Source of the DNA: Bacteroidetes bacterium GWF2_40_14
Lineage (GTDB): Bacteria > Bacteroidota > Bacteroidia > Bacteroidales > UBA932
DNA length: 64,000 bases
NCBI GenBank assembly: GCA_001769195.1
Contig: MEOK01000004.1
Coordinates: forward strand, 62,001-126,000
Reading direction: 5' to 3'
Shown: positions 1 to 64,000 of the stretch, in pieces
Layout: each line of letters begins with the position of its first letter
Numbering within the stretch: the stretch's first letter is position 1
Translations under genes and position numbers: made by a program
The notes under the pieces: model-generated
Databases searched by the model: none
Seen by the model: the letters and a program-made list of their open reading frames with translations, nothing else
Told to the model about the DNA's origin: nothing

Positions 1-2010
1 GATTTCTGGTTTGGTACAGATGGCTGGGGAGTATCAAAATATGACGGCAAAGCCACAACTACCTACACTACAGATGAGGGTCTATGCAACAATGCTATAC
101 GAAAGGTATACCAGGACAGGAATAACAACTATTGGTTTGCATCTTATGGTTCCGGAGTATCTATGTTTGACGGGAAGGAATTTACTAACTACACGAAAAA
201 ACAGGGGCTAAGCGCAAATAATGTTCTTTGCATACAGGAAGACAGCAGTGGTAATATCTGGTTCGGAACAGACGTTGGCGGGCTCACTTGTTATGATGGC
301 AAAAATTTTATCCATTATACAAAAGAACAGGGCTTTTTCAGTAATACCGTCTATAGCATAATGAAGGACAAAGATGGAGATCTATGGTTCGGTACAGGTG
401 GGGAGGGTCTGATAAGGTATGACGGAAAGGTCTTTACAAGATATGCAGACGATGCAGGTCTTAACAACAACCATGTTCTGAGTATAATTCAGGATTCAAA
501 AGGTAATATTTTTGCTGGTACCCGTTTTGGTTTGAATCTGCTTAAGTCTGCCTCTGTAAAAAAGCTCAGGGACAACAAAGTCATGCCACACATCAAGAGT
601 TACAATTATGAAGACGGATTCATTGGCATTGGATGCAACATAGGAGCAATTGCTGAAGATAACGATGGTGACATCTGGATAGGGACAAACGACAGACTTA
701 CTGTTTTTCACACAGACGCCGAGAAGGCAGACTCTGTTCCCATGAGCCTGCAATTAACAAATATTCAGCTTTTTAATGAAAATGTTCCATGGACGGAGCT
801 AGCGTTGAAAAGAGATACAACCATTGTATTGCACAACGGACTGAGTGTTAATAAATTTAAATTCGACAGCATTTCAAGATGGTACGGTCTGCCTGAAAAG
901 CTGAGTCTGTTTCATAAACATAATTATCTCACATTTAGCTTTATAGGCATATCTCACACACAAACAAAAAAATTGAGATACCAATATATGCTTGAAGGCC
1001 TCGACGATAACTGGAATGTTCTTACTGACCGGACAGAGGCATCCTATGGTAACCTGGATTCGGGCCAATACACATTCAAAGTTAAGGCAATGAACAGCGA
1101 AGGCTATTGGAGTAATGAGGTTAGTTATCAATTTTCCATAAGACCTCCGTGGTGGAACACGTGGTGGTTTTATATTTCATCTGTTTTAATTCTGATGGGG
1201 TTAATTTACGGATTAATCATATACAGGGAGAGAAGACTAATGCTCGACAAGCAGATACTCCAAATGAAAGTTGATGAACAAACCCACCAGCTGACAGAAA
1301 AAAACGAAGAGCTTCAAATCATCAACTCAGAAAAAGACAAGCTTTTTTCTATAATAGCGCACGACCTGCGTAGCCCGTTCAGCAGTTTTCTTGGACTTAC
1401 CCAGATAATGGCCGAGGAGTTGGAAACCCTTTCTATGGACCAGCTGCAGGAGATTGCAGGAAGTATGAGGAAATCTGCAACAAATCTGTTCCGATTGCTG
1501 GAAAACCTGCTTCAATGGTCTCGCATTCAACAAGGTTCAATTCCTTTTTATCCTGCTCAGATTGAACTTATCCCTATTGTGGAGGAGAGTATAGCACTTG
1601 TAATTGATTCGGCAAACAAGAAGGGAATTGATATAACTTACGATGTCCCTTACAATACTATGGTTTATGCAGATAGTAATATGTTGCAGACTATTATAAG
1701 AAACATTGTCTCCAATGCGGTAAAGTTTACTGCTAAAAACGGAAAGGTTAACATAGAGGCAAGGACTACAACAAGAAATAGCGTCGAAATATCAGTAAGC
1801 GATACCGGTATAGGAATGAGCAGTTCAATGGTTGACAATCTGTTCAGACTGGGAAGCCAGACAAACAGGACCGGTACCGACGGCGAACCAAGTACAGGAC
1901 TTGGGCTGATTATATGCAAGGAGTTCATTGATAAGCAAGGAGGAAAAATCTGGGTTGAGAGTGAAGAGGGAAAGGGGTCGGTATTCTTTTTTACCCTCAC
2001 CAGCTCTTAA
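1..2010 (+). CDS. Two-component sensor histidine kinase with Reg_prop propeller (5' end cut by window)
   Basis: The frame is open from base 1, so the start lies outside the window; 669 codons are visible. Residues 1 to about 235 carry repeated WFGTD..GL..YDGK units typical of Reg_prop beta-propeller blades. A Y_Y_Y domain follows at about 310-381, a single membrane helix at about 389-408, a short coiled coil, then a kinase core. The phosphorylatable His is about residue 454 in IIAHDLRSPF; the N box (NIVSNAVKF), G1 (DTGIGM) and G2 (STGLGL) are intact. By family knowledge the periplasmic propeller senses a ligand and the core autophosphorylates. Unlike many Bacteroides hybrid regulators it has no receiver or AraC domain, so a separate partner is needed. 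The ligand cannot be inferred. Confidence 0.9.
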   Translation, partial: DFWFGTDGWGVSKYDGKATTTYTTDEGLCNNAIRKVYQDRNNNYWFASYGSGVSMFDGKEFTNYTKKQGLSANNVLCIQEDSSGNIWFGTDVGGLTCYDGKNFIHYTKEQGFFSNTVYSIMKDKDGDLWFGTGGEGLIRYDGKVFTRYADDAGLNNNHVLSIIQDSKGNIFAGTRFGLNLLKSASVKKLRDNKVMPHIKSYNYEDGFIGIGCNIGAIAEDNDGDIWIGTNDRLTVFHTDAEKADSVPMSLQLTNIQLFNENVPWTELALKRDTTIVLHNGLSVNKFKFDSISRWYGLPEKLSLFHKHNYLTFSFIGISHTQTKKLRYQYMLEGLDDNWNVLTDRTEASYGNLDSGQYTFKVKAMNSEGYWSNEVSYQFSIRPPWWNTWWFYISSVLILMGLIYGLIIYRERRLMLDKQILQMKVDEQTHQLTEKNEELQIINSEKDKLFSIIAHDLRSPFSSFLGLTQIMAEELETLSMDQLQEIAGSMRKSATNLFRLLENLLQWSRIQQGSIPFYPAQIELIPIVEESIALVIDSANKKGIDITYDVPYNTMVYADSNMLQTIIRNIVSNAVKFTAKNGKVNIEARTTTRNSVEISVSDTGIGMSSSMVDNLFRLGSQTNRTGTDGEPSTGLGLIICKEFIDKQGGKIWVESEEGKGSVFFFTLTSS

Positions 2011-2067
2011 GAACCATTCAGCCGGAAAATTGTTGTCATATGAATATGGAGAGTGGGAAAAACCCAG

Positions 2068-5000
2068 ATGAGCAACATTAAAAATACTATTATGCCCGTT
2101 ACCGGGCTATCGTGCAGCAATTGTGCCCTGGCAGTCGAGAAAAATGTCCGCAAATTGCCCGGTATAATTGATGCCAATGTAGATTTTGCAGGAGAGAAAC
2201 TTAATGCAACATTTGATCCTTTACAGATTAATGAGAAAGATATAATTACATGTGTCAAACAGGTGGGCTATGGTGTGGCAACAGGTAAGATAGAACTACC
2301 CATTACAGGTTTCCAGGACAATACAGATGCATTAACTCTTGAAAAATTACTCAAAAAACAGAATGGAGTGCTTGAAGCAATTGTTGGCTATGGTACAGAA
2401 AGAGCCACAATCGAATATATTCCCGGAATTGTAAGCATTGCAGAACTTACCGGAATAATAAGGAAGGCAGGTTTTGATCTTGTTCATGCAGGTGACACTG
2501 AAGAGATAGAAGATCTAGAGGCCAGATTGCGTGCGTCCGAACTGACAAAACAGAAGAACCTGCTCATTATAGGTATCATTTTTACCCTCCCCCTCATCGT
2601 TTACAGCATGATGCGTGACTTTCGCATTGTAGGGTTTAATAATGACCAGTATGTAATGCTTTTTGCAGCAACAGTCGTTCAGTTTGTAGTTGGCTGGCAA
2701 TTTTACATAGGAGCATTCAAGAGCCTCCGTTTTGGCAGTGCAAACATGGATGTCCTTATAATGCTTGGTTCGTCTGTAGCATATTTTTCCAGCCTTTGCG
2801 TCACTATAGGAATAATTGACAGCCCCAATGTATATTTTGAGACAGGTGCTGCAATAATAACGCTGATTAAGCTTGGTAAATATTTGGAAACAAGAGCTAA
2901 AGGAAGAACATCTGAGGCTCTGAAGGCACTTATGGGACTGCAGGCAAAGAGAGCTATTGTAATAAGGGACGGTATAGAAACAGAAGTAAACATCGACCAG
3001 GTTGTTGTAGGAGACACCCTGGTAGTTCGTCCAGGAGAGAAGGTACCTGTTGATGGAATTATAAGTGAAGGGAAGTCGGCATTTGAGGAATCAATGATAA
3101 CAGGTGAATCTATGCCTGTTGTAAAGGGACCAGGTAACGAGGTAATAGGTTCAACTATAAACAGAGAGGGGTTGATAAGATTCGAAGCCACAAAAGTAGG
3201 AAAACAGACCACGCTGGCTCAGATAGTGAAACTAGTCCAACAAGCTCAGGGCAGCAAGGCTCCTATACAGAAACTTACAGATGAAATTGGGAAGTATTTT
3301 GTACCTGTCATAATAGGGATTGCAATATTTACTTTTATTGGCTGGATATGGGTTGCCCAGCTGGACTGGACAGGAGCCATGATCAATGCTATTGCCGTAC
3401 TGGTGATTGCGTGCCCTTGTGCAATAGGACTTGCTACTCCTACTGCAATTATGGTAGGAACCTCAAAGGGAGCAGAAAATGGAATCTTGTTCAAAAACAG
3501 TGAAGTTCTTGAACGAGCAGGCAGTATGAACATTGTAGTGCTTGATAAAACAGGGACAATAACTACGGGAGAGCCAAGTGTTACTGATATTATTGCACTT
3601 GAAAATCAGAATCCGGAAGAAATCCTTCGTCTGGCAGCCAGTGCAGAACTCGGTTCGGAACATCCTCTGGGGCGGGCTATTGTAAAAGATGCAAATGAAA
3701 AAGGAATTGAACTTTCTGATCCCAAACAGTTTCGCTCGCACAGCGGTTTTGGGATAAGGGCAATCGTAGACTATCAGTCTCTTATTATTGGGAATCCGCG
3801 GATGATGCAGAATGAAGGAATCAACATTGAACTTCTTGAAAAAGATATACTAAGGCTACAGAAGGAGGGCAAGACCACAATGATAGTGACTGTTGGTCCC
3901 ATTGACGAAAGTGCACCTCCGGTGCCTGTAGGTTTGATAGCAGTGGCCGATACAATAAAACCCGGAGCAAATGCGGCCATTGCAGAACTGAGAAAACTTG
4001 GCCTCGATATTATTATGATTACCGGAGATAATCAGAATACTGCTGATGCAATTGCCAGGCAGGCTGGTATAGAAAGGGTTCTGGCTGAGGTATTGCCTGC
4101 AGACAAGGCAGAGGCAATAAAGAAACTGCAAACATCAGGCTCTTTAGGTAATTATGCTCACCCGACCGTGGCGATGGTTGGCGATGGAATTAATGATGCT
4201 CCGGCTCTGGCTCAGGCAGATGTTGGAATTGCAATTGGCACCGGCACCGACATTGCTATGGCTACCGCTGGTATCACACTTATAAGCGGAGAGTTGTCAG
4301 GAGTGGGTAAGGCTATAGCATTATCAAGGGCCACGTCGCAGACAATTGTCCAGAATCTCATATGGGCACTGTTTTATAATGTTGCACTTATACCTATTGC
4401 TGCCTATGGTTTGCTTAGCCCCATGTTTGCGGCAGGAGCAATGGCGTTCAGTTCAATATTTGTCATTACCAACAGCCTCCGTTTGAGAAAGTTCAAGGTA
4501 CAGACATTTGCTCCAAAAAAATCATTGCTTAGACAGGGTTTGGAACTATTGCCCCGGATTGTTGCTCCGGCCGTTGCTCTGGCTGTTCTTATTGTAGGTC
4601 CAATGCTTCTGATGCCCGGGGCCGATATGGAGATTAAAGGGGCAAATGCCGGTGAGATGACACCTTTCCTGATGATGGTTATGGCAATTTCCAACGCGTT
4701 GATAGCCGTAGCATATGCCTCTATTCCATTTTTCCTGATAGTCTTTGTGAGAAAACGAAAAGACATGCCTTTTACCTGGATAATATTCCTGTTTGGACTA
4801 TTCATCCTTGCATGCGGCACTACTCATATTATGCATGTTATAGGCCTTTGGTGGCCGGTGAACTGGGGTCAGGCTACTGTGGATGCAATTTGTGCAATTA
4901 TTTCAATTGCAACGGCAGTTGCAGTATGGCCCGTCTTGCCAAAGCTTTTATCCATTCCAAGTCCAGGTCAGCTAAAGAAGGTAAACATAGAGCTGCAGAA

Positions 5001-5847
5001 GGCATACGACCAGGTTGAGATTCGAGTAAAAGAGCGTACGGAGGAACTGATGATAGCAAACAAAGCATTAAGGGATGAAATTATCCAGCATAAAAAAGCT
5101 GAAGAGGAGATAAGACGGCTTAACGAAGAGCTTGAACAGAGGGTTATCCAACGAACAGCTCAATTAGAGGCAATTAATAAGGAGCTGGAATCTTTCAGCT
5201 ATTCTGTCTCTCACGACCTGCGTGCACCATTAAGGCACATTAGCGGTTTTGCAGAGATGTTGTCGGAAGACGCTAAAGATCTGTTGTCAGAAACACCACT
5301 ACATTACCTGACCGTTATTAACGATTCTGCCAAAAAAATGGGAGTTTTGATTGACGATCTGTTAAGCTTTTCAAGAACCGGCAGGGCAGAAATGAAAATG
5401 ACAACCTTTAAAATGAGTCAACTTGTTGGAGAGGTTCAATCGCAGATACAATCTTCATATTTGGAAAGAAGTATTAAGTGGAACATTAATCATTTGCCTA
5501 TAGTTGCTGGAGATTATAATTTATTGCGCCAGGTCTGGATAAACCTGCTTGACAATGCTGTAAAGTACACAAAAACAAGAGGAGAGACCATTATAGATAT
5601 TGATTGCAAGGAGAATAAGGAGGAGTTTATCTTCTCGGTCGGGGATAATGGGGTGGGCTTTGACATGAAGTATGCATCAAAGCTATTTGGTGTGTTTCAG
5701 CGGTTACATACATCACAGGAGTTCGAGGGAACCGGCATAGGACTGGCCAATGTCAGAAGGATTATTCTAAAACACGGAGGACGAACATGGGCAGATGCCA
5801 GTCCGGATAAAGGTGCGACTTTCTATTTTACTTTACCTAATTTATGA
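2068..5847 (+). CDS. CopA-type copper P-ATPase fused to ETR1-like ethylene/copper sensor domain and histidine kinase
   Basis: The ATG at 2068 gives 1259 residues; an in-frame GTG at 2053 is less likely. Residues 1-65 form an HMA copper-binding domain with C16SNC19; a second HMA (about 73-145) has lost CxxC. The P1B-ATPase follows: TGES near 345, the metal-site CPC at 449-451, phosphorylated D493 in DKTGT, and GDGINDAP at 705-712. After pump helix 8 there is an extra hydrophobic segment (about 830-852). Three helices (about 866-960) then match the ETR1 sensor domain: AYASIP at 882-887, and C916-GTT-H920 matching ETR1 Cys65/His69; the ETR1 Asp25 position is Asn876. A coiled coil and a phytochrome-type kinase core follow (H1049 in [11 protein letters not shown]1163, GTGIGL). 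Known: in plants the pump RAN1 loads copper into ETR1. Inferred: pump and sensor act as one unit detecting copper or ethylene. The next gene overlaps by ATGA. Confidence 0.9.
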
Positions 5848-6410
5848 ATAAACAAATATCGATGGAAGCAAAATTACAGATTCTTTCTTTGGAAGACAAT
5901 ATACAGGACTTCGAGCTGATATGCGAAAACCTTAAAAGTTCAGGGATAAGTATGATAATAACGCGAGTCGACAACAAACGTGATTTTTTATATTCCCTTC
6001 AAAATAACAAGTACAATGTAATCCTGGCTGATTTCAATTTGCCTGGATTCGATGCTTTCGGGGCACTGGAAATATGTAACGAAATAAGCCCCGACCTCCC
6101 TTTTATCTGTGTATCAGGATCCATTGGCGAGGAAACGGCAATCGAGCTTATTAAACTAGGGGCAGTGGATTATGTTTTAAAAGATAGACTTGTCAGGCTA
6201 CCTGTTGCAATAAAGCGTGCTCTTGATGAAGCGAAGGAAAAAGAGATAAGACGTTTGGCGGAAGAGTCACTTAAAGTAAAGATGAAAGAGTTGCAACGTT
6301 TCCATGATCTCACGGTTGGGAGAGAACTTGCAATGATAGAATTAAAAAAAGAGGTAAATGAACTTCTATTGAAATCGGGTCAGCAGGAGAAGTATAAAAT
6401 TGTAGGATGA
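5844..6410 (+). CDS. Single-domain response regulator with C-terminal coiled coil
   Basis: This protein has 188 residues. Its ATG overlaps the stop of the copper-pump/sensor kinase (ATGA), which implies translational coupling. Residues 10-130 are a receiver domain: acidic pair E17/D18, phospho-acceptor D63 in [11 protein letters not shown]91, and K113 in VLKDR. The tail (about 130-188) is charged and helical with no DNA-binding or enzymatic domain. It is the obvious phosphate acceptor for the upstream kinase and would pass the signal by protein contact or phosphotransfer, possibly to the next gene product. That wiring is inferred from gene order only. Confidence 0.88.
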
Positions 6411-6428
6411 CATAGTAATACTGTTATT

Positions 6429-8069
6429 ATGGTGAGAGGTAATATAAAGATACTTGCTATCGACGACAATGACGACAATCTTTTGTCATTGAGCGCATTG
6501 ATATGTGAGATGTTTCCAGAGGCAACCGTACTTACAGCTAATAGTGGAGAAAAGGGACTCTTGCTTGCTGAGAAAGAGGACCCCCATGTTATTCTTCTTG
6601 ATATATTAATGCCAGGGATGGATGGCTATGAAGTTTGTAAAAGGCTCAAGTCCGACAAGAAATTATCGAGAATTCCGGTTGTTTTTATCACTGCTCTAAG
6701 AAGCGACAAGGAGAGCAGGATAAAGGCCCTTGAGTGTGGAGCCGAAGCATTCATTACCAAACCTATGGACGAATATGAGCTTACGGCTCAGATACAGGCA
6801 ATGCTAAAGATCAAAGAAGCAAATAACCGTAACGACATAGAAAATGAACTACTGACTGCACTGGTTGAAGCCAGGACTAGTGAGCTTAACGAAACCCATA
6901 AAGCAACACTTAATCTTCTGGAAGATTTGAGCAACGAGAATATTGCCCGTAGAAGAAGTGAGGAGGCACATCGTACAAGTGAGAGGCAGATGCGGACACT
7001 TTTCCAGACAATTCCCGACATGATCTGGCTTAAAGATAAGGAGGGTGTATACCTGGCCTGTAACACTATGTTCGAGCGTTTTTTCAATCATCCCGAGTCG
7101 GAGATTTCAGGTAAGACCGATTATGACTTTGTTAGTCAGGAATTTGCTGATTTTTTTCGCGAAATGGATCGTATAGCTATGGAAGCGGGTAAGCCCTCAG
7201 TAAATGAAGAGTGGATAACTTTTGGAGATGACGGGCATCTTGCACTTTTAGAGACAATAAAGACACCGGTGTACGGATCGCAGGGGGAGCTTATCGGTGT
7301 CCTGGGCATAGGGCGCGACATAACACAGAGGTACCAGTCTGAGCAGGAGCTGATTAAGGCAAAAGATAAGGCAGAAGAGAGCAATCGTCTTAAAACTGCT
7401 TTTCTTGCCAATATAAGTCATGAGATACGTACTCCACTCAACAGTATTCTGGGCTTTGCAGAAATGCTTAAAGAACCAGGTCTTTCAAGAGAAGATCGTC
7501 AGGAATTCATCGGTTTTATTGAGATGGGTGGGAAAAGGATGCTAAGTATAATAAACGACCTGATAGATATTTCCAAGATTGAGGCCGGTCTTACGGAGGT
7601 TAATATTTCTAGTTATAGCTTAAACGAGCAAATAGATGATCTTTATGGTTTTTTCAAACCCGCTGCGGAACAAAAAAACTTAGAGTTTCTTGTTCATAAA
7701 GGTTTGTCGGATTACGATACTGTAATAAATTCAGACAAAAGCAAGGTTGATGCGATTCTGATAAACCTAATCAAGAATGCACTTAAATTCACATCTGTCG
7801 GAACGATAGAACTAGGATACGAAAAGAAGGGCGCCCTTATTGAGTTTTATATTAAAGATACCGGAATAGGAATAAAACCGGAAAAACAGGAGCTGATTTT
7901 TGAAAGGTTCAGACAAGGAAGCGAATCAGTTACTAGGAGCTTCGAGGGGTCGGGTCTGGGTCTTTCAATTTCAAAAGCATACGCAGAGATGCTAGGCGGA
8001 AGGCTATGGGTAGAAAGTGAGCCCGACAAAGGCTCCACCTTCTACTTCACCATTCCCCATATATCCTAA
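6429..8069 (+). CDS. Hybrid sensor kinase: receiver-PAS-HisKA-HATPase
   Basis: The product has 546 residues and no membrane helix, so it is probably cytoplasmic. The N-terminal receiver spans about 5-125 (D58 in LLDILMPG, K111). A coiled coil leads to a PAS domain at about 187-305 with a PAC-like end (GVLGIGRDIT). The kinase core has H331 in [12 protein letters not shown], the N box INLIKNALKF, DTGIGI and GSGLGL. The gene begins 18 bases after the preceding response regulator and is probably in the same operon. With an N-terminal receiver it may be an intermediate in a phosphorelay that starts at the copper-pump/sensor kinase. Its 3' end overlaps the convergent outer-membrane protein gene by four bases. 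Confidence 0.9.
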   Translation: MVRGNIKILAIDDNDDNLLSLSALICEMFPEATVLTANSGEKGLLLAEKEDPHVILLDILMPGMDGYEVCKRLKSDKKLSRIPVVFITALRSDKESRIKALECGAEAFITKPMDEYELTAQIQAMLKIKEANNRNDIENELLTALVEARTSELNETHKATLNLLEDLSNENIARRRSEEAHRTSERQMRTLFQTIPDMIWLKDKEGVYLACNTMFERFFNHPESEISGKTDYDFVSQEFADFFREMDRIAMEAGKPSVNEEWITFGDDGHLALLETIKTPVYGSQGELIGVLGIGRDITQRYQSEQELIKAKDKAEESNRLKTAFLANISHEIRTPLNSILGFAEMLKEPGLSREDRQEFIGFIEMGGKRMLSIINDLIDISKIEAGLTEVNISSYSLNEQIDDLYGFFKPAAEQKNLEFLVHKGLSDYDTVINSDKSKVDAILINLIKNALKFTSVGTIELGYEKKGALIEFYIKDTGIGIKPEKQELIFERFRQGSESVTRSFEGSGLGLSISKAYAEMLGGRLWVESEPDKGSTFYFTIPHIS

Positions 8070-8602
8070 TGAATCGCCAGCCCTATTGTAGATACACCAC
8101 TTGACAGGTCAAGAAATACACCAAGTTTATTAGTTATGTGGTATTCCGCTCCTGCGTGAAAATCAAGAAACAATGGTGCTCCCCTGTTATAATCGTCCCT
8201 GCTACCTGTATATCCATTGTCCCATGTTGTGCCGCGAAGCGCAAAACCTAGTGAGCCAGCCAGATAGAAATCCCATCTTGGATTTGCATTAAGCAGATAG
8301 TCAAAGTAATAGGTTCCTCTTACTCCCATTGGGACAACAATTTCACGATAGTTATCCTTGTGGTATGTGTAGAATGTGACAAAAGGGGCCAAAGTGAAGT
8401 TCCGTGCCACATCAAACTCGTAATTAGCATGAAATACAGGTACTATAGTGCCCACATATCCATAATAACCAGCATAACCTCCAAGACCCAGACCTAGATT
8501 CAAGGTATTGCCATACCTCTCATTATCAAACCTTCCCTGTGCAAATATACTTGTTACAGAGATTAGCAGAAGGAATAAAATAGTTGTTGTTAATTTTCTC
8601 AT
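8066..8602 (-). CDS. Exported outer-membrane beta-barrel protein
   Basis: The ATG at 8602 is preferred over an upstream in-frame start at 8647, because it places a clear signal peptide (MRKLTTTILFLLLISVTSIFAQ) at the N-terminus. The mature part is about 155 residues of alternating aromatic and glycine-rich strands (LGLGLGGYAGYYGY, then GAEYHITNKLGVFLDLSSG near the end), as in small eight-stranded outer-membrane barrels. No enzymatic motif is seen. It faces away from the next barrel gene (8813) across a roughly 210-base gap. Function is unknown; a structural or adhesive envelope protein is plausible. Confidence 0.8.
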   Translation of the reverse strand: MRKLTTTILFLLLISVTSIFAQGRFDNERYGNTLNLGLGLGGYAGYYGYVGTIVPVFHANYEFDVARNFTLAPFVTFYTYHKDNYREIVVPMGVRGTYYFDYLLNANPRWDFYLAGSLGFALRGTTWDNGYTGSRDDYNRGAPLFLDFHAGAEYHITNKLGVFLDLSSGVSTIGLAIH

Positions 8603-8812
8603 TTTGTTTTGTTTATAGTAAATAATAATAACGACACAAAGTTGCAAAACTATAATTCAGATATATTACATAACTAGTTCCATTTGTTACATCATTCACA
8701 CATACCAAAAACCTGCGAATTATGTAACATTCTCTCAAAAAAATATAACAACTCACATGTTCGATAGTCTCAACTTTGAGGCGTTAATATTTTTATATAA
8801 AACAACAGAATA

Positions 8813-9451
8813 ATGAAAAAAGCTATTTTAATGACCGTTTTTGCAACTCTTATGCTAAGCAGTAGTTTTGCCCAGAAAAACGGAATCAGTTTCAGGGAAA
8901 AATTATCCTTCGGACTAAAGGGAGGTGTGAATATATCAAATGTGTATGACTCAGAAGGTGAGCAATTTAATGCAGACGCGAAATTTGGCCTGGCAGCAGG
9001 TGCATTTGCATCAATACCACTAGGGAAATTTTTTGGTGTTCAGCCTGAAATATTGTTCTCACAAAAAGGATATAAGGGATCGGGTTCAATATTGGGCAGT
9101 AGCTACAGTTTTACCTATACAAGCAATTTTATTGATGTGCCCTTATTATTTGCGTTAAAACCCATTTCTCTGATTACAATAGTGGCCGGTCCGCAGTATT
9201 CGTTTCTTATAAGCGACAAGTATGAGTTTAACAGCGCAATAGTCAACACAAATCAGGAGAACGAATTTAACAACGACAACATCAGGAAGAATATACTATG
9301 TTTCCTTGGTGGCATTGATTTTAACCTGAGCAGATTAGTTATAGGAACCAGAATTGGTTGGGATATACAAGCAAATAAAGGTGACGGTACATCAACCACT
9401 CCACGATATAAGAATGTCTGGTATCAGGCTACAATAGGATTTAGGTTCTAG
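8813..9451 (+). CDS. PorT-like outer-membrane beta-barrel protein
   Basis: The product has 212 residues. A signal peptide (MKKAILMTVFATLMLSSSFAQ) is followed by a barrel pattern characteristic of the Bacteroidota outer_membrane_beta-barrel (PorT-like) family: FGLKGGVNISNV at the first strand, FGVQPEILFSQKGYKG, then IDVPLLFALKP, and a terminal aromatic strand YQATIGFRF. The C-terminal Phe fits recognition by the BAM complex. Function within this large family cannot be assigned. It has its own transcription unit between a divergent barrel gene and the CheB-CheR fusion. Confidence 0.82.
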   Translation: MKKAILMTVFATLMLSSSFAQKNGISFREKLSFGLKGGVNISNVYDSEGEQFNADAKFGLAAGAFASIPLGKFFGVQPEILFSQKGYKGSGSILGSSYSFTYTSNFIDVPLLFALKPISLITIVAGPQYSFLISDKYEFNSAIVNTNQENEFNNDNIRKNILCFLGGIDFNLSRLVIGTRIGWDIQANKGDGTSTTPRYKNVWYQATIGFRF

Positions 9452-9522
9452 TTGATGAAATGTGATTATTTTTTGCGTTATTTGTACTAACAAGAATGTG
9501 ATTTCCTTTAATATTGGCACAG

Positions 9523-12459
9523 ATGAAACCTCCAAAACTAATCTCTCCTCTGGATGTAATAGATAAACCTCATGAATTGCAACCGGAACATTTTCCAATT
9601 GTTGCAATAGGGGCATCTGCAGGGGGACTTGAGGCATTGGAGCAATTATTAAGTGCAGTTCCTGGTAATACCGGAATGGCATTTGTTGTTATTCAACATC
9701 TGGATCCCACTCATAAAGGTATGTTGCCGGAGTTGTTGCAGAGAGTCACAAAAATGAAGGTTGAGCAGGTTAAGGACCGTATGGTCGTAAAAAGCGACAC
9801 TGTCTATGTAATTCCGCCAAACGCCAGCATGTCAATATTACAAGGGGTCCTGCATCTCTTTGAACCGGCTGAGTCGAGAGGGCTCAGATTACCTATAGAC
9901 TTCTTTATGCGGTCACTGGCAGATGACTTAATGGAATATGCGGTTGGAATTGTCCTTTCTGGAATGGGTTCCGATGGAAGCGTAGGTATGAAAGCTATAA
10001 AAGAGAATAATGGTATAGTTATGGTTCAGGATCCTGCTGATGCAAAATTTGACAGCATGCCTCGTAATGCTATGGAAGCCGTAGTTATTGATATTGTAGC
10101 TCCAGCTAAAGAGTTGCCTTCAAAACTGATTGATTTGATAAAACATTCTCCTGTAGCAAAAAAGAGTGTCGAAACGGATGTCAGAGATAACAGCGCTCTG
10201 GAGAAAATTATTATACTGCTAAGAACTGTTACAGGCAACGACTTTTCTCTTTATAAAAAAAATACCGTATACAGGCGTATAGAGAGAAGAATGGGAGTTC
10301 ATAAAATTGAAAAGATATCTTTGTATGTCAATTTTTTGCTGGAAAACCCAAAGGAGCTTGAAATCCTTCTTAAAGAACTGTTGATAGGAGTTACGAGTTT
10401 TTTCCGCGATGGTGCAGTATGGGAAAAGTTGAAGGAGACAATCATTCCTTCAATTATTGCCAACAAACCCCTCGGTTCTCAGTTACGTTCCTGGATAGTA
10501 GGATGCTCAACCGGAGAAGAGGCCTATTCCATGGCCATTGTCTTTAGAGAGGTGGTTGAGAAATTAAATCCAAACGGAGGGTATTCATTACAGATATTTG
10601 CCACCGATCTTGACAACGAAGCCATAGAGACTGCCAGAAAGGGACTTTATCCACTAAATATTGAGGCAGATGTTTCATCAAAAAGGCTCAGCCGTTTTTT
10701 TATAGCATCGGACGAAGGCTACAGGGTAAAAGCAGAAATAAGGGAGATGGTGGTTTTTGCCAAGCATAATATTATTTCACATCCGCCATTTACAAAAATA
10801 GATATTTTGAGCTGTCGTAACCTACTCATTTACATGGATGTTGAGTTGCAGAAAAAACTACTGGGGCTTTTCTACTATAGTATTATACCTGAGGGATATA
10901 TGGTGCTTGGGAGTGCAGAAACCCTGGGATTACAGAGTACTACATTTTCACAAGTAGATGCGAAGTTGAAAATTTATAACCGTTCTTTTCCATCGGTCTC
11001 CCCGGAATCATATGATTTCCCATCTTCCTTTTCCCGGTCGAGACCTGTTGTTGATAAGAATGATTATCAGGTCCCGGTGAATAAAACGCAGAACATACAA
11101 ACACTCGCAGATCAATTATTGCTGCAAAATTTTTCACCACCGGGAGTTTTAGTGAACGATAAAGGTGATATTATCTATATAAGCGGCCATACAGGAAAAT
11201 ATCTTGAACCAGCAGTGGGTAAAGCAAATATGAATATTTTCGCTATGCTTAGGGAAGGTCTGCGAAACGAATTCTCTTCTGCTTTCCGAAAGGCCATCTC
11301 AAAGAAGGAGCTAGTAGTCGTACACAATATTAAAGTTGGTACAAACGGCGGTTCTCAAATAATAAACTTAAGTATTCAGTGGATAGACAAGCCTGATCAA
11401 CTGAATGGAATGTTAATGATAATTTTTACTGACGTTACAAAATTGTCATCCTTAATGGATTTGGATAAAAAAGCAGGAAAGGCATTACAGACTGTCCGTC
11501 AGGCCGAAATGGAGAAGGAGTTGCAGCTTTTAAGAGAAGAGCTTCAAAACACGATGGAAGAGATGCAGACTTCTCAGGAGGAACAAAAATCTACTAATGA
11601 AGAGTTGCAATCTACTAATGAAGAGTTGCAGTCAAGTAATGAAGAGCTTACTACCTCTAAAGAAGAGATGCAGAGCCTTAACGAAGAGCTTCAGACCGTC
11701 AACGCAGAATTACAGACAAAAATTGACGACTTTACGAATGTAAGCAATGATATGAAAAATCTGCTTAACAGCACAGACATTGCAACACTGTTCCTCGACA
11801 AGAATTTGAATATCCGTCGTTTTACCACTCAGGCAACCAGTATTTTCAAGTTAATAAAAAGCGACATTGGCCGGCCTTTAACTGATCAGGTTTCTGACCT
11901 TGTTTATCCGGAATTGGTTTCCGATGCCAAAGGGGTACTGAAGTCACTTGTTTTTGTTCAAAAGCAGGTACCTACAAAGGACGGACGGTGGTTTTCCATT
12001 CGTATTATGCCATATAGGACATTCGACGACAGGATTGACGGGCTTGTCATTACATTTGTCAATATTTCTGATATAAAACGAATAGAGCTACAATTGCAGG
12101 AGAGAGTGCAAATGTTTAACCTGATCCTTGAAGCATCGTCTGATATAATAATTAAATTATCGCCGGAATGGGACATTACTGAGTTTAATGCTGAGGCAGA
12201 GAAATTTTTCGGTTTGAAGAGCCAGAGTGCATTGAACCAGAATTTTATAAAACTTTTTGTTCCGGAACAGGAACAAAAGAGAGTTGAATTGCAAATGAAC
12301 AAACAACTTAAGGATACCCAGGGGGGAATCTTTAAAATGCAAATGAAAGGAGCAGATGGAACATTATCGGATGTAGAGTGGACGGCAAAGAGACTTTTCA
12401 ACGACAACAATACTATAGCAGGAATGATTATAATAAACAAAAAAATATCTAAGTCATGA
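9523..12459 (+). CDS. CheB-CheR methylesterase/methyltransferase fusion with coiled coil and PAS domains
   Basis: The ATG at 9523 is preferred to a TTG at 9514; it gives 978 residues. A CheB methylesterase domain (about 25-190) has the catalytic triad S32 (GASAGG), H59 (IQHLDP) and D151 (GMGSDG), but no receiver domain in front. A CheR methyltransferase domain (about 205-470) carries the SAM-binding GCSTGEEAYSMA motif. A PAS-like region leads to a long coiled coil with repeated NEELQS units (about 660-745), then two PAS domains (about 750-860 and 870-975). Such fusions are common outside classical chemotaxis and are thought to modify or scaffold sensor kinases. No cheA, cheW or receptor gene is visible. 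The stop overlaps the next PAS gene by ATGA. Confidence 0.93.
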   Translation: MKPPKLISPLDVIDKPHELQPEHFPIVAIGASAGGLEALEQLLSAVPGNTGMAFVVIQHLDPTHKGMLPELLQRVTKMKVEQVKDRMVVKSDTVYVIPPNASMSILQGVLHLFEPAESRGLRLPIDFFMRSLADDLMEYAVGIVLSGMGSDGSVGMKAIKENNGIVMVQDPADAKFDSMPRNAMEAVVIDIVAPAKELPSKLIDLIKHSPVAKKSVETDVRDNSALEKIIILLRTVTGNDFSLYKKNTVYRRIERRMGVHKIEKISLYVNFLLENPKELEILLKELLIGVTSFFRDGAVWEKLKETIIPSIIANKPLGSQLRSWIVGCSTGEEAYSMAIVFREVVEKLNPNGGYSLQIFATDLDNEAIETARKGLYPLNIEADVSSKRLSRFFIASDEGYRVKAEIREMVVFAKHNIISHPPFTKIDILSCRNLLIYMDVELQKKLLGLFYYSIIPEGYMVLGSAETLGLQSTTFSQVDAKLKIYNRSFPSVSPESYDFPSSFSRSRPVVDKNDYQVPVNKTQNIQTLADQLLLQNFSPPGVLVNDKGDIIYISGHTGKYLEPAVGKANMNIFAMLREGLRNEFSSAFRKAISKKELVVVHNIKVGTNGGSQIINLSIQWIDKPDQLNGMLMIIFTDVTKLSSLMDLDKKAGKALQTVRQAEMEKELQLLREELQNTMEEMQTSQEEQKSTNEELQSTNEELQSSNEELTTSKEEMQSLNEELQTVNAELQTKIDDFTNVSNDMKNLLNSTDIATLFLDKNLNIRRFTTQATSIFKLIKSDIGRPLTDQVSDLVYPELVSDAKGVLKSLVFVQKQVPTKDGRWFSIRIMPYRTFDDRIDGLVITFVNISDIKRIELQLQERVQMFNLILEASSDIIIKLSPEWDITEFNAEAEKFFGLKSQSALNQNFIKLFVPEQEQKRVELQMNKQLKDTQGGIFKMQMKGADGTLSDVEWTAKRLFNDNNTIAGMIIINKKISKS

Positions 12460-13004
12460 ATAACGATGATCTGAATTTTACTGATCCCCACATGCTGAGA
12501 ATCAAAGCAGAAGAAAAACTTAAAAAAAGTGATGCTTTAAAACGGGCTTCTGAGTCTGAAACTGACATAAAAAAGCTAACACATGAACTTCAGGTGCATC
12601 AGATTGAGTTGGAGATGCAAAACGAAGAGCTGACTATTGCTTATGAAACAGCTGAAGAGGCCCTCAGAAAATTCACTATGTTATACGATCTGGCACCTAT
12701 CGGCTACTTTATTCTTGATGTAGAGGGTACCATTCATGATTTGAACTTTACTGGAGCCGAAATGCTCGGAGATAGAAGGTTTAGCCTCATAAACAGTAAT
12801 TTCAAATTATTTATCACAGAACAATCAATGTCTGAATTCAGCAACTTCTTCACAAAGGTTTTTGTCAGCAACGCAAAAGAATCTTGTAATGTGTTGCTTG
12901 GTTATTACAACAATCCATTATGTCAGGTTTACATGGAAGGAATCGTTACAGGCGAAGACCGGAAATGCCTGTTGTCTTTAGTTGACATTGAGCGGTTTAA
13001 GTAG
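12456..13004 (+). CDS. Coiled-coil PAS-domain protein without output domain
   Basis: The product has 182 residues and its start overlaps the CheB-CheR stop (ATGA), so the two are likely translationally coupled. Residues 15-75 form a charged helix with QIELEMQNEEL, a motif usually found just before PAS sensors in kinases. A PAS domain follows at about 73-180 (LYDLAPIGYFILD near the start). No kinase, cyclase or DNA-binding domain follows, so it is a stand-alone sensor or adaptor, or a remnant of a longer sensor. The stop codon is immediately followed by an octamer repeat tract, so the true end could have been altered by that insertion. Confidence 0.8.
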   Translation: MNNDDLNFTDPHMLRIKAEEKLKKSDALKRASESETDIKKLTHELQVHQIELEMQNEELTIAYETAEEALRKFTMLYDLAPIGYFILDVEGTIHDLNFTGAEMLGDRRFSLINSNFKLFITEQSMSEFSNFFTKVFVSNAKESCNVLLGYYNNPLCQVYMEGIVTGEDRKCLLSLVDIERFK

Positions 13005-13067
13005 TTAATTTGCTAATTTGCTAATTTGCTAATGTGCTAATGTGCTAATGTGCGAATGTGCTAATGG
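13005..13067 (+). repeat. Octamer tandem repeat (TAATTTGC/TAATGTGC), copy 1
   Basis: About seven tandem octamers start right after the TAG stop of the PAS gene: first TAATTTGC units, then TAATGTGC units (one with GAATGTGC), ending in TAATGG. The same tract, in the same orientation relative to the upstream gene, occurs at 19247-19308 and, inverted, at 22445-22500. Because 8 is not a multiple of 3, the tract places TAA in all three forward frames and TAG in all three reverse frames. Confidence 0.9.
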
Positions 13068-13318
13068 ATAAGGGGCGGGATTTGTAGATGCTTGGTTGGA
13101 GGCTTTGGGTACCCAATTAAGGAGCATTGCGTTGAAAAAAACAACAAGCGGAAACCATGCAGCCATATATACCGGCTAAATAAGTTTCCGCATTTGTTTT
13201 TGACTGATCGAACATTTGTGGGAATTTTGCAACTTTTCTCTTTAATTGTGTAATATGTTGTCTGTTTAAAAGAGGAACTTTATACTGTGAAAACGATTTC
13301 ACGGTAATAACAAGTAAA
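13068..13318. other. Intergenic region upstream of csbD with a hairpin
   Basis: With the preceding octamer tract, this makes a gap of just over 300 bases without a gene. A GGGTACCC sequence at about 13107, related to the dispersed GTACC element, is visible. A hairpin lies 16 bases before the csbD start: stem CTGTGAAA (13285-13292), loop ACGA, arm TTTCACGG (13297-13304). The hairpin could be an operator or an mRNA leader structure. I see no convincing small gene. Confidence 0.5.
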
Positions 13319-13504
13319 ATGAACACAACTGAAGCAAAGGGTAACTGGAACGAGACAAAAGGCAAGCTAAAACAGAAATTCGCCATCTTAACTGACAATG
13401 ATCTTTTGCTCGCGGAGGGCAAAGAAGAGGAGTTATATGGCAGGTTGCAAATCAAGCTGGGTAAATCAAAAGAAGAGTTGCACAAAATTATTTCGGAACT
13501 GTAA
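13319..13504 (+). CDS. CsbD-family stress protein
   Basis: The product has 61 residues. It matches the CsbD family pattern: a start like GNWNETKGKLKQKFA, then LTDNDLLLAEGKEEELYGRLQ and a helical end. CsbD proteins are small, highly charged, induced by general stress in many bacteria and of unknown biochemistry. The gene lies next to a small membrane-protein gene (17 bases apart), a pairing often seen for stress-response loci. An 8-bp hairpin just upstream of the start may take part in control. Confidence 0.85.
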   Translation: MNTTEAKGNWNETKGKLKQKFAILTDNDLLLAEGKEEELYGRLQIKLGKSKEELHKIISEL

Positions 13505-13521
13505 TTATTCCGGAAATTCTT

Positions 13522-13734
13522 ATGAAAACAATTGGAATCATAATTATTGTCATTGGCCTTGGATTAGCTGCGTTCTCTTTTGTAACAGTTTTTACCAAAG
13601 AGAAAGTAGTTGATTTAGGGAAACTCGAAATCACCAGGGACAAACCTCATAATCTTAATGTGTCGCCTCTTGTGAGCATAGCCGTTATTGGTTTAGGGGG
13701 TATTTTGGTATGGCTTTCATATAAGAAAAAGTAA
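13522..13734 (+). CDS. Small two-helix membrane protein
   Basis: The product has 70 residues with two hydrophobic helices, about 3-25 (TIGIIIIVIGLGLAAFSFV) and 48-66 (SPLVSIAVIGLGGILVWLS), joined by a polar loop and ending in a Lys-rich tail. It resembles DUF3185-type small inner-membrane proteins that often accompany CsbD. Function is unknown. It lies 17 bases after csbD and probably shares its transcript. Confidence 0.7.
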   Translation: MKTIGIIIIVIGLGLAAFSFVTVFTKEKVVDLGKLEITRDKPHNLNVSPLVSIAVIGLGGILVWLSYKKK

Positions 13735-13840
13735 CAAACCACCTGCTTGCTGTTCTTCTACTACCCACAACATAAGTTAAGGATTGCAACAATTTTCAAA
13801 TATCAGGGTGTCGGCAACAGGTGGTTTAATCTAAATAATC

Positions 13841-15178
13841 ATGAAAGAATCCAAGATGGGTGCTCGATCGGCAGAGTTGCTCAAAGCTAATAAAGAGTTA
13901 GCCTTTCAGAATGAAGAGAAGGAAAAACGTGCTGCGGAGTTACTCATAGCAAATAAGGAACTTGTCTTTCAGAATAAAGAGAAAGAGAAACGTGCAGCAG
14001 AGTTACTTATCGCTAATAAGGAGTTGGTTTTTCAAAATAATGAAAAGGAGAAACGAGCGGCAGAGTTAATCATAGCAAACAAAGAACTTGTCTTTCAAAG
14101 TAAAGAGAAAGGGAAACGAGCGGCAGAATTATTAATCGCCGACAAGGAACTGCTATTTCAAGGCAAGGAGAAAGGGAAGCGAGCAGCGGAGTTACTTATA
14201 GCCAATAAAGAGCTGGTTTTTCAAAACAGAGAGAAGGAAAAACGTGCTGCAGAATTACTAGTCGCCAACAAAGAGCTTGTCTTTCAAAACGAAGAGAAGG
14301 AGAAGCGTGCTGCGGAATTAATAATTGCCAACAAAGAGCTTGTCTTTCAAAACAAAGAGAAGGAAAAGCGTGCTGCAGAGTTGCTTATTGCCAATAAGGA
14401 ACTTGTCTTTCAAAATAATGAAAAAGAAAAGCGTGCTGCAGAGTTAATAATAGCTGACAAGGAGATAGTAATCCAAAATGAAGAAAAGGTTAAGCAAGTA
14501 GCAGAAAATAAAGAGCTTGAAGCATTCAGTTACTCTGTTTCTCATGATTTAAGGGCTCCACTCAGACATATAGGTGGTTTTGTAGATTTGTTAATTAAAA
14601 ACAGTGCCTCACAACTGGACGAAACCGGGCTTAGGTATTTGAACATCATTTCTGAATCGGCCAATGAAATGGGGAACCTGATAGATGCATTGCTGACATT
14701 TTCGAGATTAAGCAGAACGGAATTGCAACGGACGAGAATTGTTTCAAAAAACATAGTCAATCAGGTGGTCAAGACCTTTCACGAAGAATTGGGGGACAGG
14801 AATATTAAAATAAACATATCGGACCTTCCAGATGTAAAGGGAGACGAAATCTTAATCAGCCAGGTATGGGTAAATCTAATCTCCAATGCATTTAAATACA
14901 CCCGTAATGAAAAGAAGACTGTAATTAAGATAGGAGGAAAGACAGATAAGAATTATACAACATTTTACATTAAGGATAACGGTGTAGGATTCGACATGAA
15001 GTATGTTGATAAACTATTTGGTGTTTTCCAGAGGCTCCATAAAGCCAGAGATTTTGAGGGGATAGGAATAGGACTTGCCAATGTAAACAGAATTGTGGTG
15101 AGGCATGGTGGAAAGTGCTGGGCAGAGAGCGAAGTAGGTAAAGGCGCAACGTTTTTTTTCAGTATACCTGAAGTATAA
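13841..15178 (+). CDS. Cytoplasmic histidine kinase with nine 21-residue coiled-coil repeats
   Basis: The product has 445 residues. Residues 24-212 are nine near-identical 21-residue units (consensus xxEKEKRAAELLIANKELVF plus Q), preceded by one diverged unit. Twenty-one residues are three heptads, so the region is one long parallel coiled coil (signalling helix) with no PAS, GAF or membrane segment. The kinase core follows: H235 in [13 protein letters not shown], the N box NLISNAFKY, DNGVGF and GIGIGLAN. It is close in sequence to the kinase end of the copper-pump/sensor fusion (shared [15 protein letters not shown]), so the two cores are paralogous. A Rcp1-like receiver gene follows at once and is the likely partner. 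Input probably comes from another protein. Confidence 0.9.
   Translation: MKESKMGARSAELLKANKELAFQNEEKEKRAAELLIANKELVFQNKEKEKRAAELLIANKELVFQNNEKEKRAAELIIANKELVFQSKEKGKRAAELLIADKELLFQGKEKGKRAAELLIANKELVFQNREKEKRAAELLVANKELVFQNEEKEKRAAELIIANKELVFQNKEKEKRAAELLIANKELVFQNNEKEKRAAELIIADKEIVIQNEEKVKQVAENKELEAFSYSVSHDLRAPLRHIGGFVDLLIKNSASQLDETGLRYLNIISESANEMGNLIDALLTFSRLSRTELQRTRIVSKNIVNQVVKTFHEELGDRNIKINISDLPDVKGDEILISQVWVNLISNAFKYTRNEKKTVIKIGGKTDKNYTTFYIKDNGVGFDMKYVDKLFGVFQRLHKARDFEGIGIGLANVNRIVVRHGGKCWAESEVGKGATFFFSIPEV
13910..14476 (+). repeat. 63-bp tandem repeat inside a kinase gene (nine units)
   Basis: Nine in-frame 63-bp units encode the 21-residue coiled-coil repeats of the kinase at 13841. 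Codon choice varies between units (for example CGTGCTGCGGAG, CGAGCGGCAGAG), so most copies are not recent duplications. Unit number could still change by recombination, in steps of exactly three heptads. Confidence 0.92.
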
Positions 15179-15194
15179 CAATTATTAAAAGAAA

Positions 15195-15653
15195 ATGAAA
15201 ACAGAAGTAAAAAGAATTCTTATTGTCGATGACAGTCCTAAAGATATTGAGTTGACAATCTCTGTCCTTGCACAAAACAATCTGGCAAACGAAATAGATG
15301 TTGCAGAAGACGGAGAAGAGGCACTGGACTATTTGTATAAGAGGGGTAAGTTTATTCACCAAAAAGGGAATCCGGCAGTAATTCTTTTAGATATTAAAAT
15401 GCCAAAGATGAATGGGATAGAGCTTCTTAAACAAATCCGCTCAGATATTGAATTTACATCTATCCCAATAATTATGCTTACCTCTTCAAGAGAAGAAAAG
15501 GATCTTGTGGAAAGTTATAAACTGGGAGCAAATTCTTATGTAGTAAAACCTGTCGATATACCTCAGTTCATTGATGCAATCAGAGTTTTGGGACAATATT
15601 GGGTAATAATCAACCAACAACCACAATCACGTACACTTTTAGCTAACAAATAA
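15195..15653 (+). CDS. Rcp1-like single-domain response regulator
   Basis: The product has 152 residues and is almost entirely a receiver domain: D12/D13, phospho-acceptor D66 in LLDIKMPKMNG, T96, and K118 in YVVKPVD. The long insert YLYKRGKFIHQKGNPAVILLD is typical of Rcp1-type regulators that pair with phytochrome-type kinases. The gene lies 16 bases after the coiled-coil kinase and is its probable target. It has no output domain, so it acts through protein contacts or phosphotransfer. Confidence 0.9.
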   Translation: MKTEVKRILIVDDSPKDIELTISVLAQNNLANEIDVAEDGEEALDYLYKRGKFIHQKGNPAVILLDIKMPKMNGIELLKQIRSDIEFTSIPIIMLTSSREEKDLVESYKLGANSYVVKPVDIPQFIDAIRVLGQYWVIINQQPQSRTLLANK

Positions 15654-15674
15654 TAATTTTTCGATTCTGGCGCT

Positions 15675-16856
15675 ATGCATAAAAAGATTAAAATACTGCA
15701 TCTTGAGGACTCTTATAAGGATATTGAGTTGATACACTCACTTATTGATAGTGGAGAGCTTAATTGTGAATATTTTAGTGTTGATAACGAAGCCGATTTC
15801 ATATATATACTGGAAACCAAAAAAATTGACTTAATTCTGTCCGATTATGGACTTCCAGATTATGATGGCAATGAAGCATTAAAATTTGCCAGAGACAAAT
15901 ACAATAACATCCCGTTTATTTTCGTTTCCGGCACAATGGGAGAAGACAGAGCTATAAATTCCATGCTCAACGGTGCTACTGATTATGTACTCAAAAACAA
16001 GATGGAAAGGTTGATTCCAGCCATAAAAAGGGCTATGCACGAACATGAAATGGAAATTAAGAGAATCCATTCGGAAAGAAGAATAAGAGAAAAGGTCGAA
16101 CAAATTAAGTCTCAAAACGAAATGCTTGCCCAGATAAATAAAGAGTTATTTGTTGCCAAAGAGAGAGCAGAAGAAAATGACAAATTGAAAACGGCATTCC
16201 TTCAGAATATGTCTCATGAAATACGGACACCTCTCAATGGTATTATCGGTTTTGCCGGACTATTGGATTCAGACGATATAAGTAAGGAAGAGGTCAGGGA
16301 ATTTACGGCTGTCATTAAAAGAAGCAGCAAGCGACTTCTTGAACTTGTAAACAATGTACTTGATATTTCCAGAATTCAAACGGGACAGATTGTCATTAAA
16401 AGGGAATCAATATCAGTAAATCTGATAATGAACAATTTGCAGGCCTTCTTTACTCCATTGGCTAAAGCCAGGAGCATAATACTGGATTATCATAATAAAA
16501 CAGAGAAGCCGACAAAAATATTTTCCGATGAAGGAAAGCTAACCCAAGTGCTTACTAACTTAATCTCAAATGCATTGAAATTCACAACTAAGGGAAGAAT
16601 CGATTATGGTTTTGATATACAAAAAGATAACATTCTATTCTATGTGAAAGATACTGGCATAGGTATCGAGGACGAGTTCAAGGAAAAAATATTCGACAGG
16701 TTCATGCAGGTAGAGCACTCGATGACAAAAAAATATGAAGGAGCAGGTCTGGGTCTGCCAATTTCCAAGGGTCTCGTACAATTGCTAGGAGGAAAAATCT
16801 GGCATGAATCGGAAAAGGACAAAGGCACTACTTTTTACTTTACTCTTCCAAAATGA
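15675..16856 (+). CDS. Receiver-HisKA-HATPase hybrid kinase
   Basis: The product has 393 residues and no membrane helix. The N-terminal receiver spans about 5-125 (phospho-acceptor D57 in [11 protein letters not shown]107 in YVLKNKM). A coiled-coil linker leads to a kinase core with H181 in [12 protein letters not shown], the N box [15 protein letters not shown] and GAGLGL. The layout resembles the kinase at 6429 without its PAS domain. The gene sits 21 bases after the Rcp1-like regulator, and its stop overlaps the start of cbpA (ATGA), tying the kinase and a chaperone into one operon. Confidence 0.9.
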
Positions 16857-17701
16857 ATTTCATAGACTATTATAAAATATTAGGGATAGCTAAAACGGCA
16901 AATCCAAAGGAGATTAAAAATGCCTACAGGAAGCTTGCCAGAAAGTATCACCCCGATTTGAATCAGAATGACAGTGATGCAAAAAGGAATTTTCAGCAGA
17001 TAAATGAAGCAAATGAAGTGTTGAGTGATCCTGAAAAACGCAAGAAATATGATTTGCACGGAGAAAACTGGCAGCATGCCGAGGAGTTTGAAAATAGAAA
17101 GAATCAACAACGACAATCTGAGACAGATTTTTCGGGTTTTTTTGAATCGATGTTCGGAGGAGGTTCTGCAGGAGGAAGGGGCAGACAAGTTAAATACAGG
17201 GGAGAAGATTATAATGCAGAATTACACCTCAATCTAACCGATGCATATATAACACACCAACAAACATTAACGGTTAATGGACGTAACATAAGAATAACAG
17301 TTCCTGCCGGAATTGAAAATGGGCAGACAATTAAAATATCTGGTCATGGAGGTCCGGGGATAAATGGGGGGCCTAATGGAGATTTATATATTACATTTTC
17401 AATTTCAAACCATCCCCTTTTTAAGCGACTTGGCGATAATCTCTATACAACTGCAGAACTGGACCTGTACACAGCAGTTCTTGGAGGAGAAATAACGATA
17501 GACGCCTTAATGGGGAAAGTAAAGCTAAAAGTCAAACCTGAAACACAAAACGGAAGCAAAATCAAACTTAAAGGGAAGGGATATCCAGTATACAGAAAAG
17601 AGGGGATTTTTGGCGACCTGTATATCACATATGTTGTGAAAATCCCGACAAACCTGACAGACAGTCAGAAAGCCCTATTTATTGAGTTATCAAAGTCATG
17701 A
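16853..17701 (+). CDS. cbpA: CbpA-type DnaJ-like co-chaperone
   Basis: The product has 282 residues. It begins with a J domain (about 1-70) with HPD at 33-35, the motif that stimulates DnaK ATPase. A Gly/Phe-rich linker ([18 protein letters not shown]) follows, then the two DnaJ C-terminal substrate-binding domains (about 120-280) without the CxxCxGxG zinc finger, which is the CbpA architecture. The start overlaps the upstream kinase stop. The next gene encodes the CbpM-like modulator, as in Escherichia coli cbpAM. Coupling of cbpA to a two-component kinase gene is unusual. Confidence 0.92.
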
Positions 17702-17716
17702 TCATATTAAGAAGCC

Positions 17717-18064
17717 ATGCAAACCGAATATTATATTACAATTGATGATTTCTGCGCAAACTATAATGTAGAACCGTCATTCATCAACTCTCTTCAGGAA
17801 AATGGATTGATAGAAATTGAGAGAATCAATGAATCAAGGCTTATTAATGCTGAACAACTCCGTGAATTAGAAAAGATTGTGAGTCTGTTTTATGATCTGG
17901 ATATTAATCTGGAGGGTATTGAGACAATAAATCACCTTTTGGAGCGAATAAAGGAGATGCATACAGAAATTATTGCACTAAGAAACAGGCTTCGTCTTTA
18001 CGAAGCAGATGAAAAATTTATACACAACCTTAATAAAACAAGAAAAGATGAAAATAGTCATTAA
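17717..18064 (+). CDS. cbpM: CbpM-like chaperone modulator
   Basis: The product has 115 residues. The N-terminal half has a MerR-like winged-helix look (YYITIDDFCANYNVEPSFINSLQENGLI) followed by a long C-terminal helix (about 70-110), as in CbpM, which binds the J domain of CbpA and inhibits it. It lies 15 bases after cbpA. Its 3' end overlaps the next small gene by 17 bases. Assignment rests on pattern and gene order. Confidence 0.85.
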   Translation: MQTEYYITIDDFCANYNVEPSFINSLQENGLIEIERINESRLINAEQLRELEKIVSLFYDLDINLEGIETINHLLERIKEMHTEIIALRNRLRLYEADEKFIHNLNKTRKDENSH

Positions 18065-18383
18065 CAGCAAAAGACGGATTTTTGCTATTCAAAAAGAGTT
18101 CAGCTCCATGTTTCCCACACTTGAGATTCTATTCTATGCAAAACCAAGTAATTCCGGAGGTGCTCACTCAGAAAAACTTATAACACATGGCAGCAGGTCA
18201 CTTAAAGACTGCAGAGCCATTCACGAGGAGGGGGTACTGGAAATACTGCCTACTATGACCATATCTGAATTAAAATCCAGATTTAGCGATACATATGGAC
18301 TAAAAGCAGAGGTTTTCCCTAAACCCGTTGATGGTATCCTCGGAAATCCTGTGGTCGATGACAGAGCTATGGGTGAGATTTAA
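18048..18383 (+). CDS. Uncharacterised small protein in the cbpAM operon
   Basis: Start chosen at the ATG at 18048 (111 residues); an upstream in-frame ATG at 18009 would overlap cbpM far more. The sequence (MKIVINSKRRIFAIQKEFSSMFP at the start; SNSGGAHSEKLITHGSRSLKDCR; and a Pro/Gly-rich end GILGNPVVDDRAMGEI) matches no family I can name. It is soluble, basic at the N-terminus, with a possible beta-alpha fold, and overlaps cbpM by 17 bases. Position suggests a role with the CbpA/CbpM chaperone or the upstream kinases; this is only inference. Confidence 0.7.
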   Translation: MKIVINSKRRIFAIQKEFSSMFPTLEILFYAKPSNSGGAHSEKLITHGSRSLKDCRAIHEEGVLEILPTMTISELKSRFSDTYGLKAEVFPKPVDGILGNPVVDDRAMGEI

Positions 18384-18424
18384 TAATTTTAACAACCACA
18401 TCATTTACAATAAAATATAATATC

Positions 18425-19249
18425 ATGAGTGTATCAAGTAACAAAACAGTACCGGCAATACTAATAACATTAATTGTTATTCTTGCCATAACAAGCGGTT
18501 TGCTGCTAAAGGCAAACTACACAAAAAAGACAAATCTTAAGTCAGAGCTGACCAGGTCTGAACAGTTATTGTCCGAAAAACTTACAATAGAGGCTGAGTT
18601 GGATAAAACTAAAGCAGCCGTTGTGGATTTACAGACAAAGCAGGCCGACAAGGAAGCAGAGCTTGCAGAGATTCAAGGCAAACTATACGAGAGGGAAAGA
18701 AGGATAAAAGTGTTGTCCGGGGTAAACACAGAACTTCTAAAAAGCCGGATTGAAGCAGCAGAGCTTAGAAAGGCAAAAGCCGATCTTGAGAAGGAGCAGG
18801 CAGATTTAAAATTGAGTTATAAGGCAAGTGAAAAAGAAATTGAGACTTATAAATCTACTATTGGCGCGATGGAGGCCCAAAAGACTATTCTTAATGCCCG
18901 GCTTGAGAAGGCATTGACCTATAACACCGATAATTTTTTGATTAACGCAACAAAATGGCTCAAGAAGGAAAAGCTTACAACAAGAGCGGTGAGAGCTAAA
19001 AAGCTAACCGTTACTTTTGATATTCCAACAAAGCTGACAGATAAGGTGAGTTTCAAATTGGTTTCGCCTTCTGGCAACATTGTAAGTTCAGACGACAATT
19101 CAATCACACTTATTTCAAAAGATAACCTGAATTCAAGAGAAATTGAATTTACCTATACCCCTCTTGGGAAAATGGAGAAAGGCATATACAAGATTGAGAT
19201 ACAATATAAAGGCAACGTTATAGGCAACTCCAGGATACAATTCAGGTAA
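18425..19249 (+). CDS. Membrane-anchored coiled-coil protein (paralogue A)
   Basis: The product has 274 residues. It has a single N-terminal membrane helix (about 10-29, PAILITLIVILAITSGLLL), a long Glu/Lys-rich coiled coil (about 35-165) and a C-terminal beta-rich domain (about 175-274; KLTVTFDIPTKLTDKVSFKLVSPSG). It is clearly paralogous to the product of 21548, with identical stretches such as YNTDNFLINA. The two copies bracket an OmpR-type two-component system, so they are candidate targets or partners of it. No family name is known to me. The TAA stop is the first three bases of an octamer repeat tract. Confidence 0.8.
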   Translation: MSVSSNKTVPAILITLIVILAITSGLLLKANYTKKTNLKSELTRSEQLLSEKLTIEAELDKTKAAVVDLQTKQADKEAELAEIQGKLYERERRIKVLSGVNTELLKSRIEAAELRKAKADLEKEQADLKLSYKASEKEIETYKSTIGAMEAQKTILNARLEKALTYNTDNFLINATKWLKKEKLTTRAVRAKKLTVTFDIPTKLTDKVSFKLVSPSGNIVSSDDNSITLISKDNLNSREIEFTYTPLGKMEKGIYKIEIQYKGNVIGNSRIQFR

Positions 19250-19308
19250 TTTGCTAATTTGCTAATTTGCTAATTTGCTAATGTGCTAATGTGCTAATGT
19301 GCTAATGG
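19247..19308 (+). repeat. Octamer tandem repeat (TAATTTGC/TAATGTGC), copy 2
   Basis: Four TAATTTGC units are followed by three TAATGTGC units and TAATGGG. The first TAA is the stop codon of the coiled-coil gene at 18425. The order (TTTGC units, then GTGC units, then GG) is the same as in the tract at 13005. It is followed by a GTACC/GTCCCC-type dispersed element at about 19320-19375. Confidence 0.92.
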
Positions 19309-19402
19309 GTTAATTGGAGGTACAAGGTACACAATGTGCGTCCCCATATATCCACCCATGTACCCACCCATGTGTCTTTATTAAAATTATGTACATTTGT
19401 GC

Positions 19403-20080
19403 ATGAGAATACTTATAGTTGAAGACGAACCTAAGGTAGCATCATTCATTAAAAATGGTCTTGAAGAGAGTTATTATGAAGCTGACATCGCTTATGACGG
19501 GTTGTCTGCAGAAAAACTCATCCGGCAGTATAAATACGACCTTTTTATACTGGATATTATAATTCCCCAAATCAGTGGTCTGGATTTGTGTAAGAAACTT
19601 AAAAAATCGATGTCCAACATTCCGGTATTAATGCTGACGGCCCTTGGTACAACTGACGATAAACTTGTGGGATTTGATGCGGGGGCAGATGATTATCTGG
19701 TCAAACCCTTTGAATTCAGAGAATTACTAGCGAGGATACGAGTGTTGTTAAAGAGGACAAACAGGCCACACGATAGTGTAAACAAACTTGTTGTAGGGGA
19801 TCTGGAACTGAATCTCGACAGGAAAACTGCTCGCAGAGGTGATCAGGATATTGAACTTACTGCCAAAGAAATAACTTTGCTTGAATACTTTATGAGAAAT
19901 GAAGGGAGGGTTCTGTCCAGAAATGATATTGCAGAAAAAGTCTGGGATATCAGTTTTGATTTTAGTACAAATGTGGTTGATGTTTATGTGAATTTTCTCA
20001 GGAAAAAAATTGACAAGGGATTTGAAAATAAGCTGATACATACAAGGATTGGTTTTGGATATATTTTTGGAGAGTTTTAA
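19403..20080 (+). CDS. OmpR/PhoB-family response regulator
   Basis: The ATG at 19403 (225 residues) is preferred to a TTG two codons upstream. The receiver domain (about 1-115) has E7/D8, phospho-acceptor D51 in FILDIIIPQ and K in YLVKPFEF. The winged-helix DNA-binding domain (about 128-224) has the typical VGDLELNLD start and GFGYIF end. The kinase gene starts one base after its stop. A triple 11-bp direct repeat at 21461-21493, the usual geometry for this family, is a candidate target. Confidence 0.93.
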   Translation: MRILIVEDEPKVASFIKNGLEESYYEADIAYDGLSAEKLIRQYKYDLFILDIIIPQISGLDLCKKLKKSMSNIPVLMLTALGTTDDKLVGFDAGADDYLVKPFEFRELLARIRVLLKRTNRPHDSVNKLVVGDLELNLDRKTARRGDQDIELTAKEITLLEYFMRNEGRVLSRNDIAEKVWDISFDFSTNVVDVYVNFLRKKIDKGFENKLIHTRIGFGYIFGEF

Positions 20081-20081
20081 G

Positions 20082-21452
20082 ATGCAGATAAGAACCCGAT
20101 TGACAATACAGTTTCTTCTTCTTGGAGGAATTATCATGATGATTGCATCATTGGCTATTTATTTTTCATCGGCAAGTTATCGTAAGGAGAGTTTCTATAA
20201 TCGTCTTGAAAGTAAGGCAATGAATACTGCAAAATTACTTATTGAGATTGATGAAATTGACGCAAATCTTCTGTTTAAAATAGAAAAAGACAATCCCGTA
20301 AACTTGCCAAATGAGAAAATTATTATCCTCAATTACAAGAATGATATTTTATATAGTTCCGATGAAAGAGGGGAAATAAAAATAAAGAAGGAAATTCTTG
20401 ACCGTGTAAGACTCGACGAAAGGGTCTCATACAGACAGGATCGGTTTGAGGTATTAGGTTTATTGTACACAGAAAGATATGACCGTTTTGTAGTTATTGT
20501 TGCTGCTACAGATGTCGTCGGATTTTTAAAACTCTCAAATTTAGGGATAGTTCTGGCAATTGTGTGCCTGATTAGCCTCATTATGTTTTTTGTTGCGGGA
20601 TGGTTTTATTCTGGAAGGGCCCTCAAGCCAATTTCGGATGTTGTTAAGAGAGTTGAGGAGATTACGATCACCAGTTTGAATTTAAGAGTTTCAGAAGGCA
20701 ACGGCAGCGACGAAATTGCCAGACTGGCTAAGACATTCAATAGAATGCTTGAAAGACTGGAAACTTCCTTTTTAGTGCAGAAAGATTTTATTGCTAACGC
20801 ATCACATGAACTTAGAACGCCTCTCACATCCATTAACGGACAACTGGATGTACTTATGATGAAAGAGAGGTCGTCGGCAGAGTATAAAGTAGTTCTCTCT
20901 TCTGTATTAGAAGACATTAAGTTGCTTATTGACCTTTCTAACCGATTATTGTTGATAGCCAGAACAAGCACGGAAAGTTCTGGTAATTTAAAAACAAAGG
21001 TGCGGGTAGACGAAATTATGTGGCAATCACAGGAAGAGATGAAAAAATTCAAAAAGAATTTCCATATTAACATTTTCATAGATGATTCTCTTACCGACTC
21101 AGAACAAATGACTGTCTTTGGCGATGACTATTTGTTAAAAACAGCTTTTTCCAACATAATTGACAATGCCTGCAAGTACTCATCTGACCATACTGTTAAT
21201 TTAAGGATGGAACATTTAGAAAATCATATAAGAATTCTATTTGAGGACAAAGGAATGGGTATTCCGGCGGGTGAACAAGAGAAGATTATGGAGCCATTTT
21301 ACCGGGGGAGCAATGCGAAATCATTTTTAGGTAGTGGAATTGGCCTTCAGCTTGTGAACCAAATAATCAAAAATCACCATGGAACAATAAATATATCTTC
21401 AGAACTTGGCTTAGGTACCACTGTGAGCATATCGCTGCCCACTATCGGATAG
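20082..21452 (+). CDS. Membrane sensor histidine kinase with HAMP domain
   Basis: The ATG at 20082 (456 residues) is preferred over an upstream TTG that would overlap the regulator. Membrane helices lie at about 8-29 and 152-173, flanking a roughly 120-residue periplasmic sensor. HAMP lies at about 174-226. The kinase core has H242 in NASHELRTPLTSI, the N box NIIDNACKY, DKGMGI and GSGIGL. Domain order is that of CusS/ArlS-type kinases. Partner is the OmpR-type regulator just upstream. The signal is unknown; paralogous coiled-coil membrane proteins on both sides may be part of the same envelope response. Confidence 0.92.
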   Translation: MQIRTRLTIQFLLLGGIIMMIASLAIYFSSASYRKESFYNRLESKAMNTAKLLIEIDEIDANLLFKIEKDNPVNLPNEKIIILNYKNDILYSSDERGEIKIKKEILDRVRLDERVSYRQDRFEVLGLLYTERYDRFVVIVAATDVVGFLKLSNLGIVLAIVCLISLIMFFVAGWFYSGRALKPISDVVKRVEEITITSLNLRVSEGNGSDEIARLAKTFNRMLERLETSFLVQKDFIANASHELRTPLTSINGQLDVLMMKERSSAEYKVVLSSVLEDIKLLIDLSNRLLLIARTSTESSGNLKTKVRVDEIMWQSQEEMKKFKKNFHINIFIDDSLTDSEQMTVFGDDYLLKTAFSNIIDNACKYSSDHTVNLRMEHLENHIRILFEDKGMGIPAGEQEKIMEPFYRGSNAKSFLGSGIGLQLVNQIIKNHHGTINISSELGLGTTVSISLPTIG

Positions 21453-21460
21453 AGATTTAA

Positions 21461-21493
21461 TTTTAATCTCATTTTAATCTCATTTTAATCTGT
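21461..21493 (+). promoter_or_regulatory. Triple 11-bp direct repeat, candidate response-regulator binding site
   Basis: TTTTAATCTCA occurs at 21461-21471 and again at 21472-21482, and TTTTAATCTGT follows at 21483-21493; a weaker fourth unit (GTTTAATAAAG) adjoins. Eleven-bp spacing puts the sites on one helix face, as in PhoB boxes. It lies 9 bases after the kinase stop and 55 bases before the paralogue B start. Likely bound by the adjacent OmpR-family regulator (inferred). Confidence 0.6.
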
Positions 21494-21547
21494 GTTTAAT
21501 AAAGTAGGATTATAATTGTTGAGAATATTGAATTAACATATATAATT

Positions 21548-22372
21548 ATGAGTTTATCTAGAGAAAAAACAGTATCGGCATCCCTGATAGCTTTGATAGT
21601 TATTCTTGCCATTGCAGGTCTTTTGCTGTTGAAGGCCAATATCACAAAAAAGTCATACCTCAAATCTGAGTTGCTTAGATCGGAACAATTATTATCGGAA
21701 AAACTTGCAGTAGAAAAGGAGTTAGATAAGTCTAAAGCCGATTTTGCAGAATTGCTGGGAAAAATGAAGGAGACTGAAAAATTGCTTGCTGAAGTCCAAG
21801 GCAAATTAAATGAGAGGGAAAGGAAAATCAGCTCTTTAGCAGGTGTGAATAATTCACTGTTAAAATGCAAAAAGGAGTCGGAGGAGCTAAAGAAAAATAA
21901 AGCAGATATTGAAAAAGAGCTTGCAGATCTCAAGGTGAGTTTTGAAAAATCCGCTAATAAAAACAAAGAATTTATGTCGGCCATTGCTTCTTTGGAGGCA
22001 GAGAAAACAAATCTTAAAGCCAGTCTGGAAAAGGCTGTCACCTATAACACCGATAACTTTTTGATTAACGCATCAAAATGGTTAAAGAAAGATAAGCTTA
22101 CTACAAAAGCTTGCAGGACAAAAAAACTTAACATAACTTTTGATATCCCAAATAAGCTGACAGATAAAATCAGTTTTAGATTAATTTCACCATCTGGGAA
22201 GACAGTGAGTTCAGATGAAAGTTCAATTATTTTGACATCCAAAGAGTTCGGTGACACAAAGGAGATAGAATTAGCCTATACACCCGAAGAGAAACTGGAA
22301 AAAGGTATCTATAAAATTGAAATTCTGTATAATGGTAATATTATCGGCAATAGCCGGATAAAATTCAGATAG
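21548..22372 (+). CDS. Membrane-anchored coiled-coil protein (paralogue B)
   Basis: The product has 274 residues, the same length and layout as the protein at 18425: an N-terminal membrane helix (about 10-29), a Lys/Glu-rich coiled coil (about 35-165) and a beta-rich C-terminal domain (about 175-274; KLNITFDIPNKLTDKISFRLISPSG). Both copies share YNTDNFLINA and GNIIGNSRI/GNVIGNSRI near the end. A triple 11-bp direct repeat just upstream suggests control by the neighbouring two-component system. A strong intrinsic terminator follows. Function is unknown; tethered envelope spacer or stress protein is a guess. Confidence 0.8.
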   Translation: MSLSREKTVSASLIALIVILAIAGLLLLKANITKKSYLKSELLRSEQLLSEKLAVEKELDKSKADFAELLGKMKETEKLLAEVQGKLNERERKISSLAGVNNSLLKCKKESEELKKNKADIEKELADLKVSFEKSANKNKEFMSAIASLEAEKTNLKASLEKAVTYNTDNFLINASKWLKKDKLTTKACRTKKLNITFDIPNKLTDKISFRLISPSGKTVSSDESSIILTSKEFGDTKEIELAYTPEEKLEKGIYKIEILYNGNIIGNSRIKFR

Positions 22373-22404
22373 ATGTTCCAAATGTTTTTAGTTTGTTTAA
22401 TTTC

Positions 22405-22430
22405 AACCCGTCGCAAGGCGGGTTTCTTAT
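22405..22430 (+). terminator. Intrinsic terminator after paralogue B
   Basis: Perfectly pairing stem AACCCGTC (22405-22412) and GGCGGGTT (22417-22424), with one T-G pair, a GCAA tetraloop and a T-rich tail (TCTTATTATT). It ends the plus-strand signalling region. Confidence 0.8.
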
Positions 22431-22444
22431 TATTCAATTTTTTG

Positions 22445-22500
22445 GCACATTAACCCATTAGCACATTAGCACATTAGCACATTAGCACATTAGCACATTA
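22445..22500 (-). repeat. Octamer tandem repeat, copy 3 (inverted)
   Basis: On the minus strand the tract reads TAATGTGC five times, then TAATGGGT, then TAATGTGC. The first TAA (22500-22498) is the stop codon of the GH20-like gene. Orientation relative to the upstream gene is the same as in the tracts at 13005 and 19247. Confidence 0.9.
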
Positions 22501-23604
22501 TATCTCCCCAATCTTATCAAACATTTTCCTGAAGGTATTCCATGGTGTGTTTTCGCCTGCTTTCAGGTCTATGGTCCTGCCATAAAAGCCATCAAGAAAT
22601 GTCTTTGTGCCTGACCATACTGTCTCCATGACGCCAAGGAAGCGTTCATTCATCTGTTTTGATGAATTTTTCCGGAACCTGACCATATCTTCTACCTGCA
22701 TTACAGCACTGGTTGGATTTCTAAAAGGGCAGGTCATCACGCTCAACCCCTTCATGGAAAACATTGCAGCAGTAAGATCGGGCCTTTCGTAATGCCAGTC
22801 GCAAATGACAACATCTTTGGGTATCATGTCAATAGCCCTGTGTGTATTGTTGTAGCTCCCTTCCCAACGGCCCAGACCAATGGTTCTTCCATCCAGTAAT
22901 CTGTCGCCCCACATCCACATTCCACGGCCCTTACCGGCCAGATGGTCGCGAAGAACACAAACTTCTCCGGCAAATAGTTCCGCCTTGTCGCGTCCTGCAC
23001 AACGTGGACACTTATCGTTACCAATGTCAAACACCTCATCCATACCTGCGTGGAATGCATCACTTTTAAAAACATTACATATTTCGTCAATCACATCAAA
23101 TATAACTGTGTGGACATCGGGGTGCAAAGGACAGTAACTTTTCATGTTGAACCCGTTAAGAATAACCTTTGTAGTATCAGGGATTTTTGGAACAGGTGTT
23201 TCGTCGAACTGAGGATATACGCTCAAAAGCTTACCCGGCCCTCTGCTGCCTGACTGATGTCCAAGCATGTCGATAAGAGGAATAAGCAGGATATTGTATT
23301 TCGCACAGGTTCTTACAATTTTCCGCACCTCTCTCTTTGACAAGGCTAATGTGTCCACAAGTTCAGGATGACTTTTGTATTTGTATTTGTACTCAACTCT
23401 CAGGACAAGTGTGTTTACTTGCCTTGGTGCAAGTTCTGTTTCGATGAAATTTACAAATTCGTCAAGCACATCCGGAGTGGGCAATGCAATGCAGAATCCT
23501 CTCACGGGCAGCAATGTGTCCAGCCTTGACTGGGCAGTGGCCATTGTGGTGACTGCAAAAATCACCATCATAGATAACAGGGTGGCAGTTAGTTCTCTTT
23601 TCAT
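22498..23604 (-). CDS. Exported GH20-like beta-N-acetylhexosaminidase
   Basis: The ATG at 23604 gives 368 residues with a signal peptide (MKRELTATLLSMMVIFAVTTMATAQ); a start at 23694 would add 30 unlikely residues. The rest resembles the catalytic barrel of glycoside hydrolase family 20: FHAGMDEVF with D189/E190, the pair used in substrate-assisted catalysis, and LIPLIDMLGHQS. It is shorter than classical enzymes and lacks the separate N-terminal GH20b domain. It probably acts in the periplasm on hexosamine-containing glycans, but substrate is unproven. It is divergent from the GH3 lipoprotein gene. Its stop codon begins an octamer repeat. Confidence 0.78.
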   Translation of the reverse strand: MKRELTATLLSMMVIFAVTTMATAQSRLDTLLPVRGFCIALPTPDVLDEFVNFIETELAPRQVNTLVLRVEYKYKYKSHPELVDTLALSKREVRKIVRTCAKYNILLIPLIDMLGHQSGSRGPGKLLSVYPQFDETPVPKIPDTTKVILNGFNMKSYCPLHPDVHTVIFDVIDEICNVFKSDAFHAGMDEVFDIGNDKCPRCAGRDKAELFAGEVCVLRDHLAGKGRGMWMWGDRLLDGRTIGLGRWEGSYNNTHRAIDMIPKDVVICDWHYERPDLTAAMFSMKGLSVMTCPFRNPTSAVMQVEDMVRFRKNSSKQMNERFLGVMETVWSGTKTFLDGFYGRTIDLKAGENTPWNTFRKMFDKIGEI

Positions 23605-23702
23605 ATATTTTAGTATTAAGGTTAGAAAATTTGTAAAAGGTACATGGAAAATGGAGACTAAGGGATATGGGCACACCTGCATGTACCCAAACACTCTATA
23701 AA

Positions 23703-23735
23703 TTTACAAATAATTTAAGAAATACTTTATCTTTG
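23703..23735 (+). promoter_or_regulatory. Bacteroidota-type promoter for GH3 gene
   Basis: A TATCTTTG -7 box (23728-23735) fits TAnnTTTG; a TTTA (23703-23706) lies 21 bases upstream. The predicted start is about 20 bases before the ATG at 23760, which excludes an upstream in-frame start at 23667. Confidence 0.55.
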
Positions 23736-23759
23736 ACTAAGACTGCCAAAAATACTATT

Positions 23760-26027
23760 ATGAAAAATACAATTCTCACAATCGCGCTTTTTGCACTTTG
23801 CTCTTGTGGAGACTCATCCAAAGAGGTTTATAAAGATCCGTCGGCACCAATTGCTAAAAGGGTGGAAGATTTACTTGGAAGAATGACCCTTGAGGAGAAG
23901 GCTGGCCAGATGAACCAGTTTGTAGGCCTTGGGTACATGAAAACATCTGCTGATGTATATCCGGGAGTTACAATTGCAGATGTAGAGAAATTGACAAGCG
24001 ATGGATTGATTGGTTCGTTTCTACATGTTCAGGCAATAGAAGATGCTAACTACCTTCAGTCCCTGGCTATGAAAAGCAGGTTGCAGATTCCAATTATTTT
24101 TGGAATTGACGCAATTCACGGAAACGCAAATGCCCCCGATAATACTGTTTACCCTACAAATATCGGTCTGGCATCTTCATTTGATACATCTATGGCATAT
24201 GCTATTGCTCGTCAGACTGCCAGGGAGATGAGAGCCATGAACGTGCACTGGACATTCAATCCAAATGTAGAGGTGGCCCGTGACCCTCGCTGGGGGAGGG
24301 TAGGTGAAACATATGGTGAGGACCCATATCTTGTTTCGCAGATGGGGGCGCAAACGGTAAGAGGATATCAGGGAGAGTTGAACAGCAAAGATGATGTGCT
24401 TGCCTGTATAAAACATTTTGTGGGTGGCAGTCAGCCCGTAAATGGCGCAAACAGTGCTCCCATAGATGTGTCGGAAAGAACATTAAGAGAGGTTTTCTTC
24501 CCTCCTTTTAAAAGTGGGGTAGATGCTGGGGCTCTCTCACTCATGACAGCGCATAATGAGGTTAATGGAATTCCTTGTCATTCAAACGTATGGCTTGTTG
24601 ATGAGATTCTTAGGAAAGATTGGGGGTTCAAAGGATTTGTTGTGAGTGACTGGATGGATATTGAACTTCTGCACACTGGTCATGCAACTGCAGAAAACCT
24701 GAAAGAGGCAATATACCAGTCAATAATGGCAGGAATAGACATGCACATGCACGGCATAAACTGGAACGAGAATGTGTGCGAGCTTGTAAGGGAGGGTAGG
24801 ATATCTGAAAAGAGGATTGATGAATCTGTTAGACGGATCCTTACAATGAAGTTCCGCCTCGGGTTGTTCGAGGAGCCTTTTGCGGATCCTCTCAAAACCA
24901 TGAGTATCCGTCTTTGTCCGGAACACAGGGCAACGGCTCTTGAGGCTTCGCGGAACTCAATTGTCCTTCTTAAAAATGACGGAATTCTTCCAATAGAAGA
25001 GAGTAGATACAAAAGAGTTCTTGTAACAGGAATCAACGCGAATGACCATAACATCCTTGGTGACTGGTCTGCACCGCAGAGAGAGGAAAATGTAATTACG
25101 GTGCTGGAAGGCATCAGGGAGGTTGCGCAGGACTGTTCCGTATCTTTTGTAGATCAGGGCTGGGACCCGCGCAATATTGACCCGGCAAAGGTTCGGCTGG
25201 CAGAACTTGAGGCAAGAAAGAGCGACCTTAATATCGTTGTTGCAGGAGAGTACATGAACCGGACAATGTGGAACGACCGCACTTGTGGAGAGAATGCCGA
25301 CCGTACCGATATTAATCTGGTGGGGCTTCAGGATGAGCTGATTAAAAGGGTAGCGGCTTCAGGCAAACCAACCATACTTGTTCTTATTACCGGCAGGCCA
25401 CTCTCAACTGAGTGGGCATCGGAGAACCTTTCTGCAATCATAAACGGTTGGGAGCCGGGAATGTACGGAGGAAGAGCAATTGCGGAGATAATTTACGGGA
25501 AAGTGAACCCATCGGCAAAGCTTCCAATTACAATTCCCCGCACCACGGGCCAGATTCAGATGGTATACAACCACAAGCCGACAATATTCGAACATCGGTA
25601 TGTAGTTACCCCGAGTACTCCTCTCTATCCTTTTGGGTATGGCCTCTCTTACACAAAATATGAGTATTCCAACCTGAAGCTCTCTTCGGACAGCAATGCA
25701 GCAGGCGAAATTAATAAAGGAGAGGGAGTAGGTGTCACTGTCACTGTAAAGAATACCGGAAGCAGAGATGGTGTGGAGATTGTGCAGCTTTATATCAGGG
25801 ACCGCTTCAGCAGCGTTACACGTCCTGTAAAGGAACTGAAAGATTTTGCCAGAGTTTCATTAAAAGCAGGTGAGAGCAAGGATATAAGTTTCAAAATCAC
25901 ACCGGACAAGCTGATGTTTCTTGACAAGAACCTCAAGCCGGTTCTTGAACCCGGAGAGTTCATTGTTATGGTTGGAACATCTTCGCAGGACGATGACCTG
26001 CTCACCAAAAGCTTTTTCGTCAAGTAG
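23760..26027 (+). CDS. GH3 beta-glucosidase-type lipoprotein
   Basis: The ATG at 23760 gives 755 residues with a lipoprotein signal (MKNTILTIALFALCSCG; lipid Cys16). Family 3 glycoside hydrolase features are clear: RMTLEEKAGQMNQ at the start, FGIDAIHG, NPNVEVARDPRWGR, KHFVGG, and nucleophile D297 in FVVSDWMD. The C-terminal half includes the GH3 C domain and a fibronectin-III-like end (about 645-755; YPFGYGLSYTKYEYSNL). It would cleave beta-linked glucose or related sugars at the outer membrane or in the periplasm (BglX type). It is convergent with thrC, overlapping it by eight bases. Confidence 0.93.
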   Translation: MKNTILTIALFALCSCGDSSKEVYKDPSAPIAKRVEDLLGRMTLEEKAGQMNQFVGLGYMKTSADVYPGVTIADVEKLTSDGLIGSFLHVQAIEDANYLQSLAMKSRLQIPIIFGIDAIHGNANAPDNTVYPTNIGLASSFDTSMAYAIARQTAREMRAMNVHWTFNPNVEVARDPRWGRVGETYGEDPYLVSQMGAQTVRGYQGELNSKDDVLACIKHFVGGSQPVNGANSAPIDVSERTLREVFFPPFKSGVDAGALSLMTAHNEVNGIPCHSNVWLVDEILRKDWGFKGFVVSDWMDIELLHTGHATAENLKEAIYQSIMAGIDMHMHGINWNENVCELVREGRISEKRIDESVRRILTMKFRLGLFEEPFADPLKTMSIRLCPEHRATALEASRNSIVLLKNDGILPIEESRYKRVLVTGINANDHNILGDWSAPQREENVITVLEGIREVAQDCSVSFVDQGWDPRNIDPAKVRLAELEARKSDLNIVVAGEYMNRTMWNDRTCGENADRTDINLVGLQDELIKRVAASGKPTILVLITGRPLSTEWASENLSAIINGWEPGMYGGRAIAEIIYGKVNPSAKLPITIPRTTGQIQMVYNHKPTIFEHRYVVTPSTPLYPFGYGLSYTKYEYSNLKLSSDSNAAGEINKGEGVGVTVTVKNTGSRDGVEIVQLYIRDRFSSVTRPVKELKDFARVSLKAGESKDISFKITPDKLMFLDKNLKPVLEPGEFIVMVGTSSQDDDLLTKSFFVK

Positions 26028-27231
26028 TGTGCGTCCCCAAGTACCCCTCAACGTCTTTCAATTCTACAAACGACTCATTGAGCTGATGATATTGAAGCAC
26101 TTCAGAATCCTTGAGACCGGAACCGGTGAGAATGATTACCACAGAGGCGCTTTGTTCAATTTTGCCTTGTTCGCGGAGTTTTTTAACTGCAAAAAGTGAT
26201 GTTGCCGATGCAGGTTCTACAAAGTAACCCGATTCTGCCAACCGCCTCTGAGATTCCAGAATCTCCTCCTCAGTAACACTCTCAGCCAGCCACCCATACT
26301 TATATGCCTTGTCTATGATTTCATCGCCACCCATGGGGTTTCCAGTTGTAATTGCCTCGGCTACTGTATGAAAGTTGGAAAATGGGATTACCTCTCTGCG
26401 GCCTTGCTTAATTGCACTCACGATTGGGCTGTTGTTCAGAGCTTGTACCACTATCATTTTGGGAACCTTTTCAATTATTCCGGCCCTCTTAAGTTCGTTA
26501 TATCCCTTGAAAATTCCGCGGATATGTCCACAAGCCGATGTTGGTATTGCAATATAGTCAGGAACCTCTCCCTCCATCTGCTCAAACATCTCGAAGGATG
26601 TCATTTTGTATCCCTCCGTGCGAATAGGGCCATTACCGGAAACAATCCTCAAATTCATTTTTTTAGCCAGACTCAAAACCTGCTTTTTCATCTCAGAATA
26701 ATCTGGGGCAATTATCTTCAGGACAGTGGCTCCATGAATGCCCATGGCTATAACTTTCTCCTTGGGAGTGAATTCAGGCACAAAAACAATAATCTTAATA
26801 CCGGACTTTGCACCATATGCAGAGATTGAGCTTCCCATGTTGCCTGTAGAGATAGTGGCGCTTACAGATTCTCCCATCTCCTTTGCCATTGCAATACAAG
26901 CAAGGGACCCTCTGTCCTTGAAGCTCCAGGTGGGGTTCTGAGTCTCGTTCTTCAGAAGAAGGTTGTCCAGGCCGGTAAAATCAAGAAGTTTTTTGTCGGC
27001 TTTTATGAGAGCTGTATTGCCTTCGCCAAGTGAGATAGAGATGTCTATTTTAGTGAAAGGGAGAAAGTCGGCAAACCTCTCCCATAAATACCTGCCGCTC
27101 TTAGTTCTTGCATTTTCAAGTCCATCTATATGAACCTCAAGTGACTCTCCATTCTCTGCAAACTCCTCTATCCTTTCAAAAGGGTATTCAAGATTCGTCA
27201 GAGTAGATACAAGTTTAACACCGCTCTTCAT
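26020..27231 (-). CDS. thrC: Threonine synthase
   Basis: The product has 403 residues and is a fold-type II PLP enzyme: EGNTALI, the PLP lysine K105 in TWSFKDRGS, STGNMGSSISAYGAKSG, and a C-terminal glycine-rich ILTGSGLKD. This is the pattern of threonine synthases that make threonine from O-phosphohomoserine. No thrA or thrB is nearby, unlike common Bacteroidota thrABC operons, so this may be a second or stand-alone copy; a related PLP lyase cannot be fully excluded. It starts 21 bases after the SagB-type gene and probably shares its promoter. Confidence 0.85.
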   Translation of the reverse strand: MKSGVKLVSTLTNLEYPFERIEEFAENGESLEVHIDGLENARTKSGRYLWERFADFLPFTKIDISISLGEGNTALIKADKKLLDFTGLDNLLLKNETQNPTWSFKDRGSLACIAMAKEMGESVSATISTGNMGSSISAYGAKSGIKIIVFVPEFTPKEKVIAMGIHGATVLKIIAPDYSEMKKQVLSLAKKMNLRIVSGNGPIRTEGYKMTSFEMFEQMEGEVPDYIAIPTSACGHIRGIFKGYNELKRAGIIEKVPKMIVVQALNNSPIVSAIKQGRREVIPFSNFHTVAEAITTGNPMGGDEIIDKAYKYGWLAESVTEEEILESQRRLAESGYFVEPASATSLFAVKKLREQGKIEQSASVVIILTGSGLKDSEVLQYHQLNESFVELKDVEGYLGTHTT

Positions 27232-27252
27232 TGTGCTGATTGTTTGCCGTTG

Positions 27253-27957
27253 TTAGTATTTGCCAATTGGCATCATGTACAAAGGTTCCTCTTCTTCCGG
27301 AAGTTGCATTATGGCTTTGACAGTTGCATCTACGAATGCCCCTATTGCACAAGTCCCCAGATGAAGCGCCTCTGCCTGAAGATATACATTTTGGGCTGAG
27401 TGACCAAGGTCCATGCATACATATCTTTCACGACCTCTTTCGCCATACTTTTTTGTCATTCTACTGTAAACTGCACTATAGAAAAGGCATGCAGGAGCAG
27501 CTTCAATCATTTTCTGATTGTATGACGCTACCGCCAGCTCCTTCTTGACATCTTTGGCAATGACTCTGACTATAGAATGATTCTTGGCGTCGTATTTGTA
27601 AACTCCGGGTTCCAGACCGTTAATGTTCCCTACAAGCAGATAAATTTCAAGCGGATAGAGAGCTCCAGCAGAAGGTGCAGTTCTGAAACCTCCCCTTGTC
27701 TGAGGGAAATCCAGTGGTTTGGTAATTCCATAAGCGGCCCATAAAATCTGCGAGATATTTTCAATTGTAACCCCGTCATTTAAGAATTTTCTCTGTGATC
27801 TTCTTGTTGCCATTGTCTCCTCTACAGAAACAGTGCCTTTAAGATTTGGAGCGGGTAGTTTGTAGGTTAATTGTTCACCCGCCACTTTTTCCTGTGCAGG
27901 GCTTAAAACCGGTAATAAAGCCAACACAAATAAGCAAATAAATAATTTTGTTTTCAT
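27253..27957 (-). CDS. Exported SagB-type nitroreductase-like oxidoreductase
   Basis: The product has 234 residues. A signal peptide (MKTKLFICLFVLALLPVLSPAQ) is followed by a nitroreductase fold of the SagB/ThcOx type: SVEETMATRRSQRKF binds FMN phosphate in this family, then ILWAAYGIT, TAPSAGALYPLEIYLL, and GTCAIGAF near the end. Such proteins occur widely in Bacteroidota without thiopeptide or oxazole clusters, and no YcaO or precursor-peptide gene is visible here. The electron donor and substrate are unknown. It is transcribed ahead of thrC. Confidence 0.85.
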   Translation of the reverse strand: MKTKLFICLFVLALLPVLSPAQEKVAGEQLTYKLPAPNLKGTVSVEETMATRRSQRKFLNDGVTIENISQILWAAYGITKPLDFPQTRGGFRTAPSAGALYPLEIYLLVGNINGLEPGVYKYDAKNHSIVRVIAKDVKKELAVASYNQKMIEAAPACLFYSAVYSRMTKKYGERGRERYVCMDLGHSAQNVYLQAEALHLGTCAIGAFVDATVKAIMQLPEEEEPLYMMPIGKY

Positions 27958-27985
27958 AGGGATATGTTTTAATTCTGATTTTCTT

Positions 27986-27993
27986 CAAATATA
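27986..27993 (-). promoter_or_regulatory. -7 promoter element for the SagB-type gene
   Basis: On the minus strand this reads TATATTTG, an exact TAnnTTTG match, 29 bases before the start codon at 27957. The -33 element is poor, so strength is uncertain. Confidence 0.45.
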
Positions 27994-28040
27994 CTAAATT
28001 AGCTTTTTTATCGTACATTCGCGGCCTAAAAATTTACTGA

Positions 28041-29681
28041 ATGGTTTCATGTGACGGTTTGTGCGTAGAGTTTGGCGGGAGTGTATTGTTTGAGAATATC
28101 TCTTTTGTAATCAACGAAAAAGACAGAATAGCCCTGATGGGGAAAAACGGAGCCGGAAAATCTACCCTGCTCAAAATCCTTGCAGGAGCACGTCAGCCGT
28201 CGAGAGGAGTGATCTCTGCCCCCAAAGACTCTGTAATAGCATATCTTCCTCAGCATCTGATGACAGAAGATGGTCGGACAGTCTATGATGAGACCGCAAT
28301 GGCCTTCTCTCACCTACACGACATTGAGGCAAGAATTGCAGAGATAAACAAGCAGCTGGAAGAGCGTACAGACTATGATTCCGACGAATATTATAAGCTC
28401 ATTGAGGAGCTTACATCTGTGAGTGAAAAGTATTATGCCATAGATATATCAAATTATGAGGAGGATGTAGAAAAGGTACTTCTTGGCCTTGGTTTTATGA
28501 GGGAAGATTTCCTGCGGCAGACCACAGAGTTCAGCGGAGGATGGAGAATGCGTATAGAACTTGCAAAGATTCTTCTACTGAAGCCCGATGTAATTCTGCT
28601 GGACGAGCCTACAAATCACCTCGATATGGAGTCCATAATGTGGTTGGAAGATTTTCTGATAAATCAGGCAAAGGCAGTTGTGCTTATATCACACGACAGA
28701 TCGTTTGTAGACAGAGTGACAAACAGAACCATAGAACTGACTATGGGGAGGATATACGACTACAAGGTAAACTACTCACATTATCTGGAATTACGCAGGG
28801 AGCGCAGGGAACAGCAGCAAAAGGCATATGAGGAGCAGCAGAAGATGATTGCCGAAACTCGCGAATTTATTGAACGATTCAAGGGGACATATTCAAAAAC
28901 AAATCAGGTACAGTCGCGGGTGAAGACACTTGAAAAGCTTGAATTACTTGAGGTTGATGAGATAGACACCTCTGCCCTCAGACTTAAGTTTCCCCCATCG
29001 CCCCGTTCAGGCAACTATCCCGTAATAATGGATTCTGTTGGGAAATCATACGGCCATCACAATGTTTTCGCAAATGCTACAATTACTGTGGACAGAGGAG
29101 ATAAAGTAGCTTTTGTAGGAAGAAACGGCGAGGGAAAATCGACTTTGGTAAAATGTATAATGAAGGAGATTGAGCATGATGGTAAGTTGACCCTGGGCCA
29201 TAATGTGCAGATTGGTTATTTTGCTCAGAATCAGGCATCACTTCTGGAAGAAAATCTAACAGTTTTTCAGACGATTGATGATGTTGCGGTTGGAGATATC
29301 AGGTCAAAAATCAGGGACCTTTTGGGCGCCTTTATGTTTGGCAGGGACGATGTGGACAAAAAAGTAAAAGTACTATCCGGAGGAGAGAGAACCCGTCTTG
29401 CAATGGTTAAGCTGCTTCTGGAACCGGTTAATCTGCTGATACTTGACGAGCCCACTAACCATCTGGACATGCGCACCAAAGACATACTCAAACAGGCTCT
29501 TGTCTCTTTCGATGGCACTCTCATTGTGGTCTCTCACGACCGTGATTTTCTGGATGGCCTTGTATCAAAGGTTTACGAGTTTGGCAACAAAAAGGTGACA
29601 GAGCATCTGGAAACCATTCAAGGTTTTCTTGAGAAGAAGCGGATGCAACATCTACGGGAGATAGAGCTCAGCGGCAAGTAG
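28041..29681 (+). CDS. ABC-F family ATPase
   Basis: The product has 546 residues with two ABC domains in one chain and no membrane segments, the ABC-F layout. First domain: Walker A GKNGAGKST, signature EFSGGWRMR, Walker B ILLDEPTNHLDME. Second domain: Walker A GRNGEGKST, signature LSGGERTR, Walker B LILDEPTNHLDM. A charged linker (about 245-310; ELRRERREQQQKAYEEQQ) is the P-site tRNA-interacting motif region. These proteins act on the ribosome in translation or antibiotic protection; it looks like a housekeeping YbiT/YdiF-type member. It is divergent from the SagB-type gene. Confidence 0.92.
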   Translation: MVSCDGLCVEFGGSVLFENISFVINEKDRIALMGKNGAGKSTLLKILAGARQPSRGVISAPKDSVIAYLPQHLMTEDGRTVYDETAMAFSHLHDIEARIAEINKQLEERTDYDSDEYYKLIEELTSVSEKYYAIDISNYEEDVEKVLLGLGFMREDFLRQTTEFSGGWRMRIELAKILLLKPDVILLDEPTNHLDMESIMWLEDFLINQAKAVVLISHDRSFVDRVTNRTIELTMGRIYDYKVNYSHYLELRRERREQQQKAYEEQQKMIAETREFIERFKGTYSKTNQVQSRVKTLEKLELLEVDEIDTSALRLKFPPSPRSGNYPVIMDSVGKSYGHHNVFANATITVDRGDKVAFVGRNGEGKSTLVKCIMKEIEHDGKLTLGHNVQIGYFAQNQASLLEENLTVFQTIDDVAVGDIRSKIRDLLGAFMFGRDDVDKKVKVLSGGERTRLAMVKLLLEPVNLLILDEPTNHLDMRTKDILKQALVSFDGTLIVVSHDRDFLDGLVSKVYEFGNKKVTEHLETIQGFLEKKRMQHLREIELSGK

Positions 29682-29692
29682 CTACCAGCAAT

Positions 29693-30388
29693 TTATGAGA
29701 TAAGCTCCATGAAGCTTTTTTTAAAAGCATCAGATATTGGGATTAAACTTTTTCCAAACACAATTCTGTTATGTTCAATTGTTTTAACCTTTGAGACATT
29801 TACAATAAAAGAGCGATGTACACGGGCAAATACTTTTGAAGGAAGAGAGGTTTCTATACTTTTTAATGTCGAAAGAGTTAAAATCTTGCCGGATCTTTCT
29901 GTATAAATGGCAACATAATCTCTTACAGCCTCAAGGTAAATAATGTCGTTAAAATCAATTTTGTGAAGTTTGTAATCTGCTTTTACCATTATACTGCCAG
30001 ATTCCAGCTGTTCAGATGGGATAGATCCTGTAATAAAACGCTGGGCTTTTTGTGCAGATTTTAAAAAATCGGAATAACTTATCGGTTTTAACAAATAATC
30101 AATTGCATCTACTTTAAAGCCTTCCAGAGCATATTGATCAAAAGCGGTGGTAAAGATTACCTTAGTCTTGTATGTATCTATTACTGAGGCCAATTGGAGA
30201 CCCGAAAGATTTGGCATCTGAATATCAAGAAAGATTAAATCCACTTCATTGGTCTTCATGGCAGCCAGCGCATCAATTGCGTTGTTATAAAAACCGAACG
30301 CTTCCAGAAAGGGAGTCTTGTTTATATAAGAAGCAATCAGATCCAGAGCCAGAGGTTCATCGTCTACGGCAATACATTTAATTTTCAT
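29693..30388 (-). CDS. LytTR response regulator (macAB-linked)
   Basis: The product has 231 residues from the ATG at 30388; another ATG two codons upstream is possible. The receiver domain (about 1-120) has D9/D10, phospho-acceptor in LIFLDIQMPNLSG and K in YLLKPISY. The LytTR DNA-binding domain (about 135-231) has KVDLNDI-like DFNDIIYLEAVRDYVAIYT and FARVHRSFIVN. The gene overlaps the end of the LytS-type kinase and closes a six-gene minus-strand operon with a tripartite efflux system, so it probably controls export or envelope stress genes. Confidence 0.92.
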   Translation of the reverse strand: MKIKCIAVDDEPLALDLIASYINKTPFLEAFGFYNNAIDALAAMKTNEVDLIFLDIQMPNLSGLQLASVIDTYKTKVIFTTAFDQYALEGFKVDAIDYLLKPISYSDFLKSAQKAQRFITGSIPSEQLESGSIMVKADYKLHKIDFNDIIYLEAVRDYVAIYTERSGKILTLSTLKSIETSLPSKVFARVHRSFIVNVSKVKTIEHNRIVFGKSLIPISDAFKKSFMELIS

Positions 30389-31427
30389 AACCATCTGTGT
30401 TTATGGGAACTATAACACGCGCGAGAAATTCATTGTCTTTCGTTTCCGTTACAAGAAGGTCCCTGTCTGGATAGAGCAATGAAAGGCGTTTACGGAGATT
30501 TTCCAGACCAATCCCGGATCCGCTTTTATCTTCAGTTGTTTTAGGGAAAGAGCTATTTCTTACAGAGCATATTACCGCATTCTCTGATTCAATTTCAATT
30601 TTAATTTCGATAAAAGAATGCTCTTTTGGATTAACACCGTGTTTAAATGCGTTTTCCACTACAGAGATAAAAAGCAGGGGCGGAATTGTAATTCCCAGGA
30701 CATTTTCAGGCATGTCCAATGTAACTGTAACATTTTTTGGTAATCTTAATTTCATAAGATTGCAATACCCTTCTACGAATTCCATCTCTTTTATTAAGGG
30801 GATTTTTTCTCGGGATGCTTCATATAACTGATAACGGAGCATCTCGCTGAGACTATGAACGGCAAACTGAGCCTGTTCCTGATTAAAGGAAATCAATGCA
30901 TAAATATTATTGAGGGAGTTAAACAGAAAATGGGGGTTAAGCTGACTCTTTAACTGAAGCAATTCGGCGGCAGTATTTTCCTTTTCAAGTTGCTGCATCT
31001 TAGATTGAACCCCATACCAGCGCCCCGTCATTTTAATAGCAACACTAACACAAACCACCATTACATGAATGATTATGGTCACAACAAAAGGCATACCCCT
31101 GGGAGGTTCGACGTGTCGTCCGGGCTCAAGAGCCATGAAGTATTCTCTTGCAAAGTCTAATGTCAAACTTAATATCGTGATAATGATAAAATTCCAGACA
31201 ATAAACATGAACGTGTTTTTATTAAACAGGTATCTGTTTATGAGGTAATGATAATTAAAATAGAAGATTAAAATATAAGTCAAGGGCATTAATAATATTC
31301 CTAAGCCACGATCAAAACTTATTGTTTCTCCACGTAATATTCCAAAAATGAATGGCATAGACATTATCCCCCCCCAAATGAACATGTGGGTGAAAATCAC
31401 GATTCTCTTATTTGTCTTAGGCAACAT
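30378..31427 (-). CDS. LytS-type membrane histidine kinase (macAB-linked)
   Basis: The ATG at 31427 (349 residues) is chosen because the longer frame (to 31601) would overlap the upstream permease gene by 136 bases. Four membrane helices occupy about residues 10-145. A coiled coil leads to the His_kinase domain with the signature LNPHFLFNSLNNIYAL (phosphorylated His in PHFLFN) and a HATPase with GSGIGLENLRKRL. Partner is the overlapping LytTR regulator. The gene starts 39 bases after the MacB-type permease gene. Confidence 0.9.
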   Translation of the reverse strand: MLPKTNKRIVIFTHMFIWGGIMSMPFIFGILRGETISFDRGLGILLMPLTYILIFYFNYHYLINRYLFNKNTFMFIVWNFIIITILSLTLDFAREYFMALEPGRHVEPPRGMPFVVTIIIHVMVVCVSVAIKMTGRWYGVQSKMQQLEKENTAAELLQLKSQLNPHFLFNSLNNIYALISFNQEQAQFAVHSLSEMLRYQLYEASREKIPLIKEMEFVEGYCNLMKLRLPKNVTVTLDMPENVLGITIPPLLFISVVENAFKHGVNPKEHSFIEIKIEIESENAVICSVRNSSFPKTTEDKSGSGIGLENLRKRLSLLYPDRDLLVTETKDNEFLARVIVPINTDGYEN

Positions 31428-31465
31428 GGCGGGGAAATTTATATGTGAAGATAAGGATTTTATAA

Positions 31466-32686
31466 TTATTCGTAGCGAAGTGCAACTATAGGATCCATTT
31501 GTGAAGCCTTTTTTGCCGGATACCAGCCAAAGAAGACACCAGTGGCAAAGCATACACAAAACGAAAGAATGATAGATGCAATATTGACAATGAAGGGCCA
31601 TCCCAGTATTGATGAAGTAATGAAAGTAAGTAATATCCCAAACAAGATTCCCACAACCCCTCCAATTAAGGAGATTATTATGGACTCAGTAAGAAATTGC
31701 ATAAGAATATCCCACTTTAAAGCTCCAATAGCCATCCTGAGCCCAATCTCCTTAATGCGCTCAGTAACCGTAACATACATAATATTCATAATGCCAATTC
31801 CTCCTACAATCAACGAAATTGCAGCAATTGCTGCTAAAAGAGCAGTAAGCATCCCTGTAACATTAGAGATCATCGAAAGCATCTCGGCCTGTGTCCTGAT
31901 TTCAAAGTCCGGTTCATCTGTTGGTTGAAGCTTGTGAGTTCTTTTGATGATTAAGGACATCTCTGATACTGCATCAGCAGAGAGTTCTTCTGTGAGGGCA
32001 TTTGCAAATATTGAATGGTAGTAGGTTATTGCCAATATCCGTTTTTGAACAGTTGTATATGGCAGATAGACTACATTATCCTGATCTTGTCCCATAGCAT
32101 TTTGCCCTTTTGATTCCAGAATGCCGATTACTTTAAGGGGCATATTGTTGAACCTTATGAATTGCCCCACGGGATATGTACCATCTGAAAATAGTTCATC
32201 AACTATGGTTTTTCCTATTAAGCACACCTTGGCGGCATTATCTACATCACTTTGTGTAAAGAGTATCCCTCTTTCAAGGTTAATTTCACGAATGGAGAAA
32301 AAGGGAATATCTACCCCTTGCAGAGATGATGGTGTATTGTTTGTTCCAAATACCAGTTGTCCGCTCGCATTAACTGAGGGCGAAACGGCTTTTATCATTT
32401 TTGCTTCTCTTTTAATTGCATCAACATCCTCTTTAGTCAATGACTTCGCATTCGACGAACCCATACTTACACCCCCCTTCTGTTGCGATGAAGGAGAGAT
32501 GAAAATCATGTTTGAACCGGTTGAGGAGATTTCGTCCCTGATATTTTGCGTGGAGGCTTGTCCGAGGGCAATCATTGCAATGACAGATGAGATGCCTATG
32601 ATAATTCCCAACATTGTCAATATTGCCCTTGTTTTGTTCCTTACAAGTGCGTTATATGCTATTCTTATATAATTGTACCATTTCAT
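31466..32686 (-). CDS. MacB-type ABC transporter permease
   Basis: The product has 406 residues. An N-terminal helix (about 20-42; ILTMLGIIIGISSVIAMIALGQ) is followed by a roughly 230-residue periplasmic MacB_PCD domain and three C-terminal helices with FtsX-like features (about 275-400). It ends in KKASQMDPIVALRYE, the canonical end of this family. The ATPase is a separate gene 13 bases upstream, unlike fused E. coli MacB. It would work with the MFP and TolC proteins to expel peptides, macrolides or lipophilic molecules; substrate is unknown. Confidence 0.93.
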   Translation of the reverse strand: MKWYNYIRIAYNALVRNKTRAILTMLGIIIGISSVIAMIALGQASTQNIRDEISSTGSNMIFISPSSQQKGGVSMGSSNAKSLTKEDVDAIKREAKMIKAVSPSVNASGQLVFGTNNTPSSLQGVDIPFFSIREINLERGILFTQSDVDNAAKVCLIGKTIVDELFSDGTYPVGQFIRFNNMPLKVIGILESKGQNAMGQDQDNVVYLPYTTVQKRILAITYYHSIFANALTEELSADAVSEMSLIIKRTHKLQPTDEPDFEIRTQAEMLSMISNVTGMLTALLAAIAAISLIVGGIGIMNIMYVTVTERIKEIGLRMAIGALKWDILMQFLTESIIISLIGGVVGILFGILLTFITSSILGWPFIVNIASIILSFCVCFATGVFFGWYPAKKASQMDPIVALRYE

Positions 32687-32699
32687 ATTTCAAATCTGT

Positions 32700-33458
32700 T
32701 TACAGGTCATTATTATCTAAAATTGGCAGCTGAGCAAGGGCATCTTCTGCCGAAAGCTGACTTATTGGAGAGTCTCCCACAATCAACCCGTCTTTAAGAC
32801 GAATTGCCCTTGTTGTAAAATTCGCAATGTCAGGCTCGTGAGTGACAAAGACAATACATTTACCCTCTGAATTCAACTTTTGAAACAAAGTCATAATCTC
32901 GTATGATGTACGGGTATCCAGATTGCCAGTAGCCTCATCTGCAAGAATCAAGACAGGATCGTTTACCAAAGCCCTGGCTATTGCAACTCTTTGCTGTTGT
33001 CCGCCGCTGAGTTGATTTGAATAGTGTCTGCTTCTGTCACTTAGCCCGACAAGATTAAGTGTGAACAGAGCTTTCTCTTTTCTCTCTCTTGGAGAAATTG
33101 TAGGATTATACAAAAGGGGCAACTCAACATTTTCCAATGCAGAGGTACGAGGCAAAAGGTTATATGACTGAAAGACAAAGCCAATTTTTCGATTGCGTAA
33201 TTGGGACAACTCCTTGTCGTTTCTGTTGGAGACAGTAGTTCCATCAATATAGTACTCTCCCGATGTTGGCTTGTCCAGACAGCCTAATATGTTTAGTAAT
33301 GTACTTTTACCAGACCCACTCGCTCCCATTATAGATACAAACTCCCCTTCCTGTACACCAAAAGATACAGATCTTAAAGCATGTACTTTCTCGGTCCCCA
33401 TTATAAAAGAGCGGGATAGTTTTTCGATTCTCAATATTTCATTTTTCATTTCAGACAT
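32700..33458 (-). CDS. MacB/LolD-type ABC transporter ATP-binding protein
   Basis: The product has 252 residues with one ABC domain: Walker [11 protein letters not shown]-loop [11 protein letters not shown], signature [15 protein letters not shown], Walker [13 protein letters not shown] and H-loop THEPDIA. This is the MacB/LolD subclass, usually paired with FtsX-like permeases such as the next gene. The start at 33458 is six bases before the stop of the membrane-fusion gene. Confidence 0.95.
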
Positions 33459-33464
33459 AAAATA

Positions 33465-34622
33465 TTATAGTGCTGTGTGTCTTTCTCCCGGAGGAGGAGT
33501 TGGCAATATACTTGCCGATGATTTTTTTGTGACGGTTTTTTCTATGCCTACGACAAGTTCGTCGCCACTTTTAACTCCGGATAATATTATTGAAGTTATA
33601 CCGTCTGTTGCCCCGGCTGTCACAGGGACCGCTTTAAACCCTTTTTCTGTTTTTATCCATACTTTATTTCCTTTTATGTTTTCATTTTCAACAATGTAGT
33701 TACCAATATTTGCAGGGTCAGGAGTAAAGTATAGTGCTTCTGCCGGAACACAAATGCCTTTTGGAGACTGTGTTATAATAGATATGTTTGCAGTCATGCC
33801 CGGGAAAAGTTTCTCGTCAGGATTTGGAGCAGAGATAATTACGGTATAAGTAACAACATTCTGTACAACAGCAGGCTCAAGTCGTATTTGAGAAACGGTA
33901 CCTCCAAATTTTTCTCCCGGATATGTGTCAACAATGAAATCTGCATATTGTCCTATCTTTATTCTTCCTATATCAGCCTCATCTACCTTTGCCTCCACCT
34001 GCATCTTTGTCAAATCATTCGCTATAGTAAAGAGGGTAGGAGTGTTAAATGATGCTGCAACAGTCTGTCCTTCGTCAACGGCGCGGCTTAGTACACGTCC
34101 GGAGATTGGGGAGTATATGTCTGCATAAGAGAGATTGATAATAGACTGTTGAAGATCTGCCTTAGCATTTGTCACCGTATTTACCGCACTGGAAAAACGA
34201 TTTGTCGCATCCTCAAGACTTGCTGGGGTTGCTGCATTTTTATCGAAAAGGGCCTTTATCCTGTCATAATTCTGTTTTGCAAAGAGCGAATCGCTTTTTG
34301 CTTTATTCAGAGATGACCTGCTTTGCCTGGCTCTCTCTGATAATGTGGATTTGTCCAGTTCCGCCAGCAAATCTCCCTTTTTGACCTGGGAGTTAAAGTC
34401 GGCATAAATCCTCTTGACAATACCTGAGACCTGGGTTCCAACATCTACCTTGATAACAGGCTGTATATTGCCGCTTGCTGTTACGGTCAGTTCGAATTCC
34501 CCTTCTTGGGCAATGTATGTTATTAGTTGAACATCAGGATTTTTGCTCTTTTTTATAAATAGCATTGCAATCAAGATAATGACTACTATACCTGCTAACA
34601 AGATGATAATCTTTTTTTTCAT
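33465..34622 (-). CDS. MacA/HlyD-type membrane fusion protein
   Basis: The product has 385 residues. An N-terminal membrane anchor (about 4-23; KIIILLAGIVVIILIAMLFI) is followed by barrel-sandwich lipoyl halves (GNIQPVIKVDVGTQVSGIV; ADIYSPISGRVLSRAVDEGQTV), an alpha-helical hairpin (about 85-155) and beta-barrel and membrane-proximal domains. This is the periplasmic adaptor joining the MacB pair to the TolC-like channel. It has the characteristic order adaptor, ATPase, permease. Confidence 0.93.
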   Translation of the reverse strand: MKKKIIILLAGIVVIILIAMLFIKKSKNPDVQLITYIAQEGEFELTVTASGNIQPVIKVDVGTQVSGIVKRIYADFNSQVKKGDLLAELDKSTLSERARQSRSSLNKAKSDSLFAKQNYDRIKALFDKNAATPASLEDATNRFSSAVNTVTNAKADLQQSIINLSYADIYSPISGRVLSRAVDEGQTVAASFNTPTLFTIANDLTKMQVEAKVDEADIGRIKIGQYADFIVDTYPGEKFGGTVSQIRLEPAVVQNVVTYTVIISAPNPDEKLFPGMTANISIITQSPKGICVPAEALYFTPDPANIGNYIVENENIKGNKVWIKTEKGFKAVPVTAGATDGITSIILSGVKSGDELVVGIEKTVTKKSSASILPTPPPGERHTAL

Positions 34623-34638
34623 TATTGTTTAATATTTG

Positions 34639-35943
34639 TTAAATTACTATTTCCAGACCCATATACACATCCAGAACCTTCCTATTCAGGAGAAAGCTGT
34701 ACTTGCTTTGCAAATAATTGTTTAGTGCATTCAGGTAGTTGTTTTGCTGCTGAAGCAGTTCGGAGGTTGATATCTGACCCGCATTATATTGCAACCTGTA
34801 AGAATCGAAATTTGCCTTATATGCTTTATATCCGGTCTCTGCAGCACTTAATTTACTCTGTTCCGCAATGACCCCGTTATATTCTTGTTCGAGCTGAATC
34901 TGGATATTCGTTTCGGTCTCTTTGGCCTCTATTTCTGTCTGCTCCCGACGATATTGACTCTGTTTTACGTTAGATTTTGCCTTTCCTCTGTTCCAAAGGG
35001 GAATAGTTACAGATAATGAGAGTTGCTCGCTCAAATTGTTTGTAAACTGGTTGTTCCAGGATGTCGTACCACCGGAATATCCTGTAGAGACAGAGCCGCC
35101 TATGGAAATTGCTGGAGTTAATCCTCCTTTGGCAATTTTTACATCAAGGTTAGCCATCTCTATATTCTGATGGCTGATTTTTATGTCGGGTAACCAAGTC
35201 AGAGTCTCTTCCATAAATTTTGCAAATTCCGGTAGCCTAAGGGTTTTTACAGAGGAGGCTGAATCGGGAGCTAATACATCAATATTTGTTGATGATTCTG
35301 TGCTCAGATATTTTTTTAACTCCAGCACAGAACTCTCGCGTTTAACCCTGCTGTTTAAATAGTTGAACCTGTCACTCGCAACCTGTGCCTCAAGTAAGAG
35401 ATAGTCGCTTTTCAGTATTTTACCGGCGCTTAATTGTATCTCTCCCAGCTTACACTGCTCTTCGCTTATCTTTAAAACCTCATTCTGATATTTCTGTAAT
35501 TCGTCATTCATAAGAACAGACAAAAAAGACTTTATAACATTTATCACCAACAGATTTTGCGCTTGAGATATTTTAGTTTCAGACTGGTCGAGAAGTAGTT
35601 GATTTTTCCGGATACTATTTATGTTTTGTCCACCATTATAAATAGTTGCCTGAGAACTTAAACTGTAATTTCCATTAAGAACGGTATTATCAGTCTGGCC
35701 ATTTTTACTTTCTGACAGACCCTGTGTAAGAGATCCACTCAGATTCGGTAACAAGTCCCTTTTAGACTGTTTCAGTTCCTCCTCTGTGCTGTTTTTGCCA
35801 ATCATAAGCTTTTGTTGGCCGTAATTATTCTCCAATGCGTAGTTAATAGCATCGGTAAGCGTCATTTTTAGAGTGGGGCTGCTCTGTTGGGCAAAAACCG
35901 TCCCCCATGCAACCAGCATTATAATTGTAAATACTCTTTTCAT
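34639..35943 (-). CDS. TolC-family outer-membrane efflux protein
   Basis: The product has 434 residues. A signal peptide (MKRVFTIIMLVAWGTVFAQQ) precedes two OEP repeats of long helices and short outer-membrane strands (about 30-220 and 235-430). Typical motifs include LTDAINYALENNYG near the N-terminus and YRLQYNAGQISTSELLQQQNNYLNALNNYLQ near the C-terminus. It is the first gene of the tripartite exporter operon that runs to the LytTR regulator at 29693. Confidence 0.93.
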   Translation of the reverse strand: MKRVFTIIMLVAWGTVFAQQSSPTLKMTLTDAINYALENNYGQQKLMIGKNSTEEELKQSKRDLLPNLSGSLTQGLSESKNGQTDNTVLNGNYSLSSQATIYNGGQNINSIRKNQLLLDQSETKISQAQNLLVINVIKSFLSVLMNDELQKYQNEVLKISEEQCKLGEIQLSAGKILKSDYLLLEAQVASDRFNYLNSRVKRESSVLELKKYLSTESSTNIDVLAPDSASSVKTLRLPEFAKFMEETLTWLPDIKISHQNIEMANLDVKIAKGGLTPAISIGGSVSTGYSGGTTSWNNQFTNNLSEQLSLSVTIPLWNRGKAKSNVKQSQYRREQTEIEAKETETNIQIQLEQEYNGVIAEQSKLSAAETGYKAYKANFDSYRLQYNAGQISTSELLQQQNNYLNALNNYLQSKYSFLLNRKVLDVYMGLEIVI

Positions 35944-35968
35944 TGTTGTTTCCTTTAACTTGTTGGTG

Positions 35969-36000
35969 CAAAATTATAAAGGGGAACATGAGCGTTCAAG
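35969..36000 (-). promoter_or_regulatory. Promoter of the tolC-macAB-lytS-lytTR operon
   Basis: On the minus strand CTTG (36000-35997), 20 bases, then TAATTTTG (35976-35969) match the Bacteroidota TTTG-N19-21-TAnnTTTG consensus. Predicted start is about 20 bases before the ATG at 35943. Confidence 0.65.
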
Positions 36001-36043
36001 TGACATCTATGCGCAGACAGGTTTTATCGACAGATAGTAAATA

Positions 36044-36076
36044 TTTGCCGACGAATTCATATTTTCACTAATTTTA
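36044..36076 (+). promoter_or_regulatory. Promoter of the DUF4412-like gene
   Basis: TTTG (36044-36047), 21 bases, then TAATTTTA (36069-36076) fit the Bacteroidota promoter pattern apart from the last base. The ATG follows at 36095. Confidence 0.5.
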
Positions 36077-36094
36077 GTCTATAAACCAATCATA

Positions 36095-36793
36095 ATGAAA
36101 ACACTTCTTACAATGCTCATGACCATGACCGCTATTGCGGTTCAGGCACAGTTTCAGATATCCGCTCCCGGGGTAAAATGGGAGGATTCCTACTCTTTTG
36201 ACAGATCCAACAACTTTAAGGTAGAGCTTTATGCAAAAAACAATGAGCTAATGCGCACACTGGAATACAAAACCTATTACCAAAGCAGCGGGAAGGACTT
36301 TATAGTAATTACGGCAGGTAAGGGGAGAGGAGACGACATTGAGACGGTTTTTGACCTTAAGAATGAAGTAGCAATTCAGATTTTTGCAAGCGATGCACCT
36401 GAACCAATGTATAATGCGGGGCGATTTAAATATCCGGCTGCAGATGAGATGAAAAAGCTGGAGATTGTACCAACAGAGGAGACCCGTACCATTGCAGGTT
36501 ACCTGTGTAAGAGGTACACTTATACTTACAAAAAAATCTTTGGTTCGATATGGATCACCAATCAGGTTACTCTGCCGAACGATTACGGAATATTCCGTGC
36601 TGCCAAGATGAGTGCTTTACACAATACTCTTTCTGCCGACGGTTTTGTAATTGAAATGACCACAGAAGATGCCAAAGGGGGGAAGACAATTCTGACAACT
36701 GTTTCTATTGGCAACAATGAAAAGTTCACAAAGGTGCTCAAAGGAGTTAAAATGGGAACAGCAATCAACAAGGTCAATTACTACACGTTCTGA
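36095..36793 (+). CDS. Exported DUF4412-like protein
   Basis: The product has 232 residues with a signal peptide (MKTLLTMLMTMTAIAVQAQ). The body is beta-rich, and the middle has IAGYLCKRYTYT followed by SIWITNQVTLP. That pattern is typical of Bacteroidota exported proteins of the DUF4412 type, which have a lipoprotein-carrier-like fold. Function is unknown. It is convergent with the next small exported gene: its stop ends at 36793 and the other begins at 36794. Confidence 0.72.
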   Translation: MKTLLTMLMTMTAIAVQAQFQISAPGVKWEDSYSFDRSNNFKVELYAKNNELMRTLEYKTYYQSSGKDFIVITAGKGRGDDIETVFDLKNEVAIQIFASDAPEPMYNAGRFKYPAADEMKKLEIVPTEETRTIAGYLCKRYTYTYKKIFGSIWITNQVTLPNDYGIFRAAKMSALHNTLSADGFVIEMTTEDAKGGKTILTTVSIGNNEKFTKVLKGVKMGTAINKVNYYTF

Positions 36794-37282
36794 TCATTTT
36801 TTATCGTAAACGAGTGTGACTTTTCTTTCGCCGTTAGGTGACTGGGAAACCGATGTAATTGTGAGGGTGGCACCTATCATGCTCATGACTTCGGATGACT
36901 TCATCTCCATAGTTGAACCACTGCGAATCATTGTTCGACTAATTGTAAGTGTCTGACCATCTGCCGACCATGTTGCAACAGATTTTGATGTTCCCCTCTC
37001 GGTGGTACTTACTGATTCCTTTCCATCAAGAGTGATTGTCGCAGTAGATGTGTTATCCGATCCATCTCTGCCGGTGCTTACTCTGGTGACAGTGATATTA
37101 TTTCCATCCTGATTGAATGTCAGTTGTTTTGGGCCCCTGAAATTTCCATCGCCCTGAGTGCTCTTAGCCGTATTAATTGTCCATACACCTGCAAAGTTTG
37201 CCTTGGCATCCTGAGCGTATAAGTTTAGATTACAAAGAAAAAGAGAAAAAATGATTGCTATTGAAAATACAGATTTTTTCAT
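36794..37282 (-). CDS. Small exported lipocalin-like protein
   Basis: The product has 162 residues: a signal peptide (MKKSVFSIAIIFSLFLCNLNLYAQ) and a beta-rich mature region with a GVWTINTAKSTQGDG start and repeated Thr/Ser-rich strands. FAGVWTIN is typical of small exported beta-barrel or lipocalin-like proteins of Bacteroidota. No active-site motif is visible and function is unknown. It probably has its own promoter in the gap up to 37356. Confidence 0.7.
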   Translation of the reverse strand: MKKSVFSIAIIFSLFLCNLNLYAQDAKANFAGVWTINTAKSTQGDGNFRGPKQLTFNQDGNNITVTRVSTGRDGSDNTSTATITLDGKESVSTTERGTSKSVATWSADGQTLTISRTMIRSGSTMEMKSSEVMSMIGATLTITSVSQSPNGERKVTLVYDKK

Positions 37283-37356
37283 AAAAATGTGTTTTGTTAA
37301 ATTTATATAAAGTCCCGGGATTCTAGTACAATATTAAGTGTAATTATTTGATTTTT

Positions 37357-39750
37357 TTATTCATTTATAGTAAAACTTCCATTAATGAGAATATTTTCTG
37401 ACGAGGAGCCCACCATCACATTAAAGACGCCAGGTTCTATAACATGTTTCATATAGCGGTTCCATAATTTAAGATCGTCAGGTACTAAAACAAAGCTAAT
37501 AGATTTTGCCTCATCAGGCTGTAGATGAATGCGTTCGAAGCCTCTAAGTTGTTTTTCATAGGTTGTTACGGAGCTTAAAACATCGCGCAGGTATAACTGT
37601 ACCACTTCGTCGCCGGCAATACTGCCTGTATTTGTAATATCAACAGAAACTGTTATGTTCCCATCCTTCTTTTGTTTGATCGGCGAAATTCTCAGGTTGT
37701 CGTATCTGAATGAAGTGTAACTAAGTCCGTATCCAAACGGATATAAAAGCCCTTTAACTTTTGCCAGTTCACCTTCGTCGGTTTGGGCGTTGGGTTTTGT
37801 TGGGAAATTGATAGGAATTTGTCCGACAGACTTAGGAAATGTAAGTGTCAATTTTCCTCCGGGGTTATAATCACCCCACAAAACATCGGCAATGGCTGTC
37901 CCTCCTTGTACTCCCGGGAATCCTGCATATATTATCCCATCAATATTTTTGTCTATCCAGTTAATGGTCATAGGCTGCGACCCTATCAACACCACAACAA
38001 CCCTGCAACCCGTCTCCCGGACTGCTTTAACCAGTGCCAACTGGTGGCCGGGCAGATCGAGACTTGTACGGCTTTTGTTCTCTCCGGTGGTTTTTGTGTT
38101 TCCCCCCAGGACTACAACTGCAATTTCAGAACGAATAGCTACCCTTACTGCGCTGTCAATCATCTCTTGTTCATCTTTATCAGGAAGTTCCGGCAGTATT
38201 TCACTCTCCGGCCACCGCTTGTCAGTAAGTTCGCACCCTTTAGCATAAAACACCTTTTCTTTGCCTAATTTATTTTGTATCCCTTCCAGAATGGTCACAC
38301 TTTTAGAAGCAAGTGGCCCGTAATGAGTATGCGCGTAATCGTCATTCAAAACATTAGGACCAATTACTGCTATGCGGGATATGTTCCCAGTAATAGGCAG
38401 TATATGATTCCGGTTTTTTAGGAGCACAATACTCTCCCTTGAAGCTTGCAGGGCAATAGCCCGGTGAGACGGGTTATTGACTAATTGCTCACTTGCGTCT
38501 GCATCTGCAATGTATGGATGGTCAAACAGGCCAATCCGGAATTTTACCTTTAAAACATCACTAACCCGACTGTTTATGACGTCGATTGGAATACGTCCCT
38601 CCTTTACTAATTCTCTTGCATAAACGATTATGCTGTCCGGTGCACGGAATGTTGTCCGCACATTCAATCCGGCCATGAATGCCTGAAAAACAGCCTCTTT
38701 AAGATTGGCTGCCACACCATGTTTTGTGTATAGATACTCAAGGGCGTCGCTGTCGCTTACAACATATCCGGTGAATCCAAAGTCTTTCCTCAGGCGTTGA
38801 GTGAGCCAGTAGTCACTTCCCGTGATTGGAATTCCGTCATAGTCGTTATATGAACTCATTATCCCCATCAATCCTGCTTCCTCAATAACTTTTCTAAAAG
38901 GGTACAGCATTATGTTTTCTACTTCTCTAGGTGATACCTGAGGGTCCGTTCGGGCCATACCTTCTCGTGCTCCTTTGTTTGCACTATATACCGCAAAGTG
39001 CTTGGTTGTAGATGCAATCTGGTTGTTCTCCTGCATTCCCAGAGTCATCTCCACCCCGAGGCGCGCCACCAGATAAGGATCCTCTCCATACACCTCTTCC
39101 AGACGACCCCACCGTTGGTCACGTGCCACATCCAGAATAGGAGCGTACACATTGGTATAACCCAGTGCGCGCGCCTCTTTTCCTGTTATTCGCCCCATCT
39201 CTCTCACCAGTGCCCTGTTCCAGGTCATCCCCATGTTCAGCTGTGTAGGGAAGCCTGTAGCTTCGTATGCCTCAACACCACGAATACCTTCGTTTGAAAA
39301 ATCAACAGGTATACCAAGACGGGTCTCCTCAATAAAAAACCGCTGAGTTTTATTCATCGCCCATACATGGCGTTTGATATCCGTCACAAGATCAGACATA
39401 TTTCTCTTATCCCAGTTTATAAAACCGTTAAGGTGTTCGTCGATATTTGCTATTCCGTCTTTCCAGATTGCCTCTTTCCATTGGGGAGTGGGCAAAGAAT
39501 CCTTCAACACCCTTTTCCATCCGTACAAGGTGGCGAGCTGACATGTTTTTTCGTCCAGTGTCATTTTGGATATCAGATCTGCAACACGTTTATCTGTAGA
39601 TTGTAAAGGATCTTCATAGATGTCCTTAACCCCGTTTTTATTCAGATCTATCCACCCTTTGTGATAGATCGACTTCTCTTGTTTGGAAGAGAACGACAGT
39701 GCCGTTAATAGCAGCACCGATAATAACACGCCAAAGGTTAGATTTTTCAT
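37357..39750 (-). CDS. Exported GH3 glycoside hydrolase
   Basis: The product has 797 residues with a signal peptide (MKNLTFGVLLSVLLLTALSFSS). Residues about 33-47 read GWIDLNKNGVKDIYED, a short Ca-binding-like insert seen in some family 3 enzymes. The GH3 barrel follows: MTLDEKTCQL, FSNEGIRGV, APILDVARDQRWGR, TKHFAVY, and nucleophile D333 in YVVSDSDA. The GH3 C domain and a fibronectin-III-like end (about 690-797; YPFGYGLSYTSFRY) complete it. It is likely a beta-glucosidase or beta-xylosidase in glycan breakdown. It is divergent from the GH31 gene, suggesting shared use. Confidence 0.93.
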   Translation of the reverse strand: MKNLTFGVLLSVLLLTALSFSSKQEKSIYHKGWIDLNKNGVKDIYEDPLQSTDKRVADLISKMTLDEKTCQLATLYGWKRVLKDSLPTPQWKEAIWKDGIANIDEHLNGFINWDKRNMSDLVTDIKRHVWAMNKTQRFFIEETRLGIPVDFSNEGIRGVEAYEATGFPTQLNMGMTWNRALVREMGRITGKEARALGYTNVYAPILDVARDQRWGRLEEVYGEDPYLVARLGVEMTLGMQENNQIASTTKHFAVYSANKGAREGMARTDPQVSPREVENIMLYPFRKVIEEAGLMGIMSSYNDYDGIPITGSDYWLTQRLRKDFGFTGYVVSDSDALEYLYTKHGVAANLKEAVFQAFMAGLNVRTTFRAPDSIIVYARELVKEGRIPIDVINSRVSDVLKVKFRIGLFDHPYIADADASEQLVNNPSHRAIALQASRESIVLLKNRNHILPITGNISRIAVIGPNVLNDDYAHTHYGPLASKSVTILEGIQNKLGKEKVFYAKGCELTDKRWPESEILPELPDKDEQEMIDSAVRVAIRSEIAVVVLGGNTKTTGENKSRTSLDLPGHQLALVKAVRETGCRVVVVLIGSQPMTINWIDKNIDGIIYAGFPGVQGGTAIADVLWGDYNPGGKLTLTFPKSVGQIPINFPTKPNAQTDEGELAKVKGLLYPFGYGLSYTSFRYDNLRISPIKQKKDGNITVSVDITNTGSIAGDEVVQLYLRDVLSSVTTYEKQLRGFERIHLQPDEAKSISFVLVPDDLKLWNRYMKHVIEPGVFNVMVGSSSENILINGSFTINE

Positions 39751-39802
39751 ATTTCATGATTTGTAAAACTTTATAAAAATAAGAAAAAGATTAGTTTTTT
39801 CG

Positions 39803-39810
39803 TAGATTTG
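39803..39810 (+). promoter_or_regulatory. -7 promoter element for GH31 gene
   Basis: TAGATTTG is an exact TAnnTTTG match. The ATG at 39824 follows within 14 bases; a second in-frame ATG at 39839 would leave a more usual leader. No good -33 element is seen. Confidence 0.4.
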
Positions 39811-39823
39811 AATCATTAACATT

Positions 39824-42247
39824 ATGACCGGATTTTCTATGAAAACATCTCTCTCTGCATGCCTGTCGTGCATACTGTTTGCCTTCAGCATTGCTTTTTC
39901 CGTAAACATGTCGGCCCAACCTTTAAGAATTGTTTATGAAAATCCGCTTGTCTTTGGCAATAACAGGATTACCCTCATATCTCCGACTCTTTTCAGACTT
40001 GAATATGCAGAAGGGGGTAAATTCCTCGATAATAGTACTATGTTTGCCTATTCAAGGGATACTCTTCTGAAGGAGTTCAGGGTAACACCACTTGGCGAAA
40101 ACAGGTATCAGATAGAAACATCTGCACTCAGGATGGTTTATGACTATGATAATTTCCCGTTCGGGCTGCTCAATTTTGAGGCATTCTACAAGAGTGGAGG
40201 AAAAGAAAAACGCTTCACAATAAGGAACATTCATAAAAACAATCTTGGCGGAGCTGTCTCTACACTTGACAGGGTTGACAAACCTATTCCATTGAACGAC
40301 GGGCTGCTGAGCCTCGACGGATGGTATATTATCAACGATGCAGGCAAGGAGATACTTGTCGACAACTGGATTGCACAAAGGGACAAGGGGCATGTACAGG
40401 ATCTGTATTGTTTTGTATATGGCGACGACTACAAGGAGGCGCTCAGGGACCTGGGAAGAATAAGCGGAAACGTACCAATGACGCGAAAGTATGTGCATGG
40501 GGTGTGGTATTGCAGGTACTGGCCCTACACGGCGTCGGAGTATCTGGAACTTGTATCGGGTTACAGGGAGCATGATTTTCCGCTGGATATGATGGTATTT
40601 GACATGGACTGGCACACTGTTGATGCAAAGGTGGGTACCGGTCATGCGAGCAACCGGGGGTGGACGGGTTACACCTGGAACAAAGAGCTGATTCCTGACC
40701 CTGAGGGATTGATTGGAAAGATGCTGGAGGAGAAGATACATGTATGCCTTAACGAACACCCGCATGACGGAATCCGTCCGAAAGAGGAGCAATATCCGGC
40801 ATTTATGAAGGCTATGGGCAGGGAGGCCAACGGAGAGACAATTCTGTTTGATGCTTCGGACAGGAAGTATATGACAAACTTTTTGAAATATGCTCATGGC
40901 CCGGGTTGGGACATGGGTATTGCCTTCTGGTGGCTCGACTGGCAACAGGATTATCTATACCCGTATGTGAGGGGAACCAACATGAACCACCTGAGCTGGC
41001 TCAACAAATTGTATTACGAAGATTCTTCGCGGGAAGGGTTGCGTGGTGCCGGTTACAGCAGATGGGCCGGCTGGGGCGACCACCGCTACCCTATACAGTT
41101 TTCTGGTGATGCGTATGCTAACTGGGCGATGCTGGCTTTTGAAGTGGAGCTTACTGCTACCAGTGGGAACGCCGGTTGTTATTACTGGGCGCACGATATT
41201 GGAGGTTTCTATGAAGGTGACAACCCCGAGATGTTTGCCCGCTGGACGCAGTTCGGGGCGCTAAGTGCGGCATTGAGGGTACACTCACAGAAAGCGGGCA
41301 AGATAGACCGCCGGCCCTGGATATGGGGAGAACAAGCCACCAGCTCCATGCGTCAGGCATACCATTTCCGTTCTCAAATAATGCCCTACATCTATTCAAG
41401 CGTATGGCAGACACATAAAACCATGGTTCCTCTGAGCAGGGCGATGTACATAGACTACGGCAATGATGAGGAGTCCTACAATAACCCGCAGCAATTCATG
41501 TTTGGCGACCTGCTTCTTGCGGCCCCTATCACAACAGCCGGAGAGGGTGAAAATCTTGTGGCTTTGCAAACGGTATGGTTTCCAAAAGGCGAAACTCCGG
41601 ATTCGCTCAATTCGCCCATAGTCGGACAATCCGAAGACACTTGGTACGATTTCTTTGATTCCACTCCATACAAGGCAGGTTCTAAGGTCGTTGTAAAAAA
41701 GGGAATTGAAGAGTTTCCGCTATTTGTCAAAGGGGGGTACCTTCTCCCGATGCAACCCTATACAGAACGTCCTGCCTCAACACCACTTACTCACCTGATT
41801 CTAAGGGCTTACCCTGGGGCAGACATGGTAGGCAGCGATGACAGAGATGGCAGATCAGACAGATTGGGAAACAGTTTCACACTTTACGAGGATGACGGGC
41901 TGACAACAGAGTACCTCAATGGCAGCTATGCAACTACAGAGTTAAAATACAAAAGAACAGGCAACAAAATTCAACTGATGGTCGCTCCAACCATGGGCTC
42001 CTACACCGGTCAGCCCCAAAACAGATCATACACCTTTGAACTGGCAGGACTAAAAGAGATGGGGGAGGTTGTCGACGTAAGGGAGATATCGAATTTTAAT
42101 AGTCAGAAAGAGCTGAAAAACAGGAGAAAAACCAGCAGTAAAAAAGCTAAGATTGAAGCAAAATACAATCCGGTAACCGGCATTTACACAATTGAGGTTG
42201 GCAGCCGTTCAATAAGGGAGCCACTGGTGCTGGAGCTGACTTTCTGA
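39824..42247 (+). CDS. Exported GH31 alpha-glucosidase/alpha-xylosidase
   Basis: The product has 807 residues; the ATG at 39839 (five codons in) is an equally possible start. A signal sequence covers about 6-32. Family 31 features: the N-terminal beta domain, then the barrel with YVHGVWYCRYWPYTASEY, MVFDMDWH, nucleophile D372 in FWWLDWQQ and acid/base D429 in FSGDAYANW. The C-terminal beta domains end about residue 740. The region 705-760 is Lys-rich. It would release alpha-linked glucose or xylose from glycans outside the cytoplasm. It is divergent from the second GH3 gene. Confidence 0.92.
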   Translation: MTGFSMKTSLSACLSCILFAFSIAFSVNMSAQPLRIVYENPLVFGNNRITLISPTLFRLEYAEGGKFLDNSTMFAYSRDTLLKEFRVTPLGENRYQIETSALRMVYDYDNFPFGLLNFEAFYKSGGKEKRFTIRNIHKNNLGGAVSTLDRVDKPIPLNDGLLSLDGWYIINDAGKEILVDNWIAQRDKGHVQDLYCFVYGDDYKEALRDLGRISGNVPMTRKYVHGVWYCRYWPYTASEYLELVSGYREHDFPLDMMVFDMDWHTVDAKVGTGHASNRGWTGYTWNKELIPDPEGLIGKMLEEKIHVCLNEHPHDGIRPKEEQYPAFMKAMGREANGETILFDASDRKYMTNFLKYAHGPGWDMGIAFWWLDWQQDYLYPYVRGTNMNHLSWLNKLYYEDSSREGLRGAGYSRWAGWGDHRYPIQFSGDAYANWAMLAFEVELTATSGNAGCYYWAHDIGGFYEGDNPEMFARWTQFGALSAALRVHSQKAGKIDRRPWIWGEQATSSMRQAYHFRSQIMPYIYSSVWQTHKTMVPLSRAMYIDYGNDEESYNNPQQFMFGDLLLAAPITTAGEGENLVALQTVWFPKGETPDSLNSPIVGQSEDTWYDFFDSTPYKAGSKVVVKKGIEEFPLFVKGGYLLPMQPYTERPASTPLTHLILRAYPGADMVGSDDRDGRSDRLGNSFTLYEDDGLTTEYLNGSYATTELKYKRTGNKIQLMVAPTMGSYTGQPQNRSYTFELAGLKEMGEVVDVREISNFNSQKELKNRRKTSSKKAKIEAKYNPVTGIYTIEVGSRSIREPLVLELTF

Positions 42248-42516
42248 ACCGGTGTGAATACAAGGTCAGAATCGGGCAAATTGGGGGTAATGAGATAGAT
42301 TTTGTTGCTGAAAAGGATGGAAGTCGTATCTATTTACAAGTCGCCTATATGCTTTTTGATAAAGCTACAACTGACCGGGAATTTGGAAATCATCAAAAAA
42401 TCACCGACAACTATCCAAAATATGTAATCACTATGGACGAACATGGTTCAGGGAGTAATAATGAAGGAGTTATGCAGTTACATTTAAGAGACTTTCTTGT
42501 GATTAATAACTTATGA
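42241..42516 (+). pseudogene. C-terminal remnant of a DUF4143-type ATPase
   Basis: Frame 1 reads about 90 codons, CEYKVRIGQIGGNEIDFVAE and on to YPKYVITMDE, ending in LRDFLVINNL and a TGA at 42514. This is the recognisable nuclease-like C-terminus of AAA_14/DUF4143 ATPases; the ATPase and most of DUF4143 are missing and there is no start codon. The left break coincides with the stop region of the GH31 gene, and the CRISPR array begins 163 bases later. It marks an old deletion or insertion boundary. Confidence 0.78.
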
Positions 42517-42679
42517 AGAACCAACGCTTCTCTGATGAATCAAACCGTTACTAATTGTAACGATTTTAAATATTGTTCAATCAATGCACAAGTAGCATTC
42601 GCTACAAGTTGTAGACAATCTGGCGACAACTACAATTCACGCACCCACGCGGGTGCGACTGATAAGGCTAAACGATCTT
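42517..42679. other. CRISPR trailer region with hairpins
   Basis: Between the ATPase remnant and the oldest repeat. Two perfect hairpins are visible: CGTTAC/GTAACG with a 5-base loop (42546-42562) and CGCACCC/GGGTGCG with an ACGC loop (42640-42657). They lie downstream of the array in its direction of transcription and may help end or stabilise the precursor crRNA. No U-tract follows. Confidence 0.5.
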
Positions 42680-44921
42680 GTTTCAATTCCAATATGGTAC
42701 GATTAAAGGGAAAGCTCACTCCCTGTGTTGTCGTGAAGTCTCCATGTTTCAATTCCAATATGGTACGATTAAGGGCCTCTCATTTTAAATGTCCGAATTT
42801 CATTGCCGACGTTTCAATTCCAATATGGTACGATTAAGGGGAAGGCCGTTATCACGAAAGGAAGCCGGGACCAAGTTTCAATTCCAATATGGTACGATTA
42901 AGGGAGTATCTGCTGCATTACGTTCATCCTGTTTCCCAGTTTCAATTCCAATATGGTACGATTAAGGGTTATCATCTATTTTCAGCGCTACATTGTAGCC
43001 TAAGTTTCAATTCCAATATGGTACGATTAAGGGCATCCTTCTGCTACCCCAAGAGGATGGGTTTATTAGTTTCAATTCCAATATGGTACGATTAAGGGCG
43101 AATAGTTCAACAAAACTATGAGCCGGAAAATCGTTTCAATTCCAATATGGTACGATTAAGGGTCTCCAAGGATCTTTCCAAACCTTTTTCTTAAATTGTT
43201 TCAATTCCAATATGGTACGATTAAGGGAAAACTTATCCGGTTTGCTTCGGGTGTCACCACTTATGTTTCAATTCCAATATGGTACGATTAAGGGTCAGAT
43301 GGCCGTCTTAGGATCTCATAATATTCACGTTTCAATTCCAATATGGTACGATTAAGGGTTGAGTATAAAATCAATTCCGGGAACTGGACCTTGTTTCAAT
43401 TCCAATATGGTACGATTAAGGGAGGGAAATTGTCATGCACGTGAGCGGCCAGACCGAGTTTCAATTCCAATATGGTACGATTAAGGGAATCATCTATGAC
43501 AAGTGGAAAAATGAATATGTGGGTTTCAATTCCAATATGGTACGATTAAGGGTTAACTCCTCCTGTTCCTTCCGTAAGAACATATCCGTTTCAATTCCAA
43601 TATGGTACGATTAAGGGGTGGTTCTGCCTATCATAATACTTTTCCAGTAGGAAGTTTCAATTCCAATATGGTACGATTAAGGGCATTGCGCCCGCGTCAA
43701 TCTTTTCTCCGCTCATAAGTTTCAATTCCAATATGGTACGATTAAGGGCTTGAAATATCCATGACCTTACCCATTGTTTCGCATGTTTCAATTCCAATAT
43801 GGTACGATTAAGGGAGACGGCAATGGGGTTAAGATTACATTCAAAGTAGTTTCAATTCCAATATGGTACGATTAAGGGACTGCCCTGTGGCATAAATATT
43901 CTCCTCCTTTAGCTGTTTCAATTCCAATATGGTACGATTAAGGGTTTCCGCAATCTTCTCCGTTATTCCACATTATCGCGTTTCAATTCCAATATGGTAC
44001 GATTAAGGGACTACGATGTTTACAAGTCAGGTAATTTTGAGCAAGTTTCAATTCCAATATGGTACGATTAAGGGCCCGCATTGCCTACGAATTTACCACC
44101 TACATAGAATGTTTCAATTCCAATATGGTACGATTAAGGGCCGTATCTTTTTGCAAGTTCTATAAAATACATCTGTGTTTCAATTCCAATATGGTACGAT
44201 TAAGGGTTTGTCTATCAAAGAAAAAAGAGCGGACGACTATGTTTCAATTCCAATATGGTACGATTAAGGGTTTGGGCAGTTCGCGAAAAATGGCTTGCCA
44301 ATTACAGTTTCAATTCCAATATGGTACGATTAAGGGTATTTAGCTGCACAAGCTTTTATAGCATTTACCTGTTTCAATTCCAATATGGTACGATTAAGGG
44401 TATCGGCCTTTCCGTCATTTGCTCTTGGTAGGTATGTTTCAATTCCAATATGGTACGATTAAGGGAGCATTGATGGTTGAGCAGATCAGCGAGGCACAGA
44501 CGTTTCAATTCCAATATGGTACGATTAAGGGAGCCATGCTAAACTTCTTAATCATATCAATATTGAGTTTCAATTCCAATATGGTACGATTAAGGGCCAG
44601 TCATTCCAGAAACAGGAGGTACAGGAAACAAGTTTCAATTCCAATATGGTACGATTAAGGGTGAAGCCCTTAGAGATTTCCCTCTGGCTATCTTAGGTTT
44701 CAATTCCAATATGGTACGATTAAGGGATTTCATCTGGTGCTCGATTAAAGAAGGCGAAAGGAGTTTCAATTCCAATATGGTACGATTAAGGGTCGTGATT
44801 GTCGGCTTGTTCTGCCAACGGTCCTCAGTTTCAATTCCAATATGGTACGATTAAGGGTATTTAGCTGCACAAGCTTTTATAGCATTTACCTGTTTCAATT
44901 CCAATATGGTACGATTAAGGG
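42680..44921 (-). CRISPR. Type I-B CRISPR array, 35 repeats and 34 spacers
   Basis: The 30-bp repeat reads GTTTCAATTCCAATATGG on the plus strand and ends CGATTAAGGG. By position there are 35 copies (first at 42680, last at 44892) with spacers of 34-37 bp. On the minus strand the repeat ends GGAATTGAAAC, giving the usual ATTGAAAC 5' handle of type I-B crRNAs, so transcription runs from 44921 down. Only the 42680 copy is degenerate (an A replaces G at base 28), as expected at the old end. The spacers at 44337-44370 and 44858-44891 are identical. All eight cas genes lie upstream on the same strand. Confidence 0.98.
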
Positions 44922-45144
44922 GCCGTTTGCAAAGATATAAAAGAATGCGCTAAATCAGGTGTTTAGCGCACTCTTTATTGCGAAAACGGCTTGATAAATA
45001 TGTCGATATATAATTGTATGATTTTGCCGGATGTTCGACAACTATGTGTAATTTGTTGTATTTCAATACGTCAAAGAACAATTTATATAGATATTATTCA
45101 AAAACCACGGAGAAAAGCAAAAAAACATTGTAACCGACAACCTG
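44922..45144 (-). promoter_or_regulatory. CRISPR leader with array promoter and palindrome
   Basis: An AT-rich gap between cas2 and the newest repeat. A -7 box TATCTTTG lies on the minus strand at 44937-44930, so the transcript would start at the leader/repeat border. The -33 area is covered by a hairpin, GCGCTAAA (44947-44954) and TTTAGCGC (44962-44969). An outer inverted repeat GCCGTTT (44922-44928) and AAACGGC (44984-44990) encloses both and abuts the first repeat. Confidence 0.7.
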
Positions 45145-45145
45145 T

Positions 45146-45409
45146 TTATATGAAATTGTCTATGCTACATCTCTCTTTACCAACAATTTGCTTCTCCATC
45201 CAGCGTTCGTCAGAATTTTTAAACAGAATGATGCTATCGACCTCTTTATCCATGATTATGTCTACCTTCAAAAGTAACTCTTTAAGTTTTACTTCACTAA
45301 TTTCTCCTTCAAATACTGAATTCTGAATCCAACACAGATATTTCCGGCAAAGTCGTAAAATTTTACCAACTCTTTTTTCTCCAACATCATATACAAGAAT
45401 TACATACAT
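45146..45409 (-). CDS. cas2: CRISPR adaptation protein Cas2
   Basis: The product has 87 residues from the ATG at 45409; a TTG two codons upstream is less likely. It starts MYVILVYDVGEKRV, the classical Cas2 first strand with the Asp of the family, then LRLCRKYLCWIQNSVFEGEI. Cas2 forms the dimer between Cas1 dimers in the spacer-integration complex. Its start overlaps the cas1 stop by one base (TAATG). It is the last cas gene before the leader. Confidence 0.95.
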   Translation of the reverse strand: MYVILVYDVGEKRVGKILRLCRKYLCWIQNSVFEGEISEVKLKELLLKVDIIMDKEVDSIILFKNSDERWMEKQIVGKERCSIDNFI

Positions 45410-46425
45410 TACCAATACATTTTAAAAGGTTTGTACTCCTCCATATCAAGAATATGCTTGCAAAGTTTGTAGCATTCAAGCTTTATCAGATGCTTGTAGC
45501 TGACACTTCTTTTTAAACTGCGATGCTGAATAGTTTCTAATAATCGGTCTTCAATTGCCTGAACAAAAATCTTTTTTCCTGCATTGTTCAGCAGGCACTG
45601 ATTTAAATTCTGATCAAAGTGTTTGCTTTGAATCTCCTTCTTATTGAGAACCTTGAAAATGACACGGTCGATTATTATCGGCTTAAAAATTTCCGCAACA
45701 TCAAGAGCAAGTGAAAATCTCCGATACCCTGGCTCGTGAAGATAGCTGATAGTCGGATTTAACTGAGTTTGATGAATTGCCCTAATACACAGCGAATAAC
45801 ACATCATATTACCGAAAGAGATCAGTGCATTTACCTCGTTTTGTGGAGGTTGTTTAGTCCGTGATCCCATTTCAAAATCGTTGAGAATCAGGTTGAATGC
45901 CTCATAGTATGTTTGTCTGATATTACCCTCGATACCCATCAGCTGAGCAATTGACTCTGATTGTCCTATCTGAGATATGAACCCATTCATCGACTCAATC
46001 ATTGGCTCCATATCTTTTCCGCGCCGGTTGTAATACTGAAGATTCTTAACCATATTGAAAGCCGCCCCCTCTATGAATTTTCTGGCAATTATCATTCGTT
46101 TGGATAGCTTCTGATAGTGGTTGACCTGACTGATAATTACCTTTCCGGCAAGGAGATAATCCTTGGGCATAAAGGACCCGCTATAGTTTTCGTAATAATC
46201 AAAAAAATGTACAGCCACATCACTCTTCCCCAGAAAATTAAATAGCGAACTGCTAGCTTTCAAAGATCCAAAGACAAAAAAATCACTTACGTTCTCAATG
46301 GGTATGTACCTTGGTTGACCATAGTCCTCGCTGCCATCCTCATTCTCAACTATCGGTGTGAATTTAAGAGTATTGTCCTTTCTGACCATCTCTCCGGGAT
46401 TGAACAAATAGTAGGTTCTTTTCAT
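45409..46425 (-). CDS. cas1: CRISPR integrase Cas1 (type I-B)
   Basis: The product has 338 residues. Metal-binding catalytic residues are E166 (GIEGNIRQTYYEAF), H230 (SYLHEPGYRRFSLALD) and the acidic group D242/E245. Family context: Cas1 inserts new spacers at the leader end of the array. Start overlaps the cas4 stop (ATGA) and stop overlaps the cas2 start. All key residues are present, so the adaptation module looks functional. Confidence 0.97.
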   Translation of the reverse strand: MKRTYYLFNPGEMVRKDNTLKFTPIVENEDGSEDYGQPRYIPIENVSDFFVFGSLKASSSLFNFLGKSDVAVHFFDYYENYSGSFMPKDYLLAGKVIISQVNHYQKLSKRMIIARKFIEGAAFNMVKNLQYYNRRGKDMEPMIESMNGFISQIGQSESIAQLMGIEGNIRQTYYEAFNLILNDFEMGSRTKQPPQNEVNALISFGNMMCYSLCIRAIHQTQLNPTISYLHEPGYRRFSLALDVAEIFKPIIIDRVIFKVLNKKEIQSKHFDQNLNQCLLNNAGKKIFVQAIEDRLLETIQHRSLKRSVSYKHLIKLECYKLCKHILDMEEYKPFKMYW

Positions 46426-46937
46426 AAAACTTCCTCCTCATTACAGTAGCAGAAATCGAAATAGCTGCAGTTTTTACAAATTTTTGACTTAATTACTTTC
46501 GGACACTCATCGGCACAAATAATATTTTCAATAACTTTTTCATCTTCCTCTATTTTGGCCCTGTCGCTATCGGAAAGATATACCTTGTTTGTTTTTCTGA
46601 GAACAGGATACTCCAGAATTCCAGAAACACCCTCTACACCCATCTTTTCCAGAGTATATATATAAAACTTCAGTTGCCACTCGTGTGCATCCTCAATTTT
46701 ATCAGTCCTTTTAATCTCGTGAATGACCCTGTTCTTCTGATCATAAAAATCAATCTTTATCCCCGCAATTTCTACCTCCTGATACCTCTCTGCCCTTTGT
46801 GGATAAGAATTCTCGTGAATCAGCTTCCCATCATACACAGTGTCAGAAGTATGCTCCATCGCTATTCCATTCGCAAACAACCAAAGCTTGCGATGGCAGA
46901 TGTGGAAGTAGTTGAAGTGAGTGCCGGTGATCAACAT
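46422..46937 (-). CDS. cas4: CRISPR-associated exonuclease Cas4
   Basis: The product has 171 residues. RecB-type nuclease residues D63, E74 and K76 (DFYDQKNRVIHEIKRTD) are present, and the four cysteines expected for the Fe-S cluster are C14, C154, C157 and C163. Cas4 trims prespacers and selects PAM-proximal ends before Cas1-Cas2 integration. It lies 28 bases after cas3 and overlaps cas1. Confidence 0.95.
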   Translation of the reverse strand: MLITGTHFNYFHICHRKLWLFANGIAMEHTSDTVYDGKLIHENSYPQRAERYQEVEIAGIKIDFYDQKNRVIHEIKRTDKIEDAHEWQLKFYIYTLEKMGVEGVSGILEYPVLRKTNKVYLSDSDRAKIEEDEKVIENIICADECPKVIKSKICKNCSYFDFCYCNEEEVL

Positions 46938-46965
46938 AATTTAAAATGGTAAAAGACAATTTATA

Positions 46966-49248
46966 TTATAAATGATTAAAAATTTGGGCAGGTTCTTCAA
47001 TTTCAATTTGAAGACCTAATTCGGAATCATATTTTCGGTCGATGATGTAGTAAGATTGTTCTTTAATTTCATCCTTTCTAAGCAATTGAAATGCTGAAAT
47101 ATCTCGACGAATTCCTTCCTTGGTTATTAACGATGCAAATCGCTGTTTAGTTATAGACACTTTCAAAGATTCAGCATTGATAAACTTGTTTGCTTCCAAA
47201 AGTTCCTGATATTCATTAGTCAATTTAGCTGGGAGAACTTTTACACCATCAAACTGTTTTTCAAATTCTTCTTCACGATGTGAATCATAAATAAATGGAG
47301 CAAGGTTTTCCAAAACGTCTGCTGTCAGATGCGTATAAACTCGGTTGAAATCTTCCTTGTCTTTAACAGACCAATCTGGATAAACCTGATCGATGTACTG
47401 TTGTAAATCAATTTCTGCAACTACACCTGAATTTTGAGATTGTATCTCGCATAGTGCATCCAATGTTCGATTAATGACTTCTTCGTTTTTGTAGATGAAT
47501 TTATCTACCTCATTGCGTTCTGAGAAAACTATGCAATCGCATGGCGAGCGATATTGTCCATTAACACGATGGCGATTAACACGCCCAAAGCGTTGCAGCA
47601 AGGCATCGAGTGGGGCAAGTTCAGTAAATATGACATCATAATCGATATCTAAACTGACCTCAATGGCCTGAGTTCCCACTAAAAGTTTTACTTCTTCTGA
47701 TTTTAATTCTTTTTCTTTTGTGTTTCTGTCAACACCGTTAAAGGCACCATGAAGCAATACCTTCCTATAAGCTTTTAGACTGTTGTAAACGGTTTGTGCT
47801 TGTTTGACCGTATTGCAAACAACCAAAACTTTATTCCCTGTGCCCAAACGTCTCTGAATATCTGCAATATGGTCTGATAGCAATCCTTCCGTCACTTTTA
47901 TGCGGTGACGTATAAATGATTGGTACAATTCCGAATCAGCTCTGATTTCAGTAAAAGTCCCTATTGCTCCAGCAAATTCTTTTTTTAGGAAAGTAGGTAA
48001 AGTGGCTGTCATCAGGCAAACATTGACATTCAGGAATCTGGTCGCAAATTCAATTAACACCTTAATTTGCGCAGTTACTTCGGGATCGTAGGCGTGAATT
48101 TCATCGAAAATGAAATAACCACCGCTCATTTCAAAGATTCCCTTTTCAAATCCTTTCAAACCAAAGATTGATTTCAAAAGTTGAAAAGGTGTTGCCACTT
48201 TTAACGGTGGAACCAACGCGCGGTAACTCTCTTTCAATTCCCGTTTCAGAATTTCATTCTTTATGCTGTACTCTTCTTTTTCGAAAAGGCTTTCAATATA
48301 TTCCGAAAGTTTCCCATGGAGGACACCAACAATTTCATTATTGCCTTGCATCTTTTCATCCAACCGTTCAAACATGGCGTTGATGGAAGCGGTAAAAGGC
48401 AGTATGTAAAATGTTCGTCCTTGCCCATTTTCTCTCAATTGTTTGTGTAACCACATCATTGAAGCTTCGGTTTTGCCGGAACCTGTTGGTGCAGTCAGAA
48501 TAATATTCCCAATGGTTTCCGAAGCTCTCTTTTGATGGAAGTAAGGTGCCCACTTTGTATCATACAAAAAATTAAAATGTTTTTCTTCCAAGATATTCAC
48601 TTTAAAGATTCCAGCCGATGCCGAATGATCACATTGTTTCAAAGCTCCAGCTGCTAAAAGAAGTTCTTGAAAATGGATATTTGCTGTATTAACCGGTTTT
48701 CTGGGATACTCTTTTATTCCGACAAAAGGCGGCACCAATATTCTTGAATCCAATAAAATACCATAATCGTTTAAAAACGACTTGATGAAACTTGCATTCA
48801 ATTTTTCCATCTCTTCTTCCCATACCAATTTCCCATCTTCGGAAAAGGAAAACATATCTTCTCCGTTTTTATAAGAATGTTGGATAAAGTCAAACAAAAA
48901 ATTGAAGTCTTTGTGATGTCCGGCAATAATCAGCTTAAGAAGTAATTTATCATCTTCGGGTAAATCCAGTTGGTTGATCAATGGAACAGAAAATAGTTCA
49001 TGCCGTTGATGATACCAATATCCACTCTTGCCAAGGAGCATTTTCTGAAACTCACTATGTGACTTTCCTAAATCGTGAAATATTATTCCTAAACGCAATA
49101 ACCGCCAAAAACGATTTTCATCATTTATAGGCAATCTGCCAAATGCTTTTCGGAGCGATTCGTACACTCGAAGACATTCATCAATATGTTGTTTCAGTGA
49201 AACAGGAGGTTTCGATTTGGCCAGAACCTCCTGGATTATTGTTGTCAT
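46966..49248 (-). CDS. cas3: CRISPR nuclease-helicase Cas3
   Basis: The product has 760 residues. An N-terminal HD nuclease domain carries H58/D59 in IIFHDLGKSH and HH at 111-112. The superfamily 2 helicase follows: Walker A TAPTGSGKTE (254-260), DEIH box (382-385), LMTATLP, and motif VI QRFGRVNRH. HD and helicase are fused in one chain as usual for I-B. Cas3 is recruited by Cascade to unwind and shred target DNA. The start overlaps the cas5 stop (ATGA). No truncation is seen. Confidence 0.97.
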   Translation of the reverse strand: MTTIIQEVLAKSKPPVSLKQHIDECLRVYESLRKAFGRLPINDENRFWRLLRLGIIFHDLGKSHSEFQKMLLGKSGYWYHQRHELFSVPLINQLDLPEDDKLLLKLIIAGHHKDFNFLFDFIQHSYKNGEDMFSFSEDGKLVWEEEMEKLNASFIKSFLNDYGILLDSRILVPPFVGIKEYPRKPVNTANIHFQELLLAAGALKQCDHSASAGIFKVNILEEKHFNFLYDTKWAPYFHQKRASETIGNIILTAPTGSGKTEASMMWLHKQLRENGQGRTFYILPFTASINAMFERLDEKMQGNNEIVGVLHGKLSEYIESLFEKEEYSIKNEILKRELKESYRALVPPLKVATPFQLLKSIFGLKGFEKGIFEMSGGYFIFDEIHAYDPEVTAQIKVLIEFATRFLNVNVCLMTATLPTFLKKEFAGAIGTFTEIRADSELYQSFIRHRIKVTEGLLSDHIADIQRRLGTGNKVLVVCNTVKQAQTVYNSLKAYRKVLLHGAFNGVDRNTKEKELKSEEVKLLVGTQAIEVSLDIDYDVIFTELAPLDALLQRFGRVNRHRVNGQYRSPCDCIVFSERNEVDKFIYKNEEVINRTLDALCEIQSQNSGVVAEIDLQQYIDQVYPDWSVKDKEDFNRVYTHLTADVLENLAPFIYDSHREEEFEKQFDGVKVLPAKLTNEYQELLEANKFINAESLKVSITKQRFASLITKEGIRRDISAFQLLRKDEIKEQSYYIIDRKYDSELGLQIEIEEPAQIFNHL

Positions 49249-49904
49249 ACTTCAAACTTGTGAAAGAAAATATCACTATCGAATTCTCCCAATTCAGACC
49301 TAAATCCGGTTAGTTGTGAGTTGACCGGATTGTTGTAAGAGATTACTGAGTATGGCTCGGTTCCCATATTTTTGCGGGGAATCGTGTTACTGAAGTATTT
49401 AGGTAAAGCCTGAATTTGACCAGGCAAATAGTTCCCATTGAAAGGAACAACCTGCCCTGATATGCGGGCTTTGCTTACTTCCTGCAATTCCACTTCCTTG
49501 ATACTTTCGATTCCTGCCAAATCGCTACTACGTCCCAAAAGAAGTTGGTAAGCAGGTTGCTGAAAACATGAAACTAATTCTTCATCTACAAGAAATAAGA
49601 AAAGACGACAATCATATAGAAACTCTCGTTGAATTACATTTGACTTGACCGCATTGTCTGGATAATTTCTGTCATTTGCCTTGATTTGATAGATTGTTTC
49701 CAGATCTATGGTTTTTATTTTAAAGTCAAAATAATAGCCCAACTCAATTTCTCGGTTCTCCAAATACTTTCCTGATGCTGCATTGATCAAGCCCATTACC
49801 GTACTCACAGGCGGAACCTCAAGCGTAGGTTGAAAACCCGAGATCAGATTGGGATACCTAAAGCTCGATGTCCACGAGTTTAATTTTATACGGAATGCTT
49901 TCAT
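49245..49904 (-). CDS. cas5: Cascade subunit Cas5 (type I-B)
   Basis: The product has 219 residues. It begins with the RAMP strand MKAFRIKLNSWTSSFRYPN and has the family-typical TLEVPPVSTVMGLINAASG segment. Cas5 binds the 5' handle of the crRNA and caps the Cas7 backbone. It lies between cas7 and cas3 with one-base and four-base overlaps, as in cst-type (TNEAP) loci. Confidence 0.92.
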   Translation of the reverse strand: MKAFRIKLNSWTSSFRYPNLISGFQPTLEVPPVSTVMGLINAASGKYLENREIELGYYFDFKIKTIDLETIYQIKANDRNYPDNAVKSNVIQREFLYDCRLFLFLVDEELVSCFQQPAYQLLLGRSSDLAGIESIKEVELQEVSKARISGQVVPFNGNYLPGQIQALPKYFSNTIPRKNMGTEPYSVISYNNPVNSQLTGFRSELGEFDSDIFFHKFEV

Positions 49905-51004
49905 TATTCAATCTGGGATTTCATCTGTTCGCAATATTGATCTATAGCTTCATTTACAGAAAGAACTTTCACAACAGGAATATCTGACATGGTCTTCAGT
50001 GATTCAAGTTGGGTTGAAATCTCATCCATAAAACCACTTCGGCGACCAATAAATACTGAGCCATCGAAAGTGTATTTGTAATCTTTCAAGACTTCAACCA
50101 GTCCATCAAAATTGAAAATGACTTCTTCATCATTGCGCTCTTTATTACCACCAACCACATGACTGAATGGATGATTACCTGTATTTGTTGATGCCAGAAT
50201 AATAAATTTAGGAGTGACATCCCCCATATTATTGGTTTGCATAGCACCGCCCGAGATAGTCTTAAGTGCCTGGATTGTATCTTTTGCTCTTTGCTCGCGA
50301 GTTCCTTTAGCCAGTCGGATCAATTTTTTCGGATTTCCTTTTTCATCGAGTACAAAAGGATCGTCAATTTCTTCTGCTCCATCCTTAATAGCTTCTTCTT
50401 GCAACACTATAGAAAGGTTCTTGTATCCAGTTCGATCATAATTTGAGAATGTTCCAACCATTGAAAGATCTAAACTAAACATACCCTTCATGATTGCGCA
50501 ATATTCCTGTTTTTCGTAAGGAACGGCATCACCCTGTTGGCGCGACATGCTCGACCAATTTTGTTCAGGCCTGACACTGGCGGCCGAAATGATTGCAGAG
50601 TTTTTTAAAGGAGAAACACGAGTTACAGTTACGTTAGTCATTTTGGTGTTACCTCTTGCATCTTTAACGGGTTCTCCGTTTTCATCCAATAAAGTATCTT
50701 TTGCAGCGCGCATATAGCCAAAAATATCATCATCGGGGAATTTCAACGGGTCGGCATTGGTAAATGCAATTTTCCCATCACGGGTAATAGGCGACAGATT
50801 CCATCCTGCATTTTTCTGTAAGGCCTCGCGCCACCAATACCGCCAGGCCTGACCTGATACATATACATAACTGCGTCCGTTCTTACGGATCGATTTGGTT
50901 GCAATTGCATTGTCATTATTACTTTGGGTGTTTTTTCCGGCATTGTTTAATGCCACAACATCTACGTCAATCAATACAAATCCTTGGGCCTTGATATTTT
51001 TCAT
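49904..51004 (-). CDS. cas7: Cascade backbone Cas7 (Cst2/DevR family)
   Basis: The product has 366 residues. A RAMP-like start (IKAQGFVLIDVDVVALNNAG) is followed by the SIRKNGRSYVYVSGQAWRYWWRE segment typical of Cst2/DevR proteins, and SGGAMQTNNMGDVTPKFIILAS. Cas7 forms the helical filament along the crRNA spacer. It lies six bases after cas8 and overlaps the cas5 start by one base. Confidence 0.94.
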   Translation of the reverse strand: MKNIKAQGFVLIDVDVVALNNAGKNTQSNNDNAIATKSIRKNGRSYVYVSGQAWRYWWREALQKNAGWNLSPITRDGKIAFTNADPLKFPDDDIFGYMRAAKDTLLDENGEPVKDARGNTKMTNVTVTRVSPLKNSAIISAASVRPEQNWSSMSRQQGDAVPYEKQEYCAIMKGMFSLDLSMVGTFSNYDRTGYKNLSIVLQEEAIKDGAEEIDDPFVLDEKGNPKKLIRLAKGTREQRAKDTIQALKTISGGAMQTNNMGDVTPKFIILASTNTGNHPFSHVVGGNKERNDEEVIFNFDGLVEVLKDYKYTFDGSVFIGRRSGFMDEISTQLESLKTMSDIPVVKVLSVNEAIDQYCEQMKSQIE

Positions 51005-51010
51005 GATTTA

Positions 51011-52441
51011 TTAGGTTAATTTGTTAATATCTTCATCTTCAACTGTTGATTCTAATTCAATTTTCAATTCTTCGGAAATTAAATTCCTTTCATGCAATTC
51101 CTGATAAATGGCAATGAGCAAAAGGTCTCTAATCTCAGCCCAATAAGATCCATCTGGGAAAAGGTAATTTACGTAATCATCTATGGAAACTATTGGTTTT
51201 TCACTATTAGCTAAATAGTTTGCTACAACTATATCTTTTAAAATAAATCGTCTTAGGACAGCTGCATTTTTGGCGCCATCCAAAGCTTTAATCCGTTTTT
51301 TGATCTTGCCGGCATCTTCTTCTCGTACAAGGAATGCGGCTAATTCTTTGATTTTGTTAATTGTTTCTTTTTTCATACCTATAATGTTATTTTGATAGAT
51401 TGATACTATTTCAAAATTGAATGGATGTTGACGTGACCATCGTAGAATTTCTGGCCTGATATTTTCGTCTACTAAAAGTTTATGGTAAATCTGGTTAAAC
51501 CATTGTCGATATTCATTCTTATCAGTGGTCTCGGTTTCTTTTGATTTTGCCAGTTCAAATTTTTCTGTTTGAAGATTGTACTTTGCCCCCTTGTGTTGGC
51601 CATCGAAATAGTGTGATAGAACAAATTTCTGCCAATCCTCACGAAACTTAGGATGTAAACACGTTCTGTAAAAAAGAAAAACTTTCTCCGGGAGTTGATA
51701 TATCTGAATTTCTGGACTTGCGCCGAAATTTGTAAAAAGATAAAGTGTCAATGATGGTAATGCGGTTGCTTCCCTAAAATCCTGAAGTTGGGAAAGCGTG
51801 TAATCAATGAAGTCGAAAATGGCATTAGCTGGCTTATTGAAGTCAGATTTTGCCACTCCTTCAGAAAGACCAATTCCAATTTCATGGAGGTTCTTTTCAA
51901 CAGTGAACGTTACAAACAAGTTGCTCAGTTTTTGATCACTGCTTTGCATCAAACTGATTCTTCCTTGTAATTGTTGGCAAGCAAACGGTACAAAGTGAAT
52001 CCTGATTAGTGCTTCCTTTGAAAGGGAAATTCCTTTCTGAAAAAAGTGATGAAAATTGATTAAAGTTCCTGAACCCGTCATAATTGAGTTATCGCGCCCG
52101 CCAAAAAACAACTTGGTTTCTCGTCCAGTAAAACGACAGTAACCAACTTCAGAAGGTTCGGTTTCATTAATCAAAGCATCAAAATACTTTAATGTCTCTT
52201 CTGTCTTTCGTGATCCTTGAAAAGCAGGTTGGGTAATCTTTGAATTAAGAAAAAAGGCATTCAATTTTCCGCTCCATTTCTCAACGTAGATTTTAGTGAT
52301 GTAGTCGATTAGCTCCAAAATATCTTTTTCGGGGAATTTCTCTGAAAGATATTCAATGGCAAAACCGCCTGCGTCGGCAAACGGGTCACCTGTTGGTCTT
52401 GTCAACCATTCGTAATTTAAAGTTTTATAGTTTTGCTTCAT
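51011..52441 (-). CDS. cas8b: Cascade large subunit Cas8 (Cst1-like, type I-B)
   Basis: The ATG at 52441 (476 residues) is preferred to one at 52474. The start (WLTRPTGDPFADAGGFAIEYL) is typical of the Cst1 group. Cst1 proteins usually have two CXXC pairs; here only single cysteines remain at the likely places (C102 in YCRFTG, C155 in ACQQLQG), so zinc binding is doubtful. Cas8 recognises the PAM and recruits Cas3. Identity is strengthened by its place between cas6 and cas7. Confidence 0.9.
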   Translation of the reverse strand: MKQNYKTLNYEWLTRPTGDPFADAGGFAIEYLSEKFPEKDILELIDYITKIYVEKWSGKLNAFFLNSKITQPAFQGSRKTEETLKYFDALINETEPSEVGYCRFTGRETKLFFGGRDNSIMTGSGTLINFHHFFQKGISLSKEALIRIHFVPFACQQLQGRISLMQSSDQKLSNLFVTFTVEKNLHEIGIGLSEGVAKSDFNKPANAIFDFIDYTLSQLQDFREATALPSLTLYLFTNFGASPEIQIYQLPEKVFLFYRTCLHPKFREDWQKFVLSHYFDGQHKGAKYNLQTEKFELAKSKETETTDKNEYRQWFNQIYHKLLVDENIRPEILRWSRQHPFNFEIVSIYQNNIIGMKKETINKIKELAAFLVREEDAGKIKKRIKALDGAKNAAVLRRFILKDIVVANYLANSEKPIVSIDDYVNYLFPDGSYWAEIRDLLLIAIYQELHERNLISEELKIELESTVEDEDINKLT

Positions 52442-52497
52442 ATTATAATAGATGAAAAATGCGTTTAATCCCAAAAAAGCTTATTCACTTAAATTAT

Positions 52498-53271
52498 TTA
52501 CACTCCTTCCACGCACCCGAACCCTTGGCTCCCCAGTCTCCCGAATCCCCCGTAGTACCCAACCTCAATCAGCTCCCTGCTTCCGGTTATCTCAAAGGTG
52601 AAGTTGTATGCTCTTATTTTGGTCATCTGAGGAGTTCCTGATTTTATCTCAATAAGTTTAGACATTGGTTGTCCGATAATCCGGATTTTTGTATCAGGAC
52701 AATTGTCTGCTACCTCTTTATTTTGAAATGCCCGATACTTCTCTAAGAGATTTGAATGTAAAAGCTGACTATAATTTTCTGCATTGGGCGCGATATGTTT
52801 TGGATAACCTTGAATTGGATCCTCTTCATCTACAAATAGCGGGGAAATTGTTTTGAATGTCATTCTTTCTCTAATCTCAATTTTGGGAAGACTAATGATT
52901 TCAGAAACTTCTAAAACGACCTGTGAGAATTTGTCTCCAATAATTGCTCTTCTTTCTTTGAACAATCCTGTAATAAAAGGGCTAATAGCTTCATCCGGAA
53001 GGAATGAGATAATCAACTTTACACTGTTTGAAAGGATGTCGATTCGATCGCCGGAAATTTTATAAAAAGGAATAATCAAATTTGAAAATGTGAACAATTT
53101 AAAAGGTTTTTCCTTGGATTTATATCCCTTGAAATGGAGCCATTCGGAGAAAATGGGATCACCTTCATTGAGCACTTTATATATCCAAGAAGAGAGTTCA
53201 TACTGATAATTTATCGGTAATTGAGACCCTTTCTCATTTTTACTGATTTTTAGAGTGATTTCAAATCTCAT
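52498..53271 (-). CDS. cas6: crRNA-processing endonuclease Cas6
   Basis: The product has 257 residues and two ferredoxin-like RAMP domains. The C-terminal Gly-rich loop GFGRLGSQGFGCVEG (about 241-255) is the family signature. Cas6 would cut within each repeat to leave the ATTGAAAC handle. It is the first gene of the cas operon, with a good promoter just upstream, and is followed after 56 bases by cas8. Confidence 0.94.
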   Translation of the reverse strand: MRFEITLKISKNEKGSQLPINYQYELSSWIYKVLNEGDPIFSEWLHFKGYKSKEKPFKLFTFSNLIIPFYKISGDRIDILSNSVKLIISFLPDEAISPFITGLFKERRAIIGDKFSQVVLEVSEIISLPKIEIRERMTFKTISPLFVDEEDPIQGYPKHIAPNAENYSQLLHSNLLEKYRAFQNKEVADNCPDTKIRIIGQPMSKLIEIKSGTPQMTKIRAYNFTFEITGSRELIEVGYYGGFGRLGSQGFGCVEGV

Positions 53272-53287
53272 TTCTGCAATTTTGCTT

Positions 53288-53319
53288 TAAAGTTATAGTA
53301 AATAATCTTCATTATCAAG
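53288..53319 (-). promoter_or_regulatory. Promoter of the cas operon
   Basis: On the minus strand CTTG (53319-53316), 20 bases, then TAACTTTA (53295-53288). Same -33 box and spacing as the tolC operon promoter. Predicted start is about 10 bases before the cas6 ATG at 53271. Confidence 0.6.
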
Positions 53320-53457
53320 CATATAAGTAAGCTTATTTTTCTGCTTTTTCTTTCGATTATCTAACCTTATAATTTATTTATGCAATTATAAACCATGACA
53401 GTGACAACTTGTGACAATAAGGAAATCATTGAGAGGACTTTGCAACCTCTACCGAGT

Positions 53458-53608
53458 GGACCTTGCCGCAGTTTTGCGCAAGTAATTAATTGGTAGTTAT
53501 TTAGAGAGCGCATTTTTTCAATAAGGCTTTTCGAGGAATCTATTTCTGAAAAGTCTTATTGTTATTATGCACATAATGTGACAATTGCACAAAACTGTGG
53601 CAAGGTCC
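53458..53608. mobile_element. MITE-like inverted-repeat element, copy 1
   Basis: This 151-bp element has terminal inverted repeats GGACCTTGCCGCAGTTTTGC and GCACAAAACTGTGGCAAGGT plus CC. An inner inverted repeat (AATAAGGCTTTT and AAAAGTCTTATT) gives a nested hairpin. It has no coding capacity. It is nearly identical to 59550-59700, also 151 bp. No clear target-site duplication is seen. It lies 139 bases upstream of the cas promoter. The transposase is not in the window. Confidence 0.85.
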
Positions 53609-53664
53609 ATCATGGTATTTTGTAAGGTAAATAGCTGTCAATATGTAAACCGAATCAATAATAA

Positions 53665-53695
53665 TTTGTAAAGTGATCTGATTTTTTTAACTTTA
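53665..53695 (+). promoter_or_regulatory. Promoter of the DUF4143 ATPase gene
   Basis: TTTG (53665-53668), 19 bases, then TAACTTTA (53688-53695), close to the Bacteroidota consensus. The ATG at 53710 lies 14 bases further, so the leader would be very short. Confidence 0.5.
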
Positions 53696-53709
53696 CAAAA
53701 AAATAATTT

Positions 53710-54963
53710 ATGCCTTATTATCCAAGAATTGTAGAATCTGATATAGAGCGCAAATTGAGAGCTTCAGGTGCTTTATTAATAAAAGGGCCTAAGTCGTGTG
53801 GCAAGACAGAAACAGCAAAACAATTTGCGAAAAGCATTTTACAGGTAGATAGAGATGAGCAGGTACCTGTAGTAATGAGTATTGATCCTGGAATATTATT
53901 GACCGGAGCTACTCCCCGTTTACTTGATGAATGGCAGGAACAACCAAAATTGTGGAATTATGTCCGCCATGAAGTTGATGACAGAAAGGAGAAAGGACAA
54001 TTTATCCTTACAGGATCTGCAAATCCAGACGAAGAGATAAAACTGCATAGCGGAGCAGGGCGTTTTACTGTAGTCGAAATGCAAACAATGACATGGCAAG
54101 AGATGGGATACTCTTCTGGTCAGATTAGCGTAAAGCAACTTTTGAAAGGGGAACCACTTTCATTTATTGACACTGACCTTTCGGTTGAGTTGATTATTGA
54201 ACGCATGATAAAAGGGGGTTGGCCTGCTTTGATCAATGTGTCTCTGGAAGATGCTATCTTATTGAATAGGAGTTATATTGATTTATTGGCAGAGACAGAT
54301 ATGAGCAGGGTCTCAAATGTAAAAAGAGATCCACAGAAAATTCGTTCATTGCTTCGTTCCATTGCCCGAAATATTTCTACATTGGTTGACAACTCCACAT
54401 TGGGAAAAGATATTAAATCAATTGAAGATGCAGATATTTCCCGACCGACAATAATTGAATATCTGGATGCATTGTCCAGATTGATGATTTTTGAAGAACA
54501 ACCAGCGTTTAATACCCATATAAGATCGGCAAATTCTTTGAGGAAATCTCCAAAACGGCATTTCTGTGATGTTTCACTTGCAATTGCAGCATTGAAACTG
54601 ACAAAAGAGGCATTGATGAGAGATTTAAAGTTTTGTGGTTTCCTGTTTGAATCGCTTGTATATCATGATTTGAAAATGTATGCACAAGCCAGTGATGCCC
54701 AGGCTTATCATTATAAGGATTCGACAGAATTGGAAATCGATGCCATTATTCAACAAAGTGGCGGTGCGTGGGCAGCATTCGAAGTAAAACTCGGCGTAGG
54801 CATGCATGACGAGGCAGCAAATAATTTATTGAAGCTAAATAGTATAATTGACACGAAAAAATCCTCAAAGCCAGCCTCATTAAATATAATAACCGGCGCG
54901 GGAATGAGTTACACCAGACCAGACGGGGTAAATGTGATTTCGTTGGCTTCGCTTGGGAGGTAG
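53710..54963 (+). CDS. AAA_14/DUF4143 ATPase, intact
   Basis: The product has 417 residues. The N-terminal AAA ATPase has Walker A GPKSCGKT (26-33) and sensor-like FILTGSANPD. The DUF4143 region (about 205-375) has the pattern MSRVSNVKRDPQKIRSLLRS, and the nuclease-like end has STELEIDAIIQQ..AWAAFEVKLG. These proteins are widespread in Bacteroidota, often near mobile or defence regions, and their role is unproven. It has its own promoter and lies beside the cas operon in divergent orientation. Remnants of relatives lie at 42241 and 55204. Confidence 0.88.
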   Translation: MPYYPRIVESDIERKLRASGALLIKGPKSCGKTETAKQFAKSILQVDRDEQVPVVMSIDPGILLTGATPRLLDEWQEQPKLWNYVRHEVDDRKEKGQFILTGSANPDEEIKLHSGAGRFTVVEMQTMTWQEMGYSSGQISVKQLLKGEPLSFIDTDLSVELIIERMIKGGWPALINVSLEDAILLNRSYIDLLAETDMSRVSNVKRDPQKIRSLLRSIARNISTLVDNSTLGKDIKSIEDADISRPTIIEYLDALSRLMIFEEQPAFNTHIRSANSLRKSPKRHFCDVSLAIAALKLTKEALMRDLKFCGFLFESLVYHDLKMYAQASDAQAYHYKDSTELEIDAIIQQSGGAWAAFEVKLGVGMHDEAANNLLKLNSIIDTKKSSKPASLNIITGAGMSYTRPDGVNVISLASLGR

Positions 54964-55203
54964 GACAAGGCAAGATAACATCTCTTCTAAAGACAAACAA
55001 ACCTTTTCAGACAACGACATCCCAACCTTGTTTAATGACAGGTATAGATACGTTGGGATTTGCTTTCAAATTATATCTTTGACCTATTGATAAACAGAGA
55101 TATCTTATTTTAACTGGCAGTTGACGTCTTATAAATTGCGTATTGCCTTGTATTTAGTGCAAAATCAGGTCATTTTCGCCTTGTATTTTTTACATAGCAG
55201 ATA

Positions 55204-55476
55204 TCAAACGTCAATAAGATCTAAATAATTCTCCTTGTTAATAACTGTATAACTGGCATTTGGATATGCTCCGGCGAAAGCAGTGGAAATTTTGGATTTA
55301 TTCTCTCCCCACTTGAATTCATATGCCAGGAGTGAGCCCTGTGATTCGACAATCAAATCAATCTCTTGCCCAAACCCCGTATTATAGTTTCGTTTAATTA
55401 ATTCCCCAATTAGATAATTCTCCCACAAGGCACCAGTATCATCCCTTGTGGCCAACGGAGAAAAGTTGCCAATTGA
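55204..55476 (-). pseudogene. C-terminal remnant of another DUF4143 ATPase
   Basis: The minus strand reads SIGNFSPLATRDDTGALWEN and on to GQEIDLIVESQGSLLAYEFK, the conserved C-terminal part of DUF4143 proteins, to a stop at 55204. It is preceded in frame by a TAG at 55479-55477 and has no ATPase domain. A TTG at 55455 could start an 83-residue fragment, but the family context shows a truncated relic. Its sequence differs from the remnant at 42241. Confidence 0.8.
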
Positions 55477-55496
55477 CTAAATTTATATAAAAATCG

Positions 55497-56201
55497 TCAA
55501 TTCACTGACGTTTTTTGCATTTCGGTTAGGAGCTTGTCGAACTCTTCTCTGTAAGTTATGCCGATTGGTATTCGTTTATCTTTGATTTTTATTGTGTTAC
55601 GTTCGATGATCTCAATTTTGTCAATAGCAACCAAAAATGACTTGTGAACCCGGGTGAAATTTGAGGAAGGGAGCAATTTTTCCATGTTGCTGAATGATTG
55701 AAGGGTAATGATCTTGCCTTTTCTGGTAATTATCTGCAGGTACTCCTGCATCCCCTCAATATAAAGGATGTCATCAAAATCCACTCGCTCCATGTTGTAC
55801 CCTGTCTTGACAAAGATGTAGTTCCTCTTAATAGATTTAGCGTCGGTTAACAGATTGAACACCTTGTCGGTAGCAATCACAAATCGCTCAAAGCCAAAAG
55901 GCTTTAGAAGATAATCTGTTACATTGAAATCGTACCCCTGAATTGCGTACTCTTTATATGCAGATGTTATAATGATTCGCGGGCTGTTCTTCAATGATTG
56001 CAGGAACTGGATACCCGTAAATTCATCCATCTGAATATCCAGAAATACCAGGTCAACCTCATTCGTTTTGAGAAAATTAAGAGCATCAATGGCATTACTG
56101 AAAGTCTTTTCAAGCTGTAGCCAGGAGATACGGGAGATAAACATAGTCAGCTTCTCTACCGAAAGTGGCTCGTCGTCAATTACAATACACTTAACTTGCA
56201 T
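55497..56201 (-). CDS. LytTR response regulator
   Basis: The product has 234 residues. The receiver (about 1-120) has D9/D10, phospho-acceptor in LVFLDIQMDEF and K in YLLKPFGF. The LytTR DNA-binding domain (about 135-230) has DFDDILYIEGMQEYLQI and FTRVHKSFLV. Its start overlaps the stop of the LytS-type kinase by 11 bases. Targets are unknown. Confidence 0.93.
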   Translation of the reverse strand: MQVKCIVIDDEPLSVEKLTMFISRISWLQLEKTFSNAIDALNFLKTNEVDLVFLDIQMDEFTGIQFLQSLKNSPRIIITSAYKEYAIQGYDFNVTDYLLKPFGFERFVIATDKVFNLLTDAKSIKRNYIFVKTGYNMERVDFDDILYIEGMQEYLQIITRKGKIITLQSFSNMEKLLPSSNFTRVHKSFLVAIDKIEIIERNTIKIKDKRIPIGITYREEFDKLLTEMQKTSVN

Positions 56202-57162
56202 TAATATCGATTGTTAGTTCTGTTTTATAATGGCCATTCTCTTTGGTAATCTTAAGCTTGTGCTTATCGGGGTATATCAGATTGAGCCTTCTTGTAACAT
56301 TTGCCAGACCAATTCCGCTTGAGCTGTCCTTTGTAATATCCTTGGCGGCATCAAAAATATTGTCAACTTCAAAATAGACGTGCTCTCGTGTTATATTGAA
56401 TCTGATTGAAATACCCCCTTTCTCCTCCTTGTCGGTAATATGCTTAAAGGCATTTTCTATAAATGGAATAAAAAGCATGGGGGCAATCTTAATGTTTTCC
56501 AGATCTCCTTTAACCGAAAAATCAACCAGTTCTCTGTTTGTTATTCTCAGCTCCTGCAGGCTCAGATACTTCCTTATATACTCTATCTCCCCTGAGAGGT
56601 CTATAAATTCTGTATCTGCCTCATTAAAGGAGTAACGCATCATGTCCGACAACTTTATGAGGGAATCTGAGGCTTTTGCCGGATTTGTGGATATCAGAGT
56701 GTCGATATTATGAATTGAGTTGAAAAGAAAGTGCGGATTGATCTGATTACGGAGCAGTGCCAGTTCGCTCTTAAGGTTCTGCCTGGACAATTGCAGCTGT
56801 AGTTGGTCTTTGTTGATCCAGTCAATGAAGAAGCGGAAAAGGCTACCATAAATTAACCACTTGAATATACCCAATATCAAAATGGATGAATATGCAAACG
56901 CTTTTTTATCAATTAAATAGCATAATGAAGTTAGTATAACAATAGTAAACAGTGCCAAGAAAAGCCTTTTTTTATTTTTCAGTATTTTAAATATCTGCGC
57001 ATAGGCCAGATAAAAAAATAATGGTGAACCCATACCTGCGATTACTAATAAAATGCTATATTCTTTAGGGGAAATTATTGGAATTAAATAGCGTGATGCA
57101 CTCGTTAGAATAAAGATCCCCCAAAAAAACAGATGCAACTTTACAATAGTAGACTTTTTCAT
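56191..57162 (-). CDS. LytS-type membrane histidine kinase
   Basis: The product has 323 residues. Four helices (about 8-115) are followed by the His_kinase signature INPHFLFNSIHNIDTL and a HATPase with NAFKHI and SSGIGLANVTRRL. It is paired with the overlapping LytTR regulator, and paralogous to the pair at 57766/58467 and the pair in the macAB operon. Signal unknown. Confidence 0.92.
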   Translation of the reverse strand: MKKSTIVKLHLFFWGIFILTSASRYLIPIISPKEYSILLVIAGMGSPLFFYLAYAQIFKILKNKKRLFLALFTIVILTSLCYLIDKKAFAYSSILILGIFKWLIYGSLFRFFIDWINKDQLQLQLSRQNLKSELALLRNQINPHFLFNSIHNIDTLISTNPAKASDSLIKLSDMMRYSFNEADTEFIDLSGEIEYIRKYLSLQELRITNRELVDFSVKGDLENIKIAPMLFIPFIENAFKHITDKEEKGGISIRFNITREHVYFEVDNIFDAAKDITKDSSSGIGLANVTRRLNLIYPDKHKLKITKENGHYKTELTIDINAS

Positions 57163-57379
57163 AATGATTATAAATTTATAATATTTATTTCAAAAGTCTC
57201 TTGTTCTTATGATTTTAACAAGAAAATTCAACGAACTGCGCGATTCATTCAACGAATATCAGTCTTAAGATTGTGTGAAAAGCTGCTCTTCGGGGTTCAT
57301 TTCAGGTTGTTTACCGATTTTTTTTTGTGTCTGATATTGATATTACTACAATTGTTGCGAACTTTAAAAAAATAAAGCA

Positions 57380-57769
57380 ATGATTTATTTACATCAAAGG
57401 ATGATAGAAGGTGGCGTAATGTTTATGGTACCTATCTATACTCTCTGGCTGGCTGTTATCTGCCTGTCCGTTTTAGTAGTCGTTTTCTTATTCACAAAAG
57501 CCGGAAGAAACCGGAAACTAATGAAGAGAATGAGCGATTGGATACTCTTTTTGGGGAGCATGGCATTCCTTCTGGGAATTCTGGGACATACACTTGGTTT
57601 GATACAGATTTTGGAGGTAATCCAGCAAATAGGAGCAGTTTCGCAAAATGTTCTTGCAGGAGGTCTTAAGGTTGCAATGTATCCGGCAATGTTCGGATTT
57701 GTTCTATTGATTTTTGCCTTTGTTGTTTGGTTTGTCATGAGGACCTTTGGTAGAGAGGAGGAAATCTAG
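57380..57769 (+). CDS. Small MotA/TolQ/ExbB-like membrane protein
   Basis: The product has 129 residues with three membrane helices (about 14-38, 48-70, 96-118). The last two resemble the proton-channel pair of the MotA/TolQ/ExbB family (GILGHTLGLIQILEVIQQIG; GLKVAMYPAMFGFVLLIFAF), but the large cytoplasmic loop is missing, so it is much shorter than ExbB (about 240). No exbD-like gene follows. It overlaps the convergent regulator gene by four bases. Whether it conducts protons is uncertain. Confidence 0.75.
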   Translation: MIYLHQRMIEGGVMFMVPIYTLWLAVICLSVLVVVFLFTKAGRNRKLMKRMSDWILFLGSMAFLLGILGHTLGLIQILEVIQQIGAVSQNVLAGGLKVAMYPAMFGFVLLIFAFVVWFVMRTFGREEEI

Positions 57770-58461
57770 ATTAACCTCTTTGGAACTTCTTCTCTGTAGC
57801 TCCTCCCTACAGGAAGAAGTTTTCCGGCAATCTCAATATGGGTATTTGTGAAGAGAGACACATGTTCCCTGTTGATTATATATGCCCTGTGAATGCGAAT
57901 AAATCGGGATTTGTCCAGCAGATTCTCAATTCCGCTAAGACGCAGATAACATACAAGTGAAGTATGCTTCGTATGAACTTTAATATAATCATCCATACTC
58001 TCTATGTAAAGGATGTCATCTAAAAAAACCTTATAGTTCTTCTTGTCCGATTTTAGGATTATTGTTTCACTGGTATTGTTAATCGTTCTTCTCTCCTGGA
58101 TTTCCAAAAATTTATTGACAGCCTTAAGAAACCGTTCGAAAGGAATTGGTTTTACCAGATAGTCCAGAGCATCTACATCGAATGCTTCCGGAGCATAATT
58201 TCTATATGCAGTTGTGAATATTACCTTAGGTGGGTTTGTCAAGGAGCGAATAAACTCCAACCCGTTGATGCCAGGCATCATTATATCCAGAAATAACAGA
58301 TCTATATGGTTAGAATGCAAATCATTGAGAGAATCAAATGCATTTGTGAAACCACCAGCAACTTCAAAGTGTGGCAACTGTTCCAGATAGTTGCTGATTA
58401 CTTTTATAGCAATAGGTTCGTCATCAATAATCAGACATCTGTATCTAATCTCTTTTTCCAT
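57766..58461 (-). CDS. LytTR response regulator
   Basis: The product has 231 residues. The receiver has D12/D13, phospho-acceptor in LLFLDIMMPGINGLEF and K in YLVKPIPF. The LytTR domain (about 140-230) has FLDDILYIESMDDYIKVHT and FIRIHRAYIIN. It lies five bases after the LytS-type kinase at 58467. Confidence 0.93.
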   Translation of the reverse strand: MEKEIRYRCLIIDDEPIAIKVISNYLEQLPHFEVAGGFTNAFDSLNDLHSNHIDLLFLDIMMPGINGLEFIRSLTNPPKVIFTTAYRNYAPEAFDVDALDYLVKPIPFERFLKAVNKFLEIQERRTINNTSETIILKSDKKNYKVFLDDILYIESMDDYIKVHTKHTSLVCYLRLSGIENLLDKSRFIRIHRAYIINREHVSLFTNTHIEIAGKLLPVGRSYREEVPKRLI

Positions 58462-58466
58462 AAAAA

Positions 58467-59531
58467 CTAATCTGTTTCCACTGATAATTCTACTTTATAA
58501 GAGCCGTTATTGTCATCAATCTTAAGTTGGTGTTTGCCGGGGTAAAGCAGGTTGAGCCTCTCTCTTACATTATTCAAACCGATCCCTTTCCCCGATTGGT
58601 TATTTGTTGTTGCATCTGGAGTGTAATTGTTACAAACGGATAATTGTATGGTTTTCAGATAGATTTCAATTCTGACAGATATGTGGCTCTCTCCTATATT
58701 TTTATCGGCACCATGTTTAAAGGCATTTTCGATAAAAGTAAAAAGAAGCAAAGGAGATAGAATGAGGTTATGATTGTTGTCGGGTAAAATAATATCTACC
58801 GTAAGCCTTTTATCGTGCCTTAAAATTTCCAGATCGGTGTAATCTCGTATAAAATAAATCTCTTTTTCCAGTAGGATTTTTTCCTTGTCGCACTCATAGA
58901 GAATGAAATCCAGCAATCCCGACAGCTTTAAAATTATATCCGGTGTACTCTTTGAGTTTTCCATCCAAAGGCCATAAATGTTGTTTAGCATATTAAAAAG
59001 AAAATGAGGATGGAGCTGGTTCTGAAGCAATTTAAGTTTGGCGTCTTTCAACTTCAATTCAGTCTCAATCTTTTGTTTGGCTATTTTGTCCCTTTCAATC
59101 TGTCTTTTATAACTCTCCTTTATAAAATGGATGAATGCTGCAAAGAGAATAATTATATAACCTCCCGACATAAGTAAAAGAACATCCTGTTGCCCGGGAT
59201 ATACAACATCTGATGAATCTCTGCTGGTAATCCACAGGATGTATATGAATGACAGATAATTAATCCATACAGATATAATAAATGCAGAAAGCATGAGATA
59301 AACAAATCTAAAATACTTTCCTTCAAACAAATATTCAGGTATAAGAAAATTATTGATAAAATAGCTGAGACAGAAACTCATAATTGAAATAGTCAATACA
59401 ACCATCCATCTTATCTCCAGATCATAACTTCTGTTGCTGAAAACGAAAAACAACAATAGTGCAGCAATTGTCCAATAGAAAAATTGCCACAACCATCTGA
59501 ATTTGTCTAATAAAAAAATGTTCGTCTGCAT
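58467..59531 (-). CDS. LytS-type membrane histidine kinase next to MITE
   Basis: The ATG at 59531 (354 residues) is preferred; an in-frame ATG at 59573 would add 14 residues encoded largely by the MITE. Four helices cover about 15-145; the His_kinase signature LHPHFLFNMLNNIYGL and HATPase motif GKGIGLNNVRERL follow. Its promoter region has been replaced or interrupted by the MITE at 59550, only 19 bases from the start. Confidence 0.9.
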   Translation of the reverse strand: MQTNIFLLDKFRWLWQFFYWTIAALLLFFVFSNRSYDLEIRWMVVLTISIMSFCLSYFINNFLIPEYLFEGKYFRFVYLMLSAFIISVWINYLSFIYILWITSRDSSDVVYPGQQDVLLLMSGGYIIILFAAFIHFIKESYKRQIERDKIAKQKIETELKLKDAKLKLLQNQLHPHFLFNMLNNIYGLWMENSKSTPDIILKLSGLLDFILYECDKEKILLEKEIYFIRDYTDLEILRHDKRLTVDIILPDNNHNLILSPLLLFTFIENAFKHGADKNIGESHISVRIEIYLKTIQLSVCNNYTPDATTNNQSGKGIGLNNVRERLNLLYPGKHQLKIDDNNGSYKVELSVETD

Positions 59532-59549
59532 ATGTACTCCACATTGAGG

Positions 59550-59700
59550 GGACCTTGCCACAGTTTTGTGCAAGTAATTAATTAATAGCTATTTAGAGAG
59601 CGCATTTTTTCAATAAGGCTTTTTGAGGAATTTATTTCTGAAAAGTCTTATTGTTATTATGCACATAGTGAGATAATTGCACAAAACTGTGGCAAGGTCC
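59550..59700. mobile_element. MITE-like inverted-repeat element, copy 2
   Basis: This 151-bp element has terminal repeats GGACCTTGCCACAGTTTTGT and its complement ACAAAACTGTGGCAAGGTCC, and the same inner hairpin as the copy at 53458. Its termini match each other perfectly, whereas copy 1 has two changes, so copy 2 is probably the more recent. It lies between the LytS gene and the phosphodiesterase gene. Confidence 0.87.
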
Positions 59701-59715
59701 AACTTGAAATACCAC

Positions 59716-60798
59716 TTACTGCGGCGGAGAATTTTTCAGAATTTCCAGCAGCATCTCCGGTTCGTTGGTTGTTATTACGTCCACTCCTTGTTGAAGTAAC
59801 AGCTTCATCTGCTCAGGGTCGTTTATTGTCCAGACATTTACAACAAGTCCGCGGTCATGTGCCTGTTTGATAAGAGTTGGGTCGGCCTGATACATTTTGC
59901 CGTTAAAATCTATGCTCCACATTTTTGCATCGGCAACATCCTTTACTGTCTTGTCGTCACTTACATATGCTGTTCTTGCAGCAGGGTCCAGTTCCATAAC
60001 TCTTAGAAGAGATCCAAAGTTGAAGCTGATGTAGCTTACCCATGCCTGAGCCTTAAGGTCATGCACCATTTTCACTACAGCTTCTGTCAGTTCCAGTGTC
60101 CGCTCCTGACTAACCAGAGAGGATTTTATCTCAAGAAAAAGAAGGGTTTTGTTCTGAGTTTTTGCAGTAAGAATGTACTCTTCAAGAGTAGGCACAAAAT
60201 CATTGTTCTTTAGAGGAACTTTGACTAGTTCTGCCGCAGTTGTCTGTTCAACCATCTTGCCCCCTATAGACGGATCGTGATTGCAGACAGGAACTCCATC
60301 CTGCGACAGCCATACGTCAAATTCGGAGGAGTGGCAACCTAGTGCAATCGCATTTTTAAGTGAGCTTAGTGAGTTCTGACTAACGTCAAAATTTTTCCAG
60401 GCACCGCGGTGAGCTACAACCGCATTTTTAATGAATTCATCTTTCACCAGCTCAAAGTCTTTTGTCACTCCGTTTATCTTTAATGTTATTCCATATCTGA
60501 ATGCCGGAGTAGATGATGTAAGTTGGGCCCTTTTCTTAAGAGAGATAACACCCTTTGAACTAATAAGGAAAAGTCCGGAAGTATCTTTAGCAATAGAGAC
60601 CTTCATTTTTTTCTGACCGGCAACGGCAAGTACCTTACCTATCTGGGCACCCTTCTGATTTACAGGTATCTTAAAATTGTCGAGTCCGGTTAATGGTGTC
60701 ACAGGAGCAGTGGGTGCTGCAGGTTTTGCAGGCTGACCAATTATTGTGCCTCCCAAAAAGGTTAGGCAGATTGTCAATAGAATTAGTTTGTCTTTCAT
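59716..60798 (-). CDS. Exported glycerophosphodiester phosphodiesterase
   Basis: The product has 360 residues with a signal peptide (MKDKLILLTICLTFLGGTIIG). Residues about 40-120 form a beta-rich cadherin-like domain. The GDPD barrel begins at about 126 with H130 in AHRGAWKNFDVSQNS, the metal ligands E159/D161 in SEFDVWLS, and catalytic H174 in CNHDPSIGG. It would hydrolyse glycerophosphodiesters or related exported substrates in the periplasm. Confidence 0.9.
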   Translation of the reverse strand: MKDKLILLTICLTFLGGTIIGQPAKPAAPTAPVTPLTGLDNFKIPVNQKGAQIGKVLAVAGQKKMKVSIAKDTSGLFLISSKGVISLKKRAQLTSSTPAFRYGITLKINGVTKDFELVKDEFIKNAVVAHRGAWKNFDVSQNSLSSLKNAIALGCHSSEFDVWLSQDGVPVCNHDPSIGGKMVEQTTAAELVKVPLKNNDFVPTLEEYILTAKTQNKTLLFLEIKSSLVSQERTLELTEAVVKMVHDLKAQAWVSYISFNFGSLLRVMELDPAARTAYVSDDKTVKDVADAKMWSIDFNGKMYQADPTLIKQAHDRGLVVNVWTINDPEQMKLLLQQGVDVITTNEPEMLLEILKNSPPQ

Positions 60799-60814
60799 TG
60801 TGATAAATTTTGAC

Positions 60815-60822
60815 CAAAGTTA
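60815..60822 (-). promoter_or_regulatory. -7 promoter element for the phosphodiesterase gene
   Basis: On the minus strand TAACTTTG fits TAnnTTTG exactly. It lies 17 bases before the ATG at 60798. No clear -33 box. Confidence 0.45.
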
Positions 60823-60846
60823 TAAATTAATAGGTTTTAACAGCCA

Positions 60847-63396
60847 TTAAAGATCAAATTTGAACCTTATTCTTATACCTGTGCGGGAGACATTGGGGTG
60901 GTCGAGATACGAGAGCCTTCTCACAAGATCTACCCTCATGAATTTGAAGATGTTGGAAACTCCGACACTTACTTCTGTATATGGGCTCTTGCCCAGAGCG
61001 AATGTTGTTGGATTTCCCTCTCCGTCAGTGGGAAACTTAAAAAGATCAGGCTCAAAATCTGGATTGTTGGACTTGCTTAGGCTTCCGTACAGTAACTTTA
61101 CCGTTATGATCTCTCTTAAGCTCAACTTTTTGAGTATGGGAATTTTATTGAAAATGAACCCGTTGAAGCAGTGGTCAATATTAATTGATGTATACTGGTC
61201 ACTTACAAATTCAAGGAAATTCATCAGATTGTAAGCTGTTGACTGATACAAATATGTCTGGTTGGCATTGTGCATCTCCAGCAGAGGGTAGGGCACCTGT
61301 CCGAATGTCTTGCCGGCCTCCCATGTGACTGTTGTGTACCCGATTATGGTAGGGTAAAATCGCTTGTAAAAACTTAACCTTAAATTGTGATAGTTGTAGT
61401 CGCTCCCCAAAATCTTTGTTCCATATGTGTACTTCAGTTGAATTACCGGGTATTTTGATGCGATGGGTGCTCTGTAAAGTTTACCCTGATAAAATTGTTC
61501 ATGAGGAGCATAGCGTAGATTTAGAGAGACCTCAGATGTATTGAGGTATGGAACACTGTTTACGTCTGACAAGTAATTGGCCGTATTGAAATTAAGTGTG
61601 CCGCCGGGAGCTTGCCGGGTGTAGTCGAAACCAAGTGAATATGAGAAGTGATTTTTGAATTCGTGTAAGTACTCTGCTTTGAAAGATTTATTGTAGAACA
61701 GCTTGTCGTCAACGCCCCTTTTTAGAGAAAGCATTGCATTACCCTCCTGTACAAAATATAGCTCCTGACCTGGTACCTTAGTGTCTACCTGATAGTTTAT
61801 CCTTATACTTTTTGACGGAAACTCATTGTATGGTTTTGAGGTGAATGAGTAGTTTGTGCCTAAGTTGTACTTGAACTTCTTGTCTTTGATCCCATAAGCC
61901 AGATAGCCTTCGAAATTTATTTTTTTGCTGAATTTGGGTGTTGTCCTGCCGCCAAGCCTCAGCTTGGAACCCTCGATTGGGTTATAACTGTAGAAGGTTA
62001 TAACCGGACCAATTTCAAATGGGCCAAAATCGTGAAAACTGGCAATGGCTATACGGAATATGTCCATCGTCCGCATAAATGCACGGACTTTCTTGAGACT
62101 GTCAATTGTTGAATAAATCCCTTTCTCAGACCTGGAGAGCTCTGCATGTCTGTTCTGTTCCCAGAATTCGTCGGACCTTTTTACCGAATCCAACTCCGGT
62201 TCTTCAACTGAAACCTTGAAGACGCTGTCCGCTATCGGGATATTTATCTGATGTTTTTTGTAAGAGACACTTCTCTGTCCGAATATGCCCAGCCCTTTAG
62301 TAGTGACACCAAGGTCCATGGACAGCTCATCCGTGGAAATTGCCCAACCCTGCTGAGGAAAATGTTCAAACTCCTGTATAATCTTAGCGTCCTTAACCCA
62401 GTTCAGGTTAATCTGCCGGTTAAGTTCCATCTCAATCTTCTTTACCGCATAGTTCCCGTCCATTGTTATAAACATGAATCCTTGAAACAGCATGTCGGTT
62501 TTGTTGCGGGGAGCAAAGAACATCTTGACGCATTCAATGTTGCTTACTTTAACAGTGTCAATAATGAAATATCGGTAAAACGATGGTGCCGAGGCTGACA
62601 CCGGACTCAAAAACTGGTTTGTAAGGAACAGTATGTTATTGTCATATATGTCTATATCCTGATAGAGATACTTCAGGTATCTGGTTATACCCTGATTGTC
62701 GAGATATCCCTCGAAGCTTACCATCTTGTCTGCTTTGACAACATCTATGCTTGCTCTGGGTGATTTTCTATAGAATACATCTGTTATTGTCTCTTTAATG
62801 TACAATGGAAGAACCTCTTTTCCAGGCTGTTTTGTGCTGTCGATGTTGTCAAAGACAAATTTGAATTTTCCCAGCATCCTGCTCTCTTTAAGACCTTCAA
62901 AATTTGTAAGTGCAAACTGGGTCTTGTCGTACTTCTCGTACTGAAGGAAGTCCAGGTTTTCGCTTCGGTTTTTTGTTTTGTTGGCAATAACCTTCTCAAT
63001 AAGCGAAACTGCCGGATTGTTCTTGTTGCGGTATCTTACCTTGTCGGCTTTGACTACTATTTCGTCAAGTGATATTGATGTTGCGGTAAGTTTTATTGTA
63101 ACAGGATTTCTAAAACCCTTTGTAAGATCTATAACCTCTGATTTGTAACTCAGACATGATGCCCTGAGTGTAAGATTCTGTTTGTCAGTAGTAAAACTGA
63201 AGCGACCATCTGAATCGGAAACTGTCCCCTCTGTGGTTCCATCAATAACAACCACTGCAAATGCAACCGGATTGCCGATTTTTGAATCTACTACGACCCC
63301 TTTAATAAATGTTTTGCCCGTTTGTTGTGCGTGTAAGGCAATTGTCCCGAAAAACAGCCAAAAAAAAAGGTACACTCGTGGCACGATAAGTGGCAT
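60847..63396 (-). CDS. DUF5686/carboxypeptidase-regulatory-like outer-membrane protein
   Basis: The ATG at 63396 (849 residues) is preferred to 63468 because a -7 box lies between them. A signal peptide (MPLIVPRVYLFFWLFFGTIALHAQ) is followed by a carboxypeptidase-D regulatory-like domain (about 28-115; KGVVVDSKIGNPVAFAVVVI), then the long DUF5686 region and a C-terminal outer-membrane barrel ending TGIRIRFKFDL. Such proteins are abundant in Bacteroidota; role unproven. It lies 48 bases before the phosphodiesterase gene. Confidence 0.88.
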   Translation of the reverse strand: MPLIVPRVYLFFWLFFGTIALHAQQTGKTFIKGVVVDSKIGNPVAFAVVVIDGTTEGTVSDSDGRFSFTTDKQNLTLRASCLSYKSEVIDLTKGFRNPVTIKLTATSISLDEIVVKADKVRYRNKNNPAVSLIEKVIANKTKNRSENLDFLQYEKYDKTQFALTNFEGLKESRMLGKFKFVFDNIDSTKQPGKEVLPLYIKETITDVFYRKSPRASIDVVKADKMVSFEGYLDNQGITRYLKYLYQDIDIYDNNILFLTNQFLSPVSASAPSFYRYFIIDTVKVSNIECVKMFFAPRNKTDMLFQGFMFITMDGNYAVKKIEMELNRQINLNWVKDAKIIQEFEHFPQQGWAISTDELSMDLGVTTKGLGIFGQRSVSYKKHQINIPIADSVFKVSVEEPELDSVKRSDEFWEQNRHAELSRSEKGIYSTIDSLKKVRAFMRTMDIFRIAIASFHDFGPFEIGPVITFYSYNPIEGSKLRLGGRTTPKFSKKINFEGYLAYGIKDKKFKYNLGTNYSFTSKPYNEFPSKSIRINYQVDTKVPGQELYFVQEGNAMLSLKRGVDDKLFYNKSFKAEYLHEFKNHFSYSLGFDYTRQAPGGTLNFNTANYLSDVNSVPYLNTSEVSLNLRYAPHEQFYQGKLYRAPIASKYPVIQLKYTYGTKILGSDYNYHNLRLSFYKRFYPTIIGYTTVTWEAGKTFGQVPYPLLEMHNANQTYLYQSTAYNLMNFLEFVSDQYTSINIDHCFNGFIFNKIPILKKLSLREIITVKLLYGSLSKSNNPDFEPDLFKFPTDGEGNPTTFALGKSPYTEVSVGVSNIFKFMRVDLVRRLSYLDHPNVSRTGIRIRFKFDL

Positions 63397-63445
63397 TTTG
63401 TTCTTAATCTTGTATGTGCGATTTAATTGCTTGCTTTTCACTATG

Positions 63446-63453
63446 CAAATATA
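63446..63453 (-). promoter_or_regulatory. -7 promoter element for the DUF5686 gene
   Basis: On the minus strand TATATTTG, an exact TAnnTTTG match, followed by C as in many Bacteroidota promoters. The -33 position falls inside the palindrome at 63462-63493, which could therefore act as an operator. Confidence 0.5.
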
Positions 63454-63461
63454 GTCAAAAT

Positions 63462-63493
63462 GGTACATGGGGACGGATACGTCCCCATGTACC
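63462..63493. repeat. Perfect 14-bp palindrome of the GTACATGGGGACG family
   Basis: GGTACATGGGGACG (63462-63475), loop GATA, CGTCCCCATGTACC (63480-63493). Half-sites or variants occur at about 19320-19375, 23638-23690, 26028-26043 and 63869-63890. It lies upstream of the DUF5686 gene and downstream of the DUF2892 gene. Confidence 0.85.
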
Positions 63494-63602
63494 CGACTTT
63501 TTTGCGCCGCAATATGTGGTAATCACTTATCCATCAAGAGATAACAAAGTCAAAACTTTTATATTCTGGCAAATAGTAGTTTGCCACATTTTGCGGCGCA
63601 GT

Positions 63603-63806
63603 TTAATTCTTTTTGCAAGTGTTTATACCAAACGGAACATACAAAGGACAGAAGCTGAAGAGACTGGTTAGTAGGAATATTCCGGCAAAAATCAGAAGCA
63701 CAATTGCTAGTGTACCGGTAATTACACTTGTATAATACAATACAAGGACTGCAACAGCGGCCAGTATCCTGACCCACTTGTCAATAGTACCAATGTTTTT
63801 TTTCAT
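63603..63806 (-). CDS. DUF2892-type small membrane protein
   Basis: The product has 67 residues. Two helices (about 11-29 and 31-50) follow the N-terminal KNIGTIDKWVRILAAVAVL, the DUF2892 signature, and it ends in FCPLYVPFGINTCKKN with the family's CPLY and C-terminal Cys. Close relatives are fused to rhodanese in some bacteria. Function is unknown; an association with sulfur or small-solute handling is suggested only by family context. Confidence 0.88.
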   Translation of the reverse strand: MKKNIGTIDKWVRILAAVAVLVLYYTSVITGTLAIVLLIFAGIFLLTSLFSFCPLYVPFGINTCKKN

Positions 63807-63914
63807 TTTTATTTCGTTTTAATTTATTATGATAAACAACTATCAGAAGAAAAGGTTTTGGGAATGTTTTGGGTACACCTGATGCGTCCCCAATTAACAT
63901 TCTAAAAAAAAAGT

Positions 63915-63944
63915 GTTGGATTGTTACTTTTTTTTATACATTTG
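63915..63944 (+). promoter_or_regulatory. Promoter of a gene starting beyond the window
   Basis: GTTG (63915-63918), 18 bases, then TACATTTG (63937-63944), an exact -7 consensus. The last 56 bases would be the leader of a plus-strand gene outside the window. Confidence 0.5.
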
Positions 63945-64000
63945 CCCCGTAAGAAAACCACAGACACTTAAAAGTGATAGAAAAACAGACCATAGGAAAG

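Follow-up and report, generated by a model that had tools for sequence, protein, structure and literature searches.

A copper P-type ATPase fused to an ETR1-type sensor and a histidine kinase: a possible self-supplied copper sensor in the Bacteroidota

A single gene of Bacteroidetes bacterium GWF2_40_14 encodes a copper pump, an ETR1-type sensor and a histidine kinase in one chain, and we consider the chances about even that its product is a self-supplied copper sensor kinase, reporting copper flow through its own pump. The gene lies at positions 2068..5847 of the plus strand of the 64,000-nucleotide stretch of contig MEOK01000004.1 that was analysed (hereafter the window), and its 1259-residue product is composed, from ORF and Pfam analysis, of an HMA domain, an HMA-like fold, a Cu+ P1B ATPase, a linker helix, ETR1_N, a connector helix and a histidine kinase. 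The frame opens with the ATG at 2068, which corresponds to the first in-frame start in many relatives (the ORF listing also offers a GTG at 2053), and it runs uninterrupted by stop or frameshift. A frame break between pump and sensor, which an earlier note on this DNA had named as one of the observations that would overturn its reading, is absent from the frame itself, and because the same fusion recurs across many separate assemblies, we rejected chimeric assembly or a frame break as its origin.

Pfam recovers HMA (residues 11-68; 2098..2271), E1-E2_ATPase (291-470), Hydrolase (488-718), ETR1_N (868-963; 4669..4956), HisKA (1041-1103; 5188..5376) and HATPase_c (1148-1257; 5509..5838) in this order, all on the plus strand and every one above its cut-off, bearing out the claim of the earlier note that pump, ETR1-like sensor and histidine kinase share one polypeptide. 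Cys16 and Cys19 of the CxxC in the HMA domain are invariant in 23/23 rows of the alignment of relatives, for which the overlong N-termini of some relatives had been trimmed beforehand. Pfam scores the first HMA only and finds no match in the region that follows it (about residues 73-133; 2284..2466, plus strand), where a second HMA-like fold without CxxC seems to be present, judging from predicted secondary structure (block pLDDT 68-84). HisKA, which carries His1049 as the probable phospho-acceptor, and HATPase_c together identify the protein as a two-component histidine kinase, and neither a PAS nor a GAF match was found by Pfam in the window protein. Between sensor and kinase, the model contains a helical connector (residues 966-1040; 4963..5187, plus strand; block pLDDT 61-80 for 971-1030). 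The AlphaFold model as a whole, built on the 23-row alignment, has a mean pLDDT of 63.6 and a pTM of 0.45, with blocks of 41-57 across the sensor; its support is limited to secondary structure, namely the two HMA-like folds, the linker helix, the three sensor helices and the long connector helix, and it is too weak for the geometry of copper handover.

The pump (residues 160-806; 2545..4485, plus strand) was characterized by Pfam, NCBIfam, the 23-row alignment and comparison with PDB sequences. Glu258, Glu274, CPC at 449-451, DKTGT at 493-497, GDGIND at 705-710, Tyr770-Asn771 and Met792/Ser795-Ser796 are invariant in 23/23 rows, and CPC, DKTGT, GDGIND, Tyr-Asn and MxxSS constitute the motif list of P1B-1 Cu+ ATPases. 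With the NCBIfam model TIGR01511 (copper-translocating), the pump scores 574.7 bits against a cut-off of 397, and with the stricter CopA equivalog PRK10671 it stays below the cut-off (563.9 bits; cut-off 1316). Among solved structures, copper pumps are the nearest in sequence: the CopA exporters of PDB entries 3j09 and 3rfu and OsHMA4 (8q73) are alike over the entire pump and have the pump motifs, and the FET and LE glutamates align with the window pump in the stretch shown. In contrast with these exporters, the fusion protein has ~450 additional C-terminal residues that bear the sensor and the kinase. Taken together, the sequence comparisons assign the pump to the P1B-1 Cu+ ATPase (CopA) class. 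No second P1B pump was found elsewhere in the window genome, which is 97.5% complete; other P-type ATPase frames there (C21, C38 and C42) give partial matches only, at 27-38% identity, and the parts seen are without a CPC motif and resemble calcium-type pumps. A second CopA-like pump is present in 5 of 7 fusion-bearing genomes (44-47% identity; two are partial frames) and was not found in the window genome or, above 40% identity, in one other; the idea that the fusion is the sole copper pump of the cell was accordingly rejected as a general rule.

Hydropathy reveals one extra hydrophobic helix between the last helix of the pump and the sensor (residues 828-849; 4549..4614, plus strand), and residues 820-848 are helical in the low-confidence model. 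Basic residues border the expected cytoplasmic sides, a positive-inside pattern that would place the N-terminus of the sensor outside, as in ETR1. A methionine-rich stretch (residues 846-872; 4603..4683, plus strand) spans the end of the linker helix and the start of the sensor. In the 23-row alignment, Met849, 864, 869, 870 and 872 occur in 23/23 rows, Met854 in 22/23 and Met846 in 19/23, so that 6/7 Met columns of this stretch reach a conservation of at least 22/23, compared to 2/20 non-Met columns. On helical wheels, Met872, Asn876, Gln935 and Asp939 lie no more than 26 degrees from the core face of their own helices, Met869 and His923 lie 46-54 degrees off it and Met870 146 degrees, these angles being those of an ideal helix, not of a structure, with the face of the third helix defined by Ser946 alone.

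The sensor matches ETR1_N (PF25487) over essentially the whole profile (positions 2-97 of 97; 110.4 bits, E 5.3e-32, cut-off 27), which places it in this sensor family, and sequence comparison with the PDB yielded no relative of it at E values up to 1. Residues were numbered against AtETR1, in which the published positions check out. In this alignment, the AYASIP and CGTTH motifs and the equivalents of Tyr32, Ile35, Pro36, Cys65 and His69 had been correctly called in the earlier note. The positions corresponding to the seven ethylene-receptor residues D25, Y32, I35, P36, I62, C65 and H69 are Asn876, Tyr883, Ile886, Pro887, Ile913, Cys916 and His920, and further positions of interest are His923 (ETR1 Asn72), Gln935 and Asp939 (ETR1 Lys91). 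Asn876 and Asp939 had been overlooked in the earlier reading.

Across the family, 6 of these 7 residues (Tyr32, Ile35, Pro36, Ile62, Cys65 and His69) are kept in 30/30 fused sensors, 27 of them distinct, and in the same 30/30 the Asp25-Lys91 pair predicted for ETR1 is replaced by Asn and Asp. Among 35 stand-alone sensors, position 25 is D in 32, N in 2 and S in 1, and position 91 is K in 22, L in 7, R in 5 and Q in 1, never Asp. Met869, Met870, Met872 and Gln935 are found in all fused sensors read and in 0/35 stand-alone ones, and the His923 equivalent is shared by the fused sensors and 1/35 stand-alone. This comparison excluded the sensor rows L001 and L006 (the window itself) and also L050, L053, L012, L072, L074, L079 and L081, which are partial, broken or weak. 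Since the peptide patterns of the genome_contigs scan overlapped parts of the Met and Trp/Gln motifs, the loci found by it are biased for these residues; the count free of this bias is that of the loci found by HMM only, in which Met869/870/872, His923, Gln935 and Asp939 occur in 7/7 fused versus 0/25 stand-alone sensors, and Asn876 in 7/7 versus 2/25, with two pairs among the seven fused sensors being 95% identical. The fused sensors form one group, and the shared residues are therefore partly a matter of common descent.

These replacements bear directly on the main rival explanation, that the fusion is a true receptor of ethylene or another small unsaturated gas whose own pump loads the copper cofactor in cis, i.e., RAN1 and ETR1 in one chain. 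The six retained binding residues speak for it, as do the transfer of copper from RAN1 to ETR1 in the plant, described in PMC12586476, and AzoEtr1, which shares the same core and is reported in PMC11819568 to be functional in ethylene binding. According to the same 2025 paper, ETR1 no longer binds ethylene when Asp25 is mutated, and the predicted roles of this residue are the positioning of His69 and a bond with Lys91. Given that Asp25 is the very residue replaced in the fused sensors, along with its predicted partner, it is doubtful on sequence that they act as ordinary ethylene receptors, and the suggestion in the earlier note of a plain ETR1-type ethylene sensor is not supported. Asn at position 25 also occurs in the two stand-alone sensors mentioned above, and Asn alone may thus not exclude ethylene binding. 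In the stand-alone sensor L084 of Azospirillum brasilense Sp 7, presumably AzoEtr1 itself, these positions are Asp and Lys. The loss of Asp25 counts against an ethylene receptor that loads its own copper, and we consider this reading improbable but place it first among the alternatives.

The preferred reading of a self-supplied copper sensor kinase concerns a recurrent architecture. When genome_contigs was scanned for the pump-sensor junction, 30 loci were returned, 28 of which are close relatives, L055 and L056 being merely distant P-ATPases. In 23 of them (L027-L049), the pump continues into an intact sensor; L051-L054 lack an intact sensor, and L050, in which it is degenerate, is treated separately below. 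In 20 of the 23, the chain also includes the kinase; of the other three, L046 ends at a contig edge, while L027 and L036 terminate in PAS/GAF domains and are followed, after 22 and 18 bases, respectively, by a histidine-kinase gene of its own. HMM searches of whole genomes with PF25487 added six more fused loci (L011, L013 and L058-L061), with HisKA in 5/6, L060 being cut before the HisKA point; the sensors of 4/6 are nearly or fully identical to those of genome_contigs loci. HMA, pump and ETR1_N occur together in 22/22 full-length members, window included, and HisKA and HATPase_c in 20/22, so that the joint profile search proposed in the earlier note finds ATPase, sensor and kinase in company, and the architecture it described is genuine and recurrent. 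L042 is a full fusion with HisKA, HATPase_c and a receiver in the domain test, and the loci L027, L036, L042 and L048 gave no BLAST match to the window kinase. Pump, sensor and connector of the relatives are 54-76% identical to those of the window.

By their record titles, the relatives belong to Bacteroidota, Desulfuromonadales/Geobacter, Deltaproteobacteria, Chlorobiota and Verrucomicrobia, all of them MAGs. The fusion family is sparsely distributed: counting fused and stand-alone cases together, ETR1_N was found in 1/199 genomes of the family to which the window belongs, this one being the window genome itself, and in 21/395 genomes of its phylum, where 3 of 20 sensors read are fused. Viral contigs gave 4 pattern matches and no relative of the fusion. 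At least 10 plasmid records cover at least 80% of the fusion query, and the seven listed contain two pieces, a P-type ATPase gene and a separate kinase or ATP-binding gene; the sensor alone matches 19 plasmid records, each below 60% identity. In an unrooted tree with few columns, the fused sensors all fall on one side of a branch, with stand-alone sensors and AtETR1 apart from them, and repeated independent fusion is for this reason not favoured. This tree, in which the fused sensors stand as a separate group, provides no link to plants and lends no support to the proposal of the earlier note that an ancient bacterial partnership lies behind RAN1 and ETR1.

The diversity of the family bears on a further alternative, that the copper site is merely structural, the kinase senses something else (e.g., via PAS) and the pump only matures the protein. 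PAS matches are present in at least 15/22 members, and the total length of complete sensor-and-kinase loci ranges from 1278 to 2451 residues. However, the window protein is free of PAS matches, L033 and L044 align with it end to end and have no large insert (L040 is truncated at its 5' end), and in pairwise comparisons within the 23 core rows, the sensor shows the higher conservation in 222/253, the other 31 being pairs in which it does not exceed the pump. We regard a purely structural copper site as quite unlikely.

Constraint on the sensor was also compared between loci with and without a kinase. L050-L054 have lost the kinase plus all or part of the sensor, and the pump is retained in all five; on the pump tree, these losses represent at least 3 separate events within the fused group, in a mapping that scored L046 (contig-cut) and L027 and L036 (kinase in a separate gene) as kinase-bearing; the losses counted are those of L050-L054. 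The scan required a peptide of the pump end or of the sensor, which makes losses of the pump harder to see than losses of the sensor. L042, L050 and L052 have gene neighbours in common, and neither L050 nor L052 has a kinase; in L050, the next gene lies 12 bases away on the opposite strand, and the equivalents of Tyr32, Pro36 and His69 are gone from the sensor. Between the kinase-bearing L042 and its syntenic sister L050, dN/dS is 0.351 for the sensor and 0.069 for the pump (dS is unequal, 0.874 and 1.723, respectively), compared to 0.019, 0.022 and 0.025 for the sensor and 0.051-0.075 for the pump in three kinase-bearing pairs; synonymous distances are large in most pairs, and the ratios are therefore rough. 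In the kinase-bearing pair L028-L041, dN is higher for the sensor (0.112) than for the pump (0.091), with sensor dS not computable, and the window-L028 pair yields no dN/dS for either part, which leaves two values missing for the sensor and one for the pump. The sensor thus seems to serve the kinase, the case of decay being the single degenerate sensor of L050. That sensor and kinase instead regulate the attached pump, with ATPase activity being tuned by whatever the ETR1-type domain binds, copper or a ligand, is very unlikely: the covalent fusion and the linker helix in all sensor-bearing rows are consistent with it, but the pump alone is kept in five relatives, and that of L050 is as constrained as pumps elsewhere despite a decayed sensor and an absent kinase.

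The gene neighbourhood was defined by ORFs and Pfam. A response regulator of 188 residues (5844..6410, plus strand) overlaps the stop of the fusion gene in an ATGA and is its probable partner, and the next gene in the same direction encodes a receiver-PAS-histidine kinase of 546 residues (6429..8069, plus strand); upstream, also in the same direction, lies a propeller (Reg_prop/Y_Y_Y) histidine kinase (163..2010, plus strand). A small receiver gene is directly downstream at 11/19 loci with an in-chain kinase and a known next gene, these calls being made by the start of the sequence and six of them confirmed by Pfam. No such gene directly follows any of the five loci L050-L054, nor L027 or L036, where a kinase gene follows. 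No copper genes were recognised next to the fusions, most neighbours having been compared by clustering only.

Based on these data, we infer Cu+ transport, topology, direct Cu+ handover, signal or ligand and direction of response for the self-supplied copper sensor kinase as follows. HMA and the CPC pump would take cytoplasmic Cu+ and release it at the periplasmic side, and the extra helix would turn the chain such that the ETR1-type domain starts outside. A share of the exported Cu+ may be captured by conserved methionines in the outside loop and in helix 1 of the sensor, along with Asn876, His923 and Asp939, and from there reach the Cys916/His920 site, where His923 and Asp939 may help to hold it. 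Occupancy of this site, perhaps modified by a small ligand, would alter the sensor helices, and the connector would relay the change to HisKA/HATPase_c, from where the signal would go to the adjacent response regulator. The best fit among the readings offered in the earlier note is the one in which the domain reports on the state of the pump or of copper. More tentatively, and as rather less than an even prospect, the fusions might constitute a distinct receptor class in which the acidic residue has moved from helix 1 (Asp25) to helix 3 (Asp939), a Met/His relay has been gained and the pump loads the metal site of its own sensor in cis across the membrane, so that the kinase would read transport flux instead of standing concentration.

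Transporter-histidine kinase fusions are exemplified by CbrA, in which the transport unit is sodium/solute symporter-like. As in CbrA-type proteins, the transport unit of the window fusion is covalently joined to a histidine kinase, but it is an ATP-driven metal pump and is accompanied by a separate metal sensor. Arabidopsis ETR1 and RAN1/HMA7 likewise combine a copper P-ATPase, a three-helix Cu+ sensor and histidine-kinase output, with the six core residues in common; in contrast with the single chain and its extra linker helix, they are separate proteins, and the fused sensors differ from ETR1 by Asn for Asp25, Asp for Lys91 and the added Met, His and Gln residues, the window protein also having no GAF match. 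The bacterial ethylene receptors AzoEtr1 and SynEtr1 consist, like the C-terminal part of the fusion, of ETR1_N and a histidine kinase, and AzoEtr1 reportedly has a response regulator next to it, as does the fusion. However, AzoEtr1 starts with the sensor, has no pump and carries Asp at 25 and Lys at 91 (PMC11819568).

The earlier note knew of no described protein of this architecture, and we likewise found no description of a pump-sensor-kinase fusion in searches of an open-access literature library; an earlier mention elsewhere may exist. PMC7700396 and PMC6682694, on microbial ethylene receptors, contain no word beginning with ATPase, and the passages of PMC11213822, on a Bizionia copper ATPase, that deal with histidine kinases and fusions concern other matters. 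The copper site of ETR1 is treated in PMC12643061 and PMC6586836, and according to PMC12586476, work on how Cu+ gets to the buried ETR1-type site is still in progress in plants. In the natural fusion, donor and acceptor are tied together in a single chain, which makes copper transfer directly testable. Moreover, the conserved Asn, Asp, Met and His changes amount to a natural mutagenesis that can separate copper binding from ethylene binding, and, if the proposed reading is true, sensing would take an unusual form here, with the kinase responding to flux through the transporter attached to it.

Between 163 and 15178 of the window, several signalling genes are grouped, with a few other ORFs interspersed, and the members of this group are a propeller kinase, the pump-sensor-kinase fusion, a receiver, a receiver-PAS-kinase, a CheB-CheR-PAS protein and a histidine kinase with N-terminal repeats (13841-15178). 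The N-terminal part of the last protein consists of about nine head-to-tail repeats of 21 amino acids (63-bp unit), and its kinase, at 49% identity, matches the fusion's kinase better than any other in the same genome. Short arrays of an 8-bp unit, TAATGTGC/TAATTTGC, were also observed at three sites in the window (13006-13066, 19247-19314 and 22445-22500). A separate locus at 42873-53271, in which a CRISPR array (repeat GTTTCAATTCCAATATGGTACGATTAAGGG) is accompanied by genes for Cas1, Cas3, a DevR/Csa2-type protein and Cas6, is type I-like.

Among ETR1_N sensors not joined to a pump, seven (L018, L057, L067, L068, L069, L070 and L080) carry Leu at ETR1 position 91 together with Asp at position 72, and three of the seven lack Asp25. 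These stand-alone sensors deviate from the Asp25/Lys91 pattern in a second way, besides that seen in the fused sensors.

In two relatives of the fusion from other genomes, L027 (5769-16090) and L036 (5772-12458), the sensor is intact and the chain has no kinase; a separate histidine-kinase gene follows directly downstream, as if output had been shifted to the neighbouring protein.
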